NCBI RefSeq assembly: GCF_014203735.1
Contig: NZ_JACHJQ010000006.1
Location: 691,698 to 755,697 of the forward strand
Reading direction: 5' to 3'
Origin: Actinophytocola algeriensis
GTDB taxonomy: Bacteria > Actinomycetota > Actinomycetes > Mycobacteriales > Pseudonocardiaceae
Length of the DNA stretch: 64,000 bases
This document shows, piece after piece, positions 1 through 64,000 of the stretch (its first letter is position 1; each line of letters opens with the position of its first letter). The position numbers and the translations under genes were made by a program. The notes beneath the pieces were generated by a model that was given only the letters and a program-made list of their open reading frames with translations, did not search any database and had not been told where the DNA came from.

Positions 1-52
1 TGGTCGCGGTGAGCGTGCCCTCGATGTCGAGCACGACCCAGTCGGCGTTCAC
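1..52 (-). CDS. mtnC: Enolase-phosphatase (acireductone synthase), N-terminal fragment, runs off the window
   Basis: Only the first 17 codons are present. They begin with GTG at 52 and read NADWVVLDIEGTLT, the HAD-family motif I (DxxGT) in the form typical of the methionine-salvage enolase-phosphatase. That enzyme converts 2,3-diketo-5-methylthiopentyl-1-phosphate to acireductone. The start overlaps the stop of the upstream isomerase-like gene as GTGA, so it belongs to the same operon. The DIEGT signature is specific enough to name the family, but the rest of the protein cannot be seen. Confidence 0.7.
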   Translation of the reverse strand, partial: MNADWVVLDIEGTLTAT

Positions 53-1038
53 GAATCCTCCCGGTAGTAGTCGGCGAGCCGGAGTGGCGAGAAGGGGCCG
101 CGGTCGGTGACCACGGTCGTGACGAACCGCGGCGGGGTGATGTCGAAGGCCGGGTAGTGGCCGCGGATCCCGGGCCGGTCCAGGACCTCCGTGCCGTCGC
201 GGTACTCGATGGGGACGTCGGCGGCGGTCGGCGCGAGCCGGTCCGGTGCCTGCACCATCGCGTGGAACGGCACGCCGAACGCGGTCGCCGCCACCGCGAG
301 CCCGAGGGTGCCGATCTTGTTGACCACGTGGCCGTCCATGGTGACCCGGTCGGCGGCGGTGACGAGCGCGTCGACCGTGCCACCGGACAGCACGGCGGCG
401 CCCATGCCGTCGGTGATCACGGTGGTGTCGACACCCATCTCGGCGAGCGTCTCGGCGGTGAGCCGGGCGCCCTGGAGGTACGGACGGGTTTCCGTGCAGA
501 CGAACGCGAGGTCCTTCCCCGCGTTCTGCGCGGCCCGCACCAGCTCCACCAGGTACAGGTCGGCCCAGCAGTGCGTGAGCACGGTGCCCTTGTCCGGCAG
601 CAGGTCGACCGCATGGCGACCGAGTGCGGCACTGCGGGACCGGTACCGCTCGTTCCCCGCTTCCGCGCCGCGCGTGGCGGCGGCGACCAGCTCGTCCCCG
701 GTCTGCCCGTCGACGTGGGACAGCACCAGGTGCACGGCCTTGCGCAGGTGGTTGTTGGTGCGGCGGGTGGCGACGAGCCGCTCCCCGGCCGCTTCGAGCC
801 GCGCACGGGCCTCGGCCGGTCCCAGCGACGCGGCCGAACGGGCGGCGAGCACCATGCCCCACAGCGCGGCGAAGTACGGGCCGGACGACTGGGTCACCAT
901 GTCCTCGATGGCTCTCGCCACGTCCTCGACCGACGCGCAGTGCACCCACACCCGCTGCTCGGGGAACACGCGGCGGTCGAGGATCTCGACGCCGTCAGCG
1001 GTGAGGCGGACGCTGTCGGCGAGGACCGGGGTGCTCAC
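49..1038 (-). CDS. mtnA: S-methyl-5-thioribose-1-phosphate isomerase-like protein (MtnA/eIF2B-alpha family), divergent
   Basis: A 329-residue protein of the MtnA/eIF-2B alpha family, which isomerises 5-methylthioribose-1-phosphate to the ribulose form. The family hallmarks visible are THC (the catalytic cysteine position), the ETRPYLQGARLTA block, a retained Asp in AADRV (normally GADRI), NKIGT, and PAFDITP near the C-terminus. The N-terminal RGAPAIG block of classical MtnA is replaced by QSSGPYFAALWG, so this is a divergent member. It could act on a related 5-substituted or unsubstituted ribose-1-phosphate. GTG at 1038 is chosen because it overlaps the stop of the upstream gene as GTGA; an upstream extension would be a shadow of that gene. 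The mtnC fragment downstream supports methionine salvage. Confidence 0.75.
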   Translation of the reverse strand: MSTPVLADSVRLTADGVEILDRRVFPEQRVWVHCASVEDVARAIEDMVTQSSGPYFAALWGMVLAARSAASLGPAEARARLEAAGERLVATRRTNNHLRKAVHLVLSHVDGQTGDELVAAATRGAEAGNERYRSRSAALGRHAVDLLPDKGTVLTHCWADLYLVELVRAAQNAGKDLAFVCTETRPYLQGARLTAETLAEMGVDTTVITDGMGAAVLSGGTVDALVTAADRVTMDGHVVNKIGTLGLAVAATAFGVPFHAMVQAPDRLAPTAADVPIEYRDGTEVLDRPGIRGHYPAFDITPPRFVTTVVTDRGPFSPLRLADYYREDS

Positions 1039-2192
1039 GTGTACCCCGTGAACGGCGGGAACTCGCCGGTCAGGAAGTGCTCGCCGACCTCGCGTGCCTT
1101 GTACACCACGGGGTCGTGCAGGGTGAGCGTGCGCGCGTTGCGCCAGAAGCGGTCGAACGCGTACTTGCTCGCCGTGCCGCGGGCACCGACGAACTCGAAC
1201 ACCTTCGACGAGGTCTCGTTGACCGCCCTGGTCGCCACGACCTTCGCCGCCGAGATCGTCACGGCCGCCTCGCCGCGCTCGTCCTCGGTCAGGTCGGCGC
1301 CGCGGTCGAACGCCGAGCCGAGCGCGCGGGCCGCGTCGTCGGTCAGCGCACCGGCCGCCCGCACCTGCGCGACCAGCTCCCCGTAGCCCGCGACGATGTG
1401 CGGGTCCCGCGTCGCACTGTCCACTCCGGACAGAAACCACGGGCGGCCGCGGTGCCGCGTGTAGTCGGCGGCCTCGATCAGCGCGCCCTCCGCGATGCCG
1501 ACGTAGATCTGGGTGAGGGCCAGCTGGAACCCGAGCGCCGCCAGCGAGAGCCGGGGTGGCTGGTTCTCCGGCTGCGGCCCCAGCACGTCGTCGGCGGGCA
1601 GGAACACGTCGGTGAACACGACGCCGCCGCTCGCGGTGAGGCGTTGCCCGATGTTGTCCCAGTCGCCGAGGTAGGTGATGCCGTCGGCCCGCGCGTCGAG
1701 CACGAACGTGAGCTTCTCGTCGTTGTCGGTGCGGGTCGCGCTGACCACGAGCCGGTCGGCGACGGCGGCGCCCGTGGCGAACGTCTTGCGGCCGTTGACG
1801 CGGAACCCGCCGTCGACCGGTGTCAGTTCGAGGGCGGCGTCGAGCGGGTTGCTGACCCCGGCCCAGAACTGGTTCCCGGTCACGGTTTCCCGCCGCAGCC
1901 GGGTCACCAGGTCCGGCCGCTCGAACAGCTCGCCGCGCCACAGCTGCAGGTAGTGGTAGCCGAGCAGGTGGCCCACGTTCGGGTCGGCGGCCGACACCGT
2001 GCGGGTGACGGCGTTCGCGGTCAGCCAGCTCTCCCCCGCACCACCGAGGCCGGCCGGGATCAACAGCGTGAGCAGCCCGGACTCCTTGAGCAGCGCCACC
2101 TCCCTGGTCGGGTCGGCACCCGCGAGGTCGCGTTCCGACGCGTCGGCGCGCAGTGTGTCGACGAGCTTGTCGACGACATCGCGCAAGTTCAT
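1035..2192 (-). CDS. Acyl-CoA dehydrogenase-fold flavoprotein (SfnB/DszC-like monooxygenase candidate)
   Basis: 385 residues with the acyl-CoA dehydrogenase fold. It has an N-terminal helical domain (LIPAGLGGAGES), a middle beta domain (GFRVNGRKTFATGAAVADRLVVSA) and a C-terminal helical bundle. The sequence looks closer to the FMNH2- or FAD-dependent sulfur and nitrogen monooxygenases of this fold (SfnB, DszC types) than to true fatty acyl-CoA dehydrogenases; that placement is an inference from motif resemblance. It sits between a nucleoside phosphorylase and the MtnA-like isomerase with ATGA and GTGA overlaps on both sides, so it probably acts in the same route. No step of textbook methionine salvage uses such an enzyme. 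ATG at 2192 overlaps the preceding stop. Confidence 0.7.
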   Translation of the reverse strand: MNLRDVVDKLVDTLRADASERDLAGADPTREVALLKESGLLTLLIPAGLGGAGESWLTANAVTRTVSAADPNVGHLLGYHYLQLWRGELFERPDLVTRLRRETVTGNQFWAGVSNPLDAALELTPVDGGFRVNGRKTFATGAAVADRLVVSATRTDNDEKLTFVLDARADGITYLGDWDNIGQRLTASGGVVFTDVFLPADDVLGPQPENQPPRLSLAALGFQLALTQIYVGIAEGALIEAADYTRHRGRPWFLSGVDSATRDPHIVAGYGELVAQVRAAGALTDDAARALGSAFDRGADLTEDERGEAAVTISAAKVVATRAVNETSSKVFEFVGARGTASKYAFDRFWRNARTLTLHDPVVYKAREVGEHFLTGEFPPFTGYT

Positions 2193-2938
2193 GGCAGTGC
2201 CACCAGCGCGTCCAGGGCGACCGCGGTGCCCCGGGCCACCGCGTCGAACACGACCTTGCGGTGCGGGTCGTACCCGGTCGGGTCGGTGTTGTCGACCGTG
2301 GCGTTGCCGTCGATGACGAGCACCCCGCCCGCGCGCAGGCCCTTCAGCGCGGCGAACACGAGCAGTGTGGCCAGCTCCATCTCGATGGCGATCACGCCGG
2401 CGACGAGGTATTCGTTCATCGGCAGCTCACGCACCATCGGGCTGAACGCGGCCCTGGTCCACACGACGCCGCGGTGCGCACGGGCCTCGTGGGCGCGGGC
2501 GGCGGCGGTCAGCGCGAGCACCGTCTCCGGCGTGGCGAACGCCGGGTACTCGGGCCGCACGAGCTGCTGGGTGACGCCGTCGTCGCGGACCGCGGCCTCG
2601 GCGATCACCAGGTCGCCGTCGGTGATGTCCGCGCGCAGCGCACCGGCGGTGCCGAAGCGGAGGAACGTGTGCACCCCGGCCTCCGCCAGCTCCTGGAACT
2701 GGCAGAGCGCGCCCGGCCCGCCGACCCCGTGCGAGGACACGACGACCGGTGTGTCGTGCCAGCGCCCCTGGTAGCTGCGGTACTCGCGGTTCTCGCCGAT
2801 CAGGGCGGCGTCCGTGAGCAGTCCCGCGATGGCGGTGGCGCGCTCGGGGTCGCCGACGACCAGCGCGTGCCCGGGCAGGCCGGTGCGCGGGATCTTCGTG
2901 ATGGGCAGCGTCGAGGGCTGTGCTGTCGGCCCGGTCAT
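2189..2938 (-). CDS. NP-I family nucleoside phosphorylase (uridine phosphorylase-like)
   Basis: 249 residues of the NP-I (Udp/DeoD) family. They show the phosphate-binding VVGDPERA motif near residue 30, HGVGGPGALCQFQEL, the RFGTAGAL block, and the ribose-binding EMELATL motif near residue 185. The enzyme would split a nucleoside with phosphate to a free base and a ribose-1-phosphate derivative. In context it would supply the substrate of the MtnA-like isomerase two genes downstream. Classical methylthioadenosine phosphorylase (MtnP) is of the different NP-II family, so if this operon salvages methylthioadenosine it uses an unusual phosphorylase. ATG at 2938 overlaps the stop of the permease gene as ATGA. 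Confidence 0.85.
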   Translation of the reverse strand: MTGPTAQPSTLPITKIPRTGLPGHALVVGDPERATAIAGLLTDAALIGENREYRSYQGRWHDTPVVVSSHGVGGPGALCQFQELAEAGVHTFLRFGTAGALRADITDGDLVIAEAAVRDDGVTQQLVRPEYPAFATPETVLALTAAARAHEARAHRGVVWTRAAFSPMVRELPMNEYLVAGVIAIEMELATLLVFAALKGLRAGGVLVIDGNATVDNTDPTGYDPHRKVVFDAVARGTAVALDALVALP

Positions 2939-3831
2939 GTGCTCTCCCTGGTTCTGCGGATCCTGGCGCTCGAGATGAACAGCGCCAGGAGGGTGACGAC
3001 GTACGGGGCGGCGTCGGTGGCCTGTTGTGGCAGTCCGACGCCCTGGAGGCGGAAACCGAACGCCTCGGCGAGTCCGAAGAGGACAGCGGCCGCGAACACC
3101 CCGTACGGCAGCGCGCGGCCGAGCATGACGGCGACGACGGCGATCCAGCCCCGGCCCGCGGTCATGTTCTCGGAGAACAGGGTCACGTTGCCGAGCGCGA
3201 GCTGGGCGCCGGCGAGACCGCAGAGCGCGCCGCCCGCGAGGATCACGCCGTAGCGGTAGCGGGTGACGCTGACGCCGAGGCTGGCGGCGGCGTCCTCGCG
3301 TTCGCCGATGCCGCGGAGCCGCAGCCCCCACGGGTGGCGGTACAGCAGTACCGCCAACGCGACCACCGCGAGCCACGACAGGTAGACCAGCACCGAGTGC
3401 CCCGACAGGACCGTCCCGACGAACGGGATGTCCCGCACGAGGGGGAGGTGGACGGCGTCGAGGCCCTGCAGCGCCGGGTCGCTGAACGTGCCCCGGGTGC
3501 CGAACACCGTGCGGATGAGGAACGACGTGAGCCCGACGGCCAGCAGGTTGATCGCGACGCCGAGGACGATCGCGTCACCGCCGAACGACACGTGGCCGAC
3601 CGCGAGGATCAGCGAGTAGGCGGTACCGGTGAGCACGGCGATCAGCACGCCGAGCCACACGCTGCCCGTGTACCAGCTGCCCGCGACGCCGGCGAACGCG
3701 CCGACGAGCATGGTGCCCTCGAGCGAGATGTTGAAGACCCCGGCCCGCTGGCACAGCGCACCGGCGAGCGCGGCGAAGAGGATGGGCGTGAGGGCCCCGA
3801 GCGCGGAGGAGAACAGCGCGGCGTCGATCAT
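2935..3831 (-). CDS. ABC transporter permease, nucleoside (BMP) type, second permease
   Basis: 298 residues, almost entirely hydrophobic, of the RbsC/YufQ-like permease family (BPD_transp_2). It carries the typical AGVFNISLEGTMLVGAF segment near residues 29-45 and GIGEREDAAASLGVS in the cytoplasmic EAA-like loop. With the larger permease upstream it would form the membrane channel of a nucleoside or purine-analogue importer. Both ends overlap neighbouring genes by four bases (ATGA), showing translational coupling. The substrate cannot be read from sequence; the downstream phosphorylase suggests a nucleoside. Confidence 0.88.
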   Translation of the reverse strand: MIDAALFSSALGALTPILFAALAGALCQRAGVFNISLEGTMLVGAFAGVAGSWYTGSVWLGVLIAVLTGTAYSLILAVGHVSFGGDAIVLGVAINLLAVGLTSFLIRTVFGTRGTFSDPALQGLDAVHLPLVRDIPFVGTVLSGHSVLVYLSWLAVVALAVLLYRHPWGLRLRGIGEREDAAASLGVSVTRYRYGVILAGGALCGLAGAQLALGNVTLFSENMTAGRGWIAVVAVMLGRALPYGVFAAAVLFGLAEAFGFRLQGVGLPQQATDAAPYVVTLLALFISSARIRRTREST

Positions 3832-4808
3832 GCCGGGTTCCTCCTCTTGCGCAGCAGGCCGGTGGCGGCGGCGAGGAAGATGATCAGCACGGCCTGCAGC
3901 ACCGCGGTCAGCTCCCTCGGCACCTGCGTCTCCCGTTCCATCGCGAAGCCGCCGCTGGTCAGCGCGGCGAAGAACACCGCGGCCACGAGCGTGCCCAGCG
4001 GGTTCGCCGCCGCCAGCAGCGCGGCAAGGAGCCCGATCCACGTGTACTGCGGCGTGATCAGCGCGCCGTCGATGAACCGGTACGGGAAGCCGAGGGCGAC
4101 CACCGCGCCCACCAGCCCGGCGAGCCCACCGGAACAGGCGAGGAGCCGCACGGTCAGCGCGGGCCGGTCGATGCCCGCGTACTGCGCGAACCGCGGGCCC
4201 CAGCCGGTGACCCGCGTCTCGAACCCGGCGGGGGTCCTGGCGTCGACGACCGCGTACACGACGACGACGGCGGCGATCAGGAACAGGCCGGGGGCCAGTT
4301 CCGTGAACCGCACGTCCGCGGGCAGCTGGTCGCTCTGCGGCAGGCTGGATCCCTCGTCGCGCATGGGGAACCGCACCAGGTACGCGGCGAACGACATCGC
4401 CGGGTAGCTGAGCAGCAACGTCGTCACCAGCAGGGGGACACCCAGCCGGGTCTCGCACACGGCCGCGATCGACGCGTACAGCGCGCCGGCGAGCACGCCC
4501 GCGACGAGGGCCGCCACGAGGCCGAGCGGGCCGGGCACGTGCAGGCCCACCGCGATCGCACTGATGGCGCCGAGCACGAGCTGTCCCTCGCCGCCGAGGT
4601 TGACCATCCCGGCACGCAGGGGGATCGCGAGCGCGGTCGCCATCCCGACGACCGGGACCGCGTAGGCGAGCGTGTCCTGGAAGCCGTCCGGGCCGAACGC
4701 GCCGGTGACGATCGCCTGGTACGCCTCGAGCGGGTTGGCTCCGGTGGCGGCGAGCAGGATCGCGCCGAGTGCCAGCGCGGCCAGCAGGGTGACGGCGACG
4801 GTCTTCAC
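3828..4808 (-). CDS. ABC transporter permease, nucleoside (BMP) type, first permease
   Basis: 326 residues with about eight membrane segments, of the YufP-like permease family that partners BMP-type binding proteins. Diagnostic stretches are the N-terminal LLAATGANPLEAYQAI, the LRAGMVNLGGEGQLVLGA block near residue 65, and FETRVTGWGPRFAQYAGI in the cytoplasmic loop. The start at 4808 overlaps the ATPase stop as ATGA, and the stop overlaps the next permease in the same way. It acts in the cytoplasmic membrane with the ATPase and lipoprotein encoded just upstream. Confidence 0.88.
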   Translation of the reverse strand: MKTVAVTLLAALALGAILLAATGANPLEAYQAIVTGAFGPDGFQDTLAYAVPVVGMATALAIPLRAGMVNLGGEGQLVLGAISAIAVGLHVPGPLGLVAALVAGVLAGALYASIAAVCETRLGVPLLVTTLLLSYPAMSFAAYLVRFPMRDEGSSLPQSDQLPADVRFTELAPGLFLIAAVVVVYAVVDARTPAGFETRVTGWGPRFAQYAGIDRPALTVRLLACSGGLAGLVGAVVALGFPYRFIDGALITPQYTWIGLLAALLAAANPLGTLVAAVFFAALTSGGFAMERETQVPRELTAVLQAVLIIFLAAATGLLRKRRNPA

Positions 4809-6322
4809 GACGCGCCCCCGGCCATCGCGAGCCCGAGTGCGGTGTAGGTCGCCTCGTCCTTGGTCAGCTCGGCGACGACGCGGCCCTCGTACATCACGAG
4901 CACGCGGTCGGCGAGCGCGCGGATCTCCGACAGCTCGGCCGACACCAGCAGCAGCGCGTGCCCGGCGTCGCGGTACTCGATGAGCTGCCGGTGGATGTTC
5001 ACGACGGCACCGATGTCCACCCCACGCGTCGGCTGCTCGACCAGCAGGACCGGCGCGTCGTGGGTCAGCTCGCGGCCGAGGATCGCCTTCTGCTGGTTGC
5101 CGCCGGACAGGGTCCGCATCGGCACGTCCTGGTTCGCGGCCCGGACGCCGAACTTCTCGACGATCTCGCGGGCGTGGTCGCGGATCCGGCCGGGCCGCAG
5201 CCAGCCGCGCCGGGCGAGTCGTCGCTGGAAGCCGGTGGCGAGGTTGTCGCCGAGCTTCGCGCCCTGCGCGCTGCCGGTCTCCACGCGGTCCTCGGGGATG
5301 TGCGCGAGCCCGGCGGCCCGCCGCTCCCGGACGGCGAGGCGGCCGATGTCCTTGCCCAGCACGGTGACGGTGCCCGCGTCGAGCGCGCGGAGCCCGGCGA
5401 TGGCGGCGACGAGCTCGGTCTGCCCGTTGCCCGCGACCCCCGCGACGCCGACGACCTCGCCCGCCCGGACCTCGAGGGACACGTCGTCCAGCGCCGGTTT
5501 GCCGTGGCCCGCGACGGTCAGGCCCTGCGCGGACAGGACGATGTCGCCGGGTGACCCGGTCGGGTAGATCTTGTCCAGCTCGACGTCCCGGCCGGTCATG
5601 GCGGCGGCGAGAGCGGCACGGTCCGTGTCGGCGGTCGCCGTCCGGAGGGTGACGCGGCCGTCACGCAGAACGGTGACGTTGTCGCTCAGTGCGAGCACCT
5701 CGTGCAGCTTGTGCGACACGAACAGGATCGTGTGACCGTCGGCGGCGAGGCCGCGGAGCACGTCGAACAGCCGGTCGGTCTCGGCCGGGGTGAGGACGGC
5801 GGTGGGCTCGTCGAGGATCAGCACGCGGGCCCTGCGGTACAGCAGCTTCAGGATCTCGACCTGCTGGCGCACACCGACGGGCAGGTCGCCGACCTTGTCC
5901 CCCGGCCGCAGCCGCAGCCCGTGCCGTTCGATCAGCTCGGCGACGGCGGCCCGGGAGCGGCGGCGGTCGAGCAGACCGAAGCGGGTCGGTTCGGCGCCGA
6001 AGACCACGTTGTCGGTCACCGTCAGCGAGTTGAACAGCGCGAACCCCTGCTGGACCATGCCGACCCCGGTGTCGATGGCCTGCGCGGCCGACGAGAAGGT
6101 GACGGACCGGCCGTCCAGCTCGATCGTTCCCTCGTCCGGGTGGGACAGTCCATACAGGATCGACATGAGCGTGGACTTGCCCGCGCCGTTCTCGCCCATC
6201 AACGCGTGGATCTCACCGGGGGCGACGGTGAGGTCGACGTGGTCGTTGGCGAGGACACCGGGGAAGCGCTTGACGATCCCCCGCAGGGCGACCGCCCGCG
6301 ATTCAGGCTGCTGCTGGGTCAT
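4805..6322 (-). CDS. ABC transporter ATP-binding protein with two nucleotide-binding domains (sugar/nucleoside type)
   Basis: About 505 residues with two ABC modules, as in RbsA/YufO-type importers. The first module carries GENGAGKST, a degenerate signature near LPVGVRQQVEILK, and LILDEPTAVL. The second carries a degenerate P-loop (GVAGNGQTE), LSGGNQQKAILGREL and LLVEQPTRGVD, the usual asymmetric pattern of the family. The start is uncertain. ATG at 6322 is preferred because the family conserves little before AVALRGIVKRFPG; GTG at 6355 is possible and has GAGAAG upstream. Either start lies inside the end of the lipoprotein gene (20 or 53 bases of overlap), so the two are tightly coupled. Confidence 0.88.
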   Translation of the reverse strand: MTQQQPESRAVALRGIVKRFPGVLANDHVDLTVAPGEIHALMGENGAGKSTLMSILYGLSHPDEGTIELDGRSVTFSSAAQAIDTGVGMVQQGFALFNSLTVTDNVVFGAEPTRFGLLDRRRSRAAVAELIERHGLRLRPGDKVGDLPVGVRQQVEILKLLYRRARVLILDEPTAVLTPAETDRLFDVLRGLAADGHTILFVSHKLHEVLALSDNVTVLRDGRVTLRTATADTDRAALAAAMTGRDVELDKIYPTGSPGDIVLSAQGLTVAGHGKPALDDVSLEVRAGEVVGVAGVAGNGQTELVAAIAGLRALDAGTVTVLGKDIGRLAVRERRAAGLAHIPEDRVETGSAQGAKLGDNLATGFQRRLARRGWLRPGRIRDHAREIVEKFGVRAANQDVPMRTLSGGNQQKAILGRELTHDAPVLLVEQPTRGVDIGAVVNIHRQLIEYRDAGHALLLVSAELSEIRALADRVLVMYEGRVVAELTKDEATYTALGLAMAGGAS

Positions 6323-7331
6323 CGATCGTGATGGTGCCCGCGGTGATCTCGTCACGCAGCTTCTCGACCTGGGTGAGCACGTCCGGGTGATCCGCGATCA
6401 CGCACTGCGACTCGGCGACGTCCGGCTGGAGGCCGGTGAGCGAGATGCCCTCCTCCTTCACGCCGTAGGAGCGGGTCTCGCCGCGCTTGCCGTCGAGGAT
6501 CGCGGTCACGCCGTCGGTGATCACCACGTCCGTGCGCTTGATCACGTTGTCGACGACGACGCCGGGCGAGGCAGGGCACTGGTTGGCGTCCACCCCGAAC
6601 GCGAAGATCCCGTGCTCCTTGGCGGCCTCGAACACGCCGAGGTTGCCGGACGCGGACGCGGCGCCCATCACGTGGTCGACGCCCTGCCCGGCGAGCGTCG
6701 CGGTCAGTTCCTTGGCACGGCCAGGGTCGTTGAACGGGTTGGCGCCGCCGATGAACAGCGGCGAGAGCGCGGCACCGGGCCTGGTCTTCTGCGCGCCGAG
6801 GCCGAACGGCTCCGAGTAGCGGTGGAACTGGGGCGCGTCGACGGCCACGACCGCGCCGACCTTGCCGGACTTGGTGAGCAGGCCCGCTTCCGCGCCCGCG
6901 AGGTAGACGCCCTCGTACTCGCGGAACACGGCACAGGTGACGTTCGGGTACGGCTTCTCGGTGCACGCGTCGACGAACAGGAACTGCTGCTCGGGGTTCT
7001 GCTCGGCCTGCTGGGCGAGGACGTCGGCGAAGTTGAAGCCGACGGCCACCACCACGTCGGGCTTGTCGCGGACGGCGGCGGCGACGTTCTGCTGGATCGA
7101 GGCCGGGTCGGTGCTCTCGTAGACCTTCTGGGTCCCCTTGGCCTGGCTCGCCGCGTCCTCGATGCCCGTGACCGCGAGCTTGAGGAAGTCGTTGACGCCG
7201 ACCGGGTTGGGGGTCACCAGCACGAGGGACGGACCGTCACCGCCCGTCGCGCCCGGCGAGTTCGCCGCCGCGTTGCACCCGGTTGCCAGCACTCCGGCAG
7301 CCAGTAGCAAGATCCCCAATCGCGCCCTCAT
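6303..7331 (-). CDS. BMP-family substrate-binding lipoprotein of the nucleoside ABC importer
   Basis: 342 residues. A signal peptide ends in a lipobox (GVLATGC, Cys near residue 19), so the mature protein should be a lipid-anchored extracellular binding protein. The body shows the BMP/PnrA-family pattern: VLVTPNPVGVNDF, KPDVVVAVGFNFADVL, VFREYEGVYLAG, and FGVDANQC near the C-terminus. Characterised family members bind purine or other nucleosides. ATG at 7331 is chosen over an upstream in-frame start because GGAAGGGA lies about eight bases before it and the signal peptide then has normal length. It is the first gene of the eight-gene operon, so its expression sets that of the salvage enzymes. 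Confidence 0.88.
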   Translation of the reverse strand: MRARLGILLLAAGVLATGCNAAANSPGATGGDGPSLVLVTPNPVGVNDFLKLAVTGIEDAASQAKGTQKVYESTDPASIQQNVAAAVRDKPDVVVAVGFNFADVLAQQAEQNPEQQFLFVDACTEKPYPNVTCAVFREYEGVYLAGAEAGLLTKSGKVGAVVAVDAPQFHRYSEPFGLGAQKTRPGAALSPLFIGGANPFNDPGRAKELTATLAGQGVDHVMGAASASGNLGVFEAAKEHGIFAFGVDANQCPASPGVVVDNVIKRTDVVITDGVTAILDGKRGETRSYGVKEEGISLTGLQPDVAESQCVIADHPDVLTQVEKLRDEITAGTITIDDPAAA

Positions 7332-7566
7332 CGCGCACGTCCCTTCCCCGCGTGTCACCCGACCGGAGCAACCGTATGCATCGTGCCCACCATGCGACCA
7401 CCGTGTCCAATGAATGGGACGCTGACCACGGTGTTCCTAGCAAGGACGGTCGCGGTTCGCACACGGGGAGTACCGATGAGTGCGTTCACCCGTTGGAATG
7501 TCTTCAGGTTTTGCCCAATCCTGCCGAGGGAATCGGTGGGCAGACCTCAACGACGAGGAGGACCGC

Positions 7567-7908
7567 ATGGCCACCGAGGCCGCACCTATGACCGCCACCC
7601 GACCGATTCCCGGCCCGAGAGTGGGGCTCACCACCCCGGACATCCGGCCGCGCGCAGGACACGATCTGCTCATGGGGGTGGACAAGGTACTCGCCCGGCT
7701 GGCCGAGCCGGGCGGCCCCGACGGCCTCGCTGACGACCTCCGCACCGCCCTGGCCCGCACCGCGGCCATGGGCGACAGCTGCCGGATCCGTCCGCAGTGC
7801 GACGGCGTCCGCCTGGCCGCCGACCTGCTGCTGGCCGGCGAGGTGGTCGACGCGCACGCCATCCTGGTGCGCATGCAGGCCGAGCTGACCGACAGCCAGC
7901 GCCACTGA
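7567..7908 (+). CDS. Small hypothetical protein (113 aa)
   Basis: No family recognised. The start ATG at 7567 is supported by GAGGAGGA six bases upstream. The product has a disordered, proline-rich N-terminus (about residues 1-30) followed by a predicted helical domain with leucine- and alanine-rich segments such as VDKVLARLAEP and DDLRTALARTAAM. It carries two cysteines (SCRIRPQC, spaced six apart) and has no signal peptide or membrane segment. It is transcribed divergently from the importer operon, with about 235 bases between them. Its role is unknown. Confidence 0.6.
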   Translation: MATEAAPMTATRPIPGPRVGLTTPDIRPRAGHDLLMGVDKVLARLAEPGGPDGLADDLRTALARTAAMGDSCRIRPQCDGVRLAADLLLAGEVVDAHAILVRMQAELTDSQRH

Positions 7909-8211
7909 ACGCCACCGAAGTGGCAGTGCCAGCGACAGAAGTACCAGCGACAGAAGTACCGCGGTAGTCACGAAGAACGGGCGCCCGGCCCGCCGCCACA
8001 GCGGACCGGGCACACCGCCGATACCTCCGGCCCCACCACACGAGCGAAGCCCGGCTCGCGCGCCCCGACACGCGAACCGGGCTCACCCTCCGGCCCGTCC
8101 CCCGACGAACCGGCCCCCTTCTCAGGCGCCACCCGCGCCCCGAACGCGAAGCGGCGGCCAGGTCCGGGGAGCGCCCCACCCGAGGGGTTGGCAGAGCGGC
8201 TCCCCGGGGTC
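7909..8211. other. Intergenic stretch, 303 bp
   Basis: It lies between two convergent genes. A 15-bp unit (CCAGCGACAGAAGTA) is repeated exactly in tandem at 7929-7943 and 7944-7958. Several GC-rich inverted repeats of the GCCCGG...CCGGGC type follow between about 7980 and 8090 and could terminate transcription from either side. No convincing gene is seen. Confidence 0.5.
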
Positions 8212-10425
8212 TCACTCGTCGGCCAGCGGCTCCGCACGCACCCGCTTCAGCGCGGGCGAGCACACCGACGCGGCCAGCACCGCGACCAGCGCCCCGAGCA
8301 CGATCGGCGCGGCGAGCCACGGGCTGAACACCGGGACGCTCTCCGACACCAGCCCGAACAGCCCGACCCCGACTACCGTCCCCAGCGCGCCCGCCCCGAC
8401 GGTCGCGACCAGCGCGGGCAGCGCCGCCTCCGCTCGCAGTGCCCTGGCGAGCGTGTGCACCGGCGTGCCAGCGGCCATCAGCGCGCCGAACGTGCGCCGC
8501 CGGTCCATCACCGAACCCGCCGTCGCGATCGCCGCGGACAGGCCGCCGAGCACCGACGCGGTCACCAGGCCGATCACCGTCACCCGGCGCAGGTCCGCGA
8601 GCTCGGAGTTCTGCTCACCGAGCTTCATCTCCTTGCTGATCACCTGCGCACCGCCGGACGCGGCGAGCAGCGCGGTCCGCGCCGACTCCCGAGACTTGCC
8701 GTCCGCGGGCACCGCGATGTCCACATTCGACAGTTCGGTCCCGGCGGGCAGCAGCGACGGGTCGATCAGCACGACGTCCGTCGACGCCGCGACCGGTGTG
8801 ACACCCAGCGGGGCAAGCTTCTCGGACGCGCCCCCGTCAGGTGTCGACTCGGTGGAGTACGACACCGTCTCCAGCGCGGCGCCGGACGGTGCGTACACCG
8901 CGGGCTCGGTCTCGCAGTCGAGCGACACCGGCAGCAGCACCTCGGCGTTCGCGCAGGACACGACGTAGCCCTGCAGGTACTCCTCGCCCTGTTTCAGCTG
9001 GACCTCTCCGACCTGCGCCGCCCGGGCCGCGAGCCCGTAGCGCTCCAGCCTGTCGTCGACCTCGTCGACGATGGCCGGCGCGCGCTCGGCGTCCGTGCTG
9101 AGGTACAGGACGGAGTCCCGGTAGGCGCTGTAGTAGCCGGCCTCGGACTCGAGGCTCGGCATCAGCGTCAGTGCCATCGACCCGGCGAACACCGCCAGCA
9201 CCACACCGGCCGACGCCCGGTACGCCGCCTTCGGGTCGTCCCGCAGCCGCCGCCCGGCCAGCAGCGCGGACGGCTTGCGCCACACCTTCGTGAAGAACCC
9301 ACCGAGCGCCGAGGTCACCCACGGTCCCACGATGGTCGGCGACCACATGAGGAACCCGAGCGACGCCAGCAGCGGCAGCAGCGCGGCGGAGGAGTCCTTT
9401 GCCATCGACAGCGTCAGGAAGAACAGCAGCACCGCCGCGGGCACGATCAGCAGACGCCCCTTGTTGAGCGGTTTGCTCGTGTGCCCGCCCGCCGCCATCA
9501 GCGGTGTGTTCACCACGCGCCGCAGCCCGGCGACGGCGGCACCGACCACCAGCACCGGCACGGCGACCGCCACCAGCACCACGATCGGCCACGGCAGTAT
9601 GAAGTCCTGTGCGAACCAGGTGCCGCCGCCCCACGGCACCCAGGTCGCGAGCGAGTGCAGCACCGGACTGATCGCGACCCCGAGCACGGCGCCCAGCACC
9701 GCGGCGAGCCCGGTCTCGGCGGCGACCATGGACGTGACCTGTGCGGGGGTCGCCCCCGCGAGGCGCAGCGCGGCCAGCCTGCGTTCCCGCCGCGCGGCCG
9801 TGAGCCGGGACGCGGACGCCACCAGCACCAGGCTCGGCACGAGCAGCACGACGACGCCGACCCCGGCGAGCAGTGTCAGCAGCCCGTCCGGCTGCGCCAC
9901 ACCGGCCGCCAGCTCCGGCAGCTGGTAGGCGTTCGCCGGCATGGTGTCGGGTGTGTGCCCGACGAGCAGCACCAGCTGCTCGGGGAACATCAGCGCGTCC
10001 TCGCCGAGCAACCCGGCCGGTTTCGCGCCGAACCGGTCCGACAGCTCCGACGCGGGCATGGTCGACGCGAGGTGCGCGAGCTCCGGCGACTGCAGCATCT
10101 CGCCGGGTGCGGGCAGCCGGTCGATACCCGGCGGCAGATCGAGGTCGGCCGGGTCGACGAGCGGCGCGACGTCCACCCGGGTGATCACCTGCCCGTCGAC
10201 CTGGTCGTCGCTGGAGGCGAAGCTGACCTGCCCACCGGACTCGGTGAAACCGGTGGGGTGCTGCCACAGCGTCCGTTCCGCTCTGGCCTGCGTCGCGTAC
10301 GGGAGGCTCGTCAGCAACAGCACCAGCCCGGTGGCCACCGCGACCCCCAGTGCGGTCAGCACGGTGGACACCTGGGTGCGCCGATCCACGCGCAGCACCC
10401 GCAGAGCGAGCTGCAGAGGATTCAT
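8212..10425 (-). CDS. ABC transporter permease, FtsX/MacB-like, 737 aa
   Basis: A large permease with an N-terminal membrane segment (VLTALGVAVATGLVLLL), a long extracytoplasmic domain (about residues 45-190), two further membrane-rich FtsX-type regions and a second extracytoplasmic domain (about residues 410-570). The C-terminal FtsX core (VTVIGLVTASVLGGLSAAI) is clear. This is the two-FtsX-domain layout of actinomycete export or cell-envelope ABC systems. It pairs with the ATPase gene just upstream, 136 bases away, in the same direction. No periplasmic fusion protein is encoded nearby. Substrate unknown; drug, peptide or lipid export and envelope-stress sensing are all possible. Confidence 0.85.
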   Translation of the reverse strand: MNPLQLALRVLRVDRRTQVSTVLTALGVAVATGLVLLLTSLPYATQARAERTLWQHPTGFTESGGQVSFASSDDQVDGQVITRVDVAPLVDPADLDLPPGIDRLPAPGEMLQSPELAHLASTMPASELSDRFGAKPAGLLGEDALMFPEQLVLLVGHTPDTMPANAYQLPELAAGVAQPDGLLTLLAGVGVVVLLVPSLVLVASASRLTAARRERRLAALRLAGATPAQVTSMVAAETGLAAVLGAVLGVAISPVLHSLATWVPWGGGTWFAQDFILPWPIVVLVAVAVPVLVVGAAVAGLRRVVNTPLMAAGGHTSKPLNKGRLLIVPAAVLLFFLTLSMAKDSSAALLPLLASLGFLMWSPTIVGPWVTSALGGFFTKVWRKPSALLAGRRLRDDPKAAYRASAGVVLAVFAGSMALTLMPSLESEAGYYSAYRDSVLYLSTDAERAPAIVDEVDDRLERYGLAARAAQVGEVQLKQGEEYLQGYVVSCANAEVLLPVSLDCETEPAVYAPSGAALETVSYSTESTPDGGASEKLAPLGVTPVAASTDVVLIDPSLLPAGTELSNVDIAVPADGKSRESARTALLAASGGAQVISKEMKLGEQNSELADLRRVTVIGLVTASVLGGLSAAIATAGSVMDRRRTFGALMAAGTPVHTLARALRAEAALPALVATVGAGALGTVVGVGLFGLVSESVPVFSPWLAAPIVLGALVAVLAASVCSPALKRVRAEPLADE

Positions 10426-10462
10426 GCTGTATCTCCTTGTTCGCTCTGTTCCTCCGCTGAGC

Positions 10463-10543
10463 CGCCGTCTTCCCTCCCGCGCGCGGAGATTCCTGGGCTC
10501 GTTCCTCGCGCAGGAATCTCCGTGCTCGTCAGTCCAGACGGCG
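10463..10543 (-). promoter_or_regulatory. Nested inverted repeats between ABC ATPase and permease genes
   Basis: An outer 8-bp stem (CGCCGTCT at 10463-10470 with AGACGGCG at 10536-10543) encloses a perfect 12-bp stem (CGGAGATTCCTG at 10484-10495 with CAGGAATCTCCG at 10511-10522). The structure lies between the two genes of one ABC operon. It could tune the ratio of ATPase to permease as an intercistronic stability element or partial terminator. Function is inferred; the symmetry is read directly. Confidence 0.5.
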
Positions 10544-10561
10544 ACCGCTCCGTCACGCCGC

Positions 10562-11236
10562 TCATGCGGCCACCGGCTGCTCGATCTTGCCGTCGCGGAT
10601 GGCGACGGTGCGCGGCATCATCGCGGCGATCTCCCGGTCGTGGGTCACGACGATCACCGCGGCGCCGGTCTCCTTGGCGGCCTCGACGAGCGCCCCGATC
10701 GTCGCGTGTCCGGTCTTGGTGTCCAGTGCGCCGGTCGGCTCGTCGGCGAAGATCACCTTCGGCCGGTGGGCGATGGCCCGCGCGATCGCGACGCGCTGTG
10801 CCTCACCGCCGGACAGCTCACCGGGACGGCGGGCCTCCTTGCCCGCGAGACCGAGTCTGCCGAGCCACGTGCGTGCGGTGTCGATCGCCATGGCGCGGTC
10901 CCGGCCGCCGAGCAGCAGCGGCAGCGCCACGTTCTCCTCGGCGGTCAGCTCGGCGACGAGCATGCCGGACTGGAACACGAACCCGAACTCGGTGCGCCGC
11001 AGCTCGCTGCGCTTGGTCTCCGACAACTGGTCGACGCGTTGGCCGCCCAGGGTGATCACGCCCTCGTCCGACCTGAGGATGCCCGCGAGGACGTGCAGCA
11101 GCGAGGTCTTGCCCGACCCCGACGGCCCCACGATCGCGATGACCTCGCCCGCGGCGATGTCGATGTCCACCCCGGCGAGCGCGTACGCGGCGCCGTAGCG
11201 CTTCACCAGCCCTCGACCGGACAACAGCGATGTCAT
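10562..11236 (-). CDS. ABC transporter ATP-binding protein (LolD/MacB-type), 224 aa
   Basis: One nucleotide-binding domain with Walker A GPSGSGKTS near residue 40, Q-loop FVFQSGML, signature LSGGEAQRVAIARA near residue 141, Walker B VIFADEPTGALD and an H-loop VVTHD. The EPTGALD form is typical of ATPases that work with FtsX-type permeases, and such a permease follows. ATG at 11236 has GGAGAAGGGG upstream. The promoter region contains two identical 11-bp palindromic sequences that may be operators. Confidence 0.88.
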   Translation of the reverse strand: MTSLLSGRGLVKRYGAAYALAGVDIDIAAGEVIAIVGPSGSGKTSLLHVLAGILRSDEGVITLGGQRVDQLSETKRSELRRTEFGFVFQSGMLVAELTAEENVALPLLLGGRDRAMAIDTARTWLGRLGLAGKEARRPGELSGGEAQRVAIARAIAHRPKVIFADEPTGALDTKTGHATIGALVEAAKETGAAVIVVTHDREIAAMMPRTVAIRDGKIEQPVAA

Positions 11237-11357
11237 GTCTGCCCCTTCTCCGTGCCCGCGGCCTCTGTGCCCGCCGGGCTGTGCGTTGGGGAGAACCTTC
11301 GCGGAGGAGGCCGGTCGAGCACGTCGGGCAGATGGCCATGACCCCGCGACCGGCACC

Positions 11358-11391
11358 GGCCGATCGGCCGACCCGTCGGTGGCCGATCGGC
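11358..11391. promoter_or_regulatory. Two palindromic operator-like sites upstream of the ABC exporter
   Basis: GGCCGATCGGC occurs at 11358-11368 and again at 11381-11391, 23 bp apart. Each is centred on the palindrome GCCGATCGGC. They lie in the 306-bp region between the divergent ATPase gene (minus) and the PAP2 gene (plus), which holds no other feature. Repeated dyads in a divergent promoter region suggest binding of a dimeric repressor; the regulator is not encoded here. Confidence 0.4.
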
Positions 11392-11542
11392 TAGTCCGCC
11401 TCCCCGGATTCAAAAGTGTTGGTCCCGACCCAGCGAAACCTGCGGACCGCGGGCGGTTGGTGGTTGAGTGTCGTCACGTTCCCCTGAGGTAACCGCTGAT
11501 CAGGCCAAGACTTGCCCACAAAGATCCCAAGGACGCGGACCA

Positions 11543-12211
11543 GTGACCCGATCAAGACAAGCCGTCGCCGCTGGCCTGGCCATGGTCGTGCTGGGGCTTG
11601 CCGCGATCGTGCTGACCGAGGCCGTCGTGCACCACAAGGCGCTCGCCGGGCTGGACGGTCCGTTCCGGGACTGGGTGGTCGACCACCGGAGCGGGTTCTG
11701 GACCGAGGTGATGGTCAACGCGAGCCGGTTCGGGAGCACGCCGTCGCTCATCGTCATCGCGCTGGCAGCGGGTGCGTGGCTGGCCTGGAGGGGCAGGAAG
11801 GCCGACTCGCTGCTGGTGGTCGCCGGGTCGGCGGGGGCGCTCGCGCTCGGGCCGGTGCTCAAGGCGATCGTCGAGCGGCCGCGGCCCGCGCTGTCGGACC
11901 ACGTGGTGTTCGTCCACAGCTGGTCGTACCCGTCCGGGCACAGCCTCAACTCGATGGCCGTGCTTGGCCTGCTCACCGTGCTGGCGGTCCGCGAACGACC
12001 CGGTGTGCCGCGGCGGACGCTCCTGGCCGTGCTCGGCGGGTTCCTGGTGGTCGTGGTGGGGTTCAGCCGCGTCTACCTCGGCGTGCACTGGCCGTCGGAC
12101 GTGCTCGCCGGGTGGCTGATCGGCATCCTCTGGCTGACCGTCTGCTTCACCGTCGCCCACCTCGGTCGCGGGAATACCGGCACGTCGAGTACGGTTCCAG
12201 GCAGTAGTTGA
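11543..12211 (+). CDS. PAP2-family (type 2 phosphatidic acid) phosphatase, membrane protein
   Basis: About 222 residues with five to six membrane helices and the three-part phosphatase signature: KAIVERPRP, then PSGH, then SRVYLGVHWPSD. These motifs place the catalytic histidines on the outer membrane face, where the enzyme would dephosphorylate lipid phosphates such as phosphatidate or undecaprenyl pyrophosphate. The GTG at 11543 has AAGGACG upstream and gives a first helix directly after a short basic N-terminus; an upstream start at 11468 is possible. A perfect inverted repeat overlaps the stop codon and probably belongs to the next gene. Confidence 0.8.
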   Translation: MTRSRQAVAAGLAMVVLGLAAIVLTEAVVHHKALAGLDGPFRDWVVDHRSGFWTEVMVNASRFGSTPSLIVIALAAGAWLAWRGRKADSLLVVAGSAGALALGPVLKAIVERPRPALSDHVVFVHSWSYPSGHSLNSMAVLGLLTVLAVRERPGVPRRTLLAVLGGFLVVVVGFSRVYLGVHWPSDVLAGWLIGILWLTVCFTVAHLGRGNTGTSSTVPGSS

Positions 12212-12223
12212 AGTCGCAACTAC
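12204..12223. promoter_or_regulatory. 7-bp inverted repeat, candidate operator of the monooxygenase/reductase pair
   Basis: GTAGTTG (12204-12210) and CAACTAC (12217-12223) form a perfect dyad with a six-base spacer, just before the ribosome-binding site of the flavin monooxygenase. No T-run follows, so it is not a typical terminator. The size resembles MarR- or HxlR-type operators. Confidence 0.4.
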
Positions 12224-12240
12224 CCGGAAGGATGAGCGTG

Positions 12241-13368
12241 ATGCAGTTCGGGATCTTCTCCGTCGGGGACGTCACCACCGACCCGACCACCGGCGTGACG
12301 CCGAGTGAGCACGAGCGGATCAAGGCCATGGTCACGATCGCGCTCAAGGCCGAAGAGGTCGGGCTGGACGTGTTCGCGACCGGCGAGCACCACAACCCGC
12401 CGTTCGTGCCGTCCTCGCCGACCACCATGCTCGGCTACATCGCCGCGCGGACCGAGAAGCTGATCCTGTCCACGGCGACGACGCTGATCACCACGAACGA
12501 CCCGGTGAAGATCGCCGAGGACTTCGCGATGCTGCAGCACCTGGCAGGCGGCCGCGTCGACGTGATGATGGGCCGCGGCAACACGGGCCCGGTCTACCCG
12601 TGGTTCGGGCAGGACATCCGGCAGGGCATCCCCCTCGCGATCGAGAACTACGCGCTGCTGCACGAGTTGTGGCGCAAGGACGTCGTCGACTGGGAAGGCC
12701 GGTTCCGCACGCCGCTGCAAGGCTTCACGTCCACGCCGCGGCCGCTGGACGGGGTGCCGCCGTTCGTGTGGCACGGTTCCATCCGCAGCCCGGAGATCGC
12801 GGAGCAGGCCGCCTACTACGGCGACGGGTTCTTCGCGAACCACATCTTCTGGCCGACCTACCACTTCCAGCGGCTGATCGGCCTGTACCGGGAGCGGTTC
12901 GCGCACTACGGGCACGGCACGCCGGAGCAGGCCGTCGTCGGCCTCGGCGGGCAGGTGTTCATGCGGAAGAACTCGCAGGACGCCGTGAACGAGTTCCGGC
13001 CGTACTTCGACAACGCGCCGGTGTACGGGCACGGGCCGTCGCTCGAGGACTTCACGGAGCAGACGCCGCTGACCGTCGGGTCGCCCCAGCAGGTGATCGA
13101 CCGGACGCTGACGTTCCGCGAGCACTTCGGCGACTACCAGCGCCAGCTGTTCCTGATGGACCACGCCGGCCTGCCGTTGAAGACGGTGCTGGAGCAGCTG
13201 GACCACCTCGGTGAGATCCTTCCGGTGCTGCGCACGGAGTTCGAGGCGCGGCGCGCCCCCGGTGTCGCGGCGGCGCCGACGCACGAGTCGCTGGTCGCCG
13301 CGGCCAAGGCCACGGAAGTGGGTTCAGCAGGGGGTTCCCCGGAGTTTTCGGAGAAGGTGGAGGCATGA
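12241..13368 (+). CDS. LLM-class flavin-dependent oxidoreductase (CE1758 family)
   Basis: 375 residues of the bacterial luciferase-like monooxygenase fold. Landmarks are FGIFSVGD at the N-terminus, FATGEHHNPPF near residue 50, LSTATTLITTNDPVKIAEDFAMLQHLAGGRVDV in two adjoining parts near residues 78-108, and MMGRGNT. It should use reduced FMN and oxygen to oxidise an unknown small molecule. The following gene encodes an FMN reductase of the family that usually accompanies it, overlapping by ATGA, so the pair forms a two-component monooxygenase. ATG at 12241 is preferred because GGAAGG lies at proper distance, whereas it abuts the ATG at 12232 too closely. Confidence 0.88.
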   Translation: MQFGIFSVGDVTTDPTTGVTPSEHERIKAMVTIALKAEEVGLDVFATGEHHNPPFVPSSPTTMLGYIAARTEKLILSTATTLITTNDPVKIAEDFAMLQHLAGGRVDVMMGRGNTGPVYPWFGQDIRQGIPLAIENYALLHELWRKDVVDWEGRFRTPLQGFTSTPRPLDGVPPFVWHGSIRSPEIAEQAAYYGDGFFANHIFWPTYHFQRLIGLYRERFAHYGHGTPEQAVVGLGGQVFMRKNSQDAVNEFRPYFDNAPVYGHGPSLEDFTEQTPLTVGSPQQVIDRTLTFREHFGDYQRQLFLMDHAGLPLKTVLEQLDHLGEILPVLRTEFEARRAPGVAAAPTHESLVAAAKATEVGSAGGSPEFSEKVEA

Positions 13369-13934
13369 AGCTCGTCGTTGTTTCCGCGGGCCTGACCCAG
13401 CCGTCGTCGACGAGGCTGCTCGCCGACCGGCTGGCGACGGCCGTCGCCGCCCACGCGGATGTCACCCCCCGGGTGGTCGAGCTGCGGGAGCTGGCGGTCG
13501 ACATCGCCAACAACCTGGTCACCGGCTTCCCTGCGCCCGCACTGGATGACGCGTTGAAAGCCGTGGTGGAGGCGGATGGCCTGGTCGTCGCCACGCCGAT
13601 CTTCACCGCCTCCTACAGCGGCCTGTTCAAGAGTTTCTTCGACCTGGCCGACAACGAGGCCCTGACCGGCAAGCCGGTGCTGATCGCCGCGACCGGCGGC
13701 ACCGCGCGGCACTCGCTCGCGCTGGAGCACGCCATGCGGCCGATGTTCGCCTACCTGCACGCAGTGGTCGTCCCGACGGCCGTGTACGCGGCGACGGAGG
13801 ACTGGGCGGGCAAGGACCTTGCGCAGCGGATCGACCGGGCGGCCGGTGAGCTGGCCGACCTGATGGTCCGCGGCCCGGCGCCCGCGAAGGAAGAGTTCGT
13901 GCCCTTCGCCGACCTGCTCGGGAAGAAGAACTAG
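13365..13934 (+). CDS. NAD(P)H-dependent FMN reductase (CE1759 family)
   Basis: 189 residues of the flavodoxin-like NADPH-dependent FMN reductase family. The N-terminus has VVVSAGLTQPSSTRLLADRL, the flavin phosphate loop. The middle has LVVATPIFTASYSGLFKSFFD, and GKPVLIAATGGTARH follows. It would deliver reduced FMN to the luciferase-like monooxygenase encoded immediately upstream, whose stop codon overlaps its start as ATGA. Cytoplasmic, with no signal or membrane segment. Confidence 0.9.
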   Translation: MKLVVVSAGLTQPSSTRLLADRLATAVAAHADVTPRVVELRELAVDIANNLVTGFPAPALDDALKAVVEADGLVVATPIFTASYSGLFKSFFDLADNEALTGKPVLIAATGGTARHSLALEHAMRPMFAYLHAVVVPTAVYAATEDWAGKDLAQRIDRAAGELADLMVRGPAPAKEEFVPFADLLGKKN

Positions 13935-13942
13935 TGTCCCCT

Positions 13943-14194
13943 TCAAGCGCGGGGACGCGGGCTGGCCTTGTCGTCCGGTGACGGGGTGGGGGCCTGCCGT
14001 TCGTAGGCCTGCTGGATCTCGATCTGCGGCTCGTGCGCGGCCGGGTGCCAGATCTCGTCGATGACGCTCATGGCACCACTCATCGCGGCGCTGCCAACGC
14101 GGCGGCGCCGCATCCGTGCCGCGCCACGCACCAGACCCCAGCAGATCGCGGTGACGACCCCGGCGACGAGCAGGAACGGCAGCAGGACGTCCAT
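13943..14194 (-). CDS. Small membrane-anchored hypothetical protein (83 aa)
   Basis: One N-terminal membrane helix (MDVLLPFLLVAGVVTAICWG) is followed by an arginine-rich stop-transfer segment and an acidic, proline-rich cytoplasmic tail. No family recognised. It lies 10 bases downstream of the LigD-type polymerase gene on the same strand and may be cotranscribed. A GTG three codons earlier (14203) is an alternative start. Confidence 0.55.
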   Translation of the reverse strand: MDVLLPFLLVAGVVTAICWGLVRGAARMRRRRVGSAAMSGAMSVIDEIWHPAAHEPQIEIQQAYERQAPTPSPDDKASPRPRA

Positions 14195-14204
14195 GCCGTC
14201 CACG

Positions 14205-15191
14205 TTACCCGGACGGCTCCTCCTTGGCAGCCTGCTCCGCCGCCCGCTTGCGGCGCTTGCCCTCGTGCATCGCGACCACCCTGGCCACCGGGATCTCGTG
14301 TCCCTCCGCGACCAGGTCGGCAGGCAGGGCCTGGGGCGCGGGCAGCGCGTCGGCCCACGGGTTCCGGTCGCCCAGCAGCGTTGCGGCGTTGCGGATGGTG
14401 AAGTCGCGCGGTGCCACGTTCTCGATCTCGTCCCACGGCACCGGGAACGACACCGGCGTCCCCGGCCGCACCCTGGGGCTGAACGCGGCCACGACGGTCG
14501 CACCGCCCGCGCGGGTCGAGTCGACGAACACCTTCCCGCCGCGGTCCGCCTTGATGTACGCGGTCGTCGCGAGGTCCGGGTCGATGCGCTCGGCACGCGC
14601 GGCGATGGCGCGGGTCGCGGCCGCCGCGTCGGCCATGTCGACGTCGGTGGTGATCGGCACGAACACGTGCACACCCTTGGCGCCGCTGGTCTTCACTGCC
14701 CCGTCGAGGCCCAGGTCGTTGAGTGCCTGCCGCACCAGCAGCGCCGCCTGCACGGCGACACCGAACGTGTCGTCGCCCTCCGGCGGGTCGAGGTCCAGCA
14801 CCAGGTGCGTGGCCTGGTAGAAGTCCGGCACCCGCCCGAGCGTCGGGTGGTACTCGACCGCGCGCTGGTTCGCGAACCACACCAGCGATCTTCTATCGTC
14901 GCACAGGGCGTAGTGCACTTCCCGCCGCGACGACTCCGCCCAGGACGTCGTGGTCTTCAGCCATTCCGGCGCGTACTTGGGGACGTTCTTCTGCATGAAC
15001 GGGTCCGTCCCGAGCCGCACGCGCATCACCGACAGCGGGCGCTGCTCGATCTCGGGCAGCAGTCGCGTGTGGACGGCGTCGAGGTAGTCCACGAGGTCGC
15101 GCTTCGTGGCGTCCGCACCCTCGAACAGGGGCTGGTCGAGGTTGGTGAGCGGGACACCGGCCAACGACTCCGTACTCTTCGCGGCTCCCAT
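14205..15191 (-). CDS. LigD-type polymerase domain protein (NHEJ primase-polymerase), stand-alone
   Basis: 328 residues corresponding to the polymerase (PolDom) module of bacterial LigD, an archaeo-eukaryotic primase-like enzyme that fills and extends ends in non-homologous end joining. Landmarks are LDQPLFEGADATKRDLVDYL near the N-terminus, LVLDLDPPEGD (the metal-binding DxD-like pair) near residue 133, KTSGAKGVHVFVPI with the catalytic HVF strand, and AFSPRVRPGTPVSFPVPWDEI. No ligase or nuclease module is fused and no Ku gene is in the window. ATG at 15191 has GTGAGGAG six bases upstream, which decides it over an earlier in-frame start. Confidence 0.88.
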   Translation of the reverse strand: MGAAKSTESLAGVPLTNLDQPLFEGADATKRDLVDYLDAVHTRLLPEIEQRPLSVMRVRLGTDPFMQKNVPKYAPEWLKTTTSWAESSRREVHYALCDDRRSLVWFANQRAVEYHPTLGRVPDFYQATHLVLDLDPPEGDDTFGVAVQAALLVRQALNDLGLDGAVKTSGAKGVHVFVPITTDVDMADAAAATRAIAARAERIDPDLATTAYIKADRGGKVFVDSTRAGGATVVAAFSPRVRPGTPVSFPVPWDEIENVAPRDFTIRNAATLLGDRNPWADALPAPQALPADLVAEGHEIPVARVVAMHEGKRRKRAAEQAAKEEPSG

Positions 15192-15305
15192 GCGGCTCCT
15201 CACCTACGTCCGGCGGCGTATCCGAAGACGGTTCGGCGGTGGGACGACCCCACACACCGGAGTTGCGACTGTAGACGACATCAGTCGAGCGAAGGGGGAA
15301 ACACG

Positions 15306-15656
15306 ATGTCGGCACGAACGTGGACGGTGGCCGGGCTGCTGGTGGGCGCGGCGGGGATCGTCGCGCAGAAGGTCGCCGGGGTGGCGATGCCCGCGGTGCC
15401 GCCGGGGCTGGTGCTCATGGTGGCGTCGGCGGTCCTGATCGTGGCCACGCGCTGGCGGTGGCCGCTGGTCGTCGGCGGGCTCGCGGCGGTCGCCGAGGTG
15501 GCGGCGGTCCTCGCCGGACTGGGCAAGCTGACCGACTTCGCCGAGGCCGGGGTGGCCGCGGCGTCGTGGGTGCGGCTCGCGGGCGTCCTGGTCGCCGTCG
15601 GGGCGGGCACGGTCGCGACGATCGTCGCCTACCGGAGGGAACGGGTCACCACGTGA
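15306..15656 (+). CDS. Small multi-pass membrane protein (116 aa), hypothetical
   Basis: Four hydrophobic segments (about residues 5-25, 32-48, 52-72 and 88-108) and a short basic C-terminus. AAGGGGGAA precedes the ATG at 15306. It resembles no family I can name. It is divergent from the polymerase gene and is followed 25 bases later by another membrane protein gene on the same strand. Confidence 0.6.
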   Translation: MSARTWTVAGLLVGAAGIVAQKVAGVAMPAVPPGLVLMVASAVLIVATRWRWPLVVGGLAAVAEVAAVLAGLGKLTDFAEAGVAAASWVRLAGVLVAVGAGTVATIVAYRRERVTT

Positions 15657-15681
15657 CGTGAACTGCGGGTACGGTGCCCGC

Positions 15682-16557
15682 ATGTCCCGACCAGGAGGAC
15701 CGTACCGAGACGATCAGTACCCTCGGCAGCCGCAGGGTTACCCGCAGGGTGACTACCAACGCGGATATCCGCCCCAGCAGCCCGCGTACGACCAGGGGCA
15801 CGGCGGCGGTTATCCCGACCAGGGCTACCGGGGCGGCTATCCGGACCAGCGCGGCCACGAGCCACAGGCGGCCCGGCCCGCGCCACGTCGTCCCGCTCCA
15901 GAACGGCAGGCGCCGCCGCCCCGTGAACACGACGAGGGCGGCGGCTTCCGGCTCCCCGGGCTCGGGCTGCTGCTGAGCCTCCTCGGGCTGGTCGTGCAGG
16001 TCGTCAGCTTCACCGTGCTGCCGTGGGTGTACTCGTCGGCGAACAAGGACTCCCAGGCGCTCCCCGCGATCTGGGACCTCGCCACCAACTTCGACGCGCA
16101 CGGGTTCGCAGGCGCGTACGTCGTGTTGTTCAGCTACCCGCTCGCGGCGCTGGGGATCCTGCTGTCGCTGGTGGCGGTGATCGAGTCGGTGGCGATGAAG
16201 GTGATCTGGGCGGCGCTCACGATCATCGGCATCGGGGTGCTGGCGCTGCGGTTCGGTCCGTTCGGCGAGCTGTTCACCGGTGGCTCGGTCGCCTTCACCC
16301 GCAAGGAGATCACGTTCGCGGTCGTCGCACTCGGCGCACTGGTCGTGGTGATCTTCATGCTGAAGATGGCGATGTCGACCTTCCGCCGCCTCGCCGGGCT
16401 GGTGCTGCTGGTGATCGCGGGCGTGCACGTGGCCGCGGTGTCGGACCTGACCGACGGGTTCGGGTTCGAGGACGTGCGGATCGGCGCGTACGGCCCGGCG
16501 CTGGGCTACGTGCTCGCGGCGGCCGCGGCGTTCGTGGGCCCGAGGCGGCTGGCGTGA
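15682..16557 (+). CDS. Membrane protein with disordered Gln/Gly/Pro/Tyr-rich N-terminus (291 aa)
   Basis: The first 90 or so residues are low-complexity and rich in Gln, Pro, Tyr and Gly, with repeated [13 protein letters not shown] motifs, ending in a proline-arginine-rich stretch. About six membrane helices follow ([34 protein letters not shown] and others). Such N-termini are common in actinomycete envelope proteins. No function can be assigned. The stop overlaps the next start as GTGA, linking it to the SDR gene. Confidence 0.7.
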
Positions 16558-17285
16558 GGATCGCGGTCGTCACCGGCGGCGGCTCCGGCCTCGGCCGGGC
16601 GATCGCGCTGCGGCTCGCGGACGCGGACTACCACGTCGTGGTCGCGGGCCGCACCGAGGACACGCTGCGCGAGACGGCCAGGGAGATCGAGGGCACGGCG
16701 ATCGTCACCGACGTGTCCTCGTACGAGTCGGTGACCGCGTTGTTCGAGGCGGTCGAGGACCGCTGGGGCAGGCTGGACCTGCTGGTGAACAACGCGGGCA
16801 CCTTCGGTCGCGGCCGCCCGGTCGCCGACGTCGACCCGGCCGACTGGCAGGCCGTCGTCGACACCAACCTGACCGGCTCGTTCTACTGCGCGCAGGCCGC
16901 GTTCCGCCTGATGTCCACACAGGACCCCCGCGGCGGCCGCATCATCAACAACGGTTCCATCTCCGCCCACAGCCCCCGCCCGAACGCGGTGGCCTACACG
17001 GCGACGAAGCACGCGATCACGGGCCTGACCAAGCAGTTGTCCCTGGAGGGCCGCGCACACGACATCGCGTGCGGCCAGATCGACATCGGCAACGCGGCGT
17101 CGGCCATGACCGCGAGGATGGGGACGGGCACCCTGCAGGCGGACGGCTCGGTCCGCCCGGAACCGACGATGGACGCCTCACACGTGGCGGACATGGTGCT
17201 GCACATGGCAGAACTACCGCTGACCGCGAACGTCCAGTTCCTGACGGTCATGGCCACGAACATGCCGTTCATAGGCCGAGGCTGA
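16554..17285 (+). CDS. SDR family NAD(P)-dependent oxidoreductase
   Basis: 243 residues with the classical short-chain dehydrogenase layout. The cofactor loop is [13 protein letters not shown] near residues 6-18, NNAG near 77-80, and the catalytic residues fall in [22 protein letters not shown] (Ser, Tyr and Lys of S...YxxxK, near residues 125-145). The substrate is unknown. GTG at 16554 is used because it overlaps the preceding stop and places the first beta strand (RIAVVTGG) directly after the start. The gene ends inside a strong hairpin shared with the convergent GH95 gene. Confidence 0.9.
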
Positions 17286-17315
17286 CCCGGCGCCGGCACG
17301 CCGGGTCAGCCTCGG
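17276..17315. terminator. Bidirectional hairpin terminator between SDR and GH95 genes
   Basis: A perfect 17-bp stem (17276-17292 with 17299-17315) closes a six-base loop (CCGGCA). It spans the end of the SDR gene and the short gap before the convergent GH95 stop, so one hairpin can end both transcripts. There is no U-tract, as is usual in actinomycetes. Confidence 0.75.
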
Positions 17316-17321
17316 GGACTC

Positions 17322-20300
17322 TCAGCCGAAGGCCCTCGTGCGCCAGCCCGGGATCTCCTCCGCGGACAGGGCGTCCGCGAAGATCGCCGCCCGGTCCACC
17401 GCTCCGGTCATGCGCTGCCCGCCGCCCTGGTCGGCGGCGAAACGCAACTGGCGGGTCGCGCAGCCGTTGATCCCGTCGTCGGGCACCTGCCCGCCACCGA
17501 TCCGGGCCCCGTCCGCGTAGACCGTCAGCTCACCGCTGTCCGCCATCACGAGCACCAGGTCCACATAGCGCCCGGTCGGCACGGTCGCGTTCGTCGTCAC
17601 GTTCTGCCCGGAGCCGATGAACCGCACCTGGTTCGACGGGGTCAGGTCGATCAGCACCCCGTCCGTGCCGGGGTCGCCGCTCGGCTGGAAGTCGAACAGC
17701 CGCCGGTACGAGCCGGACCCGTCGACCTTCACCTCCGCCGCGAACGTCGCCTCCTTCAGGTAGCCGAGCGACGTGTCGGCCGTGCGCAGGAACGTCGACC
17801 CGCCCAGCACCAGACCCGAGCCGGTCGGCGCGGCCGCGTCGTAGGCCGCGGCACCGTCGACGGTCGCGTCCCGGTTGTTCGGCGACCCGTCGGCCACCAC
17901 CGAACCGGACCCCGGATCCCACGCCACCACGGTGCCGGTCGCGGGGGTGCACGGAGGCAGCGGTTCGATCCGCACTCCCGTCAGCCCGGTGTTGCGCCAC
18001 CCGTTCCCGGCGAGGACCGCCGTCAGGCGGGCCTGGTCGGCCGACCCGGCGACCGGCGTCACCCGGAACGTGTACGAACGAGACTGTCCACTGGGGACGA
18101 TGGTGGACGGCTGCGAGGCAGGCGCGACCGTCCAGCCCTCCGGGGCCACCAGCGACAACGTTCCCGCGGGCACCTCGGGTCCCCGCGACGTCACGGTCAC
18201 CCGCGCGTCGAACGGCGTCCGGTCCACCACCTGTTCCGGCGCGGCGACGGTCACCGACACCGCCGACGTGGCGACGTAGGTCCGCCCGGCGACCGCGTTG
18301 AACGAGATCTCCGCACCGGCCCGCTGGTGGCGCACCGGCTTGCGGGTCCGCTGGTCGACGATCTGGTACCGGCCGTCGAACAGCGCGCTCGACACCCGAA
18401 GCGTGCCGTTCTTCCCCGCCTTCAGCGCGATCCGGGTCGGCACACCGGCGGTCCAGTCGGTGTCGACGGTGACGTCCCCGCGTGCCTTCAGGCCCTTCAC
18501 CGACCCGTTCGCCCAGAAGTCGGGCAGCGCGGGCAGCACGTCGACCACTCCGCGGTGGCTCTGCAGCAGCATCTCCGCGACACCCGCGGTGGCACCGAAG
18601 TTGCCGTCGATCTGGAACGGCGGGTGGGTGTCCCACAGGTTGTCGAGCGTGCTGGTCTTCAGCAGTTCCGACAGCATCGTGTGCGAGTGGTTGCCGTCCA
18701 GGAGCCGCGCCCAGAAGTTGATCTTCCAGGCCTTGCTCCAGCCGGTCCCGCCGTCACCGCGCGCGGTCAGCGACGTCCGCGCGGCCTCGACCAGCTCGGG
18801 GTCCTCCTGCGGCGTGATCTGCCTGCCAGGGTGCAGCGCGAACAGGTGCGACACGTGCCGGTGGTCGTTGTTCTCGTCGTCCCAGTCGGACTTCCACTCC
18901 TGCAGCTGACCCCAGCGCCCGACCCGCAGGCCCGGGTCGAGCCGCCCGAGGTACCCGCGCACCTCGTTCGCGAACCCGTTGTCGCCCAACGTGGTCGCCG
19001 CCTCGGCGGTGTTGGTGAACAGGTCCCACACGATCTGCTGCGACATCGACGCGCCGGCCGAGAACGGCCCCTGCTCCGGTGAGAAGCTCGGCGTCACGAC
19101 CAGCTTGCCGTCCCGGGGATCGGCCACCAGCTCGTCGAACCAGAACTGCGACAGCGACTTCAGGATCGGGTACGCCCGCTGCCGCAGGAAGTTCACGTCC
19201 CGGGTGAACAGGTAGTGCTCGTAGTAGTGCTGCGCCAGCCACGCACCGGCCTCGGGGAACCAGAACGAGGTCGCCCAGTCGTGCACACCGGTGAACCCGA
19301 ACGGGTTGGTCTCGTTGTGCACCACCCACCCGCGGTTGCCGAACATCTCCCGCGCGGTCTTCGTGCCCGGCGGCACCATCGAGTCCACGTAGTCGAAGAA
19401 CGGCTCGGTGGTCTCCGACAGGTTCGTCGTCTCCGCCGGCCAGTAGTTCATCTGCAGGTTGATGTTCACGTGGTAGTCCGCGCTCCACGGCGGTGACGTG
19501 GAGTTGTTCCACACGCCCTGCAGGTTCGCGGGCAGCGACCCGTCGCGCGACGAGGAGATCAACAGGTAGCGGCCGTACTGGAAGTACAGGACCTCCAGGG
19601 CTTTCCTGGTCGCCGGCGGGGTGCTCGCGTCGCGGTAGGCCCGCAGCAGGTCGTCGGTCGGGATGTCCGGCATCTGCTGGCCGACGTCGAGCGCCACCCG
19701 GTCGAACAGGCCGCGGTAGTCGGCGACGTGCGCGGAACGCAGGGCATCGAACGACTTCGCGGCGGCCGCGTCGACCCGGCTCGTCACCCCGTTGTGCGGG
19801 TCGGACGTGCGGTAGTTCGGGTAGGCCGTCGAGTAGTTCGTGCCCGCGGCGAGGATCAGCGTGACCGCGTTGGCACCCGACACGGTGACCGTGCCGTTGC
19901 TGTTGTCGGTGCGGGACCCACCCTCGTTGAGCACCCGCACCTGCGACTCGAACCGCATGCCGTTGTCGTTCAGGTTGCCGGCGAACGTGATCCGGCCGTT
20001 CTGCGCGGTGGTCTGCCGCGACCGGTTGTCCGGCGCGGTGATCGACGCGGTGAAGCTGATCCGGCCCGCCTGGCTCGCGGTCAGCCGGGCGACGATCACG
20101 TCGTCGGCCGCGGACGCGAAGTACTCGCGGGTGAACGTGGCACCCCCGGACGCGTAGCTGACGCCCGCGACCGCGTCCGCGATGTTCAGGCCGCGCCGGT
20201 AGTCCGTGACCGACGGCGGGTTCTGCGGCTGCGCGAGCCGCAGGTCACCGAACACCTGGTACGCACCGAAACCGGTCTTCGGCTGCCCCAGCACGTCCGC

Positions 20301-20699
20301 CACGTACTCCGGGTCGACCTGCCCCTCGGCGTTGATCCGGTTCTGCACGTCGGTGATCGCGGTCGGCCGCGGCTCGTGCCAGTCGCCGAAGTCGTAGCCG
20401 GGTGAGCCGGGACCGCCGGTCCACAGCGACTTCTCGTTGAACGTCAGCTGTTCGTTCTGCACGCCGCCGAACACGCTCATGCCGAGCGCGCCGTTGCCGA
20501 TGGGCAGCGACTTCGACTCCCAGTCGGTCGCGGGCTCGTCGTACCACAGGGTCATGGCCGGGTTGCGGGGTTCCGGCCACGGTTTGTGCCCCGGCGCGGC
20601 GCCCTGAGCGGGGCTCGAGGTCACCACTGCCACGGACAAGGCGGCCGCGGCGGCCACCGCGGCCGCAAGGAACCGGGACGCTCTTCGTTGAACGCGCAT
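17322..20699 (-). CDS. Secreted GH95 glycoside hydrolase (alpha-L-fucosidase type) with C-terminal NEW3-like and LamG-like domains
   Basis: 1125 residues. A signal peptide (MRVQRRASRFLAAAV..., probable cleavage after SSPAQG) exports it. The GH95 body runs from about residue 45 to 770. It starts with the N-terminal beta-sandwich motif LWYDEPATDWESKSLPIGNG and contains YHVNINLQMNYWPAE (the Asn-x-Asn pair), PSFSPEQGP (general-acid Glu) and PPFQIDGNFG (Asp), matching the catalytic set described for AfcA. A NEW3/alpha-galactosidase-associated domain (about 790-885) and a concanavalin/LamG-like domain (about 900-1120) follow and probably aid carbohydrate binding. It likely removes alpha-1,2-fucose or galactose from plant or host glycans. 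A GTG at 20723 would add eight residues; ATG at 20699 gives the better signal peptide. Confidence 0.9.
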   Translation of the reverse strand: MRVQRRASRFLAAAVAAAAALSVAVVTSSPAQGAAPGHKPWPEPRNPAMTLWYDEPATDWESKSLPIGNGALGMSVFGGVQNEQLTFNEKSLWTGGPGSPGYDFGDWHEPRPTAITDVQNRINAEGQVDPEYVADVLGQPKTGFGAYQVFGDLRLAQPQNPPSVTDYRRGLNIADAVAGVSYASGGATFTREYFASAADDVIVARLTASQAGRISFTASITAPDNRSRQTTAQNGRITFAGNLNDNGMRFESQVRVLNEGGSRTDNSNGTVTVSGANAVTLILAAGTNYSTAYPNYRTSDPHNGVTSRVDAAAAKSFDALRSAHVADYRGLFDRVALDVGQQMPDIPTDDLLRAYRDASTPPATRKALEVLYFQYGRYLLISSSRDGSLPANLQGVWNNSTSPPWSADYHVNINLQMNYWPAETTNLSETTEPFFDYVDSMVPPGTKTAREMFGNRGWVVHNETNPFGFTGVHDWATSFWFPEAGAWLAQHYYEHYLFTRDVNFLRQRAYPILKSLSQFWFDELVADPRDGKLVVTPSFSPEQGPFSAGASMSQQIVWDLFTNTAEAATTLGDNGFANEVRGYLGRLDPGLRVGRWGQLQEWKSDWDDENNDHRHVSHLFALHPGRQITPQEDPELVEAARTSLTARGDGGTGWSKAWKINFWARLLDGNHSHTMLSELLKTSTLDNLWDTHPPFQIDGNFGATAGVAEMLLQSHRGVVDVLPALPDFWANGSVKGLKARGDVTVDTDWTAGVPTRIALKAGKNGTLRVSSALFDGRYQIVDQRTRKPVRHQRAGAEISFNAVAGRTYVATSAVSVTVAAPEQVVDRTPFDARVTVTSRGPEVPAGTLSLVAPEGWTVAPASQPSTIVPSGQSRSYTFRVTPVAGSADQARLTAVLAGNGWRNTGLTGVRIEPLPPCTPATGTVVAWDPGSGSVVADGSPNNRDATVDGAAAYDAAAPTGSGLVLGGSTFLRTADTSLGYLKEATFAAEVKVDGSGSYRRLFDFQPSGDPGTDGVLIDLTPSNQVRFIGSGQNVTTNATVPTGRYVDLVLVMADSGELTVYADGARIGGGQVPDDGINGCATRQLRFAADQGGGQRMTGAVDRAAIFADALSAEEIPGWRTRAFG

Positions 20700-20738
20700 C
20701 TTTAGCTCATCCCTCGCTGTCACCCGATCGACCTTCGC

Positions 20739-20806
20739 AGACTAGAGATCGGATGTATTTCACGTCAACCACGCAGAACCACGCAAAACCACGCAAGTCT
20801 TGCAAG
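20739..20806 (-). promoter_or_regulatory. GH95 promoter with phased repeats and palindromic operator
   Basis: On the minus strand TTGACG (20768-20763) and TAGTCT (20744-20739) are separated by 18 bp and resemble a housekeeping promoter for the GH95 gene. Upstream, AACCACGCA occurs three times at exact 10-bp spacing (20767, 20777, 20787), followed by GCAAGTCTTGC (20793-20803) and the palindrome CTTGCAAG (20799-20806). The CTTGCAAG core resembles LacI-family operators, fitting sugar-induced control; this is inference. Confidence 0.45.
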
Positions 20807-20917
20807 GGCTTACGCGATAGGTCATATCTCTGCTGGTGACCCACGTTCGGCGTCCCGTCACGACCGTGGTACTCATCGCGATAACCGGTCGAGACAGCAG
20901 GAAAGTTGGGGGCACGG

Positions 20918-22237
20918 ATGGCGATCGACGTCTCGATGATCTCGAAGCTGACCGACGCAGTGGAGGCGTTGAAGAACTTCGTGGCGAAGGCCGCGGGCGC
21001 GGACGAGAAGGAAGAGGCGGCGCCGCGGGGCACCGTCCCAGAGAACTCCGCCGCGGTGCAGATGGCCCGCGCCGCCCGCCAGAGCTACCAGAAGACCGCG
21101 CGCTGGATGCTCGCCGCGTTCGCCGCCGTCGGCGCCCTGATCTTCGGCTCGCTCCCGTTCGCCGCGATCGCCGACGTCGAACTGCGGTGGCCGTCGGGCG
21201 TGTGGCTGGTCGGCGGACTCGTCCTGGCGGTGGCCGGCATCGTGAGCGCGGTCGTCGCCGTGTCGATGGTGAGCGAACCGGAGGACGCGAGCCTCGGCGA
21301 GCTCGACTCGGACCTGCGCTCGATCCAGAAGACCGACGACAAGGGCTACGTGTTCGTCAAGGGCAAGCCCGTGATCACCGCCAACAAGCTCCGCGCCTGG
21401 TGGAACCCGCGGATCGCGTGCCGCATCGAGCTGGCGCACATCATCCACGGCCCCGAGTCGTCCGCCCACCTCGGCCCGAACCTCGCGAGCGACGACCGGC
21501 AGGCGTCGGTCACCAGCCTCATCCAGCGCCTCGGCGAACTCGAGTCCGAGCACGCCAAGCTGGCGCCCGTGGTCGCGAACCTGACCGTGTCGGTGACCTC
21601 GTACGAGAAGCGGATCGAGGACCTCGGCAAACTCCTGGTGGAACTGCGCGCCCGCCGCGCGGACGACCCGTCGGTGGAGAAGGAGATCGGCACGACGTCG
21701 GCCATGTACACGGCGGCCGCGACCAAGCTCGACTCCGAACGCGCCGCGCTCACGACCAAGCAGAAGGAACTGGCGCAGGTCGACGACCAGCTGAACATGT
21801 ACCAGGACCACCGTTCCCTGGTACTGGCCGAGGCGGGCGTCATGCAGCTGCGCGGCCGGTTCCGCCTGGCCCGCCGGGTGCTCGCGATCGCCGCGGTGCT
21901 GACCCTGTTCGGCGGCACCGGCTACGCGCTGGCACTGCCGAGCGCGACATCGTCCAAACAGGACACATCGGCGGCACCCGCGCCGACCCCGGCCCCGGCA
22001 CCCACGCCGCCCGCGTACTCGGCCGGCCTCCCCGCGAACGTGACCATCCACGAAGGCACCCGCGCGGCAGCGGAACTCCCGCGCGAGTGCGTGGACCGTC
22101 AGCTCGCCGCGATCTGGGTCGGCGACACCCGCGTGCCGCCGACCACCGGCCCGTTCACCGTGCTGATCACCGACACCGCGTGCGTCGGCGAGATCCGCGT
22201 CGGCAAGGGTGAGGGGACGTTCAGCCTCGCTCGATGA
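20918..22237 (+). CDS. Membrane protein with central coiled coil (439 aa), hypothetical
   Basis: Order of parts: an N-terminal helix ([26 protein letters not shown]), two membrane helices (about 65-90 and 97-120), a cytoplasmic region, and a long coiled coil (about 205-300, with [20 protein letters not shown] and [15 protein letters not shown]). A third membrane helix (about 320-340), an Ala/Pro/Thr linker and a small C-terminal domain with two cysteines (about 375-439) follow. The last domain probably lies outside the cell. ATG at 20918 is used; the site before it is G-rich but weak. No family recognised. Its end overlaps the convergent parC gene by 17 bases. Confidence 0.65.
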
Positions 22238-24710
22238 GGTGACCGATCACGTCCGGCCCCGGGTGCGCGGTGCCCGACCCGTCCCGGCGCTGGTCCGGCT
22301 CCGGCAGCTCCACCGACGACCCGTTGTTCGACGCACCCGCGGGCCGCGGCCCCACCCAGCCCAGCATCAGACGGGTCTCGCCCTTCAGGAACCGGTGCGT
22401 GCGCACCCCGCCGGTGGCGCGGCCCTTCGCCGGGTACAGCTCGAACGGCGTCACCTTCACGCTCTGCCCGGTGCACGTCACGACCATCGGCTCGCCGTGC
22501 TCGTCGTCGTCGGTGCGCACCGCCGCGAAGAACACCGCCTCCGCGTCCCCGGCGAGGTTGATGCCCGCCATGCCGCCGCCCTTCACACCCTGCGGCCGCA
22601 CCAGCGAGACGCCGAACCGCAGCAGTGACGAGTCGGACGACAGGAACACCAGCGTCTCGTTCCCGTCGGTCAACCAGGTCGCGCCGAGCACCTCGTCGCC
22701 GTCCTTCAACGCGATCACGTCGAACTCGTCGGACCGCACCGGCCACTCCGGCGCGCACACCTTCACCACACCGTGCTTCGTGCCGAGCGCGAGCCCCGGC
22801 GACCCCTCGGCCCGCTCCCCGAGCGGCGCGATGCCGACGACCTTCTCCCCCTTCTCCAAGGGGATCAGCTCACTCGCCGCCATGCCGCCACGCAGGGAAA
22901 CCGTGCCGGCGGCCTCCGGCAGCACCGGCAGCGGCAGCACATCCGTCTTGAACGCGCGGCCGCGGCTCGTCACCAGCAGCACCTGACCACGCGCCGTCGT
23001 GTGCACCACCGCCGACACCGTGTCGTGTTTGGCGCGGCCACTGCGCCTGCGTGCCTCGGTCGCCTCCTCCGACTCGGCCGCCGTGCGCGCGACCAGACCG
23101 GTGGCCGACAGGATCACCTGGCACGGATCGTCCGCGACCTCCAGTGGCCCGGCCGGCTTGGACGCCGCCAGCACCTCCTTGAGGTCACCGTCGATCAGCG
23201 CGGTCCGCCGCTCCTGCCCGAGGTCCTTCGCGACCTTCGCCAGCTCGTTCGACACGAGCTTCTTCAGCACCGACTCGTTCTCGAGGATGTTGGTCAGCTC
23301 GGCGATCTCGCCCCGCAGCCGGTCCTGCTCGGCCTCCAGCTCGATCTTGTCGTACTTGGTGAGGCGGCGCAGCGGCGTGTCCAGGATGTAGGTCGCCTGG
23401 ATCTCGGAGAGCTTGAAGCGCTTCATCAAGCCCTCCTTCGCCGCCGCCGCGTCGTCGCTCGACCGGATCAGCCGGATCACCTTGTCGATGTCCAGCAGCG
23501 CGATGAGCAGACCCTCGACGAGGTGCAGCCGCTCCTCCCGCTTGCGACGGCGGAACTTCGTGCGCCGGGTGACGACCTCGTAGCGGTGCTTGAGGAACAC
23601 GTCCAGCAGCGCCTTGAGCCCCAGCGTCTGCGGCTGCCCGTCGACCAGCACCAGGTTGTTGATGCCGAACGACTGCTCCATCGGCGTGAGCCGGTACAGG
23701 TCGGCCAGCAACGCCTGCGGGTTCACACCGACCTTGCACTCGATCACCACGCGGGTGCCGTTCTCGCGGTCGGTGAGGTCCTTGACGTCCGCGATCCCGG
23801 TGAGGCGCTTGGACTTCGTCACCTCGTCGGTGATCTTCTCGATGATCTTCTCGGGCCCCACCGCGTACGGCAGCTCGACGATCGTGATCGCCTGCCGCCC
23901 CCGGCTCCCCTCCAGCGGCCCGATCTCGACCTTCGCGCGCATGCGCACGACACCACGGCCGGTCTCGTAGGCCCGCCGCACCTCGTCGAGCCCCAGCAGC
24001 ATGCCACCGGTCGGCAGGTCCGGCCCGGGCACGAACTCCATGAGCTTGTCGAGCGAGGCGTCCGGGTGGTGGATCAGCCACCGCGCCGCCCCGATCACCT
24101 CGGCGAGGTTGTGCGGGATCATGTTGGTGGCCATACCAACGGCGATGCCCGACGTCCCGTTCACCAGCAGGTTCGGGAACGCGGCGGGCAACACCGACGG
24201 CTCGTCGAGCGAACCGTCGTAGTTGGGCCGGAAGTCGACGGTGTCCTCACCCAGCTCCCCCACCAGGAGCATCGACTCGTGGGACAGCCGCGACTCGGTG
24301 TATCTCGACGCAGCCGGTCCGTCGTCCGGGCTACCGAAGTTGCCGTGCCCGTCGACCAGTGGCGCGTTCATCGAGAAGTCCTGCGCCAGCCGCACCATCG
24401 CGTCGTAGATGGCGGTGTCGCCGTGCGGGTGGTACTTGCCCATCACGTCGCCGACCACGCGGGACGACTTCACGTACGCGTGCGTCGGCCGGTAGCCGTT
24501 CTCGTTCATCGAGTACAGGATCCGGCGGTGCACCGGCTTCAAACCGTCCCGCGCGTCGGGCAGCGCACGCGAGTGGATGACGGAGTACGCGTACTCCAGG
24601 TAGGAGTCCTCGATCTCGGTCTTCAGCGAATTGTCGAAGACCTTCGCGCCAGCCTTGTCGAACGCGTTGGGGTCGACCTTGGTCGTCGAAGGGCCCTTGC
24701 GGCGTGCCAT
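22221..24710 (-). CDS. parC: DNA topoisomerase IV / gyrase-like subunit A
   Basis: 829 residues. The breakage-reunion domain has [18 protein letters not shown] near residue 50, the quinolone-determining region [17 protein letters not shown] near 94-110, and the catalytic tyrosine in AASRYTESR near 138. A coiled-coil tower follows (about 420-490), then a C-terminal beta-pinwheel whose blades repeat GVVKV/GRAFKT-like strands. I do not see the GyrA-box QRRGGRG, which suits a topoisomerase IV-like decatenase rather than gyrase. The partner parE lies 16 bases upstream in the same operon. It needs ATP hydrolysis by ParE to pass duplexes and unlink chromosomes. Confidence 0.88.
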
Positions 24711-24726
24711 TCCTCGTTGCTCTCTC

Positions 24727-27700
24727 TCAGAAGTCGATCGCCGACTGGTCCACCCGCACCGAGGACTCGACCAGCCACGCCCGCCTCGGTTCGACCTTCT
24801 CGCCCATCAGCAGCTCCAGCGCCTGTTCCGCGGCCTCGACGTCGTCGAGCGTGATGCGGCGCACGGAGCGGGTCGCCGGGTTCATCGTGGTGTCCCACAG
24901 CTCCTCGGCGTCCATCTCACCGAGCCCCTTGAACCGCGGCACCGGCGTGACGACCTGCTTGCCCGCCTTCTCCAGCGCGGCGAGCTTGGTCTCCATCTCG
25001 CGCTGCGAGAACGTGAAGTGCGTCTCGGGGTTGCGCCCCTTGGTGGTGATCTTGTGCAGCGGCGGCATCGCGGCGAACAGCCTGCCGTCCTCGATCACCG
25101 GCCGCATGTACCTGGCGAACAAGGTGATCAGCAGCGTGCGGATGTGCGAACCGTCGACGTCCGCGTCGGCCATCAGGATCACCCGGCCGTAGCGCATCGT
25201 CGACAGGTCGAAGGTGCGCCCGCTCCCCGCACCGAGCACCTGCACGATCGACGCGATCTCCACGTTGCGCAGGGTGTCGGCGAGGCTCGCCTTCTGGACG
25301 TTGAGAATCTTGCCACGCAAGGGAAGCAGCGCCTGGTACTCGGACACGCGCGCCATGCGCGCACTGTTGTGCACGAAGACGCCTGCTGCGAGCGCGAAGT
25401 TGTGGTAGCCGTCGACGGTCAGGTCGTAGACGTCGGCGGTCTCGTCGAGGACCTCCACCGCCACCACGGCATGGTTGGCCATCCGCGCGGCATCGCGCAG
25501 ACGTGTGTAGTCACCGTCGAAGTAAGCGATGAGACGGTCGAAACGCAAGCCGGTACGCGCGGTGTGCATCCGCTCGGCGTCGTACGCGGCACCGATCTCC
25601 GCGTCGGACAACTCGAGGAACGCCGAGACGCGCTTGAGCGCCGCGAGCTTGCGGCCCTTGTTCTGCTGAGCGACACGTTCCGCACGCGGCACCGACTCGA
25701 CGTAGTTCCGCCGACCGTCCTGGACCTTCGCCAGATGACCCGTGCTCGGGTCACTCATGCGGAGCTTCATGTACGCCGAGTGGCGCTCGCCGAACCCCGG
25801 ATTGTCGCGGTGCCACGCGCGCACAGCGGCACCCTGCCGGGCGCGCTCGGCAGGGTCGGCGAACTGGGCGACTGTGGTCTGCCTGCGCCAGCTCAACAGG
25901 TTCTCGTCCTGCCACTGCTGGCGAGAACGCTCGCTCCACTCCGCCCGGCGAACGGGATCAGCGAAGAAGGTCCGCACCCGTTCGGCAGCGGCGGCGCGGT
26001 GCTCGGGGTTGGCCCCGTAGTCGGCCTGCACCTGGCGCAGGCGTTCGGCGTAGGCAACGAGCTCGTCCTCGCTCAGCGACGCGTACCAGTCCCGGAAGCC
26101 CTGCTCGACCTTCTCCCGGAACGCCGCGTCCGCGTTGCGAGCCGCGAGCCGGGCGAGGCAGGCGGCCCGGAACTCCGGGTCCTCCCACTGCCGGGACAGC
26201 ATCGCGGACTTGAACTCGAGCCCGCCCGCGGCGAGCCACGCGCGATAGCCCTCGTGCACGTGCTCACCCATCATCGCCGCGTGCAGCGCCGCATGGTCGT
26301 CCCAGGTCATCCGGCGGATGTTGCGCGGATCGTTGTTGCGCTTGTTGATGTCGACGTGGTGGCGAACGGAGCCATTGTCGGCGCTGTCCAGGCCATGCCG
26401 CAGGTTGTAGGCATCCGCGAGGTAGTGGGTGTAGACCCATTCCTCGCGGTCGTTCATCCACACGCGCTCGTACCCGTCCAGCTTGTCACCGGCGGACCGG
26501 GCCGACACCGACCGATACAGCGGCATCAACGAGTCGCCCGCGGCGAGCTGGTCCGCGCGCCGGTAGGAACCGTCGCGGAGGCGGAACAAGTGGTCGGGCG
26601 TGCAGCGGACCGACTCGCCGTTGTCCAGGGTGACCAGTACGAGCGGCGCGTTGCGCTTGGTGAGCCGTGGCTCGACGAGCGGAGCCACCACGACCCGGCC
26701 CGCCTTGTTGGTCGTGTAGCCGAAGTGGGTGATGCCCTTCTCCCAATCGGCCGCCAGGTCGGCGAAGGAGCGGCTCTTTCCCGAGGCCAGCGCCACCATG
26801 GTGTCGCCGGTAAAACAGCCCAATGCGCTGTCGCCCTCCACGAGGAAGAGTTCGCTGCGGTTGATGCCGGTAGACCGGCAGTCGACGAGTTTCGGTGGCA
26901 TGGCCGCGCCCTCGAGGGCGGTCTTGCGGCGGGCGGCGTCCTTCTGCTGCTTCTGGGTGAGCCGGACGCGTGAGGCGTCGACCACCTTCTGCAGCACGGT
27001 CTTCGCCTCGGTCTTGGTCTTGCGGTTCTCCGTCCACGCGCGGATCTCACGCTCCACGATGGACTGCAGCACCCTGGTGATGCCCGCGGTGGACAGCTCG
27101 TCCTTGGTCTGCGAGGTGAACTGCGGCTCCGGCAGGCGGACGTGCACGACCGCGGTCATGCCCTCCTCCACGTCCTCGAGCGTCGGCGGGTCCTCCTTGG
27201 GCTTGAGCAGGCCCCGGGTCTTGCCGATGGCTTCGTTGACCGCCTTCACCACGGCGCGGTCGAACCCCCGGCGGTGGGTGCCGCCGTGCATGTTCCTGAT
27301 GGTGTTGGTGAAGCACTCGATGGTGCGCTCGTAGCCGGTGCCCCAGCGCATCGCGATCTCGACCTCGGCCGTGCGCTCCACTTTGGACTGCATGACGCCG
27401 TTCTCGTCGGCGGCGTTCTCCCGGTACGTGCCGGTGCCGTTGATCATGATGGTGCCGGACACCGGCTTGTCGGCCGTCGGACTCAGGAACTCGACCATGT
27501 CGACGAGGCCGTTGGGGTAGTGGAAGGTCTCGTCCTCGATCGCGCCCTCGGTGGTGTTGCGCAGGACGTAGGTGACGCCGGGCACGAGGAACGCGGTGTT
27601 GCGCAGCTTCGCTCGCACGGCCTCGATGTCCAGCGCGGCGCTGTTCTCGAAGTACCGCTGGTCGTGCCAGTAGCGGATGGACGTGCCGGTGGACTCGCCG

Positions 27701-28230
27701 CGCTTCATCCGGCGGGCGACGGCCAGGCCGGACTTCTTGGCGAACTTGGCCTTCGGGCCCGGTCCGTCGAACTCGCCGGGTACGCCGTGCGCGAACGACA
27801 TCTGGTGGACCTTGCCGTCCTGCTTGACGGTGATGTCGAAGCGGTGGGACAGCGCGTTGACCGCGGAGGCGCCGACGCCGTGGAGGCCGCCGGAGGTCTT
27901 GTAGCCGGAGCCGCCGAACTTGCCGCCCGCGTGCAGGCGGGTGAGCACCAGCTCGACGCCGGACAAACCGGACTTGGTGTGGACACCGGTCGGGATGCCG
28001 CGGCCGTCGTCGTCGACCTGGACGCTGCCGTCGGCGTGCAGGACCACCACGACGCGACTCGCGTGCCCGGCGATGCCCTCGTCGGTCGAGTTGTCCACGA
28101 TCTCGTTGAAGAGGTGGTTGATGCCCCGGCTGTCCGTCGAGCCGATGTACATCCCCGGCCGCTTCCGCACCGCCTCGAGACCTTCGAGGTGGGTCAGATC
28201 GTCGGCACCGTAAAAGGTTCCCGCAGTCAC
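24727..28230 (-). CDS. parE: DNA topoisomerase IV / gyrase-like subunit B interrupted by an in-frame intein
   Basis: The 1167-residue reading frame is a normal ParE/GyrB of 683 residues carrying a 484-residue intein at residues 472-955. The GHKL ATPase domain shows [22 protein letters not shown] and [18 protein letters not shown], and the transducer domain follows. The TOPRIM domain starts at [11 protein letters not shown] (catalytic Glu 465), is broken by the intein, and resumes at SARM..., continuing to [17 protein letters not shown] and RFKGLGEMD. Splicing is required to rebuild the metal-binding site, so an unspliced protein should be inactive. GTG at 28230 is the likely start. It pairs with ParC 16 bases downstream for ATP-driven decatenation. 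Confidence 0.93.
25366..26817 (-). mobile_element. ParE intein with HNH homing endonuclease, inserted in TOPRIM motif
   Basis: This 484-residue protein intron (residues 472-955 of the ParE frame) begins with Cys ([10 protein letters not shown], splicing block A). It has block B in [15 protein letters not shown] (TxxH), block F in [13 protein letters not shown], and ends FVHN before the +1 Ser. An HNH nuclease core lies at intein residues 153-179 ([10 protein letters not shown]...RNI...H). Residues 208-370 hold a run of helical repeats of about 18-20 residues, and residues 385-450 may be another DNA-binding segment. Boundaries were checked at the codon level: TGT at 26817 for Cys1, AAC at 25368 for the last Asn, AGT at 25365 for Ser+1. 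No LAGLIDADG motif is present. Confidence 0.92.
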
Positions 28231-28340
28231 GTCTGGTCGTCTCCCGATTCATGGCGCGCCCGTGCGACCACCCGCCTCAGGCGTCCACCACCGTAGGAGA
28301 GCCTATCCGCTACCCCCGACAACCCCCGGCATTTGACTGC

Positions 28341-29270
28341 TCATTCGCCCTCCGTGAGGTCCGACCAACCGTCCGCGAGGAGTGCGGCGAGATGCTGACG
28401 CGGGGCGTCCGCGAACTCTCGTGCCTGGTCATGGCCCTGCTCGCGCAGTGCGCGGTCCCAGATGAGCGCCCGTGCGACTTTCCCCACCCAGCATGCCAGC
28501 TCCAGCTCGGCGACGAGTTCCCGAGGTGGCGCGAGGTCGCTCCACACCTCCAGGTAGGCGTCGCGGACGCGCCGGACGGCGGGATCGTCCTGGCCGACGC
28601 CGAGCCGGGCGCGGACCACGGCGGCGGTCACCAGCATGCTCGCGAACGGGTGCGCGACGACCGCGTCGCCCCAGTCGTAGAAGCGGGCGCGGTCGCCGTC
28701 GAGGAACACGTTCCGGGGGTGGAGGTCGTTGTGGTCGATGCTCGCGGGCACTGGTGACGCGGCGAGCCGGGCGCACCACTTCGCGTAGGTGCCGCGCAGG
28801 GCACGGACCTCGGGCCCGGCCGTGACCGCGGCCACAGCCTCGTCGAACCGGGCCGGCATGGTCTCCGGGCGCATGTCGGCGACCCCGTAGGACAGCAGTG
28901 CGCCGGTGTGCGCGGCCAGATCCCGTTGCAGGGCGGCGTACTGCGGCAGGACCGTGACGAGCCCGGCGACGAGGTCGGTGCCCGCGTCGCCGAGGGTGGT
29001 GCCGCCGTCGGGCAGGAGGACCCAGCCGCGGTCGACGTCGACGGCGATCGGCCGCAGTGCGTGGTCCGGGGCGACCCTGGGGAGCAGCTCGTACAGGGCC
29101 ACCTCGAACACCGTGCCCGTGCCGGGTGCCTTCAGCCAGACCGGGCCGCCGGTGGTCGGTGCGGTGTGCACGGTGCCCCACGGTCGGTCGTGCGGGCAGG
29201 TGATCTCCCCGGTCCTGCGCAACCCGGCGGCCGCGAGCCGCTGGTCGAGCCACTCCGCGCGGTCGCTCAT
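28341..29270 (-). CDS. Aminoglycoside phosphotransferase (APH) family kinase
   Basis: 309 residues of the APH/choline-kinase fold. An ATP-binding N-lobe includes GPVWLKAPGTGTVFEVALYELL. The catalytic loop is IDHNDLHPRNVFLDGDRARFYDWGDAV (HxDLHxxN with a following D-W-G), near residues 190-217. It should phosphorylate an antibiotic hydroxyl or a small metabolite. It is the last gene of a three-gene operon with an MFS exporter and a two-domain SRPBCC protein, joined by an ATGA overlap at 29267-29270, a context that favours drug inactivation plus efflux. Which compound is unknown. Confidence 0.85.
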   Translation of the reverse strand: MSDRAEWLDQRLAAAGLRRTGEITCPHDRPWGTVHTAPTTGGPVWLKAPGTGTVFEVALYELLPRVAPDHALRPIAVDVDRGWVLLPDGGTTLGDAGTDLVAGLVTVLPQYAALQRDLAAHTGALLSYGVADMRPETMPARFDEAVAAVTAGPEVRALRGTYAKWCARLAASPVPASIDHNDLHPRNVFLDGDRARFYDWGDAVVAHPFASMLVTAAVVRARLGVGQDDPAVRRVRDAYLEVWSDLAPPRELVAELELACWVGKVARALIWDRALREQGHDQAREFADAPRQHLAALLADGWSDLTEGE

Positions 29271-30628
29271 GTCCGCAACCGCACCACGAGGGCCGCGGCC
29301 AGCAGCACCACGCCGGCACAGATGGCCGCCGACGCGTTCAGGCCGCCGACGAGCCCGCCGTCGCCTCGCGCCACGGCCATGCCGACCACTCCGAGGACGG
29401 CGACGCCTGTCGCGAGTCCCAGCTCCCCGGCGGTCTCGGTGAGCGCGGCCGCGGCGCCTGCCTCCTCCGTGTGTACCGCCTGCATCGCCATGATCGCGCA
29501 CAGTCCGCCCATGGGCCCGATCCCGATGCTCTGCACCACCATGCCCGTGATCATCAGCGGCAGTCCGCCGTCGACCTGGGTGAGCAGGAGGAAGCCGGCG
29601 GCGGCGACCACGAGCCCGCCACCGATCACGAGCGGGGTGCGGATGTGCCTGGTCAGCAGGGGTGACACCTGGATGACCAGCAGCATCGCCAGCGTGCTGG
29701 GCAGCAGCCACAGCGCGGTCTGGAGGGTCGAGAGCCCTTCGACCCGTTGCAGGTACAGGGAAACGAACAGCGTGTTGCCCGCGGTCAGGCCCGCGACGAC
29801 GGTGAGGAGCAACCCGGCGCGGAAGACGCGGTTGCGGAACAGCCCGAGGTCGAGCAGCGGCGTGGTGAGCCTGCGCTGCCGTGCGACGAACACGTACCCC
29901 GCGCAGAGCCCGGCCACGACCGCCCCGGCCGATCCGGCACCGAAACCATTGCGGGACAGCTCTTTCAGGCCGTACACCACGGCCAGGACCGCGACGAGCG
30001 AGAGCGCGACACTCGGCACGTCCAGCCGGGCGGGGCCGGGGTTGCGGTGTTCCGGCAGCCACACCGGCCCGAGCACGAGCAGCACCACCATCACGGGCAC
30101 GCCGATCAGGAACGCGGCACCCCACCAGAAGTACTCGAGCACGGCGCCGCCGAGCACGGGTCCGAGCGCGGAACCGCCCATGAAGCAGCCCATCCAGATC
30201 GCCATCGCGGTCGCGTGCTGCTTGCGGTCGGTGAACATGGTGTGGATCAGCGACATCGTGGACGGCATGATCGTCGCGCCGGCGACGCCGAGCAGTGCCC
30301 TGGTGGCGATGAGCATCTCCGGCGACGTCGAGCAGGCGGCGAGCACGGACGCGACGGCGAACGCGGCGCCGCCGATGAGCAGCAAGCGCTTGCGGCCGAC
30401 GCGGTCGCCGACGTGGCCCATCGTCACGAGCAGTCCGGCCAGCACGAACCCGTAGATGTCGGTGATCCACAACTGCTGGATGTCGCTCGCGCCGAGGCTC
30501 GTGGCGAGGTGCGGGATGGCGAGGTAGAGCACGCTCATGTCGAGCGCGACGAGGATCGTGGGCAGGGCGAGGACGCCGAGGCCGATCCACTCGCGGCGGC
30601 CGGCTCTCGGCGAAGCGAGCGTGGTCAC
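29267..30628 (-). CDS. MFS drug exporter, DHA2 family (LfrA/SmvA-like)
   Basis: 453 residues with about 14 membrane helices. Motif A appears as GHVGDRVGRKRLLLIG, the antiporter motif C as MGCFMGGSALGPVLGG near residue 150, and the N-terminal LDMSVLYLAIPHLATSL carries the DHA2 D1-type motif. Proteins of this group expel quaternary ammonium compounds, dyes and some antibiotics in exchange for protons. GTG at 30628 overlaps the SRPBCC stop as GTGA, and its stop overlaps the APH start, so all three are translationally coupled. Confidence 0.9.
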   Translation of the reverse strand: MTTLASPRAGRREWIGLGVLALPTILVALDMSVLYLAIPHLATSLGASDIQQLWITDIYGFVLAGLLVTMGHVGDRVGRKRLLLIGGAAFAVASVLAACSTSPEMLIATRALLGVAGATIMPSTMSLIHTMFTDRKQHATAMAIWMGCFMGGSALGPVLGGAVLEYFWWGAAFLIGVPVMVVLLVLGPVWLPEHRNPGPARLDVPSVALSLVAVLAVVYGLKELSRNGFGAGSAGAVVAGLCAGYVFVARQRRLTTPLLDLGLFRNRVFRAGLLLTVVAGLTAGNTLFVSLYLQRVEGLSTLQTALWLLPSTLAMLLVIQVSPLLTRHIRTPLVIGGGLVVAAAGFLLLTQVDGGLPLMITGMVVQSIGIGPMGGLCAIMAMQAVHTEEAGAAAALTETAGELGLATGVAVLGVVGMAVARGDGGLVGGLNASAAICAGVVLLAAALVVRLRT

Positions 30629-31512
30629 CGCAGTCCCTCCACGAGCACGCCGTCGCCCATGCCTGGCCAGTCGATGGACAGCCAGATGGGCCGGGGGTCC
30701 GCCAGTTCGTGGAACCGGCGCAGAGCCGCGAGGCCGCTGAGCCAGCCCGTCCAGTCGGCGTAGGGCGGGTTGTCGCCGTCGAAGCCGCTGTTCACGAACG
30801 TGAGCCGGGTCCTGCCCCGCGACCCTTCGAGCTCCCAGGTCGACACCATGTCGCCCCAGTCGAGGCCGACGCGCCTGCCGGGTTCGAGGTCGACGATGCG
30901 GGCGGTGGCGTCCTCGTCGTCGAAGTTGTCACCCATGGCCCACCGGCCGCCGACGTGCGGTTCGACGGACATGTTGGCCAGGAACCACTGGCGGAAGCGC
31001 TCGGGTTCCATGAGGGAGGCGTAGACGTCGTCCGGCTCGGCACCGACGGTGAGCTCCGCGCGGAAGGTCTCCTTCTGCGTGAAGTCGCACTTCGGGGTGG
31101 TCTCGCGGCCCTCGACGTGGTCGACGAGGTTGGCGATGGCCAGTGACCAGAACGTGCCGAGGATCGAGAGCGGGGTGTTGTTGGCCACCGCGTCCGCGTG
31201 CAGCGGAACATCGCTCTGCGACAACGCGATCACCGTGTCCCCGTCCTCTTCGGACAGTGCCACCTCGACGGTGGTGGTGACGCCGTGCAGGTGCCACTCG
31301 AAGCGCAGGTTGTGGTCGTCGGCGTGCAGGAGGCGCTGACTTGGCTCCTCGCCGTCGGGCGTGTGGCGGCCCCAGAACGCGAAGGTGTGCGGCAGGTCCA
31401 CCTCGGCCCGCTCGGCGAGCCAGACCTCGAGCGCGGCGGCGTCGGTGAGCGCGGCACGAACGGTGGCGAGCGGAGCCGTGGTCCTGCCACGGATCCTCAT
31501 CTGGTTCGTCAT
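30625..31512 (-). CDS. SRPBCC (AHSA1-like) protein, two domains
   Basis: 295 residues made of two START/SRPBCC-like halves (about 1-135 and 145-290). Each begins with a strand such as RIRGRTTAPLATVRAAL or FRAELTVGAEPDDVYASLMEPERFRQWF. Such proteins bind hydrophobic small molecules in a deep cavity. It is the first gene of the operon with the exporter and APH kinase, so it may sense, sequester or chaperone the same compound. The ATG at 31512 has no ribosome-binding site, but a promoter ends six bases before it, implying a leaderless transcript. Confidence 0.85.
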   Translation of the reverse strand: MTNQMRIRGRTTAPLATVRAALTDAAALEVWLAERAEVDLPHTFAFWGRHTPDGEEPSQRLLHADDHNLRFEWHLHGVTTTVEVALSEEDGDTVIALSQSDVPLHADAVANNTPLSILGTFWSLAIANLVDHVEGRETTPKCDFTQKETFRAELTVGAEPDDVYASLMEPERFRQWFLANMSVEPHVGGRWAMGDNFDDEDATARIVDLEPGRRVGLDWGDMVSTWELEGSRGRTRLTFVNSGFDGDNPPYADWTGWLSGLAALRRFHELADPRPIWLSIDWPGMGDGVLVEGLR

Positions 31513-31518
31513 GAGAAG

Positions 31519-31548
31519 AGTCTTGTACGTAAAAGACTATTTTGTCAA
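31519..31548 (-). promoter_or_regulatory. Leaderless promoter overlapping an operator dyad for the SRPBCC-MFS-APH operon
   Basis: On the minus strand a perfect -35 TTGACA (31548-31543) is followed after 18 bp by AAGACT (31524-31519), six bases before the ATG at 31512. The dyad AGTCTT (31519-31524) and AAGACT (31533-31538), spaced by eight bases, covers the -10 region and part of the spacer, so a bound repressor would block the polymerase. No regulator gene is adjacent. Confidence 0.55.
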
Positions 31549-31565
31549 TAGCCCGTGCCCCACCC

Positions 31566-31621
31566 GCATCACACGATCCGGTGATGCCCCTGGCCAGGTC
31601 CGCAATGCCCACATAATGTGG
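31566..31621. promoter_or_regulatory. Inverted repeats downstream of the alpha/beta hydrolase gene
   Basis: GCATCAC (31566-31572) pairs with GTGATGC (31581-31587), and CCACATAATGTGG (31609-31621) is a 13-base palindrome with a central A. They lie between the hydrolase stop (31635) and the SRPBCC promoter. They could end hydrolase transcripts or bind a regulator. Confidence 0.35.
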
Positions 31622-31634
31622 ACATATGTTCGAT

Positions 31635-32456
31635 TCAGCTGCGCCAGAGGTCCACGAGAAGCTCGCTCAACTCCTCCGCCCGCTCGACCTGCGGCATGTG
31701 CCCGGTGTCGCGGAAGAGGTGGACACGTGCGTGCGGCAACAAGGTCCTGGCCGCCTCGAGGTGGGCGGCGGGCAGGATCAGGTCCCGGTCTCCCCAGACC
31801 ACCAGCGTCGGCACCTTGGCCGTGGCGACGGCGGTGAGCAACTCGTCCCGCCAGGCCTGCCGCACCCCGCGCAGGCTCCCGAGGTTGCGCGCGAGGTCGG
31901 TCATGACCCGCGCACCGTGCGGCCGCGTGGCGATCCGGTACCCGTACTCGACCCGTTCGTCGGTCACGTACGCCCGGTCGACGTACAACGACCGCTCCAC
32001 CTGCCGCGCCCCGGCCCGCGACGGGCGCAGCAACAACGCGGCCAACCCCCGGACGGCCAGCAGCCGCAAGGCAATCGTGACTTCCTTGCCGAAGCCCGCA
32101 CTGTTCACGAGGGCCAGCGTGCGCACCCGCTCCGGCGACTGCACGGAAACGCGCATGGCGACCGCTCCCCCGAGCGAGTTGCCGACGAGGTGCACGGGTT
32201 CGGTCAGGCCCACCGCGTCGAGGAACCGCTCGACGAAGTCGGCGAGCGCTTGAAGGCTGTACCGGCCGGGCAACGGGTCGGAACCGCCGAAACCCGCGAG
32301 ATCCACGCTGTAGACCCGAAAGCGGTCGGAGAGGAGTTCATGCTGAGCGCTCCAGTCGGCATGCGTACGCGCGATGCCGTGCAGAAGCACGACAGGATCA
32401 CCGGTCCCGTCGACGCGGTATCGGGTACGCAGGCCGTCTACTCGGACTTCGCTCAT
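31635..32456 (-). CDS. Alpha/beta hydrolase
   Basis: 273 residues with the full catalytic set. The oxyanion-hole segment is VVLLHGIARTHADW near residue 22, the nucleophile elbow is VGNSLGGAVA (Ser near residue 93), the acid lies in VVWGDRDLILP (Asp near 216), and the His is in RDTGHMPQVE near 246. This is the haloperoxidase, epoxide-hydrolase and meta-cleavage hydrolase type of soluble enzyme; the substrate is unknown. The gene follows ethA on the same strand at 253 bases, with no feature recognised between them, so it may be separately transcribed. Confidence 0.85.
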   Translation of the reverse strand: MSEVRVDGLRTRYRVDGTGDPVVLLHGIARTHADWSAQHELLSDRFRVYSVDLAGFGGSDPLPGRYSLQALADFVERFLDAVGLTEPVHLVGNSLGGAVAMRVSVQSPERVRTLALVNSAGFGKEVTIALRLLAVRGLAALLLRPSRAGARQVERSLYVDRAYVTDERVEYGYRIATRPHGARVMTDLARNLGSLRGVRQAWRDELLTAVATAKVPTLVVWGDRDLILPAAHLEAARTLLPHARVHLFRDTGHMPQVERAEELSELLVDLWRS

Positions 32457-32709
32457 CGGGGGTCCTTACCTTCCGCGCTGGCTTTCCGGCACGTTTCAGC
32501 TTTTGGTCTCTCCCTCGCGGGTCCCGCCGGAATCCCGCGCTCCCCACCGAACCTTGACTCTCGGCTCTTCCCCACTTCCTGCTTTGTCCTCGCCGGACGG
32601 GCCTCCTCGCCGGAGGGCAGGTCTCCGGGATGGCCGGGGGTGGCAACGGAGCTGGTTTGGCAAGGACCTCTTTCGGTGGTTTGCCTCGGGAGTGGTGTGG
32701 GGCTTGCGA

Positions 32710-34254
<1,545 letters not shown>

Positions 34255-34260
34255 GTCGAG

Positions 34261-34309
34261 CACGCTATCGACAGGGTGTCGACTCAGTCAACACGCTGTT
34301 GATACCGTG
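34261..34309. promoter_or_regulatory. EthR operator: tandem palindromes within a 49-bp dyad
   Basis: The 60-bp gap between ethA and ethR contains TCGACA-ggg-TGTCGA (34268-34282) and TCAACA-cgc-TGTTGA (34288-34302), with centres 20 bp apart. Outer arms (CACGCTATC, GATACCGTG) extend the symmetry over the whole region. This matches the known mode of EthR, which binds cooperatively over about 55 bp between ethA and ethR in mycobacteria. Confidence 0.8.
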
Positions 34310-34314
34310 GCGTC

Positions 34315-34968
34315 ATGACTGCCGCCGCTCGTCCCGTCCGTGGTCGCCGCGCCTCGCGTCCCACCGGGGACGACCGGGAGCACGCGATCCTCGCGACCGC
34401 GGAACGGCTGCTCGGCGAACGGGCACTGCGCGACATCTCGATCGACGACCTGGCGAAGGGCGCCGGTATCTCGCGGCCGACGTTCTACTTCTACTTCCGC
34501 TCCAAGGAAGCCGTGCTGCTGGCGCTCCTGGACCGGGTGGTGCAGGAGGCCGACGCGGCGGCGACCGTCGTGCCGGACAGCGAACTGGTCACCGACCCGC
34601 CCCGCTTCTGGCGCGAGGTGATCTCGGCGTTCTACCGGACGTTCCGCGACCACCGGCCCGTCACGCTGGCGGCCGCGGAAGCCCGGTGCACCAACGACGA
34701 GGTCCGCGTCCTGTGGTCGTCGGTGATGGCGGCGTGGACCGACCGCGCGGCCACCGCGATCGAGAGCGAACGCGCCAGGGGCGCGGCCCCGCCCGGCTTG
34801 CCTGCCCGCGACCTGGCGATCGCCCTGAGCACGATGAACGAACGGTCGATGCACGCACTCCTGGCAGGCGACGAACCAGCCCTGGCGGAGTCCGACGTGG
34901 TCACAGTCCTGCACACGATCTGGCTGAACGCGATCTACCAGACCACGTCACCCGCACCGGTGGTTTGA
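34315..34968 (+). CDS. ethR: TetR-family repressor, EthR orthologue
   Basis: 217 residues. The N-terminal helix-turn-helix region (GDDREHAILATAERLLGERALRDISIDD and LAKGAGISRPTFYFYFRSKEAVLLALLDRVV, adjoining) is nearly the same as mycobacterial EthR. The C-terminal ligand pocket region keeps RARGAAP, LPA, LA and MNER in order. It should repress ethA and itself through the dyad between the two genes and release on binding a hydrophobic ligand. The small IscA-like gene starts 29 bases downstream. Confidence 0.92.
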   Translation: MTAAARPVRGRRASRPTGDDREHAILATAERLLGERALRDISIDDLAKGAGISRPTFYFYFRSKEAVLLALLDRVVQEADAAATVVPDSELVTDPPRFWREVISAFYRTFRDHRPVTLAAAEARCTNDEVRVLWSSVMAAWTDRAATAIESERARGAAPPGLPARDLAIALSTMNERSMHALLAGDEPALAESDVVTVLHTIWLNAIYQTTSPAPVV

Positions 34969-34997
34969 CCAGCACCCGGCGAGGGCAGCCAGCACCC

Positions 34998-35300
34998 ATG
35001 CTGCACATCACGCCGGAGGCAGGACTGGCCATCAACAAGCTCGTCAACGCCCAGGGCGTTGGCGCGGGTGGTGGCCTGCGCGTGGAGGCACGCGCCGGCG
35101 AGCCGGACTTCGAGATGTCGGTCGCCCCCATCCCGGACGACACCGACTCCGTCGTCACCGAGGAGACGACCGGCGCCCGGGTGATGCTGGACGCGTTGAC
35201 CGCCGACTACGTCGACGACAAGACCCTGGACGTGGCCGACACCGTCGAGAGCACAGCCCGCTTCGCACTGACCGAACAGGGCATCTCCGACCGCGACTGA
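34998..35300 (+). CDS. IscA/HesB-like fold protein lacking cysteines (100 aa)
   Basis: The sequence follows the HesB/IscA biosynthesis domain: LHITPEAGLAINKLV at the start, GGGLRVEARAGEPDFEMSV in the middle, and MLDALTADYVDDKTLDV. It contains no cysteine at all, so it cannot hold an iron-sulfur cluster as IscA does. Small actinomycete proteins of this kind are often labelled Fe-S assembly protein, but their function is not established. ATG at 34998 is used; the ribosome-binding site is weak. It may be cotranscribed with ethR. Confidence 0.75.
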   Translation: MLHITPEAGLAINKLVNAQGVGAGGGLRVEARAGEPDFEMSVAPIPDDTDSVVTEETTGARVMLDALTADYVDDKTLDVADTVESTARFALTEQGISDRD

Positions 35301-35391
35301 CCACACCGGAAACCAGCACAGCTGACACAGACCGGCCCCTTGACGCCGCTGACTACTGCCATTAGCTTTTGGGCTATGCAAGGTAGCGAGC

Positions 35392-35961
35392 ATGCCTAGG
35401 GCCGGCCTCTCCACGACAGCTGTCGTGGACGCGGCGTTGGCCGTGGCCGACGAGCACGGGGTCGACGCGCTCACCCTCGCCGCGGTGGCGCAGCGGACCG
35501 GGGTGGCGACCCCGTCCCTGTACAAGCACGTCGCAGGGCTCGGGGAGCTGCGCACGCTGCTCGGCGCCCGGGTCATCGGCGACATGGCCGACCACTTCAC
35601 GAGAACGGTGCTCGGCCGCAGTGGGGACGACGCCGTCGCCGCCCTCATGCACGCCTACCGCGACTACGTGCGCCAGTACCCCGCCCGGTACGCGGCCATG
35701 CCGCTCGACCCGCTCCACGACCCCGCCCTCGCCGCCGCGGGCGGCAAACTCCTCGACGTCGTGCTCGCCGCCCTGCGGGCCTACGGCCTGGCCGGCTCCG
35801 ACGCCATCCACGCCACCCGCTGCCTGCGGGCCGTCGCCCACGGGTTCAGTTCGCTGGAGGCGGGCGGCGGTTTCGGCCTGCCGGAAGACCTCGACCAGAC
35901 CTACGACCAGCTGGTCAGCACCGTCATCGCCACCCTGAGACCACCCCCCAGACCGGAGTGA
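35392..35961 (+). CDS. TetR/AcrR-family transcriptional regulator (WHG-type C-terminus)
   Basis: 189 residues. The helix-turn-helix is VVDAALAVADEHGVDALTLAAVAQRTGVATPSLYKHVAGL in two adjoining parts, near residues 10-50. The C-terminal part (ALMHAYRDYVRQYPARYAAMP, then RCLRAVAHGFSSLEAGGGFG) is the WHG subfamily. Upstream, TAGC/GCTA repeats around 35362-35387 may be its operator. The stop overlaps the next start as GTGA, so it probably controls its own operon with the membrane protein. Confidence 0.88.
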   Translation: MPRAGLSTTAVVDAALAVADEHGVDALTLAAVAQRTGVATPSLYKHVAGLGELRTLLGARVIGDMADHFTRTVLGRSGDDAVAALMHAYRDYVRQYPARYAAMPLDPLHDPALAAAGGKLLDVVLAALRAYGLAGSDAIHATRCLRAVAHGFSSLEAGGGFGLPEDLDQTYDQLVSTVIATLRPPPRPE

Positions 35962-36560
35962 AGGCCATGCCCAGAATCGCGCTCGCCGTCGCCGGTGTGC
36001 TGTTCCTGCTCTACCCCGTCGTCCGGCCGTGGGACGACGAGACCACCGCCGCCGGGGCGCACGCCGCCATGGCCTCCGGTGCGTGGGTGGCCTCCCACCT
36101 CTTCGCCATGGTCGGGTTCATCCTCATCGGGCTCGCGCTGCTGGGCTTACGGGACCTGGTCGGCACCACCGCGGTCGCGGTCATGTGGGCCGGTGCCGGG
36201 TTGACGCTGACCTACTACGGCGCAGAGGACTTCGGTCTGCACGCGGCCGCCACCACCGCGGGCACCGACCTGCTCGCCGTCGCGGAGGCCACGCGCTACC
36301 ACCCGGTCGCCGTCACGGCGTTCGGGGCCGGGCTGGTCGCGCTCGCGGTCGGTGCGGTGCTGGTCGCGCTCAAGGTCCGGCAGCCGGGCGCGTGGGTGTT
36401 CGCCGCCGGGTTCGTGCTGTTCCTGCCGCAGTTCTTCACCCCGGCGCCGGTGCGGATCGCGCACGGAGTGCTGATGCTGGCCGGGCTGGTGTGGTTCGCG
36501 GTCTCGCTAGGCGGCGAACGCACCGCGCAGCGACCGGTACAGCAGGCCGGCGTCGCCTAG
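35958..36560 (+). CDS. Membrane protein cotranscribed with a TetR regulator (200 aa)
   Basis: Five to six hydrophobic helices (IALAVAGVLFLLYPVV, LFAMVGFILIGLALLGL, AVAVMWAGAGLTLTYYG and others) with no known motif. GTG at 35958 overlaps the TetR stop; ATG at 35967 is an alternative. The gene overlaps the convergent nurA by 54 bases at its 3' end. Function unknown; transport or stress relief under the coupled regulator is a guess. Confidence 0.65.
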   Translation: MKAMPRIALAVAGVLFLLYPVVRPWDDETTAAGAHAAMASGAWVASHLFAMVGFILIGLALLGLRDLVGTTAVAVMWAGAGLTLTYYGAEDFGLHAAATTAGTDLLAVAEATRYHPVAVTAFGAGLVALAVGAVLVALKVRQPGAWVFAAGFVLFLPQFFTPAPVRIAHGVLMLAGLVWFAVSLGGERTAQRPVQQAGVA

Positions 36561-37451
36561 GCGGTGCTTCAGCTGACGCTCCAGACCACCGATCGGCACG
36601 AGGTTCTGCGGGGCTCGCGGGTCCTTGTGCGGGACGCTTGCCAGGGCGGGCAGCACCAACGCCGTCACGTCGGCCAGCGCCACCGCCTCCTCGACCGCGA
36701 GATCGGCCGAGCACTCCAGCCGCACGACCGCCGCCCACGGCGCGCGCGTGGCCCCCGGCAGGCGCAGGTACCAGGAGCGCCGCTCCCACGAGGTGCCCAT
36801 GCCGAACACGGGGCTCCGCTGCCCCGGCCCGAGCGCGCCGATCACCACCGCCTGCTCGCGCTGCAGGTAGGACTTCTGGTGCGTCTTGACGTACCCGACG
36901 GTCCTGGCGAGGTGGGTGCGGCCGCGTAGCGGGCCGTCGACGACCAGCAGGTCGTCCTCCGCACCCGACTGCTCGCGCCACCGGGCCGCCAGCTCCACCT
37001 CCAGCTCGGACATCCGGTGCGTCACCCCGAAGGTCAGCTTGTCGAGGCCGCCGAGCGTGCGGTGGAACGCGTAGGTGGCGTGCCGGGTCTTGATGTCCTC
37101 GCCCTGCTCGGCGAAGAAGCCGCGGTCGACCTTCCAGTCGACGATCTGCGCCGCGCCGTCGCAGCGGACCAGCCCCGCCGCGACCGAGGCGGCGATGCCC
37201 GGCACCGGCTCGGGACCGTCCCCGTGGTGCCAGATCCGGGCGTCGATCCGCTGGACGCCGTCGAGGAACAGCACCGAGCCGGGCAGCGGTCCCGGTGCCG
37301 GCGTGATCGGTTGCCACCGCTCCGCGGGGACCTCCAGGCCGACGTCGAGGCGGGCGGTGGACTCGCGGCCGTCCAGCTCGTCCCCGCGCGCGACCCCGTA
37401 CCCGGGATCCCACGGATCGACGGTGTAGGTCGGCGCCAGCAGTCCGGTCAT
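36507..37451 (-). CDS. nurA: NurA-family nuclease
   Basis: 314 residues matching the NurA domain, an RNase H-like 5'-3' nuclease of archaeal DNA end resection. The metal-binding Asp is in VLFLDGVQRID (Asp 64) and a second in LLVVDGPLRGR (Asp 172). GYVKTHQKSYL follows, then a C-terminal EEAVALADVTA and GGLERQLKHRLGD (His 296). It is the last gene of the herA-sbcD-sbcC-nurA operon and starts 10 bases after sbcC, with GAGGGTG upstream of ATG 37451. In archaea NurA works bound to the HerA hexamer; the same partner is encoded here. Confidence 0.85.
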   Translation of the reverse strand: MTGLLAPTYTVDPWDPGYGVARGDELDGRESTARLDVGLEVPAERWQPITPAPGPLPGSVLFLDGVQRIDARIWHHGDGPEPVPGIAASVAAGLVRCDGAAQIVDWKVDRGFFAEQGEDIKTRHATYAFHRTLGGLDKLTFGVTHRMSELEVELAARWREQSGAEDDLLVVDGPLRGRTHLARTVGYVKTHQKSYLQREQAVVIGALGPGQRSPVFGMGTSWERRSWYLRLPGATRAPWAAVVRLECSADLAVEEAVALADVTALVLPALASVPHKDPRAPQNLVPIGGLERQLKHRLGDAGLLYRSLRGAFAA

Positions 37452-37461
37452 GGCTGCACCC

Positions 37462-39897
37462 TCACACCTCGACGCGCCGCAGTCGCGACGACGCGCCGTC
37501 GCGGGTGACCGCGAACTGCACCGGCACCCGCTCCGCCAGCGCCGGGACGTGCGTGACGATGCCGACCATCCGGTCGGTCTCGGCCGCGAGCCGCTCCAGC
37601 GTGGCCGCGACCGTGTCGAGCGTGGCCTCGTCGAGGGTGCCGAAACCCTCGTCGAGGAACATCGAGCTGAGGTCCCGCTTCCCGCCCGAGAGGCCAACGA
37701 CCTGGTGGGACAGCGCCAGCGCCAGCGCGAGCGACGCCTGGAACGTCTCCCCGCCGGACAGCGTGTTCACCGGCCGGGTGGTGCCCGCGTCGTTGTGGTC
37801 GAGCACGACGAGGTCGTTGCGGCTGTCGCGGTGCAGCTCGTACTGCCCGCCCGACAGCTGCATCAGGATCTCCGACGCCTCCGTCACCAGGGACTCGAGC
37901 GCCTCGGCGCACAGCCACGCCTCGAACCCGTTGGACTTCAGCAGCTGGCCGAGCAGGTGTGCGACCCGCTGCTCCTCGCGCGCCTGCGCGAGCTCCTCGA
38001 CCAGCGCCGCCGACCGGGACCGCTTGCCGGTCAGGTCCGCGAGGTCGCGCCGGGCGCCCTCGAGCGCGGTGCCGAGCACCACATCCGCCTTCGCGCGGTC
38101 GGGCAGCGGGACGTCGTGCTCGGCCAGCAGCGTCGCGACCGCCGTCCTGGCGGCCGTGCCCTCGGCGGCCAGCTCCCGCTCCGTGCGGTCCAGGTCGTCG
38201 ACGCGGGCGGTCAGCTCGTCGCGGTGGGTGGTCGCCCAGGTGAGCAGCGCCTGCCACGCCGCGGCGAGATCGGCGCCCTCCACCGGCGGCACACCCAGCG
38301 CCACGAACTGGTCGCGGCTGGCGCGTAGCGCCGCCCACGCGCGTTGTTCCTCGTCACCGAGCGCGGTGCGTTCCCTCTGCGCGTCGTCGACCGCACGGCG
38401 TGCGGCCCTGGCCCGGGTCCTGGCGCGCTCGGCGGCGGCATCGGCCGCCTCCCGCTTCTCCAGCGCGGTCTCGACCTCGGCGAGCGGCGGCGCGGACCGC
38501 AGCTCGGCGGCCAGCTCGGCGGACTGCCGCTGCCCGCCCTCGACCTCCGCCTTGGCGGTCGCGGCGGCACGAGCGGTGTCGGCGTGCGCCTTGCGCGCGG
38601 CCGTGACCTGGGACTTGGCCGTCTTCACCGCGACGCGGGCGTCGCCGAGGTCGGCCGGGACGGCGTGGTGCGGCAGGTCGTGGACCTGCTGGCGGCACAC
38701 CGGGCACGGCTCACCCTCGACCAGGTCGGCGGCGAGCGCGACCGCCCGGTGCGCGCGGTCGGCGGTGGTCTGCGCGGTCTCGGCGTCGGCGAGGGCCTGC
38801 TCGGCGGCCACCAGCTCGGCGGCCGCGGCCTTCTCCGCCGCGTCCGACTCCGCGGCGGCCGCGCTCAGCCGCTCCAGCCGGGACGTGAGCGTCGCCAGCC
38901 GGGTGTGGGCGTCGCGCCAGCGGACCAGCTCCGCCTGCTCCGGGAGCCCGGCGCGGGCGGCCTCCACTTTCGTCTCCGCCTCCTCCGCCTCGGCCTTCTC
39001 CGCGACGCGACGGGTGATCAGCTCGTCGGCGTCGGCGAGCCGGGTGGCGAGGTCCACCACGTCGCCGGGACGGCGCAGCCCCGACAGGTCGGCGAGTTGC
39101 TCACGCGCGATCTTCGTGGCGGCGTTGGCCTCCGCCCAGCGAGCGCGGACCTCGGCCATCTTCTCCACGGACTCGTCGACCGCGGGCACCAGACCGGCCA
39201 GCCGGTCGACCCGCTCCGACGCCGCCGCGACGACCTCGTCGGTGACCATGCCCAGCTCGGCCAGCTGCTTCTCGCGGTCCTTGAGCCTGCTCGCGGCGAC
39301 ACTCGCCCGCTCGCGGGCCTTCTTGCCGATGTCCTCGTACACCGCGAAGGCGAGCAGGTTGATCAGCAGGTCCTGGCGGTCACCGGCCTTGGCCTGCAGG
39401 AACTCCGCGAACCGGCCCTGTGGCAGCACGACGCACTGCGTGAACTGCTCGTACCCGATGCCCAGCAGCTCACTGACCGCGCCGGTGACCTTGTCGCCCT
39501 CGGCCACGGACTCGGCGACCGCCTCGAGGATCTTCGTGAGGTCCGCGTCAGGCGGCACCGACGGGTCGAGCCGGTCGAGCCGCGCCTCCTTGGTCTGCAC
39601 GTTGCCCTGTGCGCTGCGGCGCAGCAGCCGCACGGCCGCGTACCGGCCACCCGACGCCTCGAACACGAGGCACACCTTGCCCTCGTTGACCGACGGCGCG
39701 AGCGCGTTGCGGATGACGTTCCCCTTGCCCCACCGGGGAACCGTGCCGTACAGCGCGAAGCACAGGGCGTCGATCACCGTCGACTTGCCGGCACCGGTCG
39801 GACCGGTGAGCACGAAGAAGTCGACGTCGTGCAGCGCCACGTCGGTCTCGTCGCGGTAGCTGCCGAAGCCCTCGAACATCAGGCGCAACGGACGCAT
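37462..39897 (-). CDS. sbcC: SbcC/Rad50-type SMC ATPase of DNA end processing
   Basis: 811 residues. Walker A is GPTGAGKST at 32-40 and the Q-loop region is CVVLPQGRFAEFLQAK. A long coiled coil (about 190-680) carries the zinc hook CPVC at residues 398-401, the ABC signature LSGGE is at 713-717, and Walker B FLDEGFGTLD surrounds Asp 749 and Glu 750. This is a short Rad50 compared with about 1000 residues in many bacteria, chiefly through a shorter coiled coil. With SbcD it forms the complex that opens and trims double-strand ends and hairpins. It lies between sbcD and nurA on the same strand. Confidence 0.93.
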   Translation of the reverse strand: MRPLRLMFEGFGSYRDETDVALHDVDFFVLTGPTGAGKSTVIDALCFALYGTVPRWGKGNVIRNALAPSVNEGKVCLVFEASGGRYAAVRLLRRSAQGNVQTKEARLDRLDPSVPPDADLTKILEAVAESVAEGDKVTGAVSELLGIGYEQFTQCVVLPQGRFAEFLQAKAGDRQDLLINLLAFAVYEDIGKKARERASVAASRLKDREKQLAELGMVTDEVVAAASERVDRLAGLVPAVDESVEKMAEVRARWAEANAATKIAREQLADLSGLRRPGDVVDLATRLADADELITRRVAEKAEAEEAETKVEAARAGLPEQAELVRWRDAHTRLATLTSRLERLSAAAAESDAAEKAAAAELVAAEQALADAETAQTTADRAHRAVALAADLVEGEPCPVCRQQVHDLPHHAVPADLGDARVAVKTAKSQVTAARKAHADTARAAATAKAEVEGGQRQSAELAAELRSAPPLAEVETALEKREAADAAAERARTRARAARRAVDDAQRERTALGDEEQRAWAALRASRDQFVALGVPPVEGADLAAAWQALLTWATTHRDELTARVDDLDRTERELAAEGTAARTAVATLLAEHDVPLPDRAKADVVLGTALEGARRDLADLTGKRSRSAALVEELAQAREEQRVAHLLGQLLKSNGFEAWLCAEALESLVTEASEILMQLSGGQYELHRDSRNDLVVLDHNDAGTTRPVNTLSGGETFQASLALALALSHQVVGLSGGKRDLSSMFLDEGFGTLDEATLDTVAATLERLAAETDRMVGIVTHVPALAERVPVQFAVTRDGASSRLRRVEV

Positions 39898-39960
39898 GTC
39901 AGCGGCCTCCCGTGTGGAATCGTTCGCGTCGTTCCTCCGGCGGCACGCCGTCGCTCCCGC

Positions 39961-41106
39961 TCATGTCGACTCTTCGAGCAGCTCGGCGAACATGGCGCCC
40001 AGCCGGGGGTCGTCGATCTCCTTCTCCGACAGGAAGTCCGCGAACAGGTCGGTCGGCGACCGGCCCACCCGGGACTTCACCGCACCGGACTGGGCCCTGG
40101 CACGGAAGTTCTCGTCGATCTGCACGTCGAGCGTGTTCGGCAGCTTCTCGCGGACCATGTCGGCGATCCCGGCCTTGGCCTTCTCCTTGAGGATCACCCG
40201 CAGGAACGCGTCCCCCGCCTCCTCCCCCGCGGCGACCACCTCGTCGAACGTGCCCCGCAGGGTCGCGAGGCGGCGGCCGCCGGTCAGCGGCACCGGCCGG
40301 ACCGTGGCGCGGGTGTCCGGCGTGACGTGCACGATCAGCGCGACCGACGTGTTGTCCTCCTCCCCGAAGTCCAGCGCGATCGGCGACCCCGAGTACGCGA
40401 TGGGGCACGGCCCGCCGATCTCCTGGTACCGGTGCAGGTGCCCGAGCGCGGCGTAGTGCGTGCTGACGGGGAACGTGTCCGGTGGCACCTCGTAGCCGAG
40501 CAACTGCACCTGCCGCTCGCCGCCGCCCCAGCGGCCGCCCAGCATGGTGGCGTGTGTGGTGACGAGGTTGACCGTGTCGCCGCTGAAGTCCGCGCACAGC
40601 ATGCCGATGATCGACCGCATGCGGTTGGCGTAGTCCTGGTTGTGCTGCGACGGCGCGTGCAGCAGGACCTCGGCGGCGCGGACCGCTACCCGGTGCGACA
40701 GGAACGGCAGCGCGGCGACCACGGCCTGCTCACCGGACCGGGCCTTGAGCGTCACGCTGCCGCCGCGGTCGGGCCGCTGCGGCGTGCCGACGACGTGCAT
40801 GCCCAGCTCACCGAGCACCGGGCGGTACACGTCCTGCACGAGCCGCGCGTTGTCGTGGTTGCCCGCGAGCACCACCACGTGCCTGCCCTCGGCACGGAGC
40901 GCCATGAGCGTCTGCATGACCAGGCCCTGCGCCTGTGGGCTGGGCGCGGCGGTCTCGAACAGGTCGCCTGCGACGATGACGAGGTCGACGTCCTCCTCGT
41001 CGGCGACCCGCACGAGGTCGCGGAGGACGGCACGCTGCTCGTCGATGCGTGGCTGGTTCTTGAGCACCTTGCCGACGTGCCAGTCGGCCGTGTGCAGGAT
41101 CTTCAT
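39961..41106 (-). CDS. sbcD: SbcD/Mre11-type exonuclease subunit
   Basis: 381 residues of the calcineurin-like nuclease family. Metal ligands are visible in order: HTADWHVG (Asp 8, His 10), AGDLFE (Asp 48), LAGNHDN (Asn 83, His 84), TTHATMLGG, and LGHLHR. The C-terminal region carries the helix-loop-helix that binds the SbcC coiled coil. It partners SbcC, encoded 63 bases downstream. A 32-bp triple repeat separates it from herA upstream. Confidence 0.93.
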   Translation of the reverse strand: MKILHTADWHVGKVLKNQPRIDEQRAVLRDLVRVADEEDVDLVIVAGDLFETAAPSPQAQGLVMQTLMALRAEGRHVVVLAGNHDNARLVQDVYRPVLGELGMHVVGTPQRPDRGGSVTLKARSGEQAVVAALPFLSHRVAVRAAEVLLHAPSQHNQDYANRMRSIIGMLCADFSGDTVNLVTTHATMLGGRWGGGERQVQLLGYEVPPDTFPVSTHYAALGHLHRYQEIGGPCPIAYSGSPIALDFGEEDNTSVALIVHVTPDTRATVRPVPLTGGRRLATLRGTFDEVVAAGEEAGDAFLRVILKEKAKAGIADMVREKLPNTLDVQIDENFRARAQSGAVKSRVGRSPTDLFADFLSEKEIDDPRLGAMFAELLEEST

Positions 41107-41125
41107 GAGGCCCCTCTGTACGACT

Positions 41126-41221
41126 CAGTGCTGTCGATTCGCTCCGCAAGCTCCGCTCAGTGCTGTCGATTCGCTCCGCAAGCTCCGCTCAGTGCTGTCG
41201 ATTCGCTCCGCAAGCTCCGCT
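41126..41221. repeat. Three exact tandem copies of a 32-bp unit between herA and sbcD
   Basis: The unit starting CAGTGCTGTCGATTCGCTCC and ending GCAAGCTCCGCT occurs at 41126-41157, 41158-41189 and 41190-41221 without mismatch. It begins 20 bases before the sbcD start codon and ends at the herA stop. On the operon's coding strand each copy carries GCGGAGC twice, purine-rich motifs that could serve as ribosome entry sites. It may reflect recent slippage. Confidence 0.95.
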
Positions 41222-43002
41222 CAGAACGGTGGTGGGTCGTCGTCCAGTCCGGCGAACGGGTCGGCGGGCGGCGCGGGACCGTCGTCGACACCGGTCCACG
41301 CCCCCTTCTCCGCGGGCCGCGTCGCCCACGCGGGGAACGGGAACTCGATCGCCAGCGGCACCGGGATGTCGGGCTGTGAGACGAACATCGTGCCGGGCTT
41401 CGCGATCGTCGCACGCTGCCGCTGCGCGGGCGGCAGGTAGCCGTACTCGGGCCGCGACGCCTCGGCCGGGTCGAGCCGTCCGGCGACGCGGATGGAGCAG
41501 TTCGCGACGATGCGCCGCTCCACCTCGGACGCGGTCTGCTGCGCGCCGATGAGGATCACGCCCAGCGACCGGCCCCGCTCGGCGACGTCGAGCAGGATCT
41601 GCTTGATCGGGCTGTCACCGTCACGCGGCGCGTACTTGTTCAGCTCGTCCAGCACGATGAACATCAGCGGCCGCGCGGTGCCCTGCTCTTCCTTGCGGCG
41701 GAACTCCTGCCGCAGCGACACACCGACCACGAACCGCTGCGCCCGGTCCGGCAGGTTGTGCAGGTCGATGACCGTGACCTGCGCCTTCGACGTGGTGAGC
41801 GACCGGTCGCCCCGGTCCTTGAGGTCCGACCGGATCAGCCGCTCGAGCGGCTTCACGGCCGAGCGGAGGCGACGCAGGAACGCGTTGACGCTGCCGGTCG
41901 ACGTCGACCCGGCCACCCAGTCGCGGCGCAGCTCCTCGTCCAGCAGCTCGTCCTCGATCAGCCCGACGAGCTGCTCGAAGGTGCGGATCGGGCCGCCGTT
42001 GACCGCCTCCACCCCGGAGATCGAGATGGCCCCGTCCGCGCCGACCTTGGTGTAGTCCCGCTTGAGCCGGGCGGCGACCTGGCCGATCAGCATCGTGTAC
42101 TGGGCGCGTTCGTCCTCGCCGTCGGCGAACACGAACGGCATCAGCTCCTGCTCGCAGAACTCGGCGAGCGTCCAGTAGAACGGCGACACCGCGCGGTCGC
42201 GGGCCCGCACGTCCGGGGTGCCACTCGGGTCACCCGGCCGCGGCGGCGCGAACACCTGCACGTTGCGGAACGACGAGGACGGCAGGCCGAGCACGCCGTA
42301 CTTCGCGCGCATGGCGTCGGTGAGGCGGGAGTTCTCGTAGTCGAGGAACAGCAGGTCCTCGCCCTTGACCGAGAAGATCAGCGCCTTGGTGTTGTGCGCC
42401 TCGCCGTGCAGCACCCCCGAGTTGAAGATCGAGTGCAGCATGAACGTGGCGAACGAGGTCTTCGTCGCGATGCCGGAGACACCGGAGATCGAGACGTGGC
42501 CGCCGCGGGTGCCGTCGACGAACTCGAAGTTGAGGTACACCGGCTGCCCGTCACGCCCGATGCCGATCGGCACCTTCGCGTCGGCCATCGTGTCGAAGTA
42601 CAGCGCCGAGTCACGGGCGTCGCCCTCGGCCCGCATCACCGGACTGCCGGGCCGCGGCGGCACGTACACCTCTGGCTCGACCCGGGTGACCGTCACCTCG
42701 GCGACCTCGGACACCTCGGCGGGCAACGCGCCCTGCTCGATGAGGAACACGTCGGACGCGAACCGCGCACCCTCGTGCCCGGCCTCGATCTGGGTGACCA
42801 CCCCGGCGATCTGCACCTCGCTGCCGTCCGGCAGCTTGCGCTTGGTCACGACCACGTCGTCGAGTTGCAGGTACTGGTCGGCCGCGACCCCGACGGAGAA
42901 CTCGAGCGGACTGGCGGCGACGGTGCCGACCACGAGGCCGACCGGCCTGGCCTGCCCGTTCGGCCCCACCGCCAGGTCCGTCGCGCCGTTCGGCTCTGGC
43001 AC
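41221..43002 (-). CDS. herA: HerA-type hexameric DNA-pumping ATPase
   Basis: 593 residues. An N-terminal beta-barrel (HAS-barrel, about 18-110) is followed by the HerA/FtsK-like ATPase core. The P-loop is SISGVSGIATKTSF (Lys 181, Thr 182), where the usual second Gly before Lys is Thr. Walker B is LMFIVLDELNKYAP (Asp 452, Glu 453) with a downstream VILIGAQQTASEVERRI sensor/arginine region. In archaea HerA forms a hexamer that pumps DNA into NurA and cooperates with Mre11-Rad50; genes for all three partners follow. GTG at 43002 has AAGGAG at -7. The last 50 residues are acidic and proline-rich. Confidence 0.85.
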   Translation of the reverse strand: MPEPNGATDLAVGPNGQARPVGLVVGTVAASPLEFSVGVAADQYLQLDDVVVTKRKLPDGSEVQIAGVVTQIEAGHEGARFASDVFLIEQGALPAEVSEVAEVTVTRVEPEVYVPPRPGSPVMRAEGDARDSALYFDTMADAKVPIGIGRDGQPVYLNFEFVDGTRGGHVSISGVSGIATKTSFATFMLHSIFNSGVLHGEAHNTKALIFSVKGEDLLFLDYENSRLTDAMRAKYGVLGLPSSSFRNVQVFAPPRPGDPSGTPDVRARDRAVSPFYWTLAEFCEQELMPFVFADGEDERAQYTMLIGQVAARLKRDYTKVGADGAISISGVEAVNGGPIRTFEQLVGLIEDELLDEELRRDWVAGSTSTGSVNAFLRRLRSAVKPLERLIRSDLKDRGDRSLTTSKAQVTVIDLHNLPDRAQRFVVGVSLRQEFRRKEEQGTARPLMFIVLDELNKYAPRDGDSPIKQILLDVAERGRSLGVILIGAQQTASEVERRIVANCSIRVAGRLDPAEASRPEYGYLPPAQRQRATIAKPGTMFVSQPDIPVPLAIEFPFPAWATRPAEKGAWTGVDDGPAPPADPFAGLDDDPPPF

Positions 43003-43032
43003 ACGCGCTCCTTAGACGTTCGAGAGGCCCGC

Positions 43033-43054
43033 AGTCTATGTCCGCCCTCGGACA
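43033..43054 (-). promoter_or_regulatory. Candidate damage-inducible promoter of the herA operon
   Basis: On the minus strand TGTCCGAG (43054-43047), eight bases, then TAGACT (43038-43033) stand about 30 bases before the herA start. This fits the RecA-independent (PafBC) promoter pattern TGTCRGTG-N8-TAnnnT in six of eight upstream positions and the whole -10. The match is partial. Confidence 0.4.
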
Positions 43055-43088
43055 CAGCCCGGGACCCCCGAACGTGGGCGTTGCGCGT

Positions 43089-43694
43089 CTACGGGAAACA
43101 GGCGGTGCTGTAGAAGCCCCACTGTCCAGCGTGCATGGCCCGCACGCCACGCGGTCCGTAGCGGCGGTAGGGCTCGTCGCGGATGTCGCCCTGCTCGCCC
43201 TTCACGAGCGGGTCGCCCCACTCCCAGGAGAAGTGGTCGGCGGTCGGGTCGTAGTTGCGGTAGAACCGGCCGGCCTCGCACCGGTTGGTCTCGCAGTGCG
43301 TGTAGGTGCCGTTGCAGGGCTCACGGAGTTCGGCGGTGGTGGGTTCGGCGGGCGCGGCGGGCAGGTCATAGGCCTCGCACAGGATGTACCCGGTCCGCGC
43401 GAGCTGCCACGAGTAGCCGTAGCACCAGAGCGGCTCGTAGGGGTCGGCGTGGTAGACGATGAACGTCGACCCGGCCCGCAACGCGCCAAGGTACGGGCCG
43501 TGCGGCGAGCAGACCGGCGGGTTCGACATCTCGTGCAGGTTCGTGTCGCGGTTGATGGTCCGCTGCCGGGGGTTGGGGTCCTTGAAGTGGCTGGCGCATT
43601 CCGGTGGCCGCGTGTCCTGGACGGACACGTCGGCGCTGGCGGGGACGGCGGCCGGAACCAGTGCGATCGCGGCCGCCAGGAGCACTTTCAGCAT
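43089..43694 (-). CDS. Small secreted protein (201 aa), hypothetical
   Basis: A clear signal peptide (MLKVLLAAAIALVPAAVPASA) precedes a mature part of about 180 residues with eight cysteines, probably disulfide-bonded outside the cell. The segment LRAGSTFIVYHADPYEPLWCYGYSWQ looks like an SH3-like beta fold of the kind that binds peptidoglycan, which is an inference from pattern only. It stands alone, 87 bases upstream of herA on the same strand, and no partner is evident. Confidence 0.65.
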   Translation of the reverse strand: MLKVLLAAAIALVPAAVPASADVSVQDTRPPECASHFKDPNPRQRTINRDTNLHEMSNPPVCSPHGPYLGALRAGSTFIVYHADPYEPLWCYGYSWQLARTGYILCEAYDLPAAPAEPTTAELREPCNGTYTHCETNRCEAGRFYRNYDPTADHFSWEWGDPLVKGEQGDIRDEPYRRYGPRGVRAMHAGQWGFYSTACFP

Positions 43695-43765
43695 GTCATC
43701 CGACGCTACGGACGACTTTCACGCAGAGCGATCGGATGTGCGCGGAGAGAACACGACTGTGCACG

Positions 43766-45037
43766 TCACGGCAAAGAAGGTTGGTACAGCCACTGGTCGA
43801 AGAACGCCGTCAGCGAGCGGCCGGCGTGCCGTTGGGCCAGGGCTGCGAAGTCCGACGTCACCACCGTGCCGTGCCGGTGGGTGGCGGTCCACTCGCGCAG
43901 CAACGGGAAGAAGACCTCGTCGCCGACGAGCGTCCGCAGGGTGTGCAACGTGAGCGCACCCCGCTGGTAGAGGCGGTCGTCGAACATGTCGCGGGCCGGG
44001 GGGTCGCCGATGCGGAGGTTCTGCGGCATGGTCGCCAGCAGGGCCCTGGACCGGGCCGCGAGGGTCTCCGCGCGGGGGCCGCCCGACCGTTCCGACCACA
44101 GCCACTCCGCGTACGCGGCGAAGCCCTCGTTGAGCCAGATGTGCTGCCAGTCCGCGAGCCCGACGCTGTTGCCGAACCACTGGTGCGCCAGCTCGTGTGC
44201 GACCAGCCGCTCGTGACCTCGGTGGCCGTCGACGTGGTTGGCACCGAAGATCGACAGGCCCTGCGCCTCGACCGGCACCTCCAGCTCGTCGTCGGTCACG
44301 ACGACCGCGTACTCCGCGAACGGGTACGGCCCGAACAGCTCCGTGAAGACCCGCATCATCTTGGGCTGGCGGGCGAAGTCGTGCTGGGCGGCGCGGGACA
44401 GTCCCCGCGACACCGCGAGGATCTGCCCCGGCGACAACAGGATCCGCTCGTAGAGTCCTATTTGGACAGTCGCGAGGTAGGGCGCCATCGGCTCGTCGGC
44501 CACGTAGGTCCACGTGGCGGTGGAGCCGCCGGAGGTGCGTGCCGACAGCACTCCGTTGGCCACCACGGTGTACGCGGTCGGGACGGTGACCTCGATGCGG
44601 AAGGTGGCCTTGGCGCCGACGTGGTCGTCGCACGGGAACCAGGACGGCGCGCCGACGGGCTGGCTCGCGACGATGACCCCGTCGGTCAGCTCGTCCCAGC
44701 CGACCTCGCCCCAGTACCGGGTGCGGACCGGCGTCGGCCGTCCCGCGTACCGGATCTCCACCGGGAAGGGGGTGTCCACGAGGAACCGGCCGCGGATGCG
44801 CACCTTCCCGCCGCGGTGGGTCCACCGCACGGGTTTGCCGTCCACCAGCACGCGCTCGATGCGGAACGGTCCGAGGTCGAACACGAGCGGGGTGTCCGCG
44901 GCGGCCGCGACCACGGTCAGTCGCGCCTTCCCCGACAGCCGCCCGGTCGCCGGTTTCGTCGCCAGCTCGAGGTCGTAGTGCGAGACCCGGTAGCCGTGGT
45001 TGCCGTGCCCGAGCAGGCCGGTGTCGCTCAACGCCAT
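43766..45037 (-). CDS. M1-family zinc aminopeptidase
   Basis: 423 residues. The zinc site is HELAHQWFGN with the third ligand in HIWLNEGFAAYAEWL (HExxH-x18-E), near residues 270-300. The substrate-recognition segment reads PVEAQGLSIFG in place of GAMEN, a known variant among actinomycete short M1 peptidases. No signal peptide is seen, so it is likely cytoplasmic or peripheral. Its start at 45037 overlaps the end of the Pls/PosA-type synthetase gene by 10 bases, implying coupled synthesis. An aminopeptidase beside a poly-amino-acid synthetase recalls the epsilon-polylysine-degrading aminopeptidase of Streptomyces albulus. Confidence 0.88.
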   Translation of the reverse strand: MALSDTGLLGHGNHGYRVSHYDLELATKPATGRLSGKARLTVVAAAADTPLVFDLGPFRIERVLVDGKPVRWTHRGGKVRIRGRFLVDTPFPVEIRYAGRPTPVRTRYWGEVGWDELTDGVIVASQPVGAPSWFPCDDHVGAKATFRIEVTVPTAYTVVANGVLSARTSGGSTATWTYVADEPMAPYLATVQIGLYERILLSPGQILAVSRGLSRAAQHDFARQPKMMRVFTELFGPYPFAEYAVVVTDDELEVPVEAQGLSIFGANHVDGHRGHERLVAHELAHQWFGNSVGLADWQHIWLNEGFAAYAEWLWSERSGGPRAETLAARSRALLATMPQNLRIGDPPARDMFDDRLYQRGALTLHTLRTLVGDEVFFPLLREWTATHRHGTVVTSDFAALAQRHAGRSLTAFFDQWLYQPSLP

Positions 45038-48000
45038 GCGGCGACGGGGTTGCCGAGCCAGCGGGTCCCCGCGGGCATCTGCTCTCCCGCCATGACGAGC
45101 GACGCGGGACCGACACACGTGTGTGCCCCGACGGTGGTTCCTGGCAGCACGATCCCGTGCGGGCCGAGCGTCGCGCCCGCCGCCAATGTCACCTGGTCCA
45201 TGCGCAGGATCCGATCATGGAACAGGTGCGTTTGTACAACACACCCCCGGTTGACGGTCGCCCCGTCACCCAGATGGACCAGGTCTGCCTCGGGCAGCCA
45301 GTACGAGTCGCACCACACGCCGCGGCCGACCCGCGCGCCCAGCGCCCGCAGCCACCACGACATCAGCGGGGTGCCGCCGACCGAACCGACGAGCCACGGC
45401 ACCGCCAGGACCTCGACGAACGTGTCCGCGAGCTCGTTGCGCCACACGAACGACGACCACAGCGGGTGGTTGCGCGCCCGGAAGCGGCCGACCAGCAGCC
45501 ACTTCGCGGCCACCGCCACCGCGCACGCGGCGAGTCCGCCACCGATGAGCAGCACGCCGCTCACCAGCAGCCCGAGCGGGAAGCCGACCTCGCCGATCGC
45601 CGCGAACACGAGCACGGCGAGCGCGACAGAGCACATCATCGGCACGACCCGGCACAGCTCGACGAGTGCGCGGGCGACCAGCAGCCGCCGCGGCGGCTCG
45701 TAGGTGCGCCCGGCGTCGCCGCGCTCGGCGACGCGCGGCAGCTTCATCGGCGGCATGCCCAGGTAGGAACTGCCGGCCTTGGCGCGTTTCGGCGCCGCGG
45801 ACAGCACCCCGACGAGACCGCGTTTGGGCACGGACCGGCCGGGTGCGGCCATGCCGGAGTTGCCGACGAACGCCCGTTTCCCGACCCGCACGGCCGCGAT
45901 CCGCAGCCAGCCGCCGCCGAGTTCGTAGGAGGCGACCATGGTGTCGTCGGCGAGGAACGCGCCGTCGCCGACGGTCGTCATCGCGGGCAGCGCCACGACG
46001 GTCGAGGCCTCGACGTGCCTGCCGACGCGCATGCCGAGCGCCCGCAGCCAGACCGGCGTGAACAGGCTGGCGTACAAGGGGAACAGGAGACTCCTGGCGG
46101 AGTCCATGAGCCGCAACGTGGTCCACGCCTGCCACGCGACCCGGCCGCGCACGGGGTGGTGCCCCTCGTGCAGGCCGATCCCGAGCAGCCGCACGGACAC
46201 CAGCGTCAGCAGCGCGTGCGTGACGAGCCACGTCACCGTCACCGCCGGCACGGCCGCGAGCGCGGCACCGAGCGTCGGGGTGCCGCCGAGGAACAGCGTG
46301 AACACCCACAGGGCGGGCAGGGCCGACACGACGGGCAGGAGTCCGAGCAGGACGGACGTGACGTCGTAGACGGCGAGCCACGTGCGGGGCCGGGCCGGGC
46401 GGGCCTTGGGCCAGCGGTGCGCGGCCTTGCCCTGCTTGGCCGCCGGCACACCGGACCAGCGCTGTCCGGTCGGGACGGACCCGACCACACCGGAGCCGGG
46501 CGCGATCTCGGCGCGCTTGCCGATGCGGGCGCCGGGGAACAGGGTGCTGCGGGCGCCGACGGTCGCGTCCGCGCCGACGCGGATCTTGCCGATGTGGACG
46601 AGGTCGCCGTCGACCCACGTGCCGGACAGGTCGACCTCGGGCTCGATCGCGGCGCCGCGGCACACCTTGAGCATGCCGGTGACCGGCGGCAACGAGTGCA
46701 GGTCGGCACCGTCGGCGACGCGGGCACCGAGCGCGCGGGCGTAGTGGGTGAGCCAGGAGCCCGCGAGGTCGGTGGCACCGGACCGTTCCGCGAGCTGCTC
46801 GGCCGCCCACAGTCGCAGGTGGACACCGCCGCCACGCGGATAGGTGCCGGGTTTGACGCCACGCAACAACATCCGCGCGCCACCGGCGGCGATCGCGAGC
46901 CGTCCCGGCGGGCTGAACAGCAGCAGCCAGCCAGCGCCGACGAGCCACCACGACGTGGTGAACGGGTAGCCGAGGAGGTTGCCGAGCGCGGCGAGCACGA
47001 CCGTCCACCGCAGACCGACGATCGTCAGCAGCGGCAGCATCGCGAGGGTCTGGATGACCGCGGCGCGCCGCGGCACCGGGGCGATCTCGCGGGTCGAGGC
47101 CTGTGGGCCTGCCAGCTCGTCGAGCCGCGCGGCCAGCGCCGCGACGGTCGGCCGGTGGTAGACGTCGCTCACCGACACCGACGGGTGGTCGGCGCGGACC
47201 AGCGAGACGAGCCGGGCGGCGGCGAGGCTGCCGCCGCCGGACGCGAAGAAGTCCGCGCCGGGTCCGGCGGGCGGCGCGCCGAGCACCTCGGCCCAGCGCT
47301 CGCCGAGCCACGCCTGGGTGCCGTGCAGTTCCCCGGCGGCCACCTCGCCGAGATCCAGCGGCCAGGGCAACGCGTTCCGGTCGACCTTGCCGGACGTGCG
47401 GGTGGGCAGCGTGCCGACGACCGCGAGCCGCGGCACGAGCGCGGCGGGCATGGCCTCCCGCAGCCGGGTCAGCGCGCTGTCGGCGTCGAAGTCCGGGGCC
47501 ACGACGACGTAGCCGACGAGCAGCTGGGTGCCGCTCGCGGTGGTGCGGACGGCCGCGGCGGCGCCGGAGACACCCGGCAGTGCCTGCAGCGCGGCGTCGA
47601 TCTCGCCCAGCTCGATGCGGCGGCCGCCGAGCTTGACCTGCTCGTCGGCGCGGCCGAGGAACAGCAGCCCTTCGGGTTCGGCACGCACGAGGTCGCCGCT
47701 GCGGTAGGCGCGGGTCCAGCCCAGCGACGGCAGCGGCGCGTACTTCTCGGCGTCCTTGGCGGGGTCGAGGTAGCGCGCGAGGCCGACACCGCCGATGACC
47801 AGCTCACCCGTGCCGCCCATGGGCACGACCTCGCCTGCCTGGTCGACGACCGCCAGCTCCCAGCCCGCGAGCGGCAGCCCGATGCGGACCGGGCCCTCGC
47901 CGGTCATCCTCGCGCCGCACGCGACGACCGTGGCCTCGGTCGGGCCGTAGGTGTTCCACACCTCGCGACCGTCCTGGGCGAGACGTGCCGCCAGGTCGGG

Positions 48001-48852
48001 CGGGCACGCCTCGCCGCCGAGGATCAGCAGCCGCACGTCCAGCAGCGCCTCGGCCGGCCACAGCGCGACGAGCGTCGGCACGGTGGAGACGACGGTGATC
48101 TCCTGCTCCACCAGCCACGGTCCGAGGTCCACCCCGGTGCGGACGAGCCAGCGCGGCGCGGGCACCAGGCACGCTCCGTTGCGCCACGCGAGCCACATCT
48201 CCTCGCAGGAGGCGTCGAACGCGACGGACAGCCCGGCGAGCACGCGGTCGTCCGGGCCGATCGGGCCGACCGAATCGGTGGCGAGGAACAGGTCGGCCTC
48301 GGCGTCGACGAACGCGGCGGCGGCGCGGTGGCTGACCGCCACGCCCTTGGGCCTGCCGGTGGAGCCGGAGGTGAAGATGATCCACGCGTCGTCGCCGAGC
48401 CCGGCCTGGCCGCGGCCCGCCGGGGTGTCGAGCACGACCAGCTCGCGGCCCTCACCCAGCACCGCGCACACGGCGGCCTCGGTGAAGACGAGGTCGGCGC
48501 GCTCGTCGGGGTCCTCGAAGTCGACGGGCACGTACGCCGCGCCCGCCGCGAGCACCGCGAGGATGGCGACGTACAGGTCGGCGGTGCCGGACGGCACCCG
48601 GATGCCGACGCGGTCACCGGCGCCGATGCCCTCGGCGGTGAGCTTCTGCCGCAGCTCGTCGACCGCGGCCAGCAGACCGGTGTAGGTGAGGACGGTCGTG
48701 CCGTCGTCGATCGCGGACGCCGCCGGGTGGCGGGCCGCGGTGTCGGCGAGCACGTCGTTCAGGGTGCGCGGTGCCGCGGCCGCGGCACCGCTGAAGAGGG
48801 CGAGCGGTGTGGTGAGGGTATCGAGCAGTGACTCGGTACAGACGGCAGTCAT
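45028..48852 (-). CDS. Pls/PosA-type single-module nonribosomal peptide synthetase (1274 aa)
   Basis: An adenylation domain (about 25-495) has IFTSGSTGRPKG (A3, 159-170), NTYGPTEATV (A5), YRSGDLV (A7) and PTRTSGKVDRNALP (A10). A carrier domain (about 510-580) has FFASGGGSLAAARL with the phosphopantetheine Ser. The C-terminal 650 residues alternate membrane helices with three left-handed beta-helix-like stretches (IGKIRVGADATVGARSTLF, VGDGAFLADDTMVAS, LGDGATVNRGCVVQTHLF). This is the architecture of epsilon-poly-lysine synthetase and relatives, which link one amino acid into short homopolymers at the membrane. There is no condensation or thioesterase domain. The amino acid used cannot be told by eye. 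An M1 aminopeptidase gene overlaps its end. Confidence 0.88.
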   Translation of the reverse strand: MTAVCTESLLDTLTTPLALFSGAAAAAPRTLNDVLADTAARHPAASAIDDGTTVLTYTGLLAAVDELRQKLTAEGIGAGDRVGIRVPSGTADLYVAILAVLAAGAAYVPVDFEDPDERADLVFTEAAVCAVLGEGRELVVLDTPAGRGQAGLGDDAWIIFTSGSTGRPKGVAVSHRAAAAFVDAEADLFLATDSVGPIGPDDRVLAGLSVAFDASCEEMWLAWRNGACLVPAPRWLVRTGVDLGPWLVEQEITVVSTVPTLVALWPAEALLDVRLLILGGEACPPDLAARLAQDGREVWNTYGPTEATVVACGARMTGEGPVRIGLPLAGWELAVVDQAGEVVPMGGTGELVIGGVGLARYLDPAKDAEKYAPLPSLGWTRAYRSGDLVRAEPEGLLFLGRADEQVKLGGRRIELGEIDAALQALPGVSGAAAAVRTTASGTQLLVGYVVVAPDFDADSALTRLREAMPAALVPRLAVVGTLPTRTSGKVDRNALPWPLDLGEVAAGELHGTQAWLGERWAEVLGAPPAGPGADFFASGGGSLAAARLVSLVRADHPSVSVSDVYHRPTVAALAARLDELAGPQASTREIAPVPRRAAVIQTLAMLPLLTIVGLRWTVVLAALGNLLGYPFTTSWWLVGAGWLLLFSPPGRLAIAAGGARMLLRGVKPGTYPRGGGVHLRLWAAEQLAERSGATDLAGSWLTHYARALGARVADGADLHSLPPVTGMLKVCRGAAIEPEVDLSGTWVDGDLVHIGKIRVGADATVGARSTLFPGARIGKRAEIAPGSGVVGSVPTGQRWSGVPAAKQGKAAHRWPKARPARPRTWLAVYDVTSVLLGLLPVVSALPALWVFTLFLGGTPTLGAALAAVPAVTVTWLVTHALLTLVSVRLLGIGLHEGHHPVRGRVAWQAWTTLRLMDSARSLLFPLYASLFTPVWLRALGMRVGRHVEASTVVALPAMTTVGDGAFLADDTMVASYELGGGWLRIAAVRVGKRAFVGNSGMAAPGRSVPKRGLVGVLSAAPKRAKAGSSYLGMPPMKLPRVAERGDAGRTYEPPRRLLVARALVELCRVVPMMCSVALAVLVFAAIGEVGFPLGLLVSGVLLIGGGLAACAVAVAAKWLLVGRFRARNHPLWSSFVWRNELADTFVEVLAVPWLVGSVGGTPLMSWWLRALGARVGRGVWCDSYWLPEADLVHLGDGATVNRGCVVQTHLFHDRILRMDQVTLAAGATLGPHGIVLPGTTVGAHTCVGPASLVMAGEQMPAGTRWLGNPVAAWR

Positions 48853-49037
48853 CGATCACCGGCCGGACGCAGGCGCAACGGGTCCTCCGCAGTCAGTGCT
48901 GCGTCCGACGGTGTACGGGGCAGCAGACCCGGCTGGCGAACAGACGGGCGACCCGCGACTTTACCTCGGGATCACGCTGAGTACCCAATCGCGCTACTCG
49001 ACCGTGCGAGAGGTCACAGAGGGTTAGAACGGGCCTG

Positions 49038-49316
49038 CTAGTCCTTGGCCGCCCGTGCCGCGATCCGGGCGCGGACTTCCGGCCTGCGCAGCGGCGGCAC
49101 GGTCGTCGGCGGCCGCTTGCGCGGCGGCAGCTCGGCCAGCAGGCGGTTGGTGGTCGCGGAGATCTCGGCCACGGCCTGCTCGATCGCGGCGCGGGTGCTG
49201 TCGGTGACGGTGGCGACGCCTGACACCTTGCGGACGAACTGCAGCGCCGCCGCCGTGATCTCCTCATCGGTGGCGGCTGGCTCGAGCCCGCGGAGCGGGG
49301 TGATGTTGCGGCACAT
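49038..49316 (-). CDS. DUF2277 protein (92 aa)
   Basis: It begins MCRNITPLRGLEPAATDEEI, the invariant start of the DUF2277 family, followed by a helical region and a basic, proline-rich tail (LPPRKRPPTTVPPLRRPEVR). Family function is unknown. It is on the same strand as the Pls/PosA-type gene, 185 bases upstream, and may have its own promoter. Confidence 0.88.
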   Translation of the reverse strand: MCRNITPLRGLEPAATDEEITAAALQFVRKVSGVATVTDSTRAAIEQAVAEISATTNRLLAELPPRKRPPTTVPPLRRPEVRARIAARAAKD

Positions 49317-49482
49317 GCGCCCGACTCTAACCCCTCGACCTAGAGGCGACAGAAAGTCGCGAACTCTCTCGAATAGCCGAAAACTTCTACCGATTCGGCC
49401 GATTGCCCGGTCGCCGAAAAGGCCCCCACGCTGATCATGTCCGGCCTCCCGGACGTCCCCCTGCTACGTGTGGAGGCAGACC

Positions 49483-50292
49483 ATGCGATCCGGCACACGA
49501 CTGGCGTTGGCGACCGCCATCGCCACCCTGCTCACCCTCATCGGAGTCGGCGGCCAGGCTGGGGCAGCACCCGGCCCGTACACCGCGCTCGGCGACTCGT
49601 ACTCCTCCGGCGTCGGCACCCGCACCTACTACTCGGACAGCGGCTCCTGCTACCGCGGGCCGAAGGCGTACCCGGTGCAGGTGGCCGCGCGGCTCGGCGC
49701 GCCGCTGACGTTCGCCGCGTGCTCCGGGGCGCGGGTCCCGGACGTGCTCAACCAGCTCGGCAGCCTCACCACGAGCACCGCGCTGGTGACCGTGTCGGTC
49801 GGCGGCAACGACGCCGGGTTCGCCGACGTGATCACCCAGTGCGCCCTGCCGTGGCCGTGGACCTGCACCACCGACATCACAGGCGCTAACAACTACATCC
49901 GCAACACACTGCCCGGCGCACTGAACAACCTGTACAACCAGATCCGCACGCGGGCACCGAACGCGCGGGTGGTCGTGGTCGGCTACCCGCGGCTGTTCAA
50001 CGGCGAGGAGTGCAACGTCGGCGCGCGGATCAGCCCGTCGGAACAGTCCGCGCTGAACGCCACCGCCGACCTGCTCGCGACGACCATCGCGGGCCGGGCC
50101 GCCGCGTACGGGTTCCGGTTCGTCGACGTGCGCCCGGCGTTCACCGGGCACGCGGTGTGCGACGACGCCGAGTGGCTCAACGGGCTCTCGAACCCGGTGC
50201 TGGAGTCCTATCACCCGAATGCCGCCGGACACACGTCCGGCTACACCCCGCTCGTCGCGAATGCACTCAGCGCAGCCGTGACAAAGGTCTGA
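49483..50292 (+). CDS. Secreted SGNH/GDSL hydrolase (lipase/esterase)
   Basis: 269 residues with a signal peptide (cleavage near GGQAGAAPGP). Block I is ALGDSYSSGVG with the nucleophile Ser, block III is SVGGNDAGF, and block V is ESYHPNAAGH with the catalytic Asp/His region, as in Streptomyces GDSL lipases and SsEst-type esterases. Six cysteines (Cys in SGSCYRG, AACSG, TQCA, WTCT, EECN, AVCDD) suggest three disulfides. GGAGG sits nine bases before the ATG at 49483, deciding it over an upstream ATG. A hairpin terminator follows. Confidence 0.9.
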   Translation: MRSGTRLALATAIATLLTLIGVGGQAGAAPGPYTALGDSYSSGVGTRTYYSDSGSCYRGPKAYPVQVAARLGAPLTFAACSGARVPDVLNQLGSLTTSTALVTVSVGGNDAGFADVITQCALPWPWTCTTDITGANNYIRNTLPGALNNLYNQIRTRAPNARVVVVGYPRLFNGEECNVGARISPSEQSALNATADLLATTIAGRAAAYGFRFVDVRPAFTGHAVCDDAEWLNGLSNPVLESYHPNAAGHTSGYTPLVANALSAAVTKV

Positions 50293-50312
50293 ACCAGCCA
50301 GGAGACCAACCG

Positions 50313-50346
50313 TCTGGTGCGGATGCCGTAGTGCATCTGCACCAGA
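50313..50346 (+). terminator. Hairpin terminator after the SGNH hydrolase gene
   Basis: TCTGGTGCGGATGC (50313-50326) pairs with GCATCTGCACCAGA (50333-50346) with one mismatch and a six-base loop, 20 bases after the stop codon. The rest of the 282-bp gap to ramR is less GC-rich than its surroundings and shows no gene; it should hold the ramR promoter. Confidence 0.7.
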
Positions 50347-50574
50347 TGGGCGCTTGTGTGAAAATCCCCCGACTGGGTCTTCGCTACCCCGTCCGAGAAT
50401 TACGGAACCTATTTTCTGTAGCATTCTCGCGCCGTATCCAGTTCATTGTTTCCCTCGTTGCTCCATGTGAAGGACGATCTGTAACAAGAATTCGGTCAGC
50501 CGTGACCTTCTCTGTGGGACGGCGATCGGATAGGGGTCGCCGCACCAGGCTGATTACCGTCCCCAGGAGGAGGC

Positions 50575-51228
50575 ATGGCGCGTCGCAGTTCCGGCGACTC
50601 GGAGGCACAGGATGAGGGAAGATCCATCCGGGTCCTGCTTGCGGAAGACATGGATCTTCTCCGCACGGCCTTGGTGAGCTTGTTGTCGGTGGAGGAGGAC
50701 ATAGAGGTCATCGCCGATCTGAAATGCAACGAGAGGGCGGTGTCGGTGGCGGTCCGGTTGCGACCGGATGTCGCGGTGGTCTCCGCCGACCTGCCGGAGA
50801 ACAAGGGTTTGACGACTGTCCACGAGCTGCGCAAGCGGCTGCCGGAGTGCCAGATCGTGGCCCTGACGGTGAAGCGGCCGGTTGGTTTGCTGAAACGACT
50901 GCTCGCGGCCGATGTGTCCGGTCTGATCGACAAGAACGCACCGGCGGCGCGGTTGCTGCACGCGATCCGCGGCGTCGCGCAGGGCGGGACCGTGATCGAC
51001 GCGAACCTGGTGATCGCCGCGCTGTCCGCCGGCCGGAACCCGTTCACCCCGAGGGAGCTGTCGGTGCTGCAGCTGGCGGCCGAGGGCGCGAGCGGTCCCG
51101 AGATCGCGAAGCAGCTGTCGCTGTCGCCGGGGACGGTGCGCAACTACCTGTCGAACGCGATGAACAAGACCGGGGCCCGGACCCGGATCGACGCGATCCG
51201 CATCGCGACCGAGTCAGGCTGGCTGTGA
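50575..51228 (+). CDS. ramR: RamR-like atypical NarL/LuxR-family response regulator
   Basis: 217 residues: a receiver domain (about 18-135) and a LuxR-type helix-turn-helix (about 150-215, FTPRELSVLQLAAEGASGPEIAKQL and LSLSPGTVRNYLSNAMNKTGA). The acidic pair (Glu 24, Asp 25) and the switch Lys (LIDKNAP) are present. At the phosphoacceptor position the sequence reads VVSADLP, so by my alignment Ser 70 replaces Asp, with an Asp two residues later. Known RamR/AmfR proteins are orphan regulators without an obvious kinase, and none is encoded here. It converges on ramB (15-base overlap). AGGAGGAGG precedes the start. It should activate ramC-S-A-B. Confidence 0.85.
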   Translation: MARRSSGDSEAQDEGRSIRVLLAEDMDLLRTALVSLLSVEEDIEVIADLKCNERAVSVAVRLRPDVAVVSADLPENKGLTTVHELRKRLPECQIVALTVKRPVGLLKRLLAADVSGLIDKNAPAARLLHAIRGVAQGGTVIDANLVIAALSAGRNPFTPRELSVLQLAAEGASGPEIAKQLSLSPGTVRNYLSNAMNKTGARTRIDAIRIATESGWL

Positions 51229-52917
51229 CGCCTTCCGCGTGTCACGGCCCGCTTCCCAGTGACCGAGGAGGTCCCGGTAGAGCGGCGAGGTGCGGCGCAG
51301 GGTGGTGTGGTCACCGATGGCCGCACCGGCTCCGTCGAGCACGAGCACCCGGTCGGCCCGGAGGGCGGAACTGATGCGGTGCGCGATCACGATCAATGTG
51401 CCGCGGTCGGCGAAGGCGTCCTCGGCCCGCCGCTCGGCCACCGGATCGAGGTGGCAGGTGGCCTCGTCGAGGACGACCAGGGGTGCGGGTGACAGGTAGG
51501 CCCGCACGAGTGCGACGAGCTGTCGTTCCCCGGCGGACATGTCCCCTGGCCGCAGTTCGGTGTCGTAGTCACCGAGGTCGGCGCCGACCGCCGAGGCGGC
51601 GGCGTCCAGGTCCGCGGTCGTGGCGTCCGGGTTGAGGTAGGTGAGGTTCTCCCGCAGGGTGCCGGTGAAGACGTAGGCCTCCTGCGGGATCAGCACCCGC
51701 ACGTGTTCTGGACGTGCCAGGTCGGCGGCGGGCACCCCACCGAGGGTGACCTCGCCCCGGTCCGGCCGCAGCAACCCGCACAGCAGGCTGACCACCGTGG
51801 ATTTCCCGATACCGCTGGGCCCGACGACGGCGAGGTGCTCACCGTGCGCGACGGTGAGATCGAGGCGGTCGATGACGGGCTCGGCGTGCGGCCCGTAGGC
51901 GAAGGTGACGTTGTCGAGGCGGACGGCGTGCCCGTCACCCGTCTCGTCCCGCCGTGGCCCGGCGACGACGTCCGTGGCGGCGAGTACCCGCCCGAGGGTG
52001 ATGACGAACCGCAACCCGCTTCCCCCGACCCCGGCGACGAAGTTCTGCAGTGCGGGCTGGAGTCCGAAGAGCACGTAGGTGGCGCCACCCATGAGCGCAC
52101 CGGCGGTGAGCCCGTTGCCGACGAGCCAGGGCCCGGCGAAGAGCAGGACCAGCAGGGGGAGCCAGCCGCCGATGGCGAAACAGGCGGTCCGCAGGGCGGC
52201 GACCTTGGCGAGTGCCCGCTCGGCGGCGGCCTGCTCGGCGATGGGCACGGCGACGAGCGCACGGGCCTTGTCTTCGGTACCGCATGCGGAGACGTCGCGC
52301 ACCCCGGAGAACACCCGGTCGGCGGCGTCGCTGAGCCGCTCGTCGGCGAGCACGGAAGCCCGCTGCCGCGCGGCGGCGACCCCGAGCACGGCCAGGAAGG
52401 CGAGGAGCCCGAGCAGGAACGGCGGCAAGATCAGCAGGGCGATGACGGGCGCTACGGAGAGCGACCCGGCGACCACCCCGGCAACGGTGACGACGAACCC
52501 CCGGACGACGATGACCAGCCCGGCGTAGGTGTCCCGGACTATCTCGACCTGACGGGTGAGCCGGGCGAGCGCGCCGTGGTCTGGTCGTCCGTCGGCGCCG
52601 TTGCGCAACGCGCCACCGACGACCCGCCGGACGAGCGTGTCCCGGAAGGGTTCCGCGAGGTCCCCGAGCCGCCGGAACACCATGCGCGTCCCGACCGCTC
52701 CGACGAGCGAGACGACGACGAGGGACGCGAGCCACAGCAGTCCGACGTCGGTCCGCCCGGCGAGGAACCCGCGGTCGACGGCGTTGGCGACGGCGACTCC
52801 GGACACGGCGGCGGGCAGTGCTTCCGGCAGGGACCAGAGCAGGAGAGCGGTGGTAGGCCGCGCGGAAAGCGACCCGACGGCGTAACGAAGTTCCCGTTTC
52901 ACGTCAACACCCGCCAC
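51214..52917 (-). CDS. ramB: ABC transporter (fused permease-ATPase), RamB-like
   Basis: 567 residues: six membrane helices (about 20-300) and an ATPase with Walker A GPSGIGKST, signature MSAGERQLVALVRA (Ala for the usual Gly), Walker B LVVLDEATCHLD and H-loop IAHR. It is the second half-transporter of the ram locus and should pair with the RamA-like protein upstream to export the SapB-like peptide. GTG at 52917 lies inside the end of a possible small gene; a GTG at 52902 is also possible. The nearest damage-promoter-like box (copy 1) has its -10 about 54 bases before this start. Confidence 0.87.
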   Translation of the reverse strand: MAGVDVKRELRYAVGSLSARPTTALLLWSLPEALPAAVSGVAVANAVDRGFLAGRTDVGLLWLASLVVVSLVGAVGTRMVFRRLGDLAEPFRDTLVRRVVGGALRNGADGRPDHGALARLTRQVEIVRDTYAGLVIVVRGFVVTVAGVVAGSLSVAPVIALLILPPFLLGLLAFLAVLGVAAARQRASVLADERLSDAADRVFSGVRDVSACGTEDKARALVAVPIAEQAAAERALAKVAALRTACFAIGGWLPLLVLLFAGPWLVGNGLTAGALMGGATYVLFGLQPALQNFVAGVGGSGLRFVITLGRVLAATDVVAGPRRDETGDGHAVRLDNVTFAYGPHAEPVIDRLDLTVAHGEHLAVVGPSGIGKSTVVSLLCGLLRPDRGEVTLGGVPAADLARPEHVRVLIPQEAYVFTGTLRENLTYLNPDATTADLDAAASAVGADLGDYDTELRPGDMSAGERQLVALVRAYLSPAPLVVLDEATCHLDPVAERRAEDAFADRGTLIVIAHRISSALRADRVLVLDGAGAAIGDHTTLRRTSPLYRDLLGHWEAGRDTRKASQPA

Positions 52918-53308
52918 CCACGAACCCGGACGAGTGTCCCATCCGTGCGGCGGACGGGCCCCCGGTTTTCACACTATCAACGGCCACCGACAGATTGGGC
53001 CGCCGCAATGCCCCTAAAGGACCGTTGAACATCTCGACGTTGCCCCCATGGACACCCTCACCCGCCGCAATATCACAAGCTCTCCGGAAATTCCCCAACC
53101 CCGCCGACAGGAAACCGAGCGAATGTCCCATTGGCACGCTCGGGGGCCCCCCGATAGCAACGCTATCAACGGCCACCGACAAAACCGGGCCGCGCGAACC
53201 AGTTGTCCACAGCCCAGCGATCACCAGGCCGGGCGAACGGTCCATTCGCGCGCCCGGTGGCCCCCCGGTTTTCACGTTATCGGTGTCCACCGACAACCCG
53301 CGGCTCAT
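52904..53308 (-). CDS. Possible 134-aa protein with three internal repeats between ramA and ramB (doubtful gene)
   Basis: The frame starts with ATG at 53308, overlapping the ramA stop as ATGA, and runs into the ramB start. This is the arrangement of a coupled operon gene. Its product has three copies of a segment of about 25 residues (LSVDTDNVKTGGPPGAR, LSVAVDSVAIGGPPSV, LSVAVDSVKTGGPSAAR, each followed by M-x-x-S-x-G-hydrophobic). The repeats coincide with DNA boxes that match a promoter consensus. The coding appearance may therefore be a by-product of repeated regulatory DNA. No family recognised. Confidence 0.3.
   Translation of the reverse strand: MSRGLSVDTDNVKTGGPPGARMDRSPGLVIAGLWTTGSRGPVLSVAVDSVAIGGPPSVPMGHSLGFLSAGLGNFRRACDIAAGEGVHGGNVEMFNGPLGALRRPNLSVAVDSVKTGGPSAARMGHSSGFVGGGC
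52925..52993 (-). repeat. Damage-promoter-like repeat, copy 1 (upstream of ramB)
   Basis: On the minus strand TGTCGGTG (52992-52985), eight bases, TAGTGT (52976-52971), followed by GAAAACCGGGGG and a degenerate tail. The core matches TGTCRGTG-N8-TAnnnT exactly. It lies closest to the ramB start and could serve it. Confidence 0.7.
53115..53190 (-). repeat. Damage-promoter-like repeat, copy 2
   Basis: On the minus strand TTGTCGGTG (TGTCGGTG at 53181-53174), eight bases identical to copy 1 (GCCGTTGA), and TAGCGT (53165-53160), then a GC-rich tail resembling copies 1 and 3. Confidence 0.7.
53229..53303 (-). repeat. Damage-promoter-like repeat, copy 3 (at the end of ramA)
   Basis: On the minus strand TTGTCGGTG (TGTCGGTG at 53295-53288), eight bases, TAACGT (53279-53274), then GAAAACCGGGGGGCC as in copy 1. 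Its upstream edge reaches the ramA stop codon. Confidence 0.7.
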
Positions 53309-54915
53309 CCGAACACCTCGCGGTACCCACGATCAGCCCACAGCTCCTCATGCGTCCCCACCGCCCGCACGCCCCCGCCCTCCAGCCACACCACCAGGTC
53401 CGCCCGCGCGGCCGTCGACAACCGGTGCGTCACCACCAGCCGCGTCCGCCCGCCCGCCTCGATCATCGCCCGGCTGATCCGCAGCTCCGTCACCATGTCC
53501 ACACTCGACGTCGCGTCGTCGAGCACCAGCAACCGCGACGCCCCCCACGCCCGCGCCAGCCCCAGCCGCTGCAGCTCGCCACCCGACATCGGTGCCGCCG
53601 ACAGCGGTGTGTCGTACCCGGACGGCAGCCGCGACACGAAATCGTGGGCGTAGGTCGCCCGCGCCGCCTCCTCCGCGTGGTCGCCGATCGCCGCGCGCAC
53701 CGTAGCGCCGACCAGCCGCGGCCGTTCGAACGCCACCCCCACCGCCGACCGCAACTCGCGGTGCGACAACGACGACAGCGGCACCCCGTCCAACAGCACC
53801 GTCCCCGCGGACGGGTCGCGCAACCGCGCCGCCACCGCCGCGAGCACCGACTTCCCCGCACCCGACCGGCCCACCACGGCGACCGACGACCCGCCCGGCA
53901 CCGTGAACGTCACCTCCGTGAGCAGCGAGTCCACCGACACGCCGCAGAACGCCAACCTCCCCCGCCCCCACGGCAGCGTCCCGTCGCCATAGGACACCGG
54001 AGACACCGCGAGGACCTCACCCACCCGCGACGCACCCGCCCGCGCCCGCGCCAGCCTGCCGAACACGCTCGTCAACGAACCCAGCCCCGCGCCGAGCATC
54101 GCGTACTGCCCGGCCGCGAACAGCTCACCCGGCGTCACCCGCCCCGCCGACAACGCCCATCCCCCGGTCCCCAGCACCGCCACCAGCACCAGCGGCCCCA
54201 CCACCGCGCCCTGCGCCGCCGCCCCCGACAGCACCCGCCAGCTCCGCATGCCCTGCTCGTGCAGCTCCGGCAGCGACGCCAGCACCCGGCGCTCCTCGCG
54301 CGGAGCGGTGCCCGCCGCCGCGATCGTCCGCAGACCGGCGAGTGACTCCGACAGCCGTGCCGCGATCCGGCCCTGCACCGTCAGGTACGCCGTCACCACC
54401 GACGCGGTCCGCACCGTGAACAGCCGCAGCACCACCGCCACCATGCCGATGCCGGCGAGGAACGCCACCGCCAGCCAGATGTCCAGGTACGCCAACAGAA
54501 GGAGGCTGCCGACCGGCGGCAGCACCGATGTCCACACCGTCACGAGCGCGGGCCCGGCGTTCGCGGCCTCCGCCGCGTTGCCCGACACCCGGCTCACCAG
54601 ATCACCCGTCGCGAACCCGTGCCGCGGCCCGGCCGACAGCACGTGCCGCACGAGGCGGTCGCGCACCCACGCCGTCGTGCCCGCGACACACGCGGTGCCC
54701 GCGAACGCGTCGACCAGGTCGGCCGCGATCCCGAGCGCGATCAACCCGGCCGCCAGCCAGAACCACACCGGCGACCCGCCGTACACGATCGCGTCGACCG
54801 CGCGGCCCAGCACCAGCGGCAACGCCAGCGCACCGAGCGTGCCGAGCAGCGCGCTGGCTCCGATCAGCGGCAGCCAGCCACCGGCTTTCCTGGCGATCTC
54901 GCCGAAGGCCTCCAC
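53305..54915 (-). CDS. ramA: ABC transporter (fused permease-ATPase), RamA-like
   Basis: 536 residues with a six-helix membrane domain (about 12-295) and an ATPase domain: Walker A GRSGAGKSV, signature MSGGELQRLGLARAWG, Walker B LLVLDDATSSVD (second Asp in place of the catalytic Glu) and H-loop THR. With the RamB-like half it would export the class III lanthipeptide. The missing catalytic Glu suggests an asymmetric heterodimer in which RamB supplies the active site. GTG at 54915 has GGAGAAGGG upstream. It follows ramS after a perfect hairpin. Confidence 0.87.
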   Translation of the reverse strand: MEAFGEIARKAGGWLPLIGASALLGTLGALALPLVLGRAVDAIVYGGSPVWFWLAAGLIALGIAADLVDAFAGTACVAGTTAWVRDRLVRHVLSAGPRHGFATGDLVSRVSGNAAEAANAGPALVTVWTSVLPPVGSLLLLAYLDIWLAVAFLAGIGMVAVVLRLFTVRTASVVTAYLTVQGRIAARLSESLAGLRTIAAAGTAPREERRVLASLPELHEQGMRSWRVLSGAAAQGAVVGPLVLVAVLGTGGWALSAGRVTPGELFAAGQYAMLGAGLGSLTSVFGRLARARAGASRVGEVLAVSPVSYGDGTLPWGRGRLAFCGVSVDSLLTEVTFTVPGGSSVAVVGRSGAGKSVLAAVAARLRDPSAGTVLLDGVPLSSLSHRELRSAVGVAFERPRLVGATVRAAIGDHAEEAARATYAHDFVSRLPSGYDTPLSAAPMSGGELQRLGLARAWGASRLLVLDDATSSVDMVTELRISRAMIEAGGRTRLVVTHRLSTAARADLVVWLEGGGVRAVGTHEELWADRGYREVFG

Positions 54916-54938
54916 GGGTTACCCTTCTCCACAAGGGT

Positions 54939-54975
54939 CGCGGTCCCGGACAAACGCCAGTTGTCCGGGACCGCG
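54939..54975 (-). terminator. Attenuator-like hairpin between ramS and ramA
   Basis: CGCGGTCCCGGACAA (54939-54953) and TTGTCCGGGACCGCG (54961-54975) make a perfect 15-bp stem with a seven-base loop. It stands 70 bases after the ramS stop and 23 bases before the ramA start. Partial termination here would give more precursor than transporter mRNA, as in other lanthipeptide operons. Confidence 0.75.
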
Positions 54976-55022
54976 TCCCGCTCCTACGCCCCGATGGACG
55001 TCAGAGCGATGCTCGTCACTCA

Positions 55023-55039
55023 GTAGCGATGCTCGCTAC
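55023..55039 (-). promoter_or_regulatory. Small hairpin just after ramS
   Basis: GTAGCGA-tgc-TCGCTAC, a perfect 7-bp stem with a three-base loop, starts seven bases beyond the ramS stop. The sequence GCGATGCTCG around it is repeated about 24 bp away. It may stabilise the ramS mRNA end. Confidence 0.45.
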
Positions 55040-55045
55040 GAATGC

Positions 55046-55192
55046 TCAGTGGCAGATCAGCACGCTCAGGCCGGAGCCGCCGCCGCACAGGGTGACGGAC
55101 AGGTTCGACGGGCACGACTGGCTGCTGCCACTGCCACCGTGGCCGCCCGTCTGCGGTGCGTTTTCCATGCCCTGGAGGTCGAGAAGTGCCAT
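55046..55192 (-). CDS. ramS: SapB-like class III lanthipeptide precursor (48 aa)
   Basis: A short gene with AAGGAG eight bases before ATG 55192. The leader begins MALLDLQGMEN, containing the LLDLQ box that class III synthetases recognise, then a Gly/Gln-rich linker. The core ends in two SxxSxxxC units, SNLSVTLC (29-36) and SGLSVLIC (40-47), joined by GGG. This is the same layout as SapB, whose two labionin or lanthionine rings form from such units, giving an amphiphilic surfactant that lets aerial hyphae rise. A third Cys (27) in SSQSCP before the first unit is not found in SapB. It lies between ramC and ramA on the same strand. Confidence 0.93.
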   Translation of the reverse strand: MALLDLQGMENAPQTGGHGGSGSSQSCPSNLSVTLCGGGSGLSVLICH

Positions 55193-55217
55193 TGTTGGCT
55201 CCTTTTTCGGGGGTTTT

Positions 55218-57815
55218 CTACTGACCCACGCCAGCAGGCGTGGGGGTCTGTGGTGTGGCCGGCCGGGACAAGGTCAACAGCGGCGCCTGTACCGGCCGGC
55301 CGTGCATCGCGGCGCCGAGCGCGAGGAGCACCCCGGCGGTGCCCGTCGCGAAGTCCATGGACAGCCGCAGCAACCCGGTGCCGGGGAACGCCATGCCCTC
55401 GCCGAACGGCAGCGCGTGCCACGCGAGGTTGCGGACCTGCCGGGCCACGTCCGGATCCGTGGCCGGGTCGTCGGCGCGGCCTGCCAGGTACAGCAGCACA
55501 CCGGCGCGACCGGTGAGCAGGCCCGGGAGGATGTACATGGGTGAGCGGGCGGTGCGTGCCACGGCCGCGGCGGCGTCGGCGAACTGCTCGTCGTGGCGTC
55601 TGCGCAGGTACTCGTCGAGCACCACGCCGATGCCGATGCTGCCGCCGTCGAGGTAGGGCATGGACCGCCAGCCCTCGTTGACCTCGAGCGTGCCGTTGTC
55701 CCGCCGCACGCACCGCCGCAGGTCGAACCGCAACGCGTCCGCGGCGCGGTCCAGGTAGACGGTGTCGCCGGTGTCGTCGTACATGCGGATCAGGAACAGC
55801 GCCGCACCCGACCGCCCTCGGAACAAGCCGGCCCACGGCTGACCCGACCCGCTGATCGGGGTGTCGTCGGTGGCGTCCTCCGGGCCCTGCGCGTCGGCGA
55901 CGAGTTCGGCCGCGCGGTGTGCCGCCACCCGCAACGCGGGCTCGGCCGTCGAATCGGCCAGGTGCAGGAGGTTGAGACCGAACCCGGGCACACCACCGAA
56001 CAGGTCGTGCCCCATGCTCTCCCAGTTCTCGCGCAGGCAGATGTCGACGACGTCGAGCGCCTCCTGCCGATGACCGAGGTGCGCCAGCGTGAACGCGGCG
56101 CCGTGCAGCCCGTCGTAGAGGCCGAGCCTGCTGCCGCCCACCGGGTTGGTCGCCCGCCGCAGCAGCCACTGCTCGTACTCCTCCACGCGGCCGCCGCCGG
56201 TGACCTCCAGCGCGTACAGCACACCCGCGGCGCCGTACGCGAGCCCGAGCCCGCCGACCGCGAACTGCTGCGGGTCCCCGGGGAACAACCGGTCGTCGCG
56301 GTCCGGGGTGGCGCTCGCGCGGATCGACCGGACCAGGTCGTCGCGTAACGCCGGCCACGCGGCGGGATCCGGTTCGATGCGCGGACTGGGCACGCGCGGA
56401 GTACCCAGCGGCACCACCATGTCGACCGCAGGCCGCAGCCAGTCCATGGGCACCGGGAAGTGTTCGGTGATGATCTCCGCGAAGTGCCGTGCCTTCAGCC
56501 GGTGCAGGCCGAGCAGGTTGGTCATCGGCAGGAACAGCGCGAACCTCAGGCACGCGAGCGCATAGCGGTCGATGTCGAATCCGTGCACGTCACGGGGCGG
56601 CGCGAAGCCCGGGTTGTTGAGGCCGGGGCGGGTCGCGTCCTCGACCGGCGAGGTGACCTCGTAGTCCAGCAGCGCGATCGTGTCGTCCTCGCGCACCACG
56701 ATGTTGAACAGGTGCAGGTCGCCGTACACGATGCCGCGCTCGTGGATCTTCTCGATGGTCTCGCTCGCCTGGCGGTGGATGTCCACCGCCCACCGCGTGA
56801 AGTCCGCGTAGTCCGCAGGCGTGGACATCGGGTCGATCAGCGGGTAGCGCAGCACGATCGCCTTGCCGAGCACCTCGCCCTCGACGTGCTCCATCACCAG
56901 GAACTGGTGCTCGCCGAGTGTGAACCGGTCGTGCACGGCAGGCACGCCCGGGATGCCTGCGAGCGCGGTGAGCGTCTCGTGTTCGCGGATGAGGCGCCGC
57001 ACCGCGTCGTGCCCGTAGGAGTCGAGACCGGCGTGCGGGCGGGCCTCCTTGAGCACGATCTCGTTGCCGGTGCGGGTGTCGTGGCCCGCGTAGATGCCGC
57101 CGCCGTTGGAGAAGTGCAGCACCCGCTCGATCGTGTACGGCAGGTCGCCGATCGTGACCGCGTTGCGGGCGGCCAGGTGCGGCTCGAGGAACACGGGCAG
57201 CGTCACCCACGGCGGCACGTAGAAGACGGGGTCGCGGCGGTCGGCGACGAGGTTGCCGTCGGGATCCGCGATCGCGTCCACCACGACACCGGTACTGTCC
57301 ACTGTGTACCGATTGGCGAACGCGCCGTACCGCACGTACAGCGGGCCCGTGCCCCAGCGCAGGTCGGAGAGGATGTACGGGCTGGGTTCGCCGTCGAGCC
57401 GCGCGCCGAGTTCGGTGAGGATGCGCTCGCACGCGGCGTCGTCCTCGGGGTAGATCGTGACGAGCTTGCCGGCGTAACCGCGCGGCGCGTACTTCGACAC
57501 CCTGGCGAGCAGTGCGGACGACGATCTCAGGAACTTGAACGAGATGCCGCGCTCGACGCAGTAGTCCCACACCGTGTCGAGCACCCGGGGTGCGTTGTCC
57601 TGGGTCGCCGAGGCGTGGATCTTCCAGCCCTGCAAGGGATGGTTCTGCCGAACAGGTGGGTTGATGACAAACCAGTCGTCCTGTTCGCGCAACGTCCACC
57701 CAGCCGGCAGCGAGCGCGAGGCGGTGGCGAACGACTCTCCTGCCGTCGCCTCCGAGTACATGGCGTCGTAGAACGACGGATCCGCCATGCAGAACGGCTG
57801 GTAGTCCTGGTCCAT
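55218..57815 (-). CDS. ramC: Class III lanthipeptide synthetase LanKC, RamC-like
   Basis: 865 residues. An N-terminal phosphoSer/Thr lyase domain runs to about residue 215. The kinase domain (about 225-500) has GGGIYAGHDTRTGNEIVLKEA (Lys 256), IVYGDLHLFNIVV and LLDYEV in place of the usual HxD and DFG. A cyclase-like domain (about 530-845) shows GLGLAYGAAGVLYAL and GLYDGLHGAAFTLAHLG repeats but lacks zinc-binding Cys-His, as is normal for class III. It would phosphorylate, eliminate and cyclise Ser residues of RamS, whose gene starts 26 bases downstream. It is slightly shorter than Streptomyces RamC (about 930). Confidence 0.93.
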   Translation of the reverse strand: MDQDYQPFCMADPSFYDAMYSEATAGESFATASRSLPAGWTLREQDDWFVINPPVRQNHPLQGWKIHASATQDNAPRVLDTVWDYCVERGISFKFLRSSSALLARVSKYAPRGYAGKLVTIYPEDDAACERILTELGARLDGEPSPYILSDLRWGTGPLYVRYGAFANRYTVDSTGVVVDAIADPDGNLVADRRDPVFYVPPWVTLPVFLEPHLAARNAVTIGDLPYTIERVLHFSNGGGIYAGHDTRTGNEIVLKEARPHAGLDSYGHDAVRRLIREHETLTALAGIPGVPAVHDRFTLGEHQFLVMEHVEGEVLGKAIVLRYPLIDPMSTPADYADFTRWAVDIHRQASETIEKIHERGIVYGDLHLFNIVVREDDTIALLDYEVTSPVEDATRPGLNNPGFAPPRDVHGFDIDRYALACLRFALFLPMTNLLGLHRLKARHFAEIITEHFPVPMDWLRPAVDMVVPLGTPRVPSPRIEPDPAAWPALRDDLVRSIRASATPDRDDRLFPGDPQQFAVGGLGLAYGAAGVLYALEVTGGGRVEEYEQWLLRRATNPVGGSRLGLYDGLHGAAFTLAHLGHRQEALDVVDICLRENWESMGHDLFGGVPGFGLNLLHLADSTAEPALRVAAHRAAELVADAQGPEDATDDTPISGSGQPWAGLFRGRSGAALFLIRMYDDTGDTVYLDRAADALRFDLRRCVRRDNGTLEVNEGWRSMPYLDGGSIGIGVVLDEYLRRRHDEQFADAAAAVARTARSPMYILPGLLTGRAGVLLYLAGRADDPATDPDVARQVRNLAWHALPFGEGMAFPGTGLLRLSMDFATGTAGVLLALGAAMHGRPVQAPLLTLSRPATPQTPTPAGVGQ

Positions 57816-57892
57816 CCTCGGTCGCTCCGCTCGTCGGTGGGGAAGCCGAGAGCAATCGTGCCGCTACGGAAGGCCCTGGAATTAGTGCAAAC

Positions 57893-57939
57893 TGTCACTG
57901 CCCGACCACGCGTATGTCACATCACTCTGCGTGTGCCAC
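57893..57939 (-). promoter_or_regulatory. ramC promoter region with three spaced repeats (candidate RamR sites)
   Basis: TGTCAC occurs at 57893 and 57915 and TGCCAC at 57934, at spacings of 22 and 19 bp, about 80-120 bases upstream of ramC. In Streptomyces RamR binds direct repeats in the ramC promoter. The correspondence is inferred from position and spacing, not from a known consensus. Confidence 0.35.
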
Positions 57940-57995
57940 GTCAACGCGCCTGTGCGGATTCCCGTGCAGCCCAACAAATTTGGATGGTTTCTTTC

Positions 57996-58889
57996 TCACT
58001 GGGCAGCGGCGGCCCGCAACGCGTTCAGCAGACCGGCGAGCGCGGGCTGCGCGAGCGCCGTCTCGCGCACCGCCGCGTAGATCGCGCGGAAGGGCTCCGG
58101 CTTGCGTACTCGGCGCACCACGACCGCCGGGTGGCGCTGCCCGAGACCCATCCTCGGGATGAGCGTCACGCCCAGCCCGGCGGCGACGAACCCCTGCGCC
58201 GTCGCGTAGTCGTCGCTCTCCACGACGAAGTTCGGGCTGAAGCCCGCCGACGCACAGGCGCTCAGCATGATCTCCATACACGGCCCCGCGCTCAGCTCGT
58301 TGTTGACCCACGGCTCGTCCGCCAGGTCCGCGAGGTCCAGCGTCCGCTTCGCCGCCAGGCGGTGCCCCCTCGGCAGCACCACGTGGTACGGGTCGTCGAG
58401 CAGGTGCACCAGGCGGATGCCGTCCCGCGCCTCGCCCCGTGGCGTCACCACGATCCCGAGGTCCGCGCGCCCCTGCTCCACCTCGTGCATGGGGTCCTGC
58501 GGGTCGATCAGCTTCAGGTCCACCTGCACGCCGGGGTGGTCCGCGCGCAGCTTCGCGAGCGCGGGCGGCACGAGCGCGGCACCCGCGGTCGCGAAGTAGC
58601 GGATCGCGAGCCGCCCGGTGCGCCCGGCACGCAGGTCGGCCAGCGCGGTCTCCGCCTCCGCGACATGCGTGGCGATGATCGCCGCGTGCTCGGTCAGCAG
58701 CCGCCCCGCCGCCGTGGGGCGCACGCCGCGGCCGATGCGTTCCAGCAGCGGCACGCCTGCCTGCCGTTCGAGAGCCGCCACCTGCTGGCTCACCGCCGAG
58801 GGCGTGTAGCCGAGGTTGGTGGCGGCCGCCGTCACCGAGCCGCTCGTGACGACCGCGCGCAGTACCTGCATTCTTCGCACGTCCAGCAT
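57996..58889 (-). CDS. LysR-family transcriptional regulator
   Basis: 297 residues. The winged helix-turn-helix is at the N-terminus (LRAVVTSGSVTAAATNLGYTPSAVSQQVAALERQAG, two adjoining parts, residues 12-47), followed by the two-lobed effector domain (LAIRYFATAGAALVPPAL to the end). It is divergent from an EamA-type exporter gene 70 bases away, the common regulator-target layout, so it probably controls that gene. ATG at 58889 has AAGGTGA upstream. It ends upstream of the ramC promoter on the same strand. Confidence 0.9.
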   Translation of the reverse strand: MLDVRRMQVLRAVVTSGSVTAAATNLGYTPSAVSQQVAALERQAGVPLLERIGRGVRPTAAGRLLTEHAAIIATHVAEAETALADLRAGRTGRLAIRYFATAGAALVPPALAKLRADHPGVQVDLKLIDPQDPMHEVEQGRADLGIVVTPRGEARDGIRLVHLLDDPYHVVLPRGHRLAAKRTLDLADLADEPWVNNELSAGPCMEIMLSACASAGFSPNFVVESDDYATAQGFVAAGLGVTLIPRMGLGQRHPAVVVRRVRKPEPFRAIYAAVRETALAQPALAGLLNALRAAAAQ

Positions 58890-58960
58890 GTAGCTCACCT
58901 TAACGGTTGGTGCAGATCATTTCACTTGTCCTGTCGAGTTGCCTGGGCGACGGTGGACAC

Positions 58961-59833
58961 GTGGTGCGAATGGGTGTGCTGGCCCTGTTGTGGGGCTCGG
59001 GTTTCCTGTGGATCAAGCTGGCCCTGACCGGGTTGAGCCCCGCGCAGGTGACGGTACTGCGGTGCGTGCTCGGTGCGCTGGTGCTGCTGGTCCTGGCGTG
59101 GTGGGCGCGGCACCGGCTGCCCGGCCTGTCCGACCGTCCGACCTGGCGGCGGCTCGTGATCGCCGCGTTCTTCTGCAACACGCTGCCGTTCGCGCTGTTC
59201 AGCATCGGCGAGCAGACCGTGGACTCCGGGGTCGCGGGCGTGCTCAACGCGACCACGCCGCTGTGGTCCACGGTGATCGGCCTCGCGCTCGGCGAACGCT
59301 TCACCGGGGTGCGGCTCGCCGGGCTCGGCCTGGGGTTCTGCGGCGTGGTGGTGATCTTCGCGCCGTGGCAGCAGCACGGCCTCGCGAGCTGGGGCGCACT
59401 GGCGTTGCTCGCGGCGGCGGCCAGCTACGCGGTGGCGTTCGCCTACATGGGGCGGCACCTGGTCAACCGGGGTGACCCGCTCGGCATGTCGGCGGCGCAG
59501 CTGCTGGTCGCGACCGGGCTCGCGGCGGTCGGGCTGCCCGCGGGCGGCCTCGACTGGTCGAGGGTGACGACCGGCTCGCTGCTGGCTGTCGGCGTGCTCG
59601 GGATCGTCGCCACCGGGCTGACGTTCCACCTCAACAACCGCCTGATCGCAACGGAAGGCGCCACCGCGGCGGCGACCGTCGGCTACCTGCTGCCGGTGGT
59701 GTCGGTGGTCCTGGGCGCGGTGGTGCTCGGCGAGGAGGTCGGCGTCCGGGTGATCGCCGGGATGGGAGTGGTGCTGGCGGGCGTCGCCCTCACGCGTCAA
59801 CCCGCCGCGGTGGCGCGAAAAGTGCGCCGGTAG
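58961..59833 (+). CDS. EamA/DMT-family transporter
   Basis: About 290 residues with ten membrane helices in two EamA repeats. The first opens with MGVLALLWGSGFLWIKLAL and includes FALFSIGEQTVDSGVAGVLNATTPLW. The second ends with YLLPVVSVVLGAVVLGEEVGVRVIAGMGVVLAGV (adjoining parts). It would move amino acids or other metabolites across the membrane. The start is one of GTG 58961, GTG 58964 or ATG 58970; a further upstream GTG would leave a poor first helix. The 3' end overlaps the convergent GlxA-type gene by 37 bases. Confidence 0.88.
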   Translation: MVRMGVLALLWGSGFLWIKLALTGLSPAQVTVLRCVLGALVLLVLAWWARHRLPGLSDRPTWRRLVIAAFFCNTLPFALFSIGEQTVDSGVAGVLNATTPLWSTVIGLALGERFTGVRLAGLGLGFCGVVVIFAPWQQHGLASWGALALLAAAASYAVAFAYMGRHLVNRGDPLGMSAAQLLVATGLAAVGLPAGGLDWSRVTTGSLLAVGVLGIVATGLTFHLNNRLIATEGATAAATVGYLLPVVSVVLGAVVLGEEVGVRVIAGMGVVLAGVALTRQPAAVARKVRR

Positions 59834-60744
59834 GTCGCGGGGGTCGTGGCGTAGGCGCGCTGGAAGTGTTGCCGCAGGCCGCTTCCCGTGCCCAGACCGC
59901 TCCGCTGGGCCACCACCTCGACGGGCAGGTTCGTGGTCTCCAGCAACTCCCGCGCACGGGCGAGACGTTGCTGGTTCAGCCACGCGAGCGGCGTCACCCC
60001 CACCCGGTCGGCGAAGTGGCGGCCGAAGGTGCGCAGGCTCATGCCCGCCCGGTCGGCCAGCTCCGCCATGGTCAGCGGCCGGTCGAGGTGGCGGACCGCC
60101 CACTCGAGCACCGGCGCGAACCCGTCCGCATGGGCGGGCAGCGGCGCCGGGATGTACTGCGACTGCCCACCTTCGCGGTGCGGCGCGAGCACCATCCGCC
60201 TGCCGACCTCCGCGGCGACGGCCGCACCGAAGTCCTGCCGCACGATGTGCAGGCACAGGTCCAGCGCCGCGGCGGTCCCCGCGCTGGTGAGGATGTCGCC
60301 GTCGTCCACGTACAGCGGGTGCTCGTCCACCGTCACCTTCGGGTAGCGGCGGCGCAGTTCGTCGGCGTACATCCAGTGCGTGGTCACGGTCCGGCCGTCG
60401 AGCAGGCCCGCGGCGGCGAGCACGAACGCGCCCGTGCACAGCGACGCGATCCTGGCGCCCCGCGCGTGGGCCTTCCGCAACGCGGACAACAGCTCCGGCG
60501 GCGCCTCGCAGTCCGGCATCACACAGGCGGGCACGACCACCAGGTCGGCCGTGCGCAACGCGGACAGCCCCGTGCGCGTCGACAGCGTGAGCCCCGCCGA
60601 CGCCGGATGGGCGCCCGCACCGCACACGACCAGCTCGTACCAGTCCGGGGCGAGGTCGTGCCGGTCGACGGCACCGAACACGCCGACTGGCACGGCCAGC
60701 TCGAACAGGGCGACCGTACCGGGGATGGGCACAACGACACGCAT
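59797..60744 (-). CDS. GlxA-type AraC-family regulator with DJ-1/PfpI-like domain
   Basis: 315 residues. An N-terminal DJ-1/PfpI-like (class I amidotransferase fold) domain (about 1-170) carries the Cys of the nucleophile elbow in RIASLCTGAFVLAAAGLL. A C-terminal AraC pair of helix-turn-helix motifs follows (about 215-310; LTMAELADRAGMSLRTFGRHF and VAQRSGLGTGSGLRQHFQRA). It is divergent from the MFS gene with 70 bases between, so it likely regulates it. Confidence 0.9.
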   Translation of the reverse strand: MRVVVPIPGTVALFELAVPVGVFGAVDRHDLAPDWYELVVCGAGAHPASAGLTLSTRTGLSALRTADLVVVPACVMPDCEAPPELLSALRKAHARGARIASLCTGAFVLAAAGLLDGRTVTTHWMYADELRRRYPKVTVDEHPLYVDDGDILTSAGTAAALDLCLHIVRQDFGAAVAAEVGRRMVLAPHREGGQSQYIPAPLPAHADGFAPVLEWAVRHLDRPLTMAELADRAGMSLRTFGRHFADRVGVTPLAWLNQQRLARARELLETTNLPVEVVAQRSGLGTGSGLRQHFQRAYATTPATYRRTFRATAAG

Positions 60745-60814
60745 GGCGTAAATCTATCGCACCGTGACGTTCGCGCCACTGTTGTGCGGTGATCCGCTGA
60801 CGGACGCTGTAGCC

Positions 60815-61947
60815 ATGACGATCACCCAGACGCGCACCGTGTGGCACCTGTCGGCCGCCGGGCTCGCCGCCATCGGCGTCAGTTTCGGTTTCGCCCGTTA
60901 CGGTTTCGGGCTCTTCCTCCCGGAGCTGCGCGCCACGTTCGACCTCGACGTCGCGACCGTCGGCCTGATCGGCAGCGGCACCTACGCCGGCTACCTCGCG
61001 GCCCTCACGCTCGTCGGCCTGCTGTCGGCGCGGCTGGGCCCACGACCGCTGATCATCGCCGCCGGCGCGTGCGCGACGGCCGGCCTGGCCCTGGTGTCGG
61101 TCGCGGACAGCACGCCCGTGCTGGTCGTCGGACTGCTGCTCGCCGGGACCAGTTCGGGATGGGCGTGGGCGCCGTACTCGGACGTGGTGCGCGCGATGGT
61201 CGACCCGGACCGCAGGGAACGCGTGCTCGCGATCGTGCCCAACGGCACCGCGTTCGGCACGATGATCGCCGGAGTGCTGGCGCTCGCGGTCCCGTGGCGG
61301 CCGGCGTGGGTGCTGTTCGCGGCGGGCGCGCTCGCGGTGACACTGTACAACGCGTGGCTGCTGCGTGCCCTGCCCCGCCCGGAACGCGTTGCCGCACAAC
61401 GGATCCGGCCGAGGTGGCGGCGGTGCCGCTGTTCGTCTCCGCGTTCTCCTACGGCATCGTCGGGTCGGTGTACTGGACGTTCGCGGTGGACATGATCGCC
61501 GGCGACACGGTGGGAGACGCGGTGGGACCGCTGTTCTGGACGCTCATCGGCATCGCGGGCCTCGGCGGCCTGCTGACCGACCGCGCGCTCACGCTGCTGG
61601 GGCTGCGCCGCACCCACACGCTGCTGTTCGGCGCGCTGGCGGCCGCGGTGGCGGTCCTCGCGCTCGCCCCCGGCGCGCTGCCCGCCATCGGGGTGTCCGC
61701 GCTGCTGTACGGGCCCGCGTTCATGGCCGTCGCCGCCGTGCTGACCGTGTGGAGCTACCGGGTGTTCCCCGAACGGCCCGCGGCGGGGTTCAGCGCGGTC
61801 GTGTTCTGCCTCGGCCTCGGCACGATCGCCGGACCGGCCACGCTCGGCGCGTTCGCCGCCGGGCACGGCCTGCCCGCCGCGTTCCTCCTCACGGCCGGGC
61901 TCACCGCCGCGACGATCGCCGCGCGGCCCGCTACGGTTCGCCCATGA
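60815..61947 (+). pseudogene. YbfB/YjiJ-family MFS transporter with a -1 frameshift
   Basis: The N-terminal half (about 190 residues, with GVSFGFARYGFGLFLPELRATF and the motif A-like VGLLSARLGPRPL) runs in one frame to about 61399. The C-terminal half (from DPAEVAAVPLFVSAFSYG at 61402 to the stop at 61947) runs in another. One missing base between about 61385 and 61402, in the central cytoplasmic loop, explains it. No slippery heptamer is seen, so programmed frameshifting is unlikely. A sequencing error or a recent mutation is the choice. The intact protein would have about 377 residues and 12 helices. The stop overlaps the next start as ATGA. Confidence 0.75.
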
Positions 61948-62600
61948 AGGTGGTGGTCTTCGGCGCGACCGGCATGGTCGGCCAGGGTGTGGTCCGCGAG
62001 TGCCTGCTCGACGAGGGGGTCGAGGAGGTCGTGTCGATCGGGCGCCGCGCGAGCGGGGTGACCGACCGCAAGTTCCGCGAGGTGCTCACGGACGACCTGT
62101 TCGACCTGTCCCCGCTCGCGGCCGAGCTGGCCGGGGTGGACGCGTGCTTCTTCTGCCTCGGCGTGTCGTCGACGGGCATGAACGAGGACGACTACCGCGA
62201 GGTCACCTACGACATCACCATGGCAGCCGCGGCCGCTGTCGCGGCGCAGAACCCGAAGGCGGTGTTCGTGTACGTGTCGGGAGCGGGTGCCGACGCCGAC
62301 AGCCGCACCATGTGGGCGCGGGTGCGCGGCGAGACGGAGAACGCGCTGTTCGCGACGTCCCTCGACGCGTACGTGCTGCGGCCGGGCTTCATCCAGTCGC
62401 GGCACGGCGCCCGGTCCAGGACGCTGCTGTACCGGGTGGCGTACCCGGTGTTCGCGCTGCTGTTCCCGCTGCTGCGGCGGGTGGCGCCGAAGTACGTGTC
62501 GTCGACCGAGCAGATCGGGCTGGCCATGCTCGGCATCGCCCGCCACGGCGCGCCGGAACGCGTCCTGTACAGCGACGCGTTCAACGCCATCACCCCATAG
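61944..62600 (+). CDS. NAD(P)-binding Rossmann-fold (atypical SDR) protein
   Basis: 218 residues beginning MKVVVFGATGMVGQGVVREC, the glycine-rich loop of atypical short-chain reductases (NmrA/YwnB-like). DACFFCLGVSSTGMNEDDYREVTYDI follows, then VFVYVSGAGAD and LDAYVLRPGFIQS. It lacks a clear YxxxK pair, so catalysis is uncertain; redox sensing or epimerase-like activity are options. It is coupled to the frameshifted MFS gene by ATGA and overlaps the convergent FUSC gene by 11 bases. Confidence 0.82.
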   Translation: MKVVVFGATGMVGQGVVRECLLDEGVEEVVSIGRRASGVTDRKFREVLTDDLFDLSPLAAELAGVDACFFCLGVSSTGMNEDDYREVTYDITMAAAAAVAAQNPKAVFVYVSGAGADADSRTMWARVRGETENALFATSLDAYVLRPGFIQSRHGARSRTLLYRVAYPVFALLFPLLRRVAPKYVSSTEQIGLAMLGIARHGAPERVLYSDAFNAITP

Positions 62601-63687
62601 CCGGCAGGAACCCGCGGGCCTGCTCGTGGCTGAGCCCGGTGGCCTGCAACAGGTCGACGGCGATCGACCGGAACTGCGCGGTGACGACGGTCGCGGAGAA
62701 CCCGGTGTGCTCGATCCCGCCCGCGTCGATGATCGTCACCGCGGCCTTGACCCGTTCCCGCACGTCACCGAGGTCACCGTCGGTACCCAGCGCGTCGGCC
62801 AACGCTGCGGCGGCCTCCGCGAGCCGCCGCAGCGCGACGGGCAACGTCTGGGGGAACGTCTCGTCGTCGGTGAGCGCCGTCCGCGTCCGCCGCAGGAGGA
62901 CCCGGCTGTTGCGCAGGGCCAGGTCGACGGGTTCGGTGGCCCGCGTGTACCGCTCGATCATGGTGCGCTGCCGCCGGTGCAGTGGCGAGATGGCGGCGAT
63001 CTCCCGCGCGGCCCGCAACGCGTCACGGTAGTCGTCACCGGCCTTCTGGGTACGGGCGCGGCGCAGGGCCTCCTGCGCGACCTCCCGATCCCGGTGGTCG
63101 ATGGCGTCCGCGGTGGCGGTGAGCGCGGCGGCCAGCTCCCCGAGCAGCTCTTGGCCCCGCCGCCGCACGATCTCGGGTGGGTCACCGGGCAGGAGCGCGA
63201 TGGCCGCGAGCCCGAGCAACCCGCCGATCAACGCGTCGAGCATCCGGTCGAGCCCACCGGTGCCACCCGGCGGCAGCAACGTGGCGACCAGGATCGCGGA
63301 GGACGCGGCCTGCAACGTGACCAGCGTGCCCCCACCGAGCATGACGGAGATCATCATGGCCAGCCCGAGCACGAGCGCGAGTTGCCACCACCCGGCGCCG
63401 ATCGCCGAGATCAGCAGGTCCCCGACCCCGATCCCGACACTGACCCCGACGACGAGTTCGACCACCCGCCGCAACCGCTGCTGCCCGAACCCGACCCCGA
63501 TGCAGATGACCACGGCGATGGGCGCGAAGAACGGCCGCGCGTGCCCGAACACCTCGGTCGCGACGAGCCACGCGAGCGCGGCGGCGACCGAACACTGCAG
63601 GATGGGCAGCCCCATCAGCCGCAGCGCATGCCCACGCCGCCGAACCGTCGCCCACATCCGAGCCCTGCTCACCCGCACGGCGATCAC
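62590..63687 (-). CDS. FUSC-family (aromatic acid exporter-like) membrane protein
   Basis: About 365 residues. The N-terminal half has six membrane helices, including AAALAWLVATEVFGHARPFFAPIAVVI and the FGQQRLRRVVELVVGVSVGIGVGDL segment typical of FUSC/ArAE proteins. The C-terminal half (about 185-365) is a soluble helical domain. Such proteins are thought to export aromatic acids or relieve metabolite stress. The start is uncertain: GTG at 63687 or 63699 gives a short basic N-terminus, and neither has a ribosome-binding site. ATG at 63657 is also possible. Confidence 0.78.
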   Translation of the reverse strand: MIAVRVSRARMWATVRRRGHALRLMGLPILQCSVAAALAWLVATEVFGHARPFFAPIAVVICIGVGFGQQRLRRVVELVVGVSVGIGVGDLLISAIGAGWWQLALVLGLAMMISVMLGGGTLVTLQAASSAILVATLLPPGGTGGLDRMLDALIGGLLGLAAIALLPGDPPEIVRRRGQELLGELAAALTATADAIDHRDREVAQEALRRARTQKAGDDYRDALRAAREIAAISPLHRRQRTMIERYTRATEPVDLALRNSRVLLRRTRTALTDDETFPQTLPVALRRLAEAAAALADALGTDGDLGDVRERVKAAVTIIDAGGIEHTGFSATVVTAQFRSIAVDLLQATGLSHEQARGFLPAMG

Positions 63688-64000
63688 GCTATTGGACACA
63701 CCGGCCAAACGCACACAACCGCGGTGCCGTACCCCGCCAAGGCGCCCTGACCAGCGCAAACGTGGCTCGCGCGGCCCAGCGCAGTAACGAAACCCCACCA
63801 TCCCGGCGGGAGGAGCCACCGGAGGCAGAGCCCGTCCGGCGAGGACGAACACCTCGTGGAGAAACCGGCCGGACCACGATCAGCTCGCGCGCGCGTTACC
63901 CAACCCCCACCCATCCCGGGGGCGTCCCGCCTTGCCATTCTATCGGCTGGTACCGACCTCCAGGCCGTTGTCGATCTTGCCTGTGGATAACTCGGGTGGC
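63688..64000. other. Non-coding end of the window
   Basis: No convincing gene. On the minus strand GGTCGGTA (63958-63951), eight bases, TAGAAT (63942-63937) is another near match to the damage-promoter pattern seen at the ram locus. A TGTGGATAA (63982-63990), the complement of a perfect DnaA 9-mer TTATCCACA, stands alone and is probably chance. Possible short frames here have no ribosome-binding site or family resemblance. Confidence 0.5.

What the first reader, a model, noticed from the sequence alone, without database searches (positions are those of the whole stretch)
36507..43002. Archaeal-type end-resection set herA-sbcD-sbcC-nurA in one bacterial operon
All four proteins of the archaeal HerA-Mre11-Rad50-NurA resection machine are encoded in a row on one strand, in the order ATPase, Mre11, Rad50, nuclease. 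As I recall, this is also the gene order in several thermophilic archaea. SbcC shows the CPVC hook, SbcD the full metal set, NurA two Asp motifs and HerA a Walker B. Most actinomycetes are described as resecting with AdnAB or RecBCD. An intact unit in an actinomycete suggests an additional resection or end-protection pathway, or a defence-linked one. A stand-alone LigD polymerase domain occurs 21 kb away.
Basis: partly seen in the sequence, partly recalled or inferred. Interest (0 to 1): 0.75.

Follow-up and report, generated by a model that had tools for sequence, protein, structure and literature searches.

The report
Actinomycete HerA-SbcCD-NurA DNA-end machine
A soil actinomycete carries, in one stretch, four genes for a machine that is expected to grip broken DNA ends, pump the DNA and chew it; the same gene set turns out to recur in many actinobacteria although common family models hardly recognise two of its parts.

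Summary
The four genes are real, intact and in the stated order: herA 41221-43002, sbcD 39961-41106, sbcC 37462-39897, nurA 36507-37451, all minus strand, in an Actinophytocola genome. They are bacterial-type, not archaeal-type: HerA and NurA match the solved Deinococcus complex 7F6D (E 2e-143, 3e-17); SbcC and SbcD match E. coli SbcCD best. The set is not peculiar to this genome: 79 of 396 sampled Actinomycetota genomes have this HerA. Of 100 loci examined, 82 hold all four genes together; 16 of the other 18 run off a contig. Two gene orders occur, one change apart on a concatenated tree. The unit's SbcD belongs to a lineage clearly apart from stand-alone SbcD; Actinophytocola carries both, plus AdnAB and Ku, so the unit is additional there. 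Neighbourhoods are kept within families and show no clear defence context, but one Streptomyces linear plasmid carries the unit beside Wadjet-like genes. Most likely SbcCD opens blocked ends and HerA pumps the DNA into NurA, for repair. Precedent: nurA-hepA-sbcD-sbcC in Oceanithermus (PMC5448004). Function is untested here, and the role of HerA-NurA is contested in print (PMC12977600).

The parts
41221..43002 (-). herA: 593-aa bacterial (Deinococcus)-type HerA DNA-pumping ATPase; Walker A K181/T182, D216, Walker B D452/E453, R478, DNA-contact R460 and R517
   Evidence: phmmer to 7f6d_B E 2.1e-143 over residues 17-565; residue mapping; alignment A1
39961..41106 (-). sbcD: 381-aa Mre11-type nuclease of the HerA-linked SbcD lineage
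   Evidence: TIGR00619 E 7.4e-48; 4lty_C SbcD E 3.8e-29; tree
37462..39897 (-). sbcC: 811-aa Rad50-type ATPase with CPVC zinc hook at 398, shorter than the stand-alone SbcC called in the same genome (1094 aa)
   Evidence: TIGR00618 E 1.5e-71, below that model's cut-off; 6s6v_C E 1.4e-38; motifs; L204
36507..37451 (-). nurA: 314-aa NurA nuclease; D64, D172, K189, R279 invariant among 39 aligned unit NurAs
   Evidence: 7f6d_H E 3e-17 with the single protein, 4.8e-53 with the family profile; Pfam NurA 20.5 bits, cut-off 21
41128..41223 (-). three head-to-tail copies of a 32-bp repeat between herA and sbcD, the first beginning at the herA stop codon
   Evidence: sequence; 3 exact matches of a 23-bp core in the window, 0 expected; one copy of the core at the same place in A. 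oryzae, none in the stretches of four other congeners with up to 3 mismatches

Best explanation
A chromosomal, four-component DNA-end-processing machine of the bacterial HerA-NurA kind with its own dedicated SbcCD. Proposed order of work: (1) SbcCD binds a double-strand end, above all one blocked by protein or hairpin, tethers it and cuts near it; (2) a HerA hexamer loads on the opened duplex and pumps it by ATP hydrolysis; (3) the NurA dimer docked on the HAS-barrel face splits the strands and digests them, leaving a 3' tail for recombination or destroying the end. Shown here: protein identities, catalytic residues, co-linearity, co-inheritance, purifying selection. Known for homologues (papers): the 6:2 HerA-NurA complex, ATP-driven pumping, the strand-splitting pin, end digestion by the Deinococcus pair. 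Inferred: that this SbcCD and this HerA-NurA act on one DNA end, that the net product is a 3' tail, and that the role is repair alongside AdnAB.
For: HerA and NurA match the two chains of one solved complex and keep 12 of 13 mapped catalytic or DNA-contact residues named in PMC9960219 (9 of 10 in HerA, R154 being lost; 3 of 3 in NurA). All four genes together in 82 of 100 loci; of the other 18, 16 are cut by contig ends and 2 have herA apart; in those two genomes nurA stands next to sbcC elsewhere. In 67 of 79 HerA+ Actinomycetota genomes an SbcD lies within 16 kb of herA. Pairwise distance matrices of the four proteins correlate at 0.855-0.93 over 40 chosen loci, largest value in 500 permutations 0.43. 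No gene family recurs at one place beside the unit across families among the 30 clusters listed, while neighbourhoods are kept within families. dN/dS 0.13-0.40.
Against: The units compared are related, so the correlations are partly shared ancestry. Of the drHerA acidic triad that binds drNurA only D78 is kept (D84, then F86, L87 here); of drNurA motif 3, 2 of 4 residues are kept, of motif 4, 2 of 3; so the interface must differ. HerA-NurA deletions in Deinococcus and Thermus gave little or even improved resistance, and Thermococcus HerA-NurA cuts both strands without leaving a 3' tail (PMC12977600, discussion part 1). HerA does not replace AdnAB: 37 genomes with both, 42 HerA only, 56 AdnB-like only, 261 neither of 396. 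In 12 of 79 HerA+ genomes no SbcD was found near herA. No expression or biochemical data.
Confidence: 0.6

Rival explanations
1. The unit is an anti-invader nuclease: SbcCD senses free or unusual ends of incoming DNA, and HerA-NurA pumps and destroys both strands; repair is secondary.
For: Unit on a 451-kb linear Streptomyces plasmid beside TIGR02680/TIGR02678/DUF2397 genes (Wadjet-like by recall) and an ImmA/IrrE gene, and on a conjugative cyanobacterial plasmid with transposase genes nearby. Patchy between genera; two genera of one family hold units that do not form one clade (AU p 1.3e-67). PMC12977600 suggests an antiviral role for archaeal HerA-NurA. PADLOC HerA and mad8 models match HerA weakly.
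Against: Among 111 flank proteins of 13 loci the most frequent PADLOC matches are kinase-like and MADS models in 2-3 proteins each (161 families matched, 25 listed, no control set) and the most frequent Pfam families are ordinary (123 matched, 25 listed). The region is conserved among Actinophytocola and in Micromonosporaceae, unlike a fast-turnover defence island. No relative in IMG/VR contigs with this query. In 65 of 79 HerA+ genomes the only SbcD found is the one near herA, which suggests housekeeping.
Confidence: 0.2
2. The four genes sit together by history, but HerA-NurA and SbcCD work separately (HerA-NurA with RecJ or SSB, SbcCD on hairpins).
For: Deinococcus HerA binds and stimulates RecJ (PMC4663267, passages); Thermus has nurA-hepA without sbcCD beside it (PMC5448004, section 3.1); herA stands apart from the rest in two of 100 loci.
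Against: Near-constant linkage over the phylum in two gene orders and an SbcD lineage that goes with HerA.
Confidence: 0.15
3. Relic or non-expressed unit.
For: A 3-copy 32-bp repeat separates herA from sbcD in this strain, which could weaken coupling.
Against: All four frames open, motifs intact, purifying selection, HerA present in 6 of 6 genus genomes.
Confidence: 0.03

Closest known systems
Deinococcus radiodurans NurA-HerA complex (7F6D, 7WRW, 7WRX; PMC9960219)
   Same: HerA homologous over nearly its full length, catalytic residues kept; NurA homologous, D53/K201/R309 kept
   Different: Studied in Deinococcus as a pair without SbcCD; interface residues E80/D81 not kept here; here herA and nurA flank sbcD-sbcC
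Oceanithermus profundus nurA-hepA with sbcD-sbcC downstream (PMC5448004, section 3.1)
   Same: Same four bacterial-type proteins in one cluster, as described there
   Different: Order nurA-herA-sbcD-sbcC; here nurA is last. The authors took it as recruitment in that genus; here the set is found across much of a phylum
Archaeal herA-mre11-rad50-nurA operons (Constantinesco 2004, not held; mentioned in PMC4663267 and PMC12977600)
   Same: Same four functions in one operon
   Different: Identity between archaeal and bacterial NurA/HerA under 20% per PMC9960219; here SbcC/SbcD are nearest E. coli SbcCD among solved proteins
Stand-alone SbcCD of Pseudonocardiaceae
   Same: SbcD-SbcC pair
   Different: 29-35% SbcD identity, opposite side of a 100/100 branch of length 1.63 for 22 of 23 rows; SbcC 1094 aa against 811 aa in this genome
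Anti-phage HerA proteins of solved structure (8xau and others; partner names SIR2 and DUF4297 from PMC12977600)
   Same: HerA-superfamily ATPase with a nuclease partner
   Different: Only a C-terminal part aligns (E 1.6e-4 to 0.05); partner here is NurA, with SbcCD

Membership tests
Bacterial HerA (drHerA type) | Near-full-length homology incl. HAS barrel region, Walker A K/T, Walker B DE, D220, R513, DNA-contact R495/R552 | tested here: met
   R154 not kept (E160)
NurA | Homology to solved NurA with catalytic D53, K201 and R309 equivalents | tested here: met
   Pfam cut-off missed by 0.5 bit; no structure prediction was obtained
HerA-NurA complex | 6:2 physical complex | not testable with these tools
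   interface residues partly lost; linkage only
SbcCD | SbcD phosphoesterase motifs and SbcC ATPase halves with CXXC hook | tested here: met
Archaeal-type HerA/NurA/Mre11/Rad50 | Closest relatives archaeal | tested here: not met
   bacterial solved proteins match best; NCBIfam HerA repair-helicase models E 0.03 and 0.09. No archaeal genome was searched
Anti-phage defence system | Defence-island context or phage-linked occurrence | tested here: inconclusive
   for; against, with capped lists and no control

The most novel reading that the evidence does not exclude
Actinomycetota carry two old SbcCD lineages, one free-standing and one bound to a HerA-NurA DNA pump, and the bound one is a single four-part machine that has moved as a block between lineages and onto plasmids. 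It may act as a second, RecBCD-like end-destroying system that decides between repair and degradation of linear DNA, overlooked because family models hardly recognise its HerA and NurA.
Probability: 0.35. Interest if true: 0.75.

Novelty: new member of a known kind. Interest (0 to 1): 0.52.

Why it matters
The papers seen here describe bacterial HerA-NurA as present in a few bacteria, naming Deinococcus-Thermus (PMC9960219, PMC4663267, PMC12977600), and dispute what it does. A unit linked to Mre11-Rad50-type proteins in about one in five sampled actinobacterial genomes (79 of 396), some of them cultured strains, makes the disputed question (resection, destruction of foreign DNA, or regulation) testable in bacteria; in two archaea the genes were essential or could not be disrupted (PMC12977600). 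The unit is also an annotation blind spot: 0 of 14 aligned HerAs match any Pfam family at E<=0.01, 11 of 39 NurAs match Pfam NurA at 0.001, and none of 38 NurAs matches a NurA model of NCBIfam.

Tried and rejected
Replacement of AdnAB by the unit: not supported; the two co-occur (odds ratio 4.1, no correction for kinship). A fifth partner gene: none at a fixed place across families among the 30 largest clusters listed. Link to NHEJ genes: LigD-like neighbours in isolated loci only (recognised by eye in the cluster list), Ku on other contigs. Phage origin: the IMG/VR scan gave 66 pattern matches and 0 relatives; phage records gave 3 weak matches. A mobile locus inside the genus: not supported; a response-regulator, transporter and lanthionine-synthetase block lies beside the unit in four of five congeners, with local insertions, and two further genes of that block are near it in the fifth. 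Structure prediction of NurA was not obtained. Three of the 79 HerA+ genomes (G051, G080, G392) match at only 30-31% identity with no SbcD found and may hold another HerA kind. The HerA-only tree places the nurA-first pair L061/L062 among herA-first rows, against the single order change of the concatenated tree; L061/L062 sit on a long branch there.

Papers: PMC9960219, parts 1-3 of 9 and passages; PMC5448004, section 3.1 and passages; PMC4663267, passages; PMC12977600, passages and part 1 of 2 of the discussion. Iyer 2004 and Constantinesco 2004 were not held. Paper searches listed no title that I recognised as being about the actinobacterial unit; these are listings, some capped (15 of 30, 30 of 38, 12 of 1,508), and the library lacks most subscription journals.
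Full report
What is there. On the minus strand stand herA, sbcD, sbcC and nurA. sbcC and nurA are 10 bp apart, sbcD and sbcC 63 bp, herA and sbcD 114 bp; the last gap is largely three copies of a 32-bp repeat that begins at the herA stop codon. By gene calls the herA-sbcD gap is 8-43 bp in four congeners and 173 bp in a fifth; A. oryzae has one copy of the repeat core there, and no match was found in the stretches of the other four.

What the proteins are. Single-sequence search of solved structures gives Deinococcus HerA 7f6d_B at 2.1e-143 for the 593-aa protein and Deinococcus NurA 7f6d_H at 3e-17 for the 314-aa protein. With profiles from actinobacterial relatives these become 1.4e-198 and 4.8e-53, and NurA also matches the Thermotoga protein 1zup at 9.1e-17. 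SbcD and SbcC match bacterial SbcD and SbcC chains best (4lty_C, 6s6v; E. coli by recall). Of 13 catalytic or DNA-contact residues of the Deinococcus pair (PMC9960219) 12 are kept: HerA K181, T182, K213, D216, D452, E453, R460, R478, R517 and NurA D64, K189, R279; HerA R154 is not (E160). Of the interface residues HerA D78 is kept but E80 and D81 are not. So the label archaeal-type is not supported, while HerA and NurA are. The curated models are weak here: Pfam NurA falls 0.5 bit short and Pfam HerA gives E 0.21; the own-genome search with Pfam NurA found nothing at 0.001.

How widespread. This HerA at E<=1e-30 occurs in 79 of 396 Actinomycetota genomes, own genome counted. Close to home it is in 6 of 6 genus genomes, in none of 19 sampled other genera of the family at high score (a few weak matches at 6e-5 or worse), and in 3 of 16 sampled genomes from other families of the order; named Pseudonocardia records also have it. 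These best 80 lean towards close relatives.

Synteny. Of the other 18, 16 end at a contig end within 172 bases on the downstream side and 2 (L103, L106) have herA alone with 6-10 kb of room; those two genomes have nurA next to sbcC elsewhere. All three gaps are at most 60 bp in 46 of 81 full loci and at most 150 bp in 65 (alignment envelopes). On a tree of 35 concatenated HerA-SbcD-NurA sets rooted on the cyanobacterial plasmid unit the 27 herA-first rows are one clade, support 100/99; all four members of that cyanobacterial unit were checked by profile. The HerA-only tree does not show a single change, since it sets the nurA-first pair L061/L062 on a long branch among herA-first rows.

A dedicated SbcCD. 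Each of six Actinophytocola genomes has the unit SbcD and at least one other match (own: C11, beside its own sbcC; G001 has two others). Of 19 other sampled genera of the family 17 have an SbcD match, at 29-35% identity to the unit's, and two have none. On a 65-row tree 22 of 23 stand-alone SbcDs lie on one side of a branch of length 1.63 (100/100) and all 42 unit SbcDs on the other; the exception, L189, comes from a short contig of a 74%-complete genome (G016, which also has another SbcD match) and joins a long branch. Three stand-alone copies of Actinophytocola (own, G002, G003) are in that tree. Across the phylum sample, 65 of 79 HerA+ genomes have an SbcD only near herA (within 16 kb; 50 of these within 500 bp), 2 have both, 6 only elsewhere and 6 none found; 44 of 317 HerA-negative genomes have an SbcD at E<=1e-15. 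At most four candidates per genome were scored in that search. The window's genus is therefore unusual in holding both kinds.

History. HerA of Actinophytocola groups with a Frankiales MAG and UBA9676, then Nocardioides and Microlunatus, apart from Pseudonocardia of the same family; holding the two genera together is rejected (p-AU 1.3e-67; the group was named after the SbcD tree had been seen). Distance matrices of the four proteins agree (r 0.855-0.93, 40 chosen loci). This fits transfer of the set as a block, then stable inheritance within the genus; gain cannot be told from loss by the tree alone.

Other resection genes. The own genome has an AdnAB-like pair on C9 (the first member matches 7sjr_A, annotated 'DNA helicase', E 6.4e-252; that this is mycobacterial AdnAB is recalled) and two Ku matches on C7 and C4. 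In the phylum sample HerA and the query from this pair co-occur in 37 genomes, 42 have HerA only, 56 the AdnAB-like match only and 261 neither, without correction for kinship and with a strict threshold for distant AdnAB.

Defence or repair. Of 111 flank proteins from 13 loci (12 non-plasmid, one plasmid) the most frequent PADLOC matches are kinase-like and MADS models in 2-3 proteins each; 161 families matched at least one protein and only 25 were listed, and no control set was scanned, so this is weak evidence of absence. Six plasmid records matched HerA, of which I opened three: the Streptomyces sp. BB1-1-1 plasmid carries the set next to TIGR02680, TIGR02678 and DUF2397 genes (Wadjet-like by recall) and an ImmA/IrrE gene, its herA and nurA annotated only as 'ATP-binding protein' and 'hypothetical protein'; a conjugative plasmid of Sphaerospermopsis carries the nurA-first set; the Nonomuraea record is 11.85 Mb long, so a chromosome by size. 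These cases keep a defence reading alive but do not carry it.

Mechanism and status. Shown: identities, residues, linkage, selection. From published work on homologues: pumping by the HerA hexamer, strand splitting and cutting by NurA. Inferred: joint action with SbcCD, and repair as the main role. The contested literature (PMC12977600: both strands cut, antiviral role suggested, effect of Mre11 named as open) makes this unit a useful test bed. Novelty is moderate: the kind of cluster is known from archaea and one Thermales genus; its breadth, its own SbcCD lineage and the annotation gap were not met in the papers and listings that I saw.

Noticed in passing
window 24727-28230 (-): The GyrB/ParE-type topoisomerase subunit is 1167 aa and carries an intein splicing domain (PF14890, residues 525-955, E 5.4e-17) just before the Toprim match; called lengths of the two topoisomerase genes differ in A. 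oryzae, so inteins may sit differently there.
   Followed up: partly
window 41128-41223: A 32-bp repeat in three copies; a 28-bp core has 9 sites in the genome with up to 2 mismatches, 0 for the reversed control. A. oryzae has one copy of the core at the same place: a dispersed repeat that expanded inside the operon.
   Followed up: partly
window 14205-15191 (-): Stand-alone LigD primase-polymerase domain, 82% identical in A. oryzae; in L057 (G049) genes that look LigD-like by eye lie a few genes from a HerA unit.
   Followed up: partly
window 50689-57815: RamC/LanC-type lanthionine synthetase (55218-57815) with two transporter-like genes and a response regulator (by eye): a lanthipeptide-like cluster that stays beside the unit in most congeners.
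   Followed up: no
L157 (Streptomyces sp. BB1-1-1 plasmid): The unit on a linear 451-kb plasmid lies beside Wadjet-like genes; its SbcC, like those of several Pseudonocardia loci, is about 1115 aa against about 815 aa in most other units.
   Followed up: partly
window 45028-48852 (-): 1274-aa protein with AMP-binding, PP-binding and hexapeptide domains, next to the unit in this strain and A. oryzae but not found in the stretches of the four other congeners compared.
   Followed up: partly
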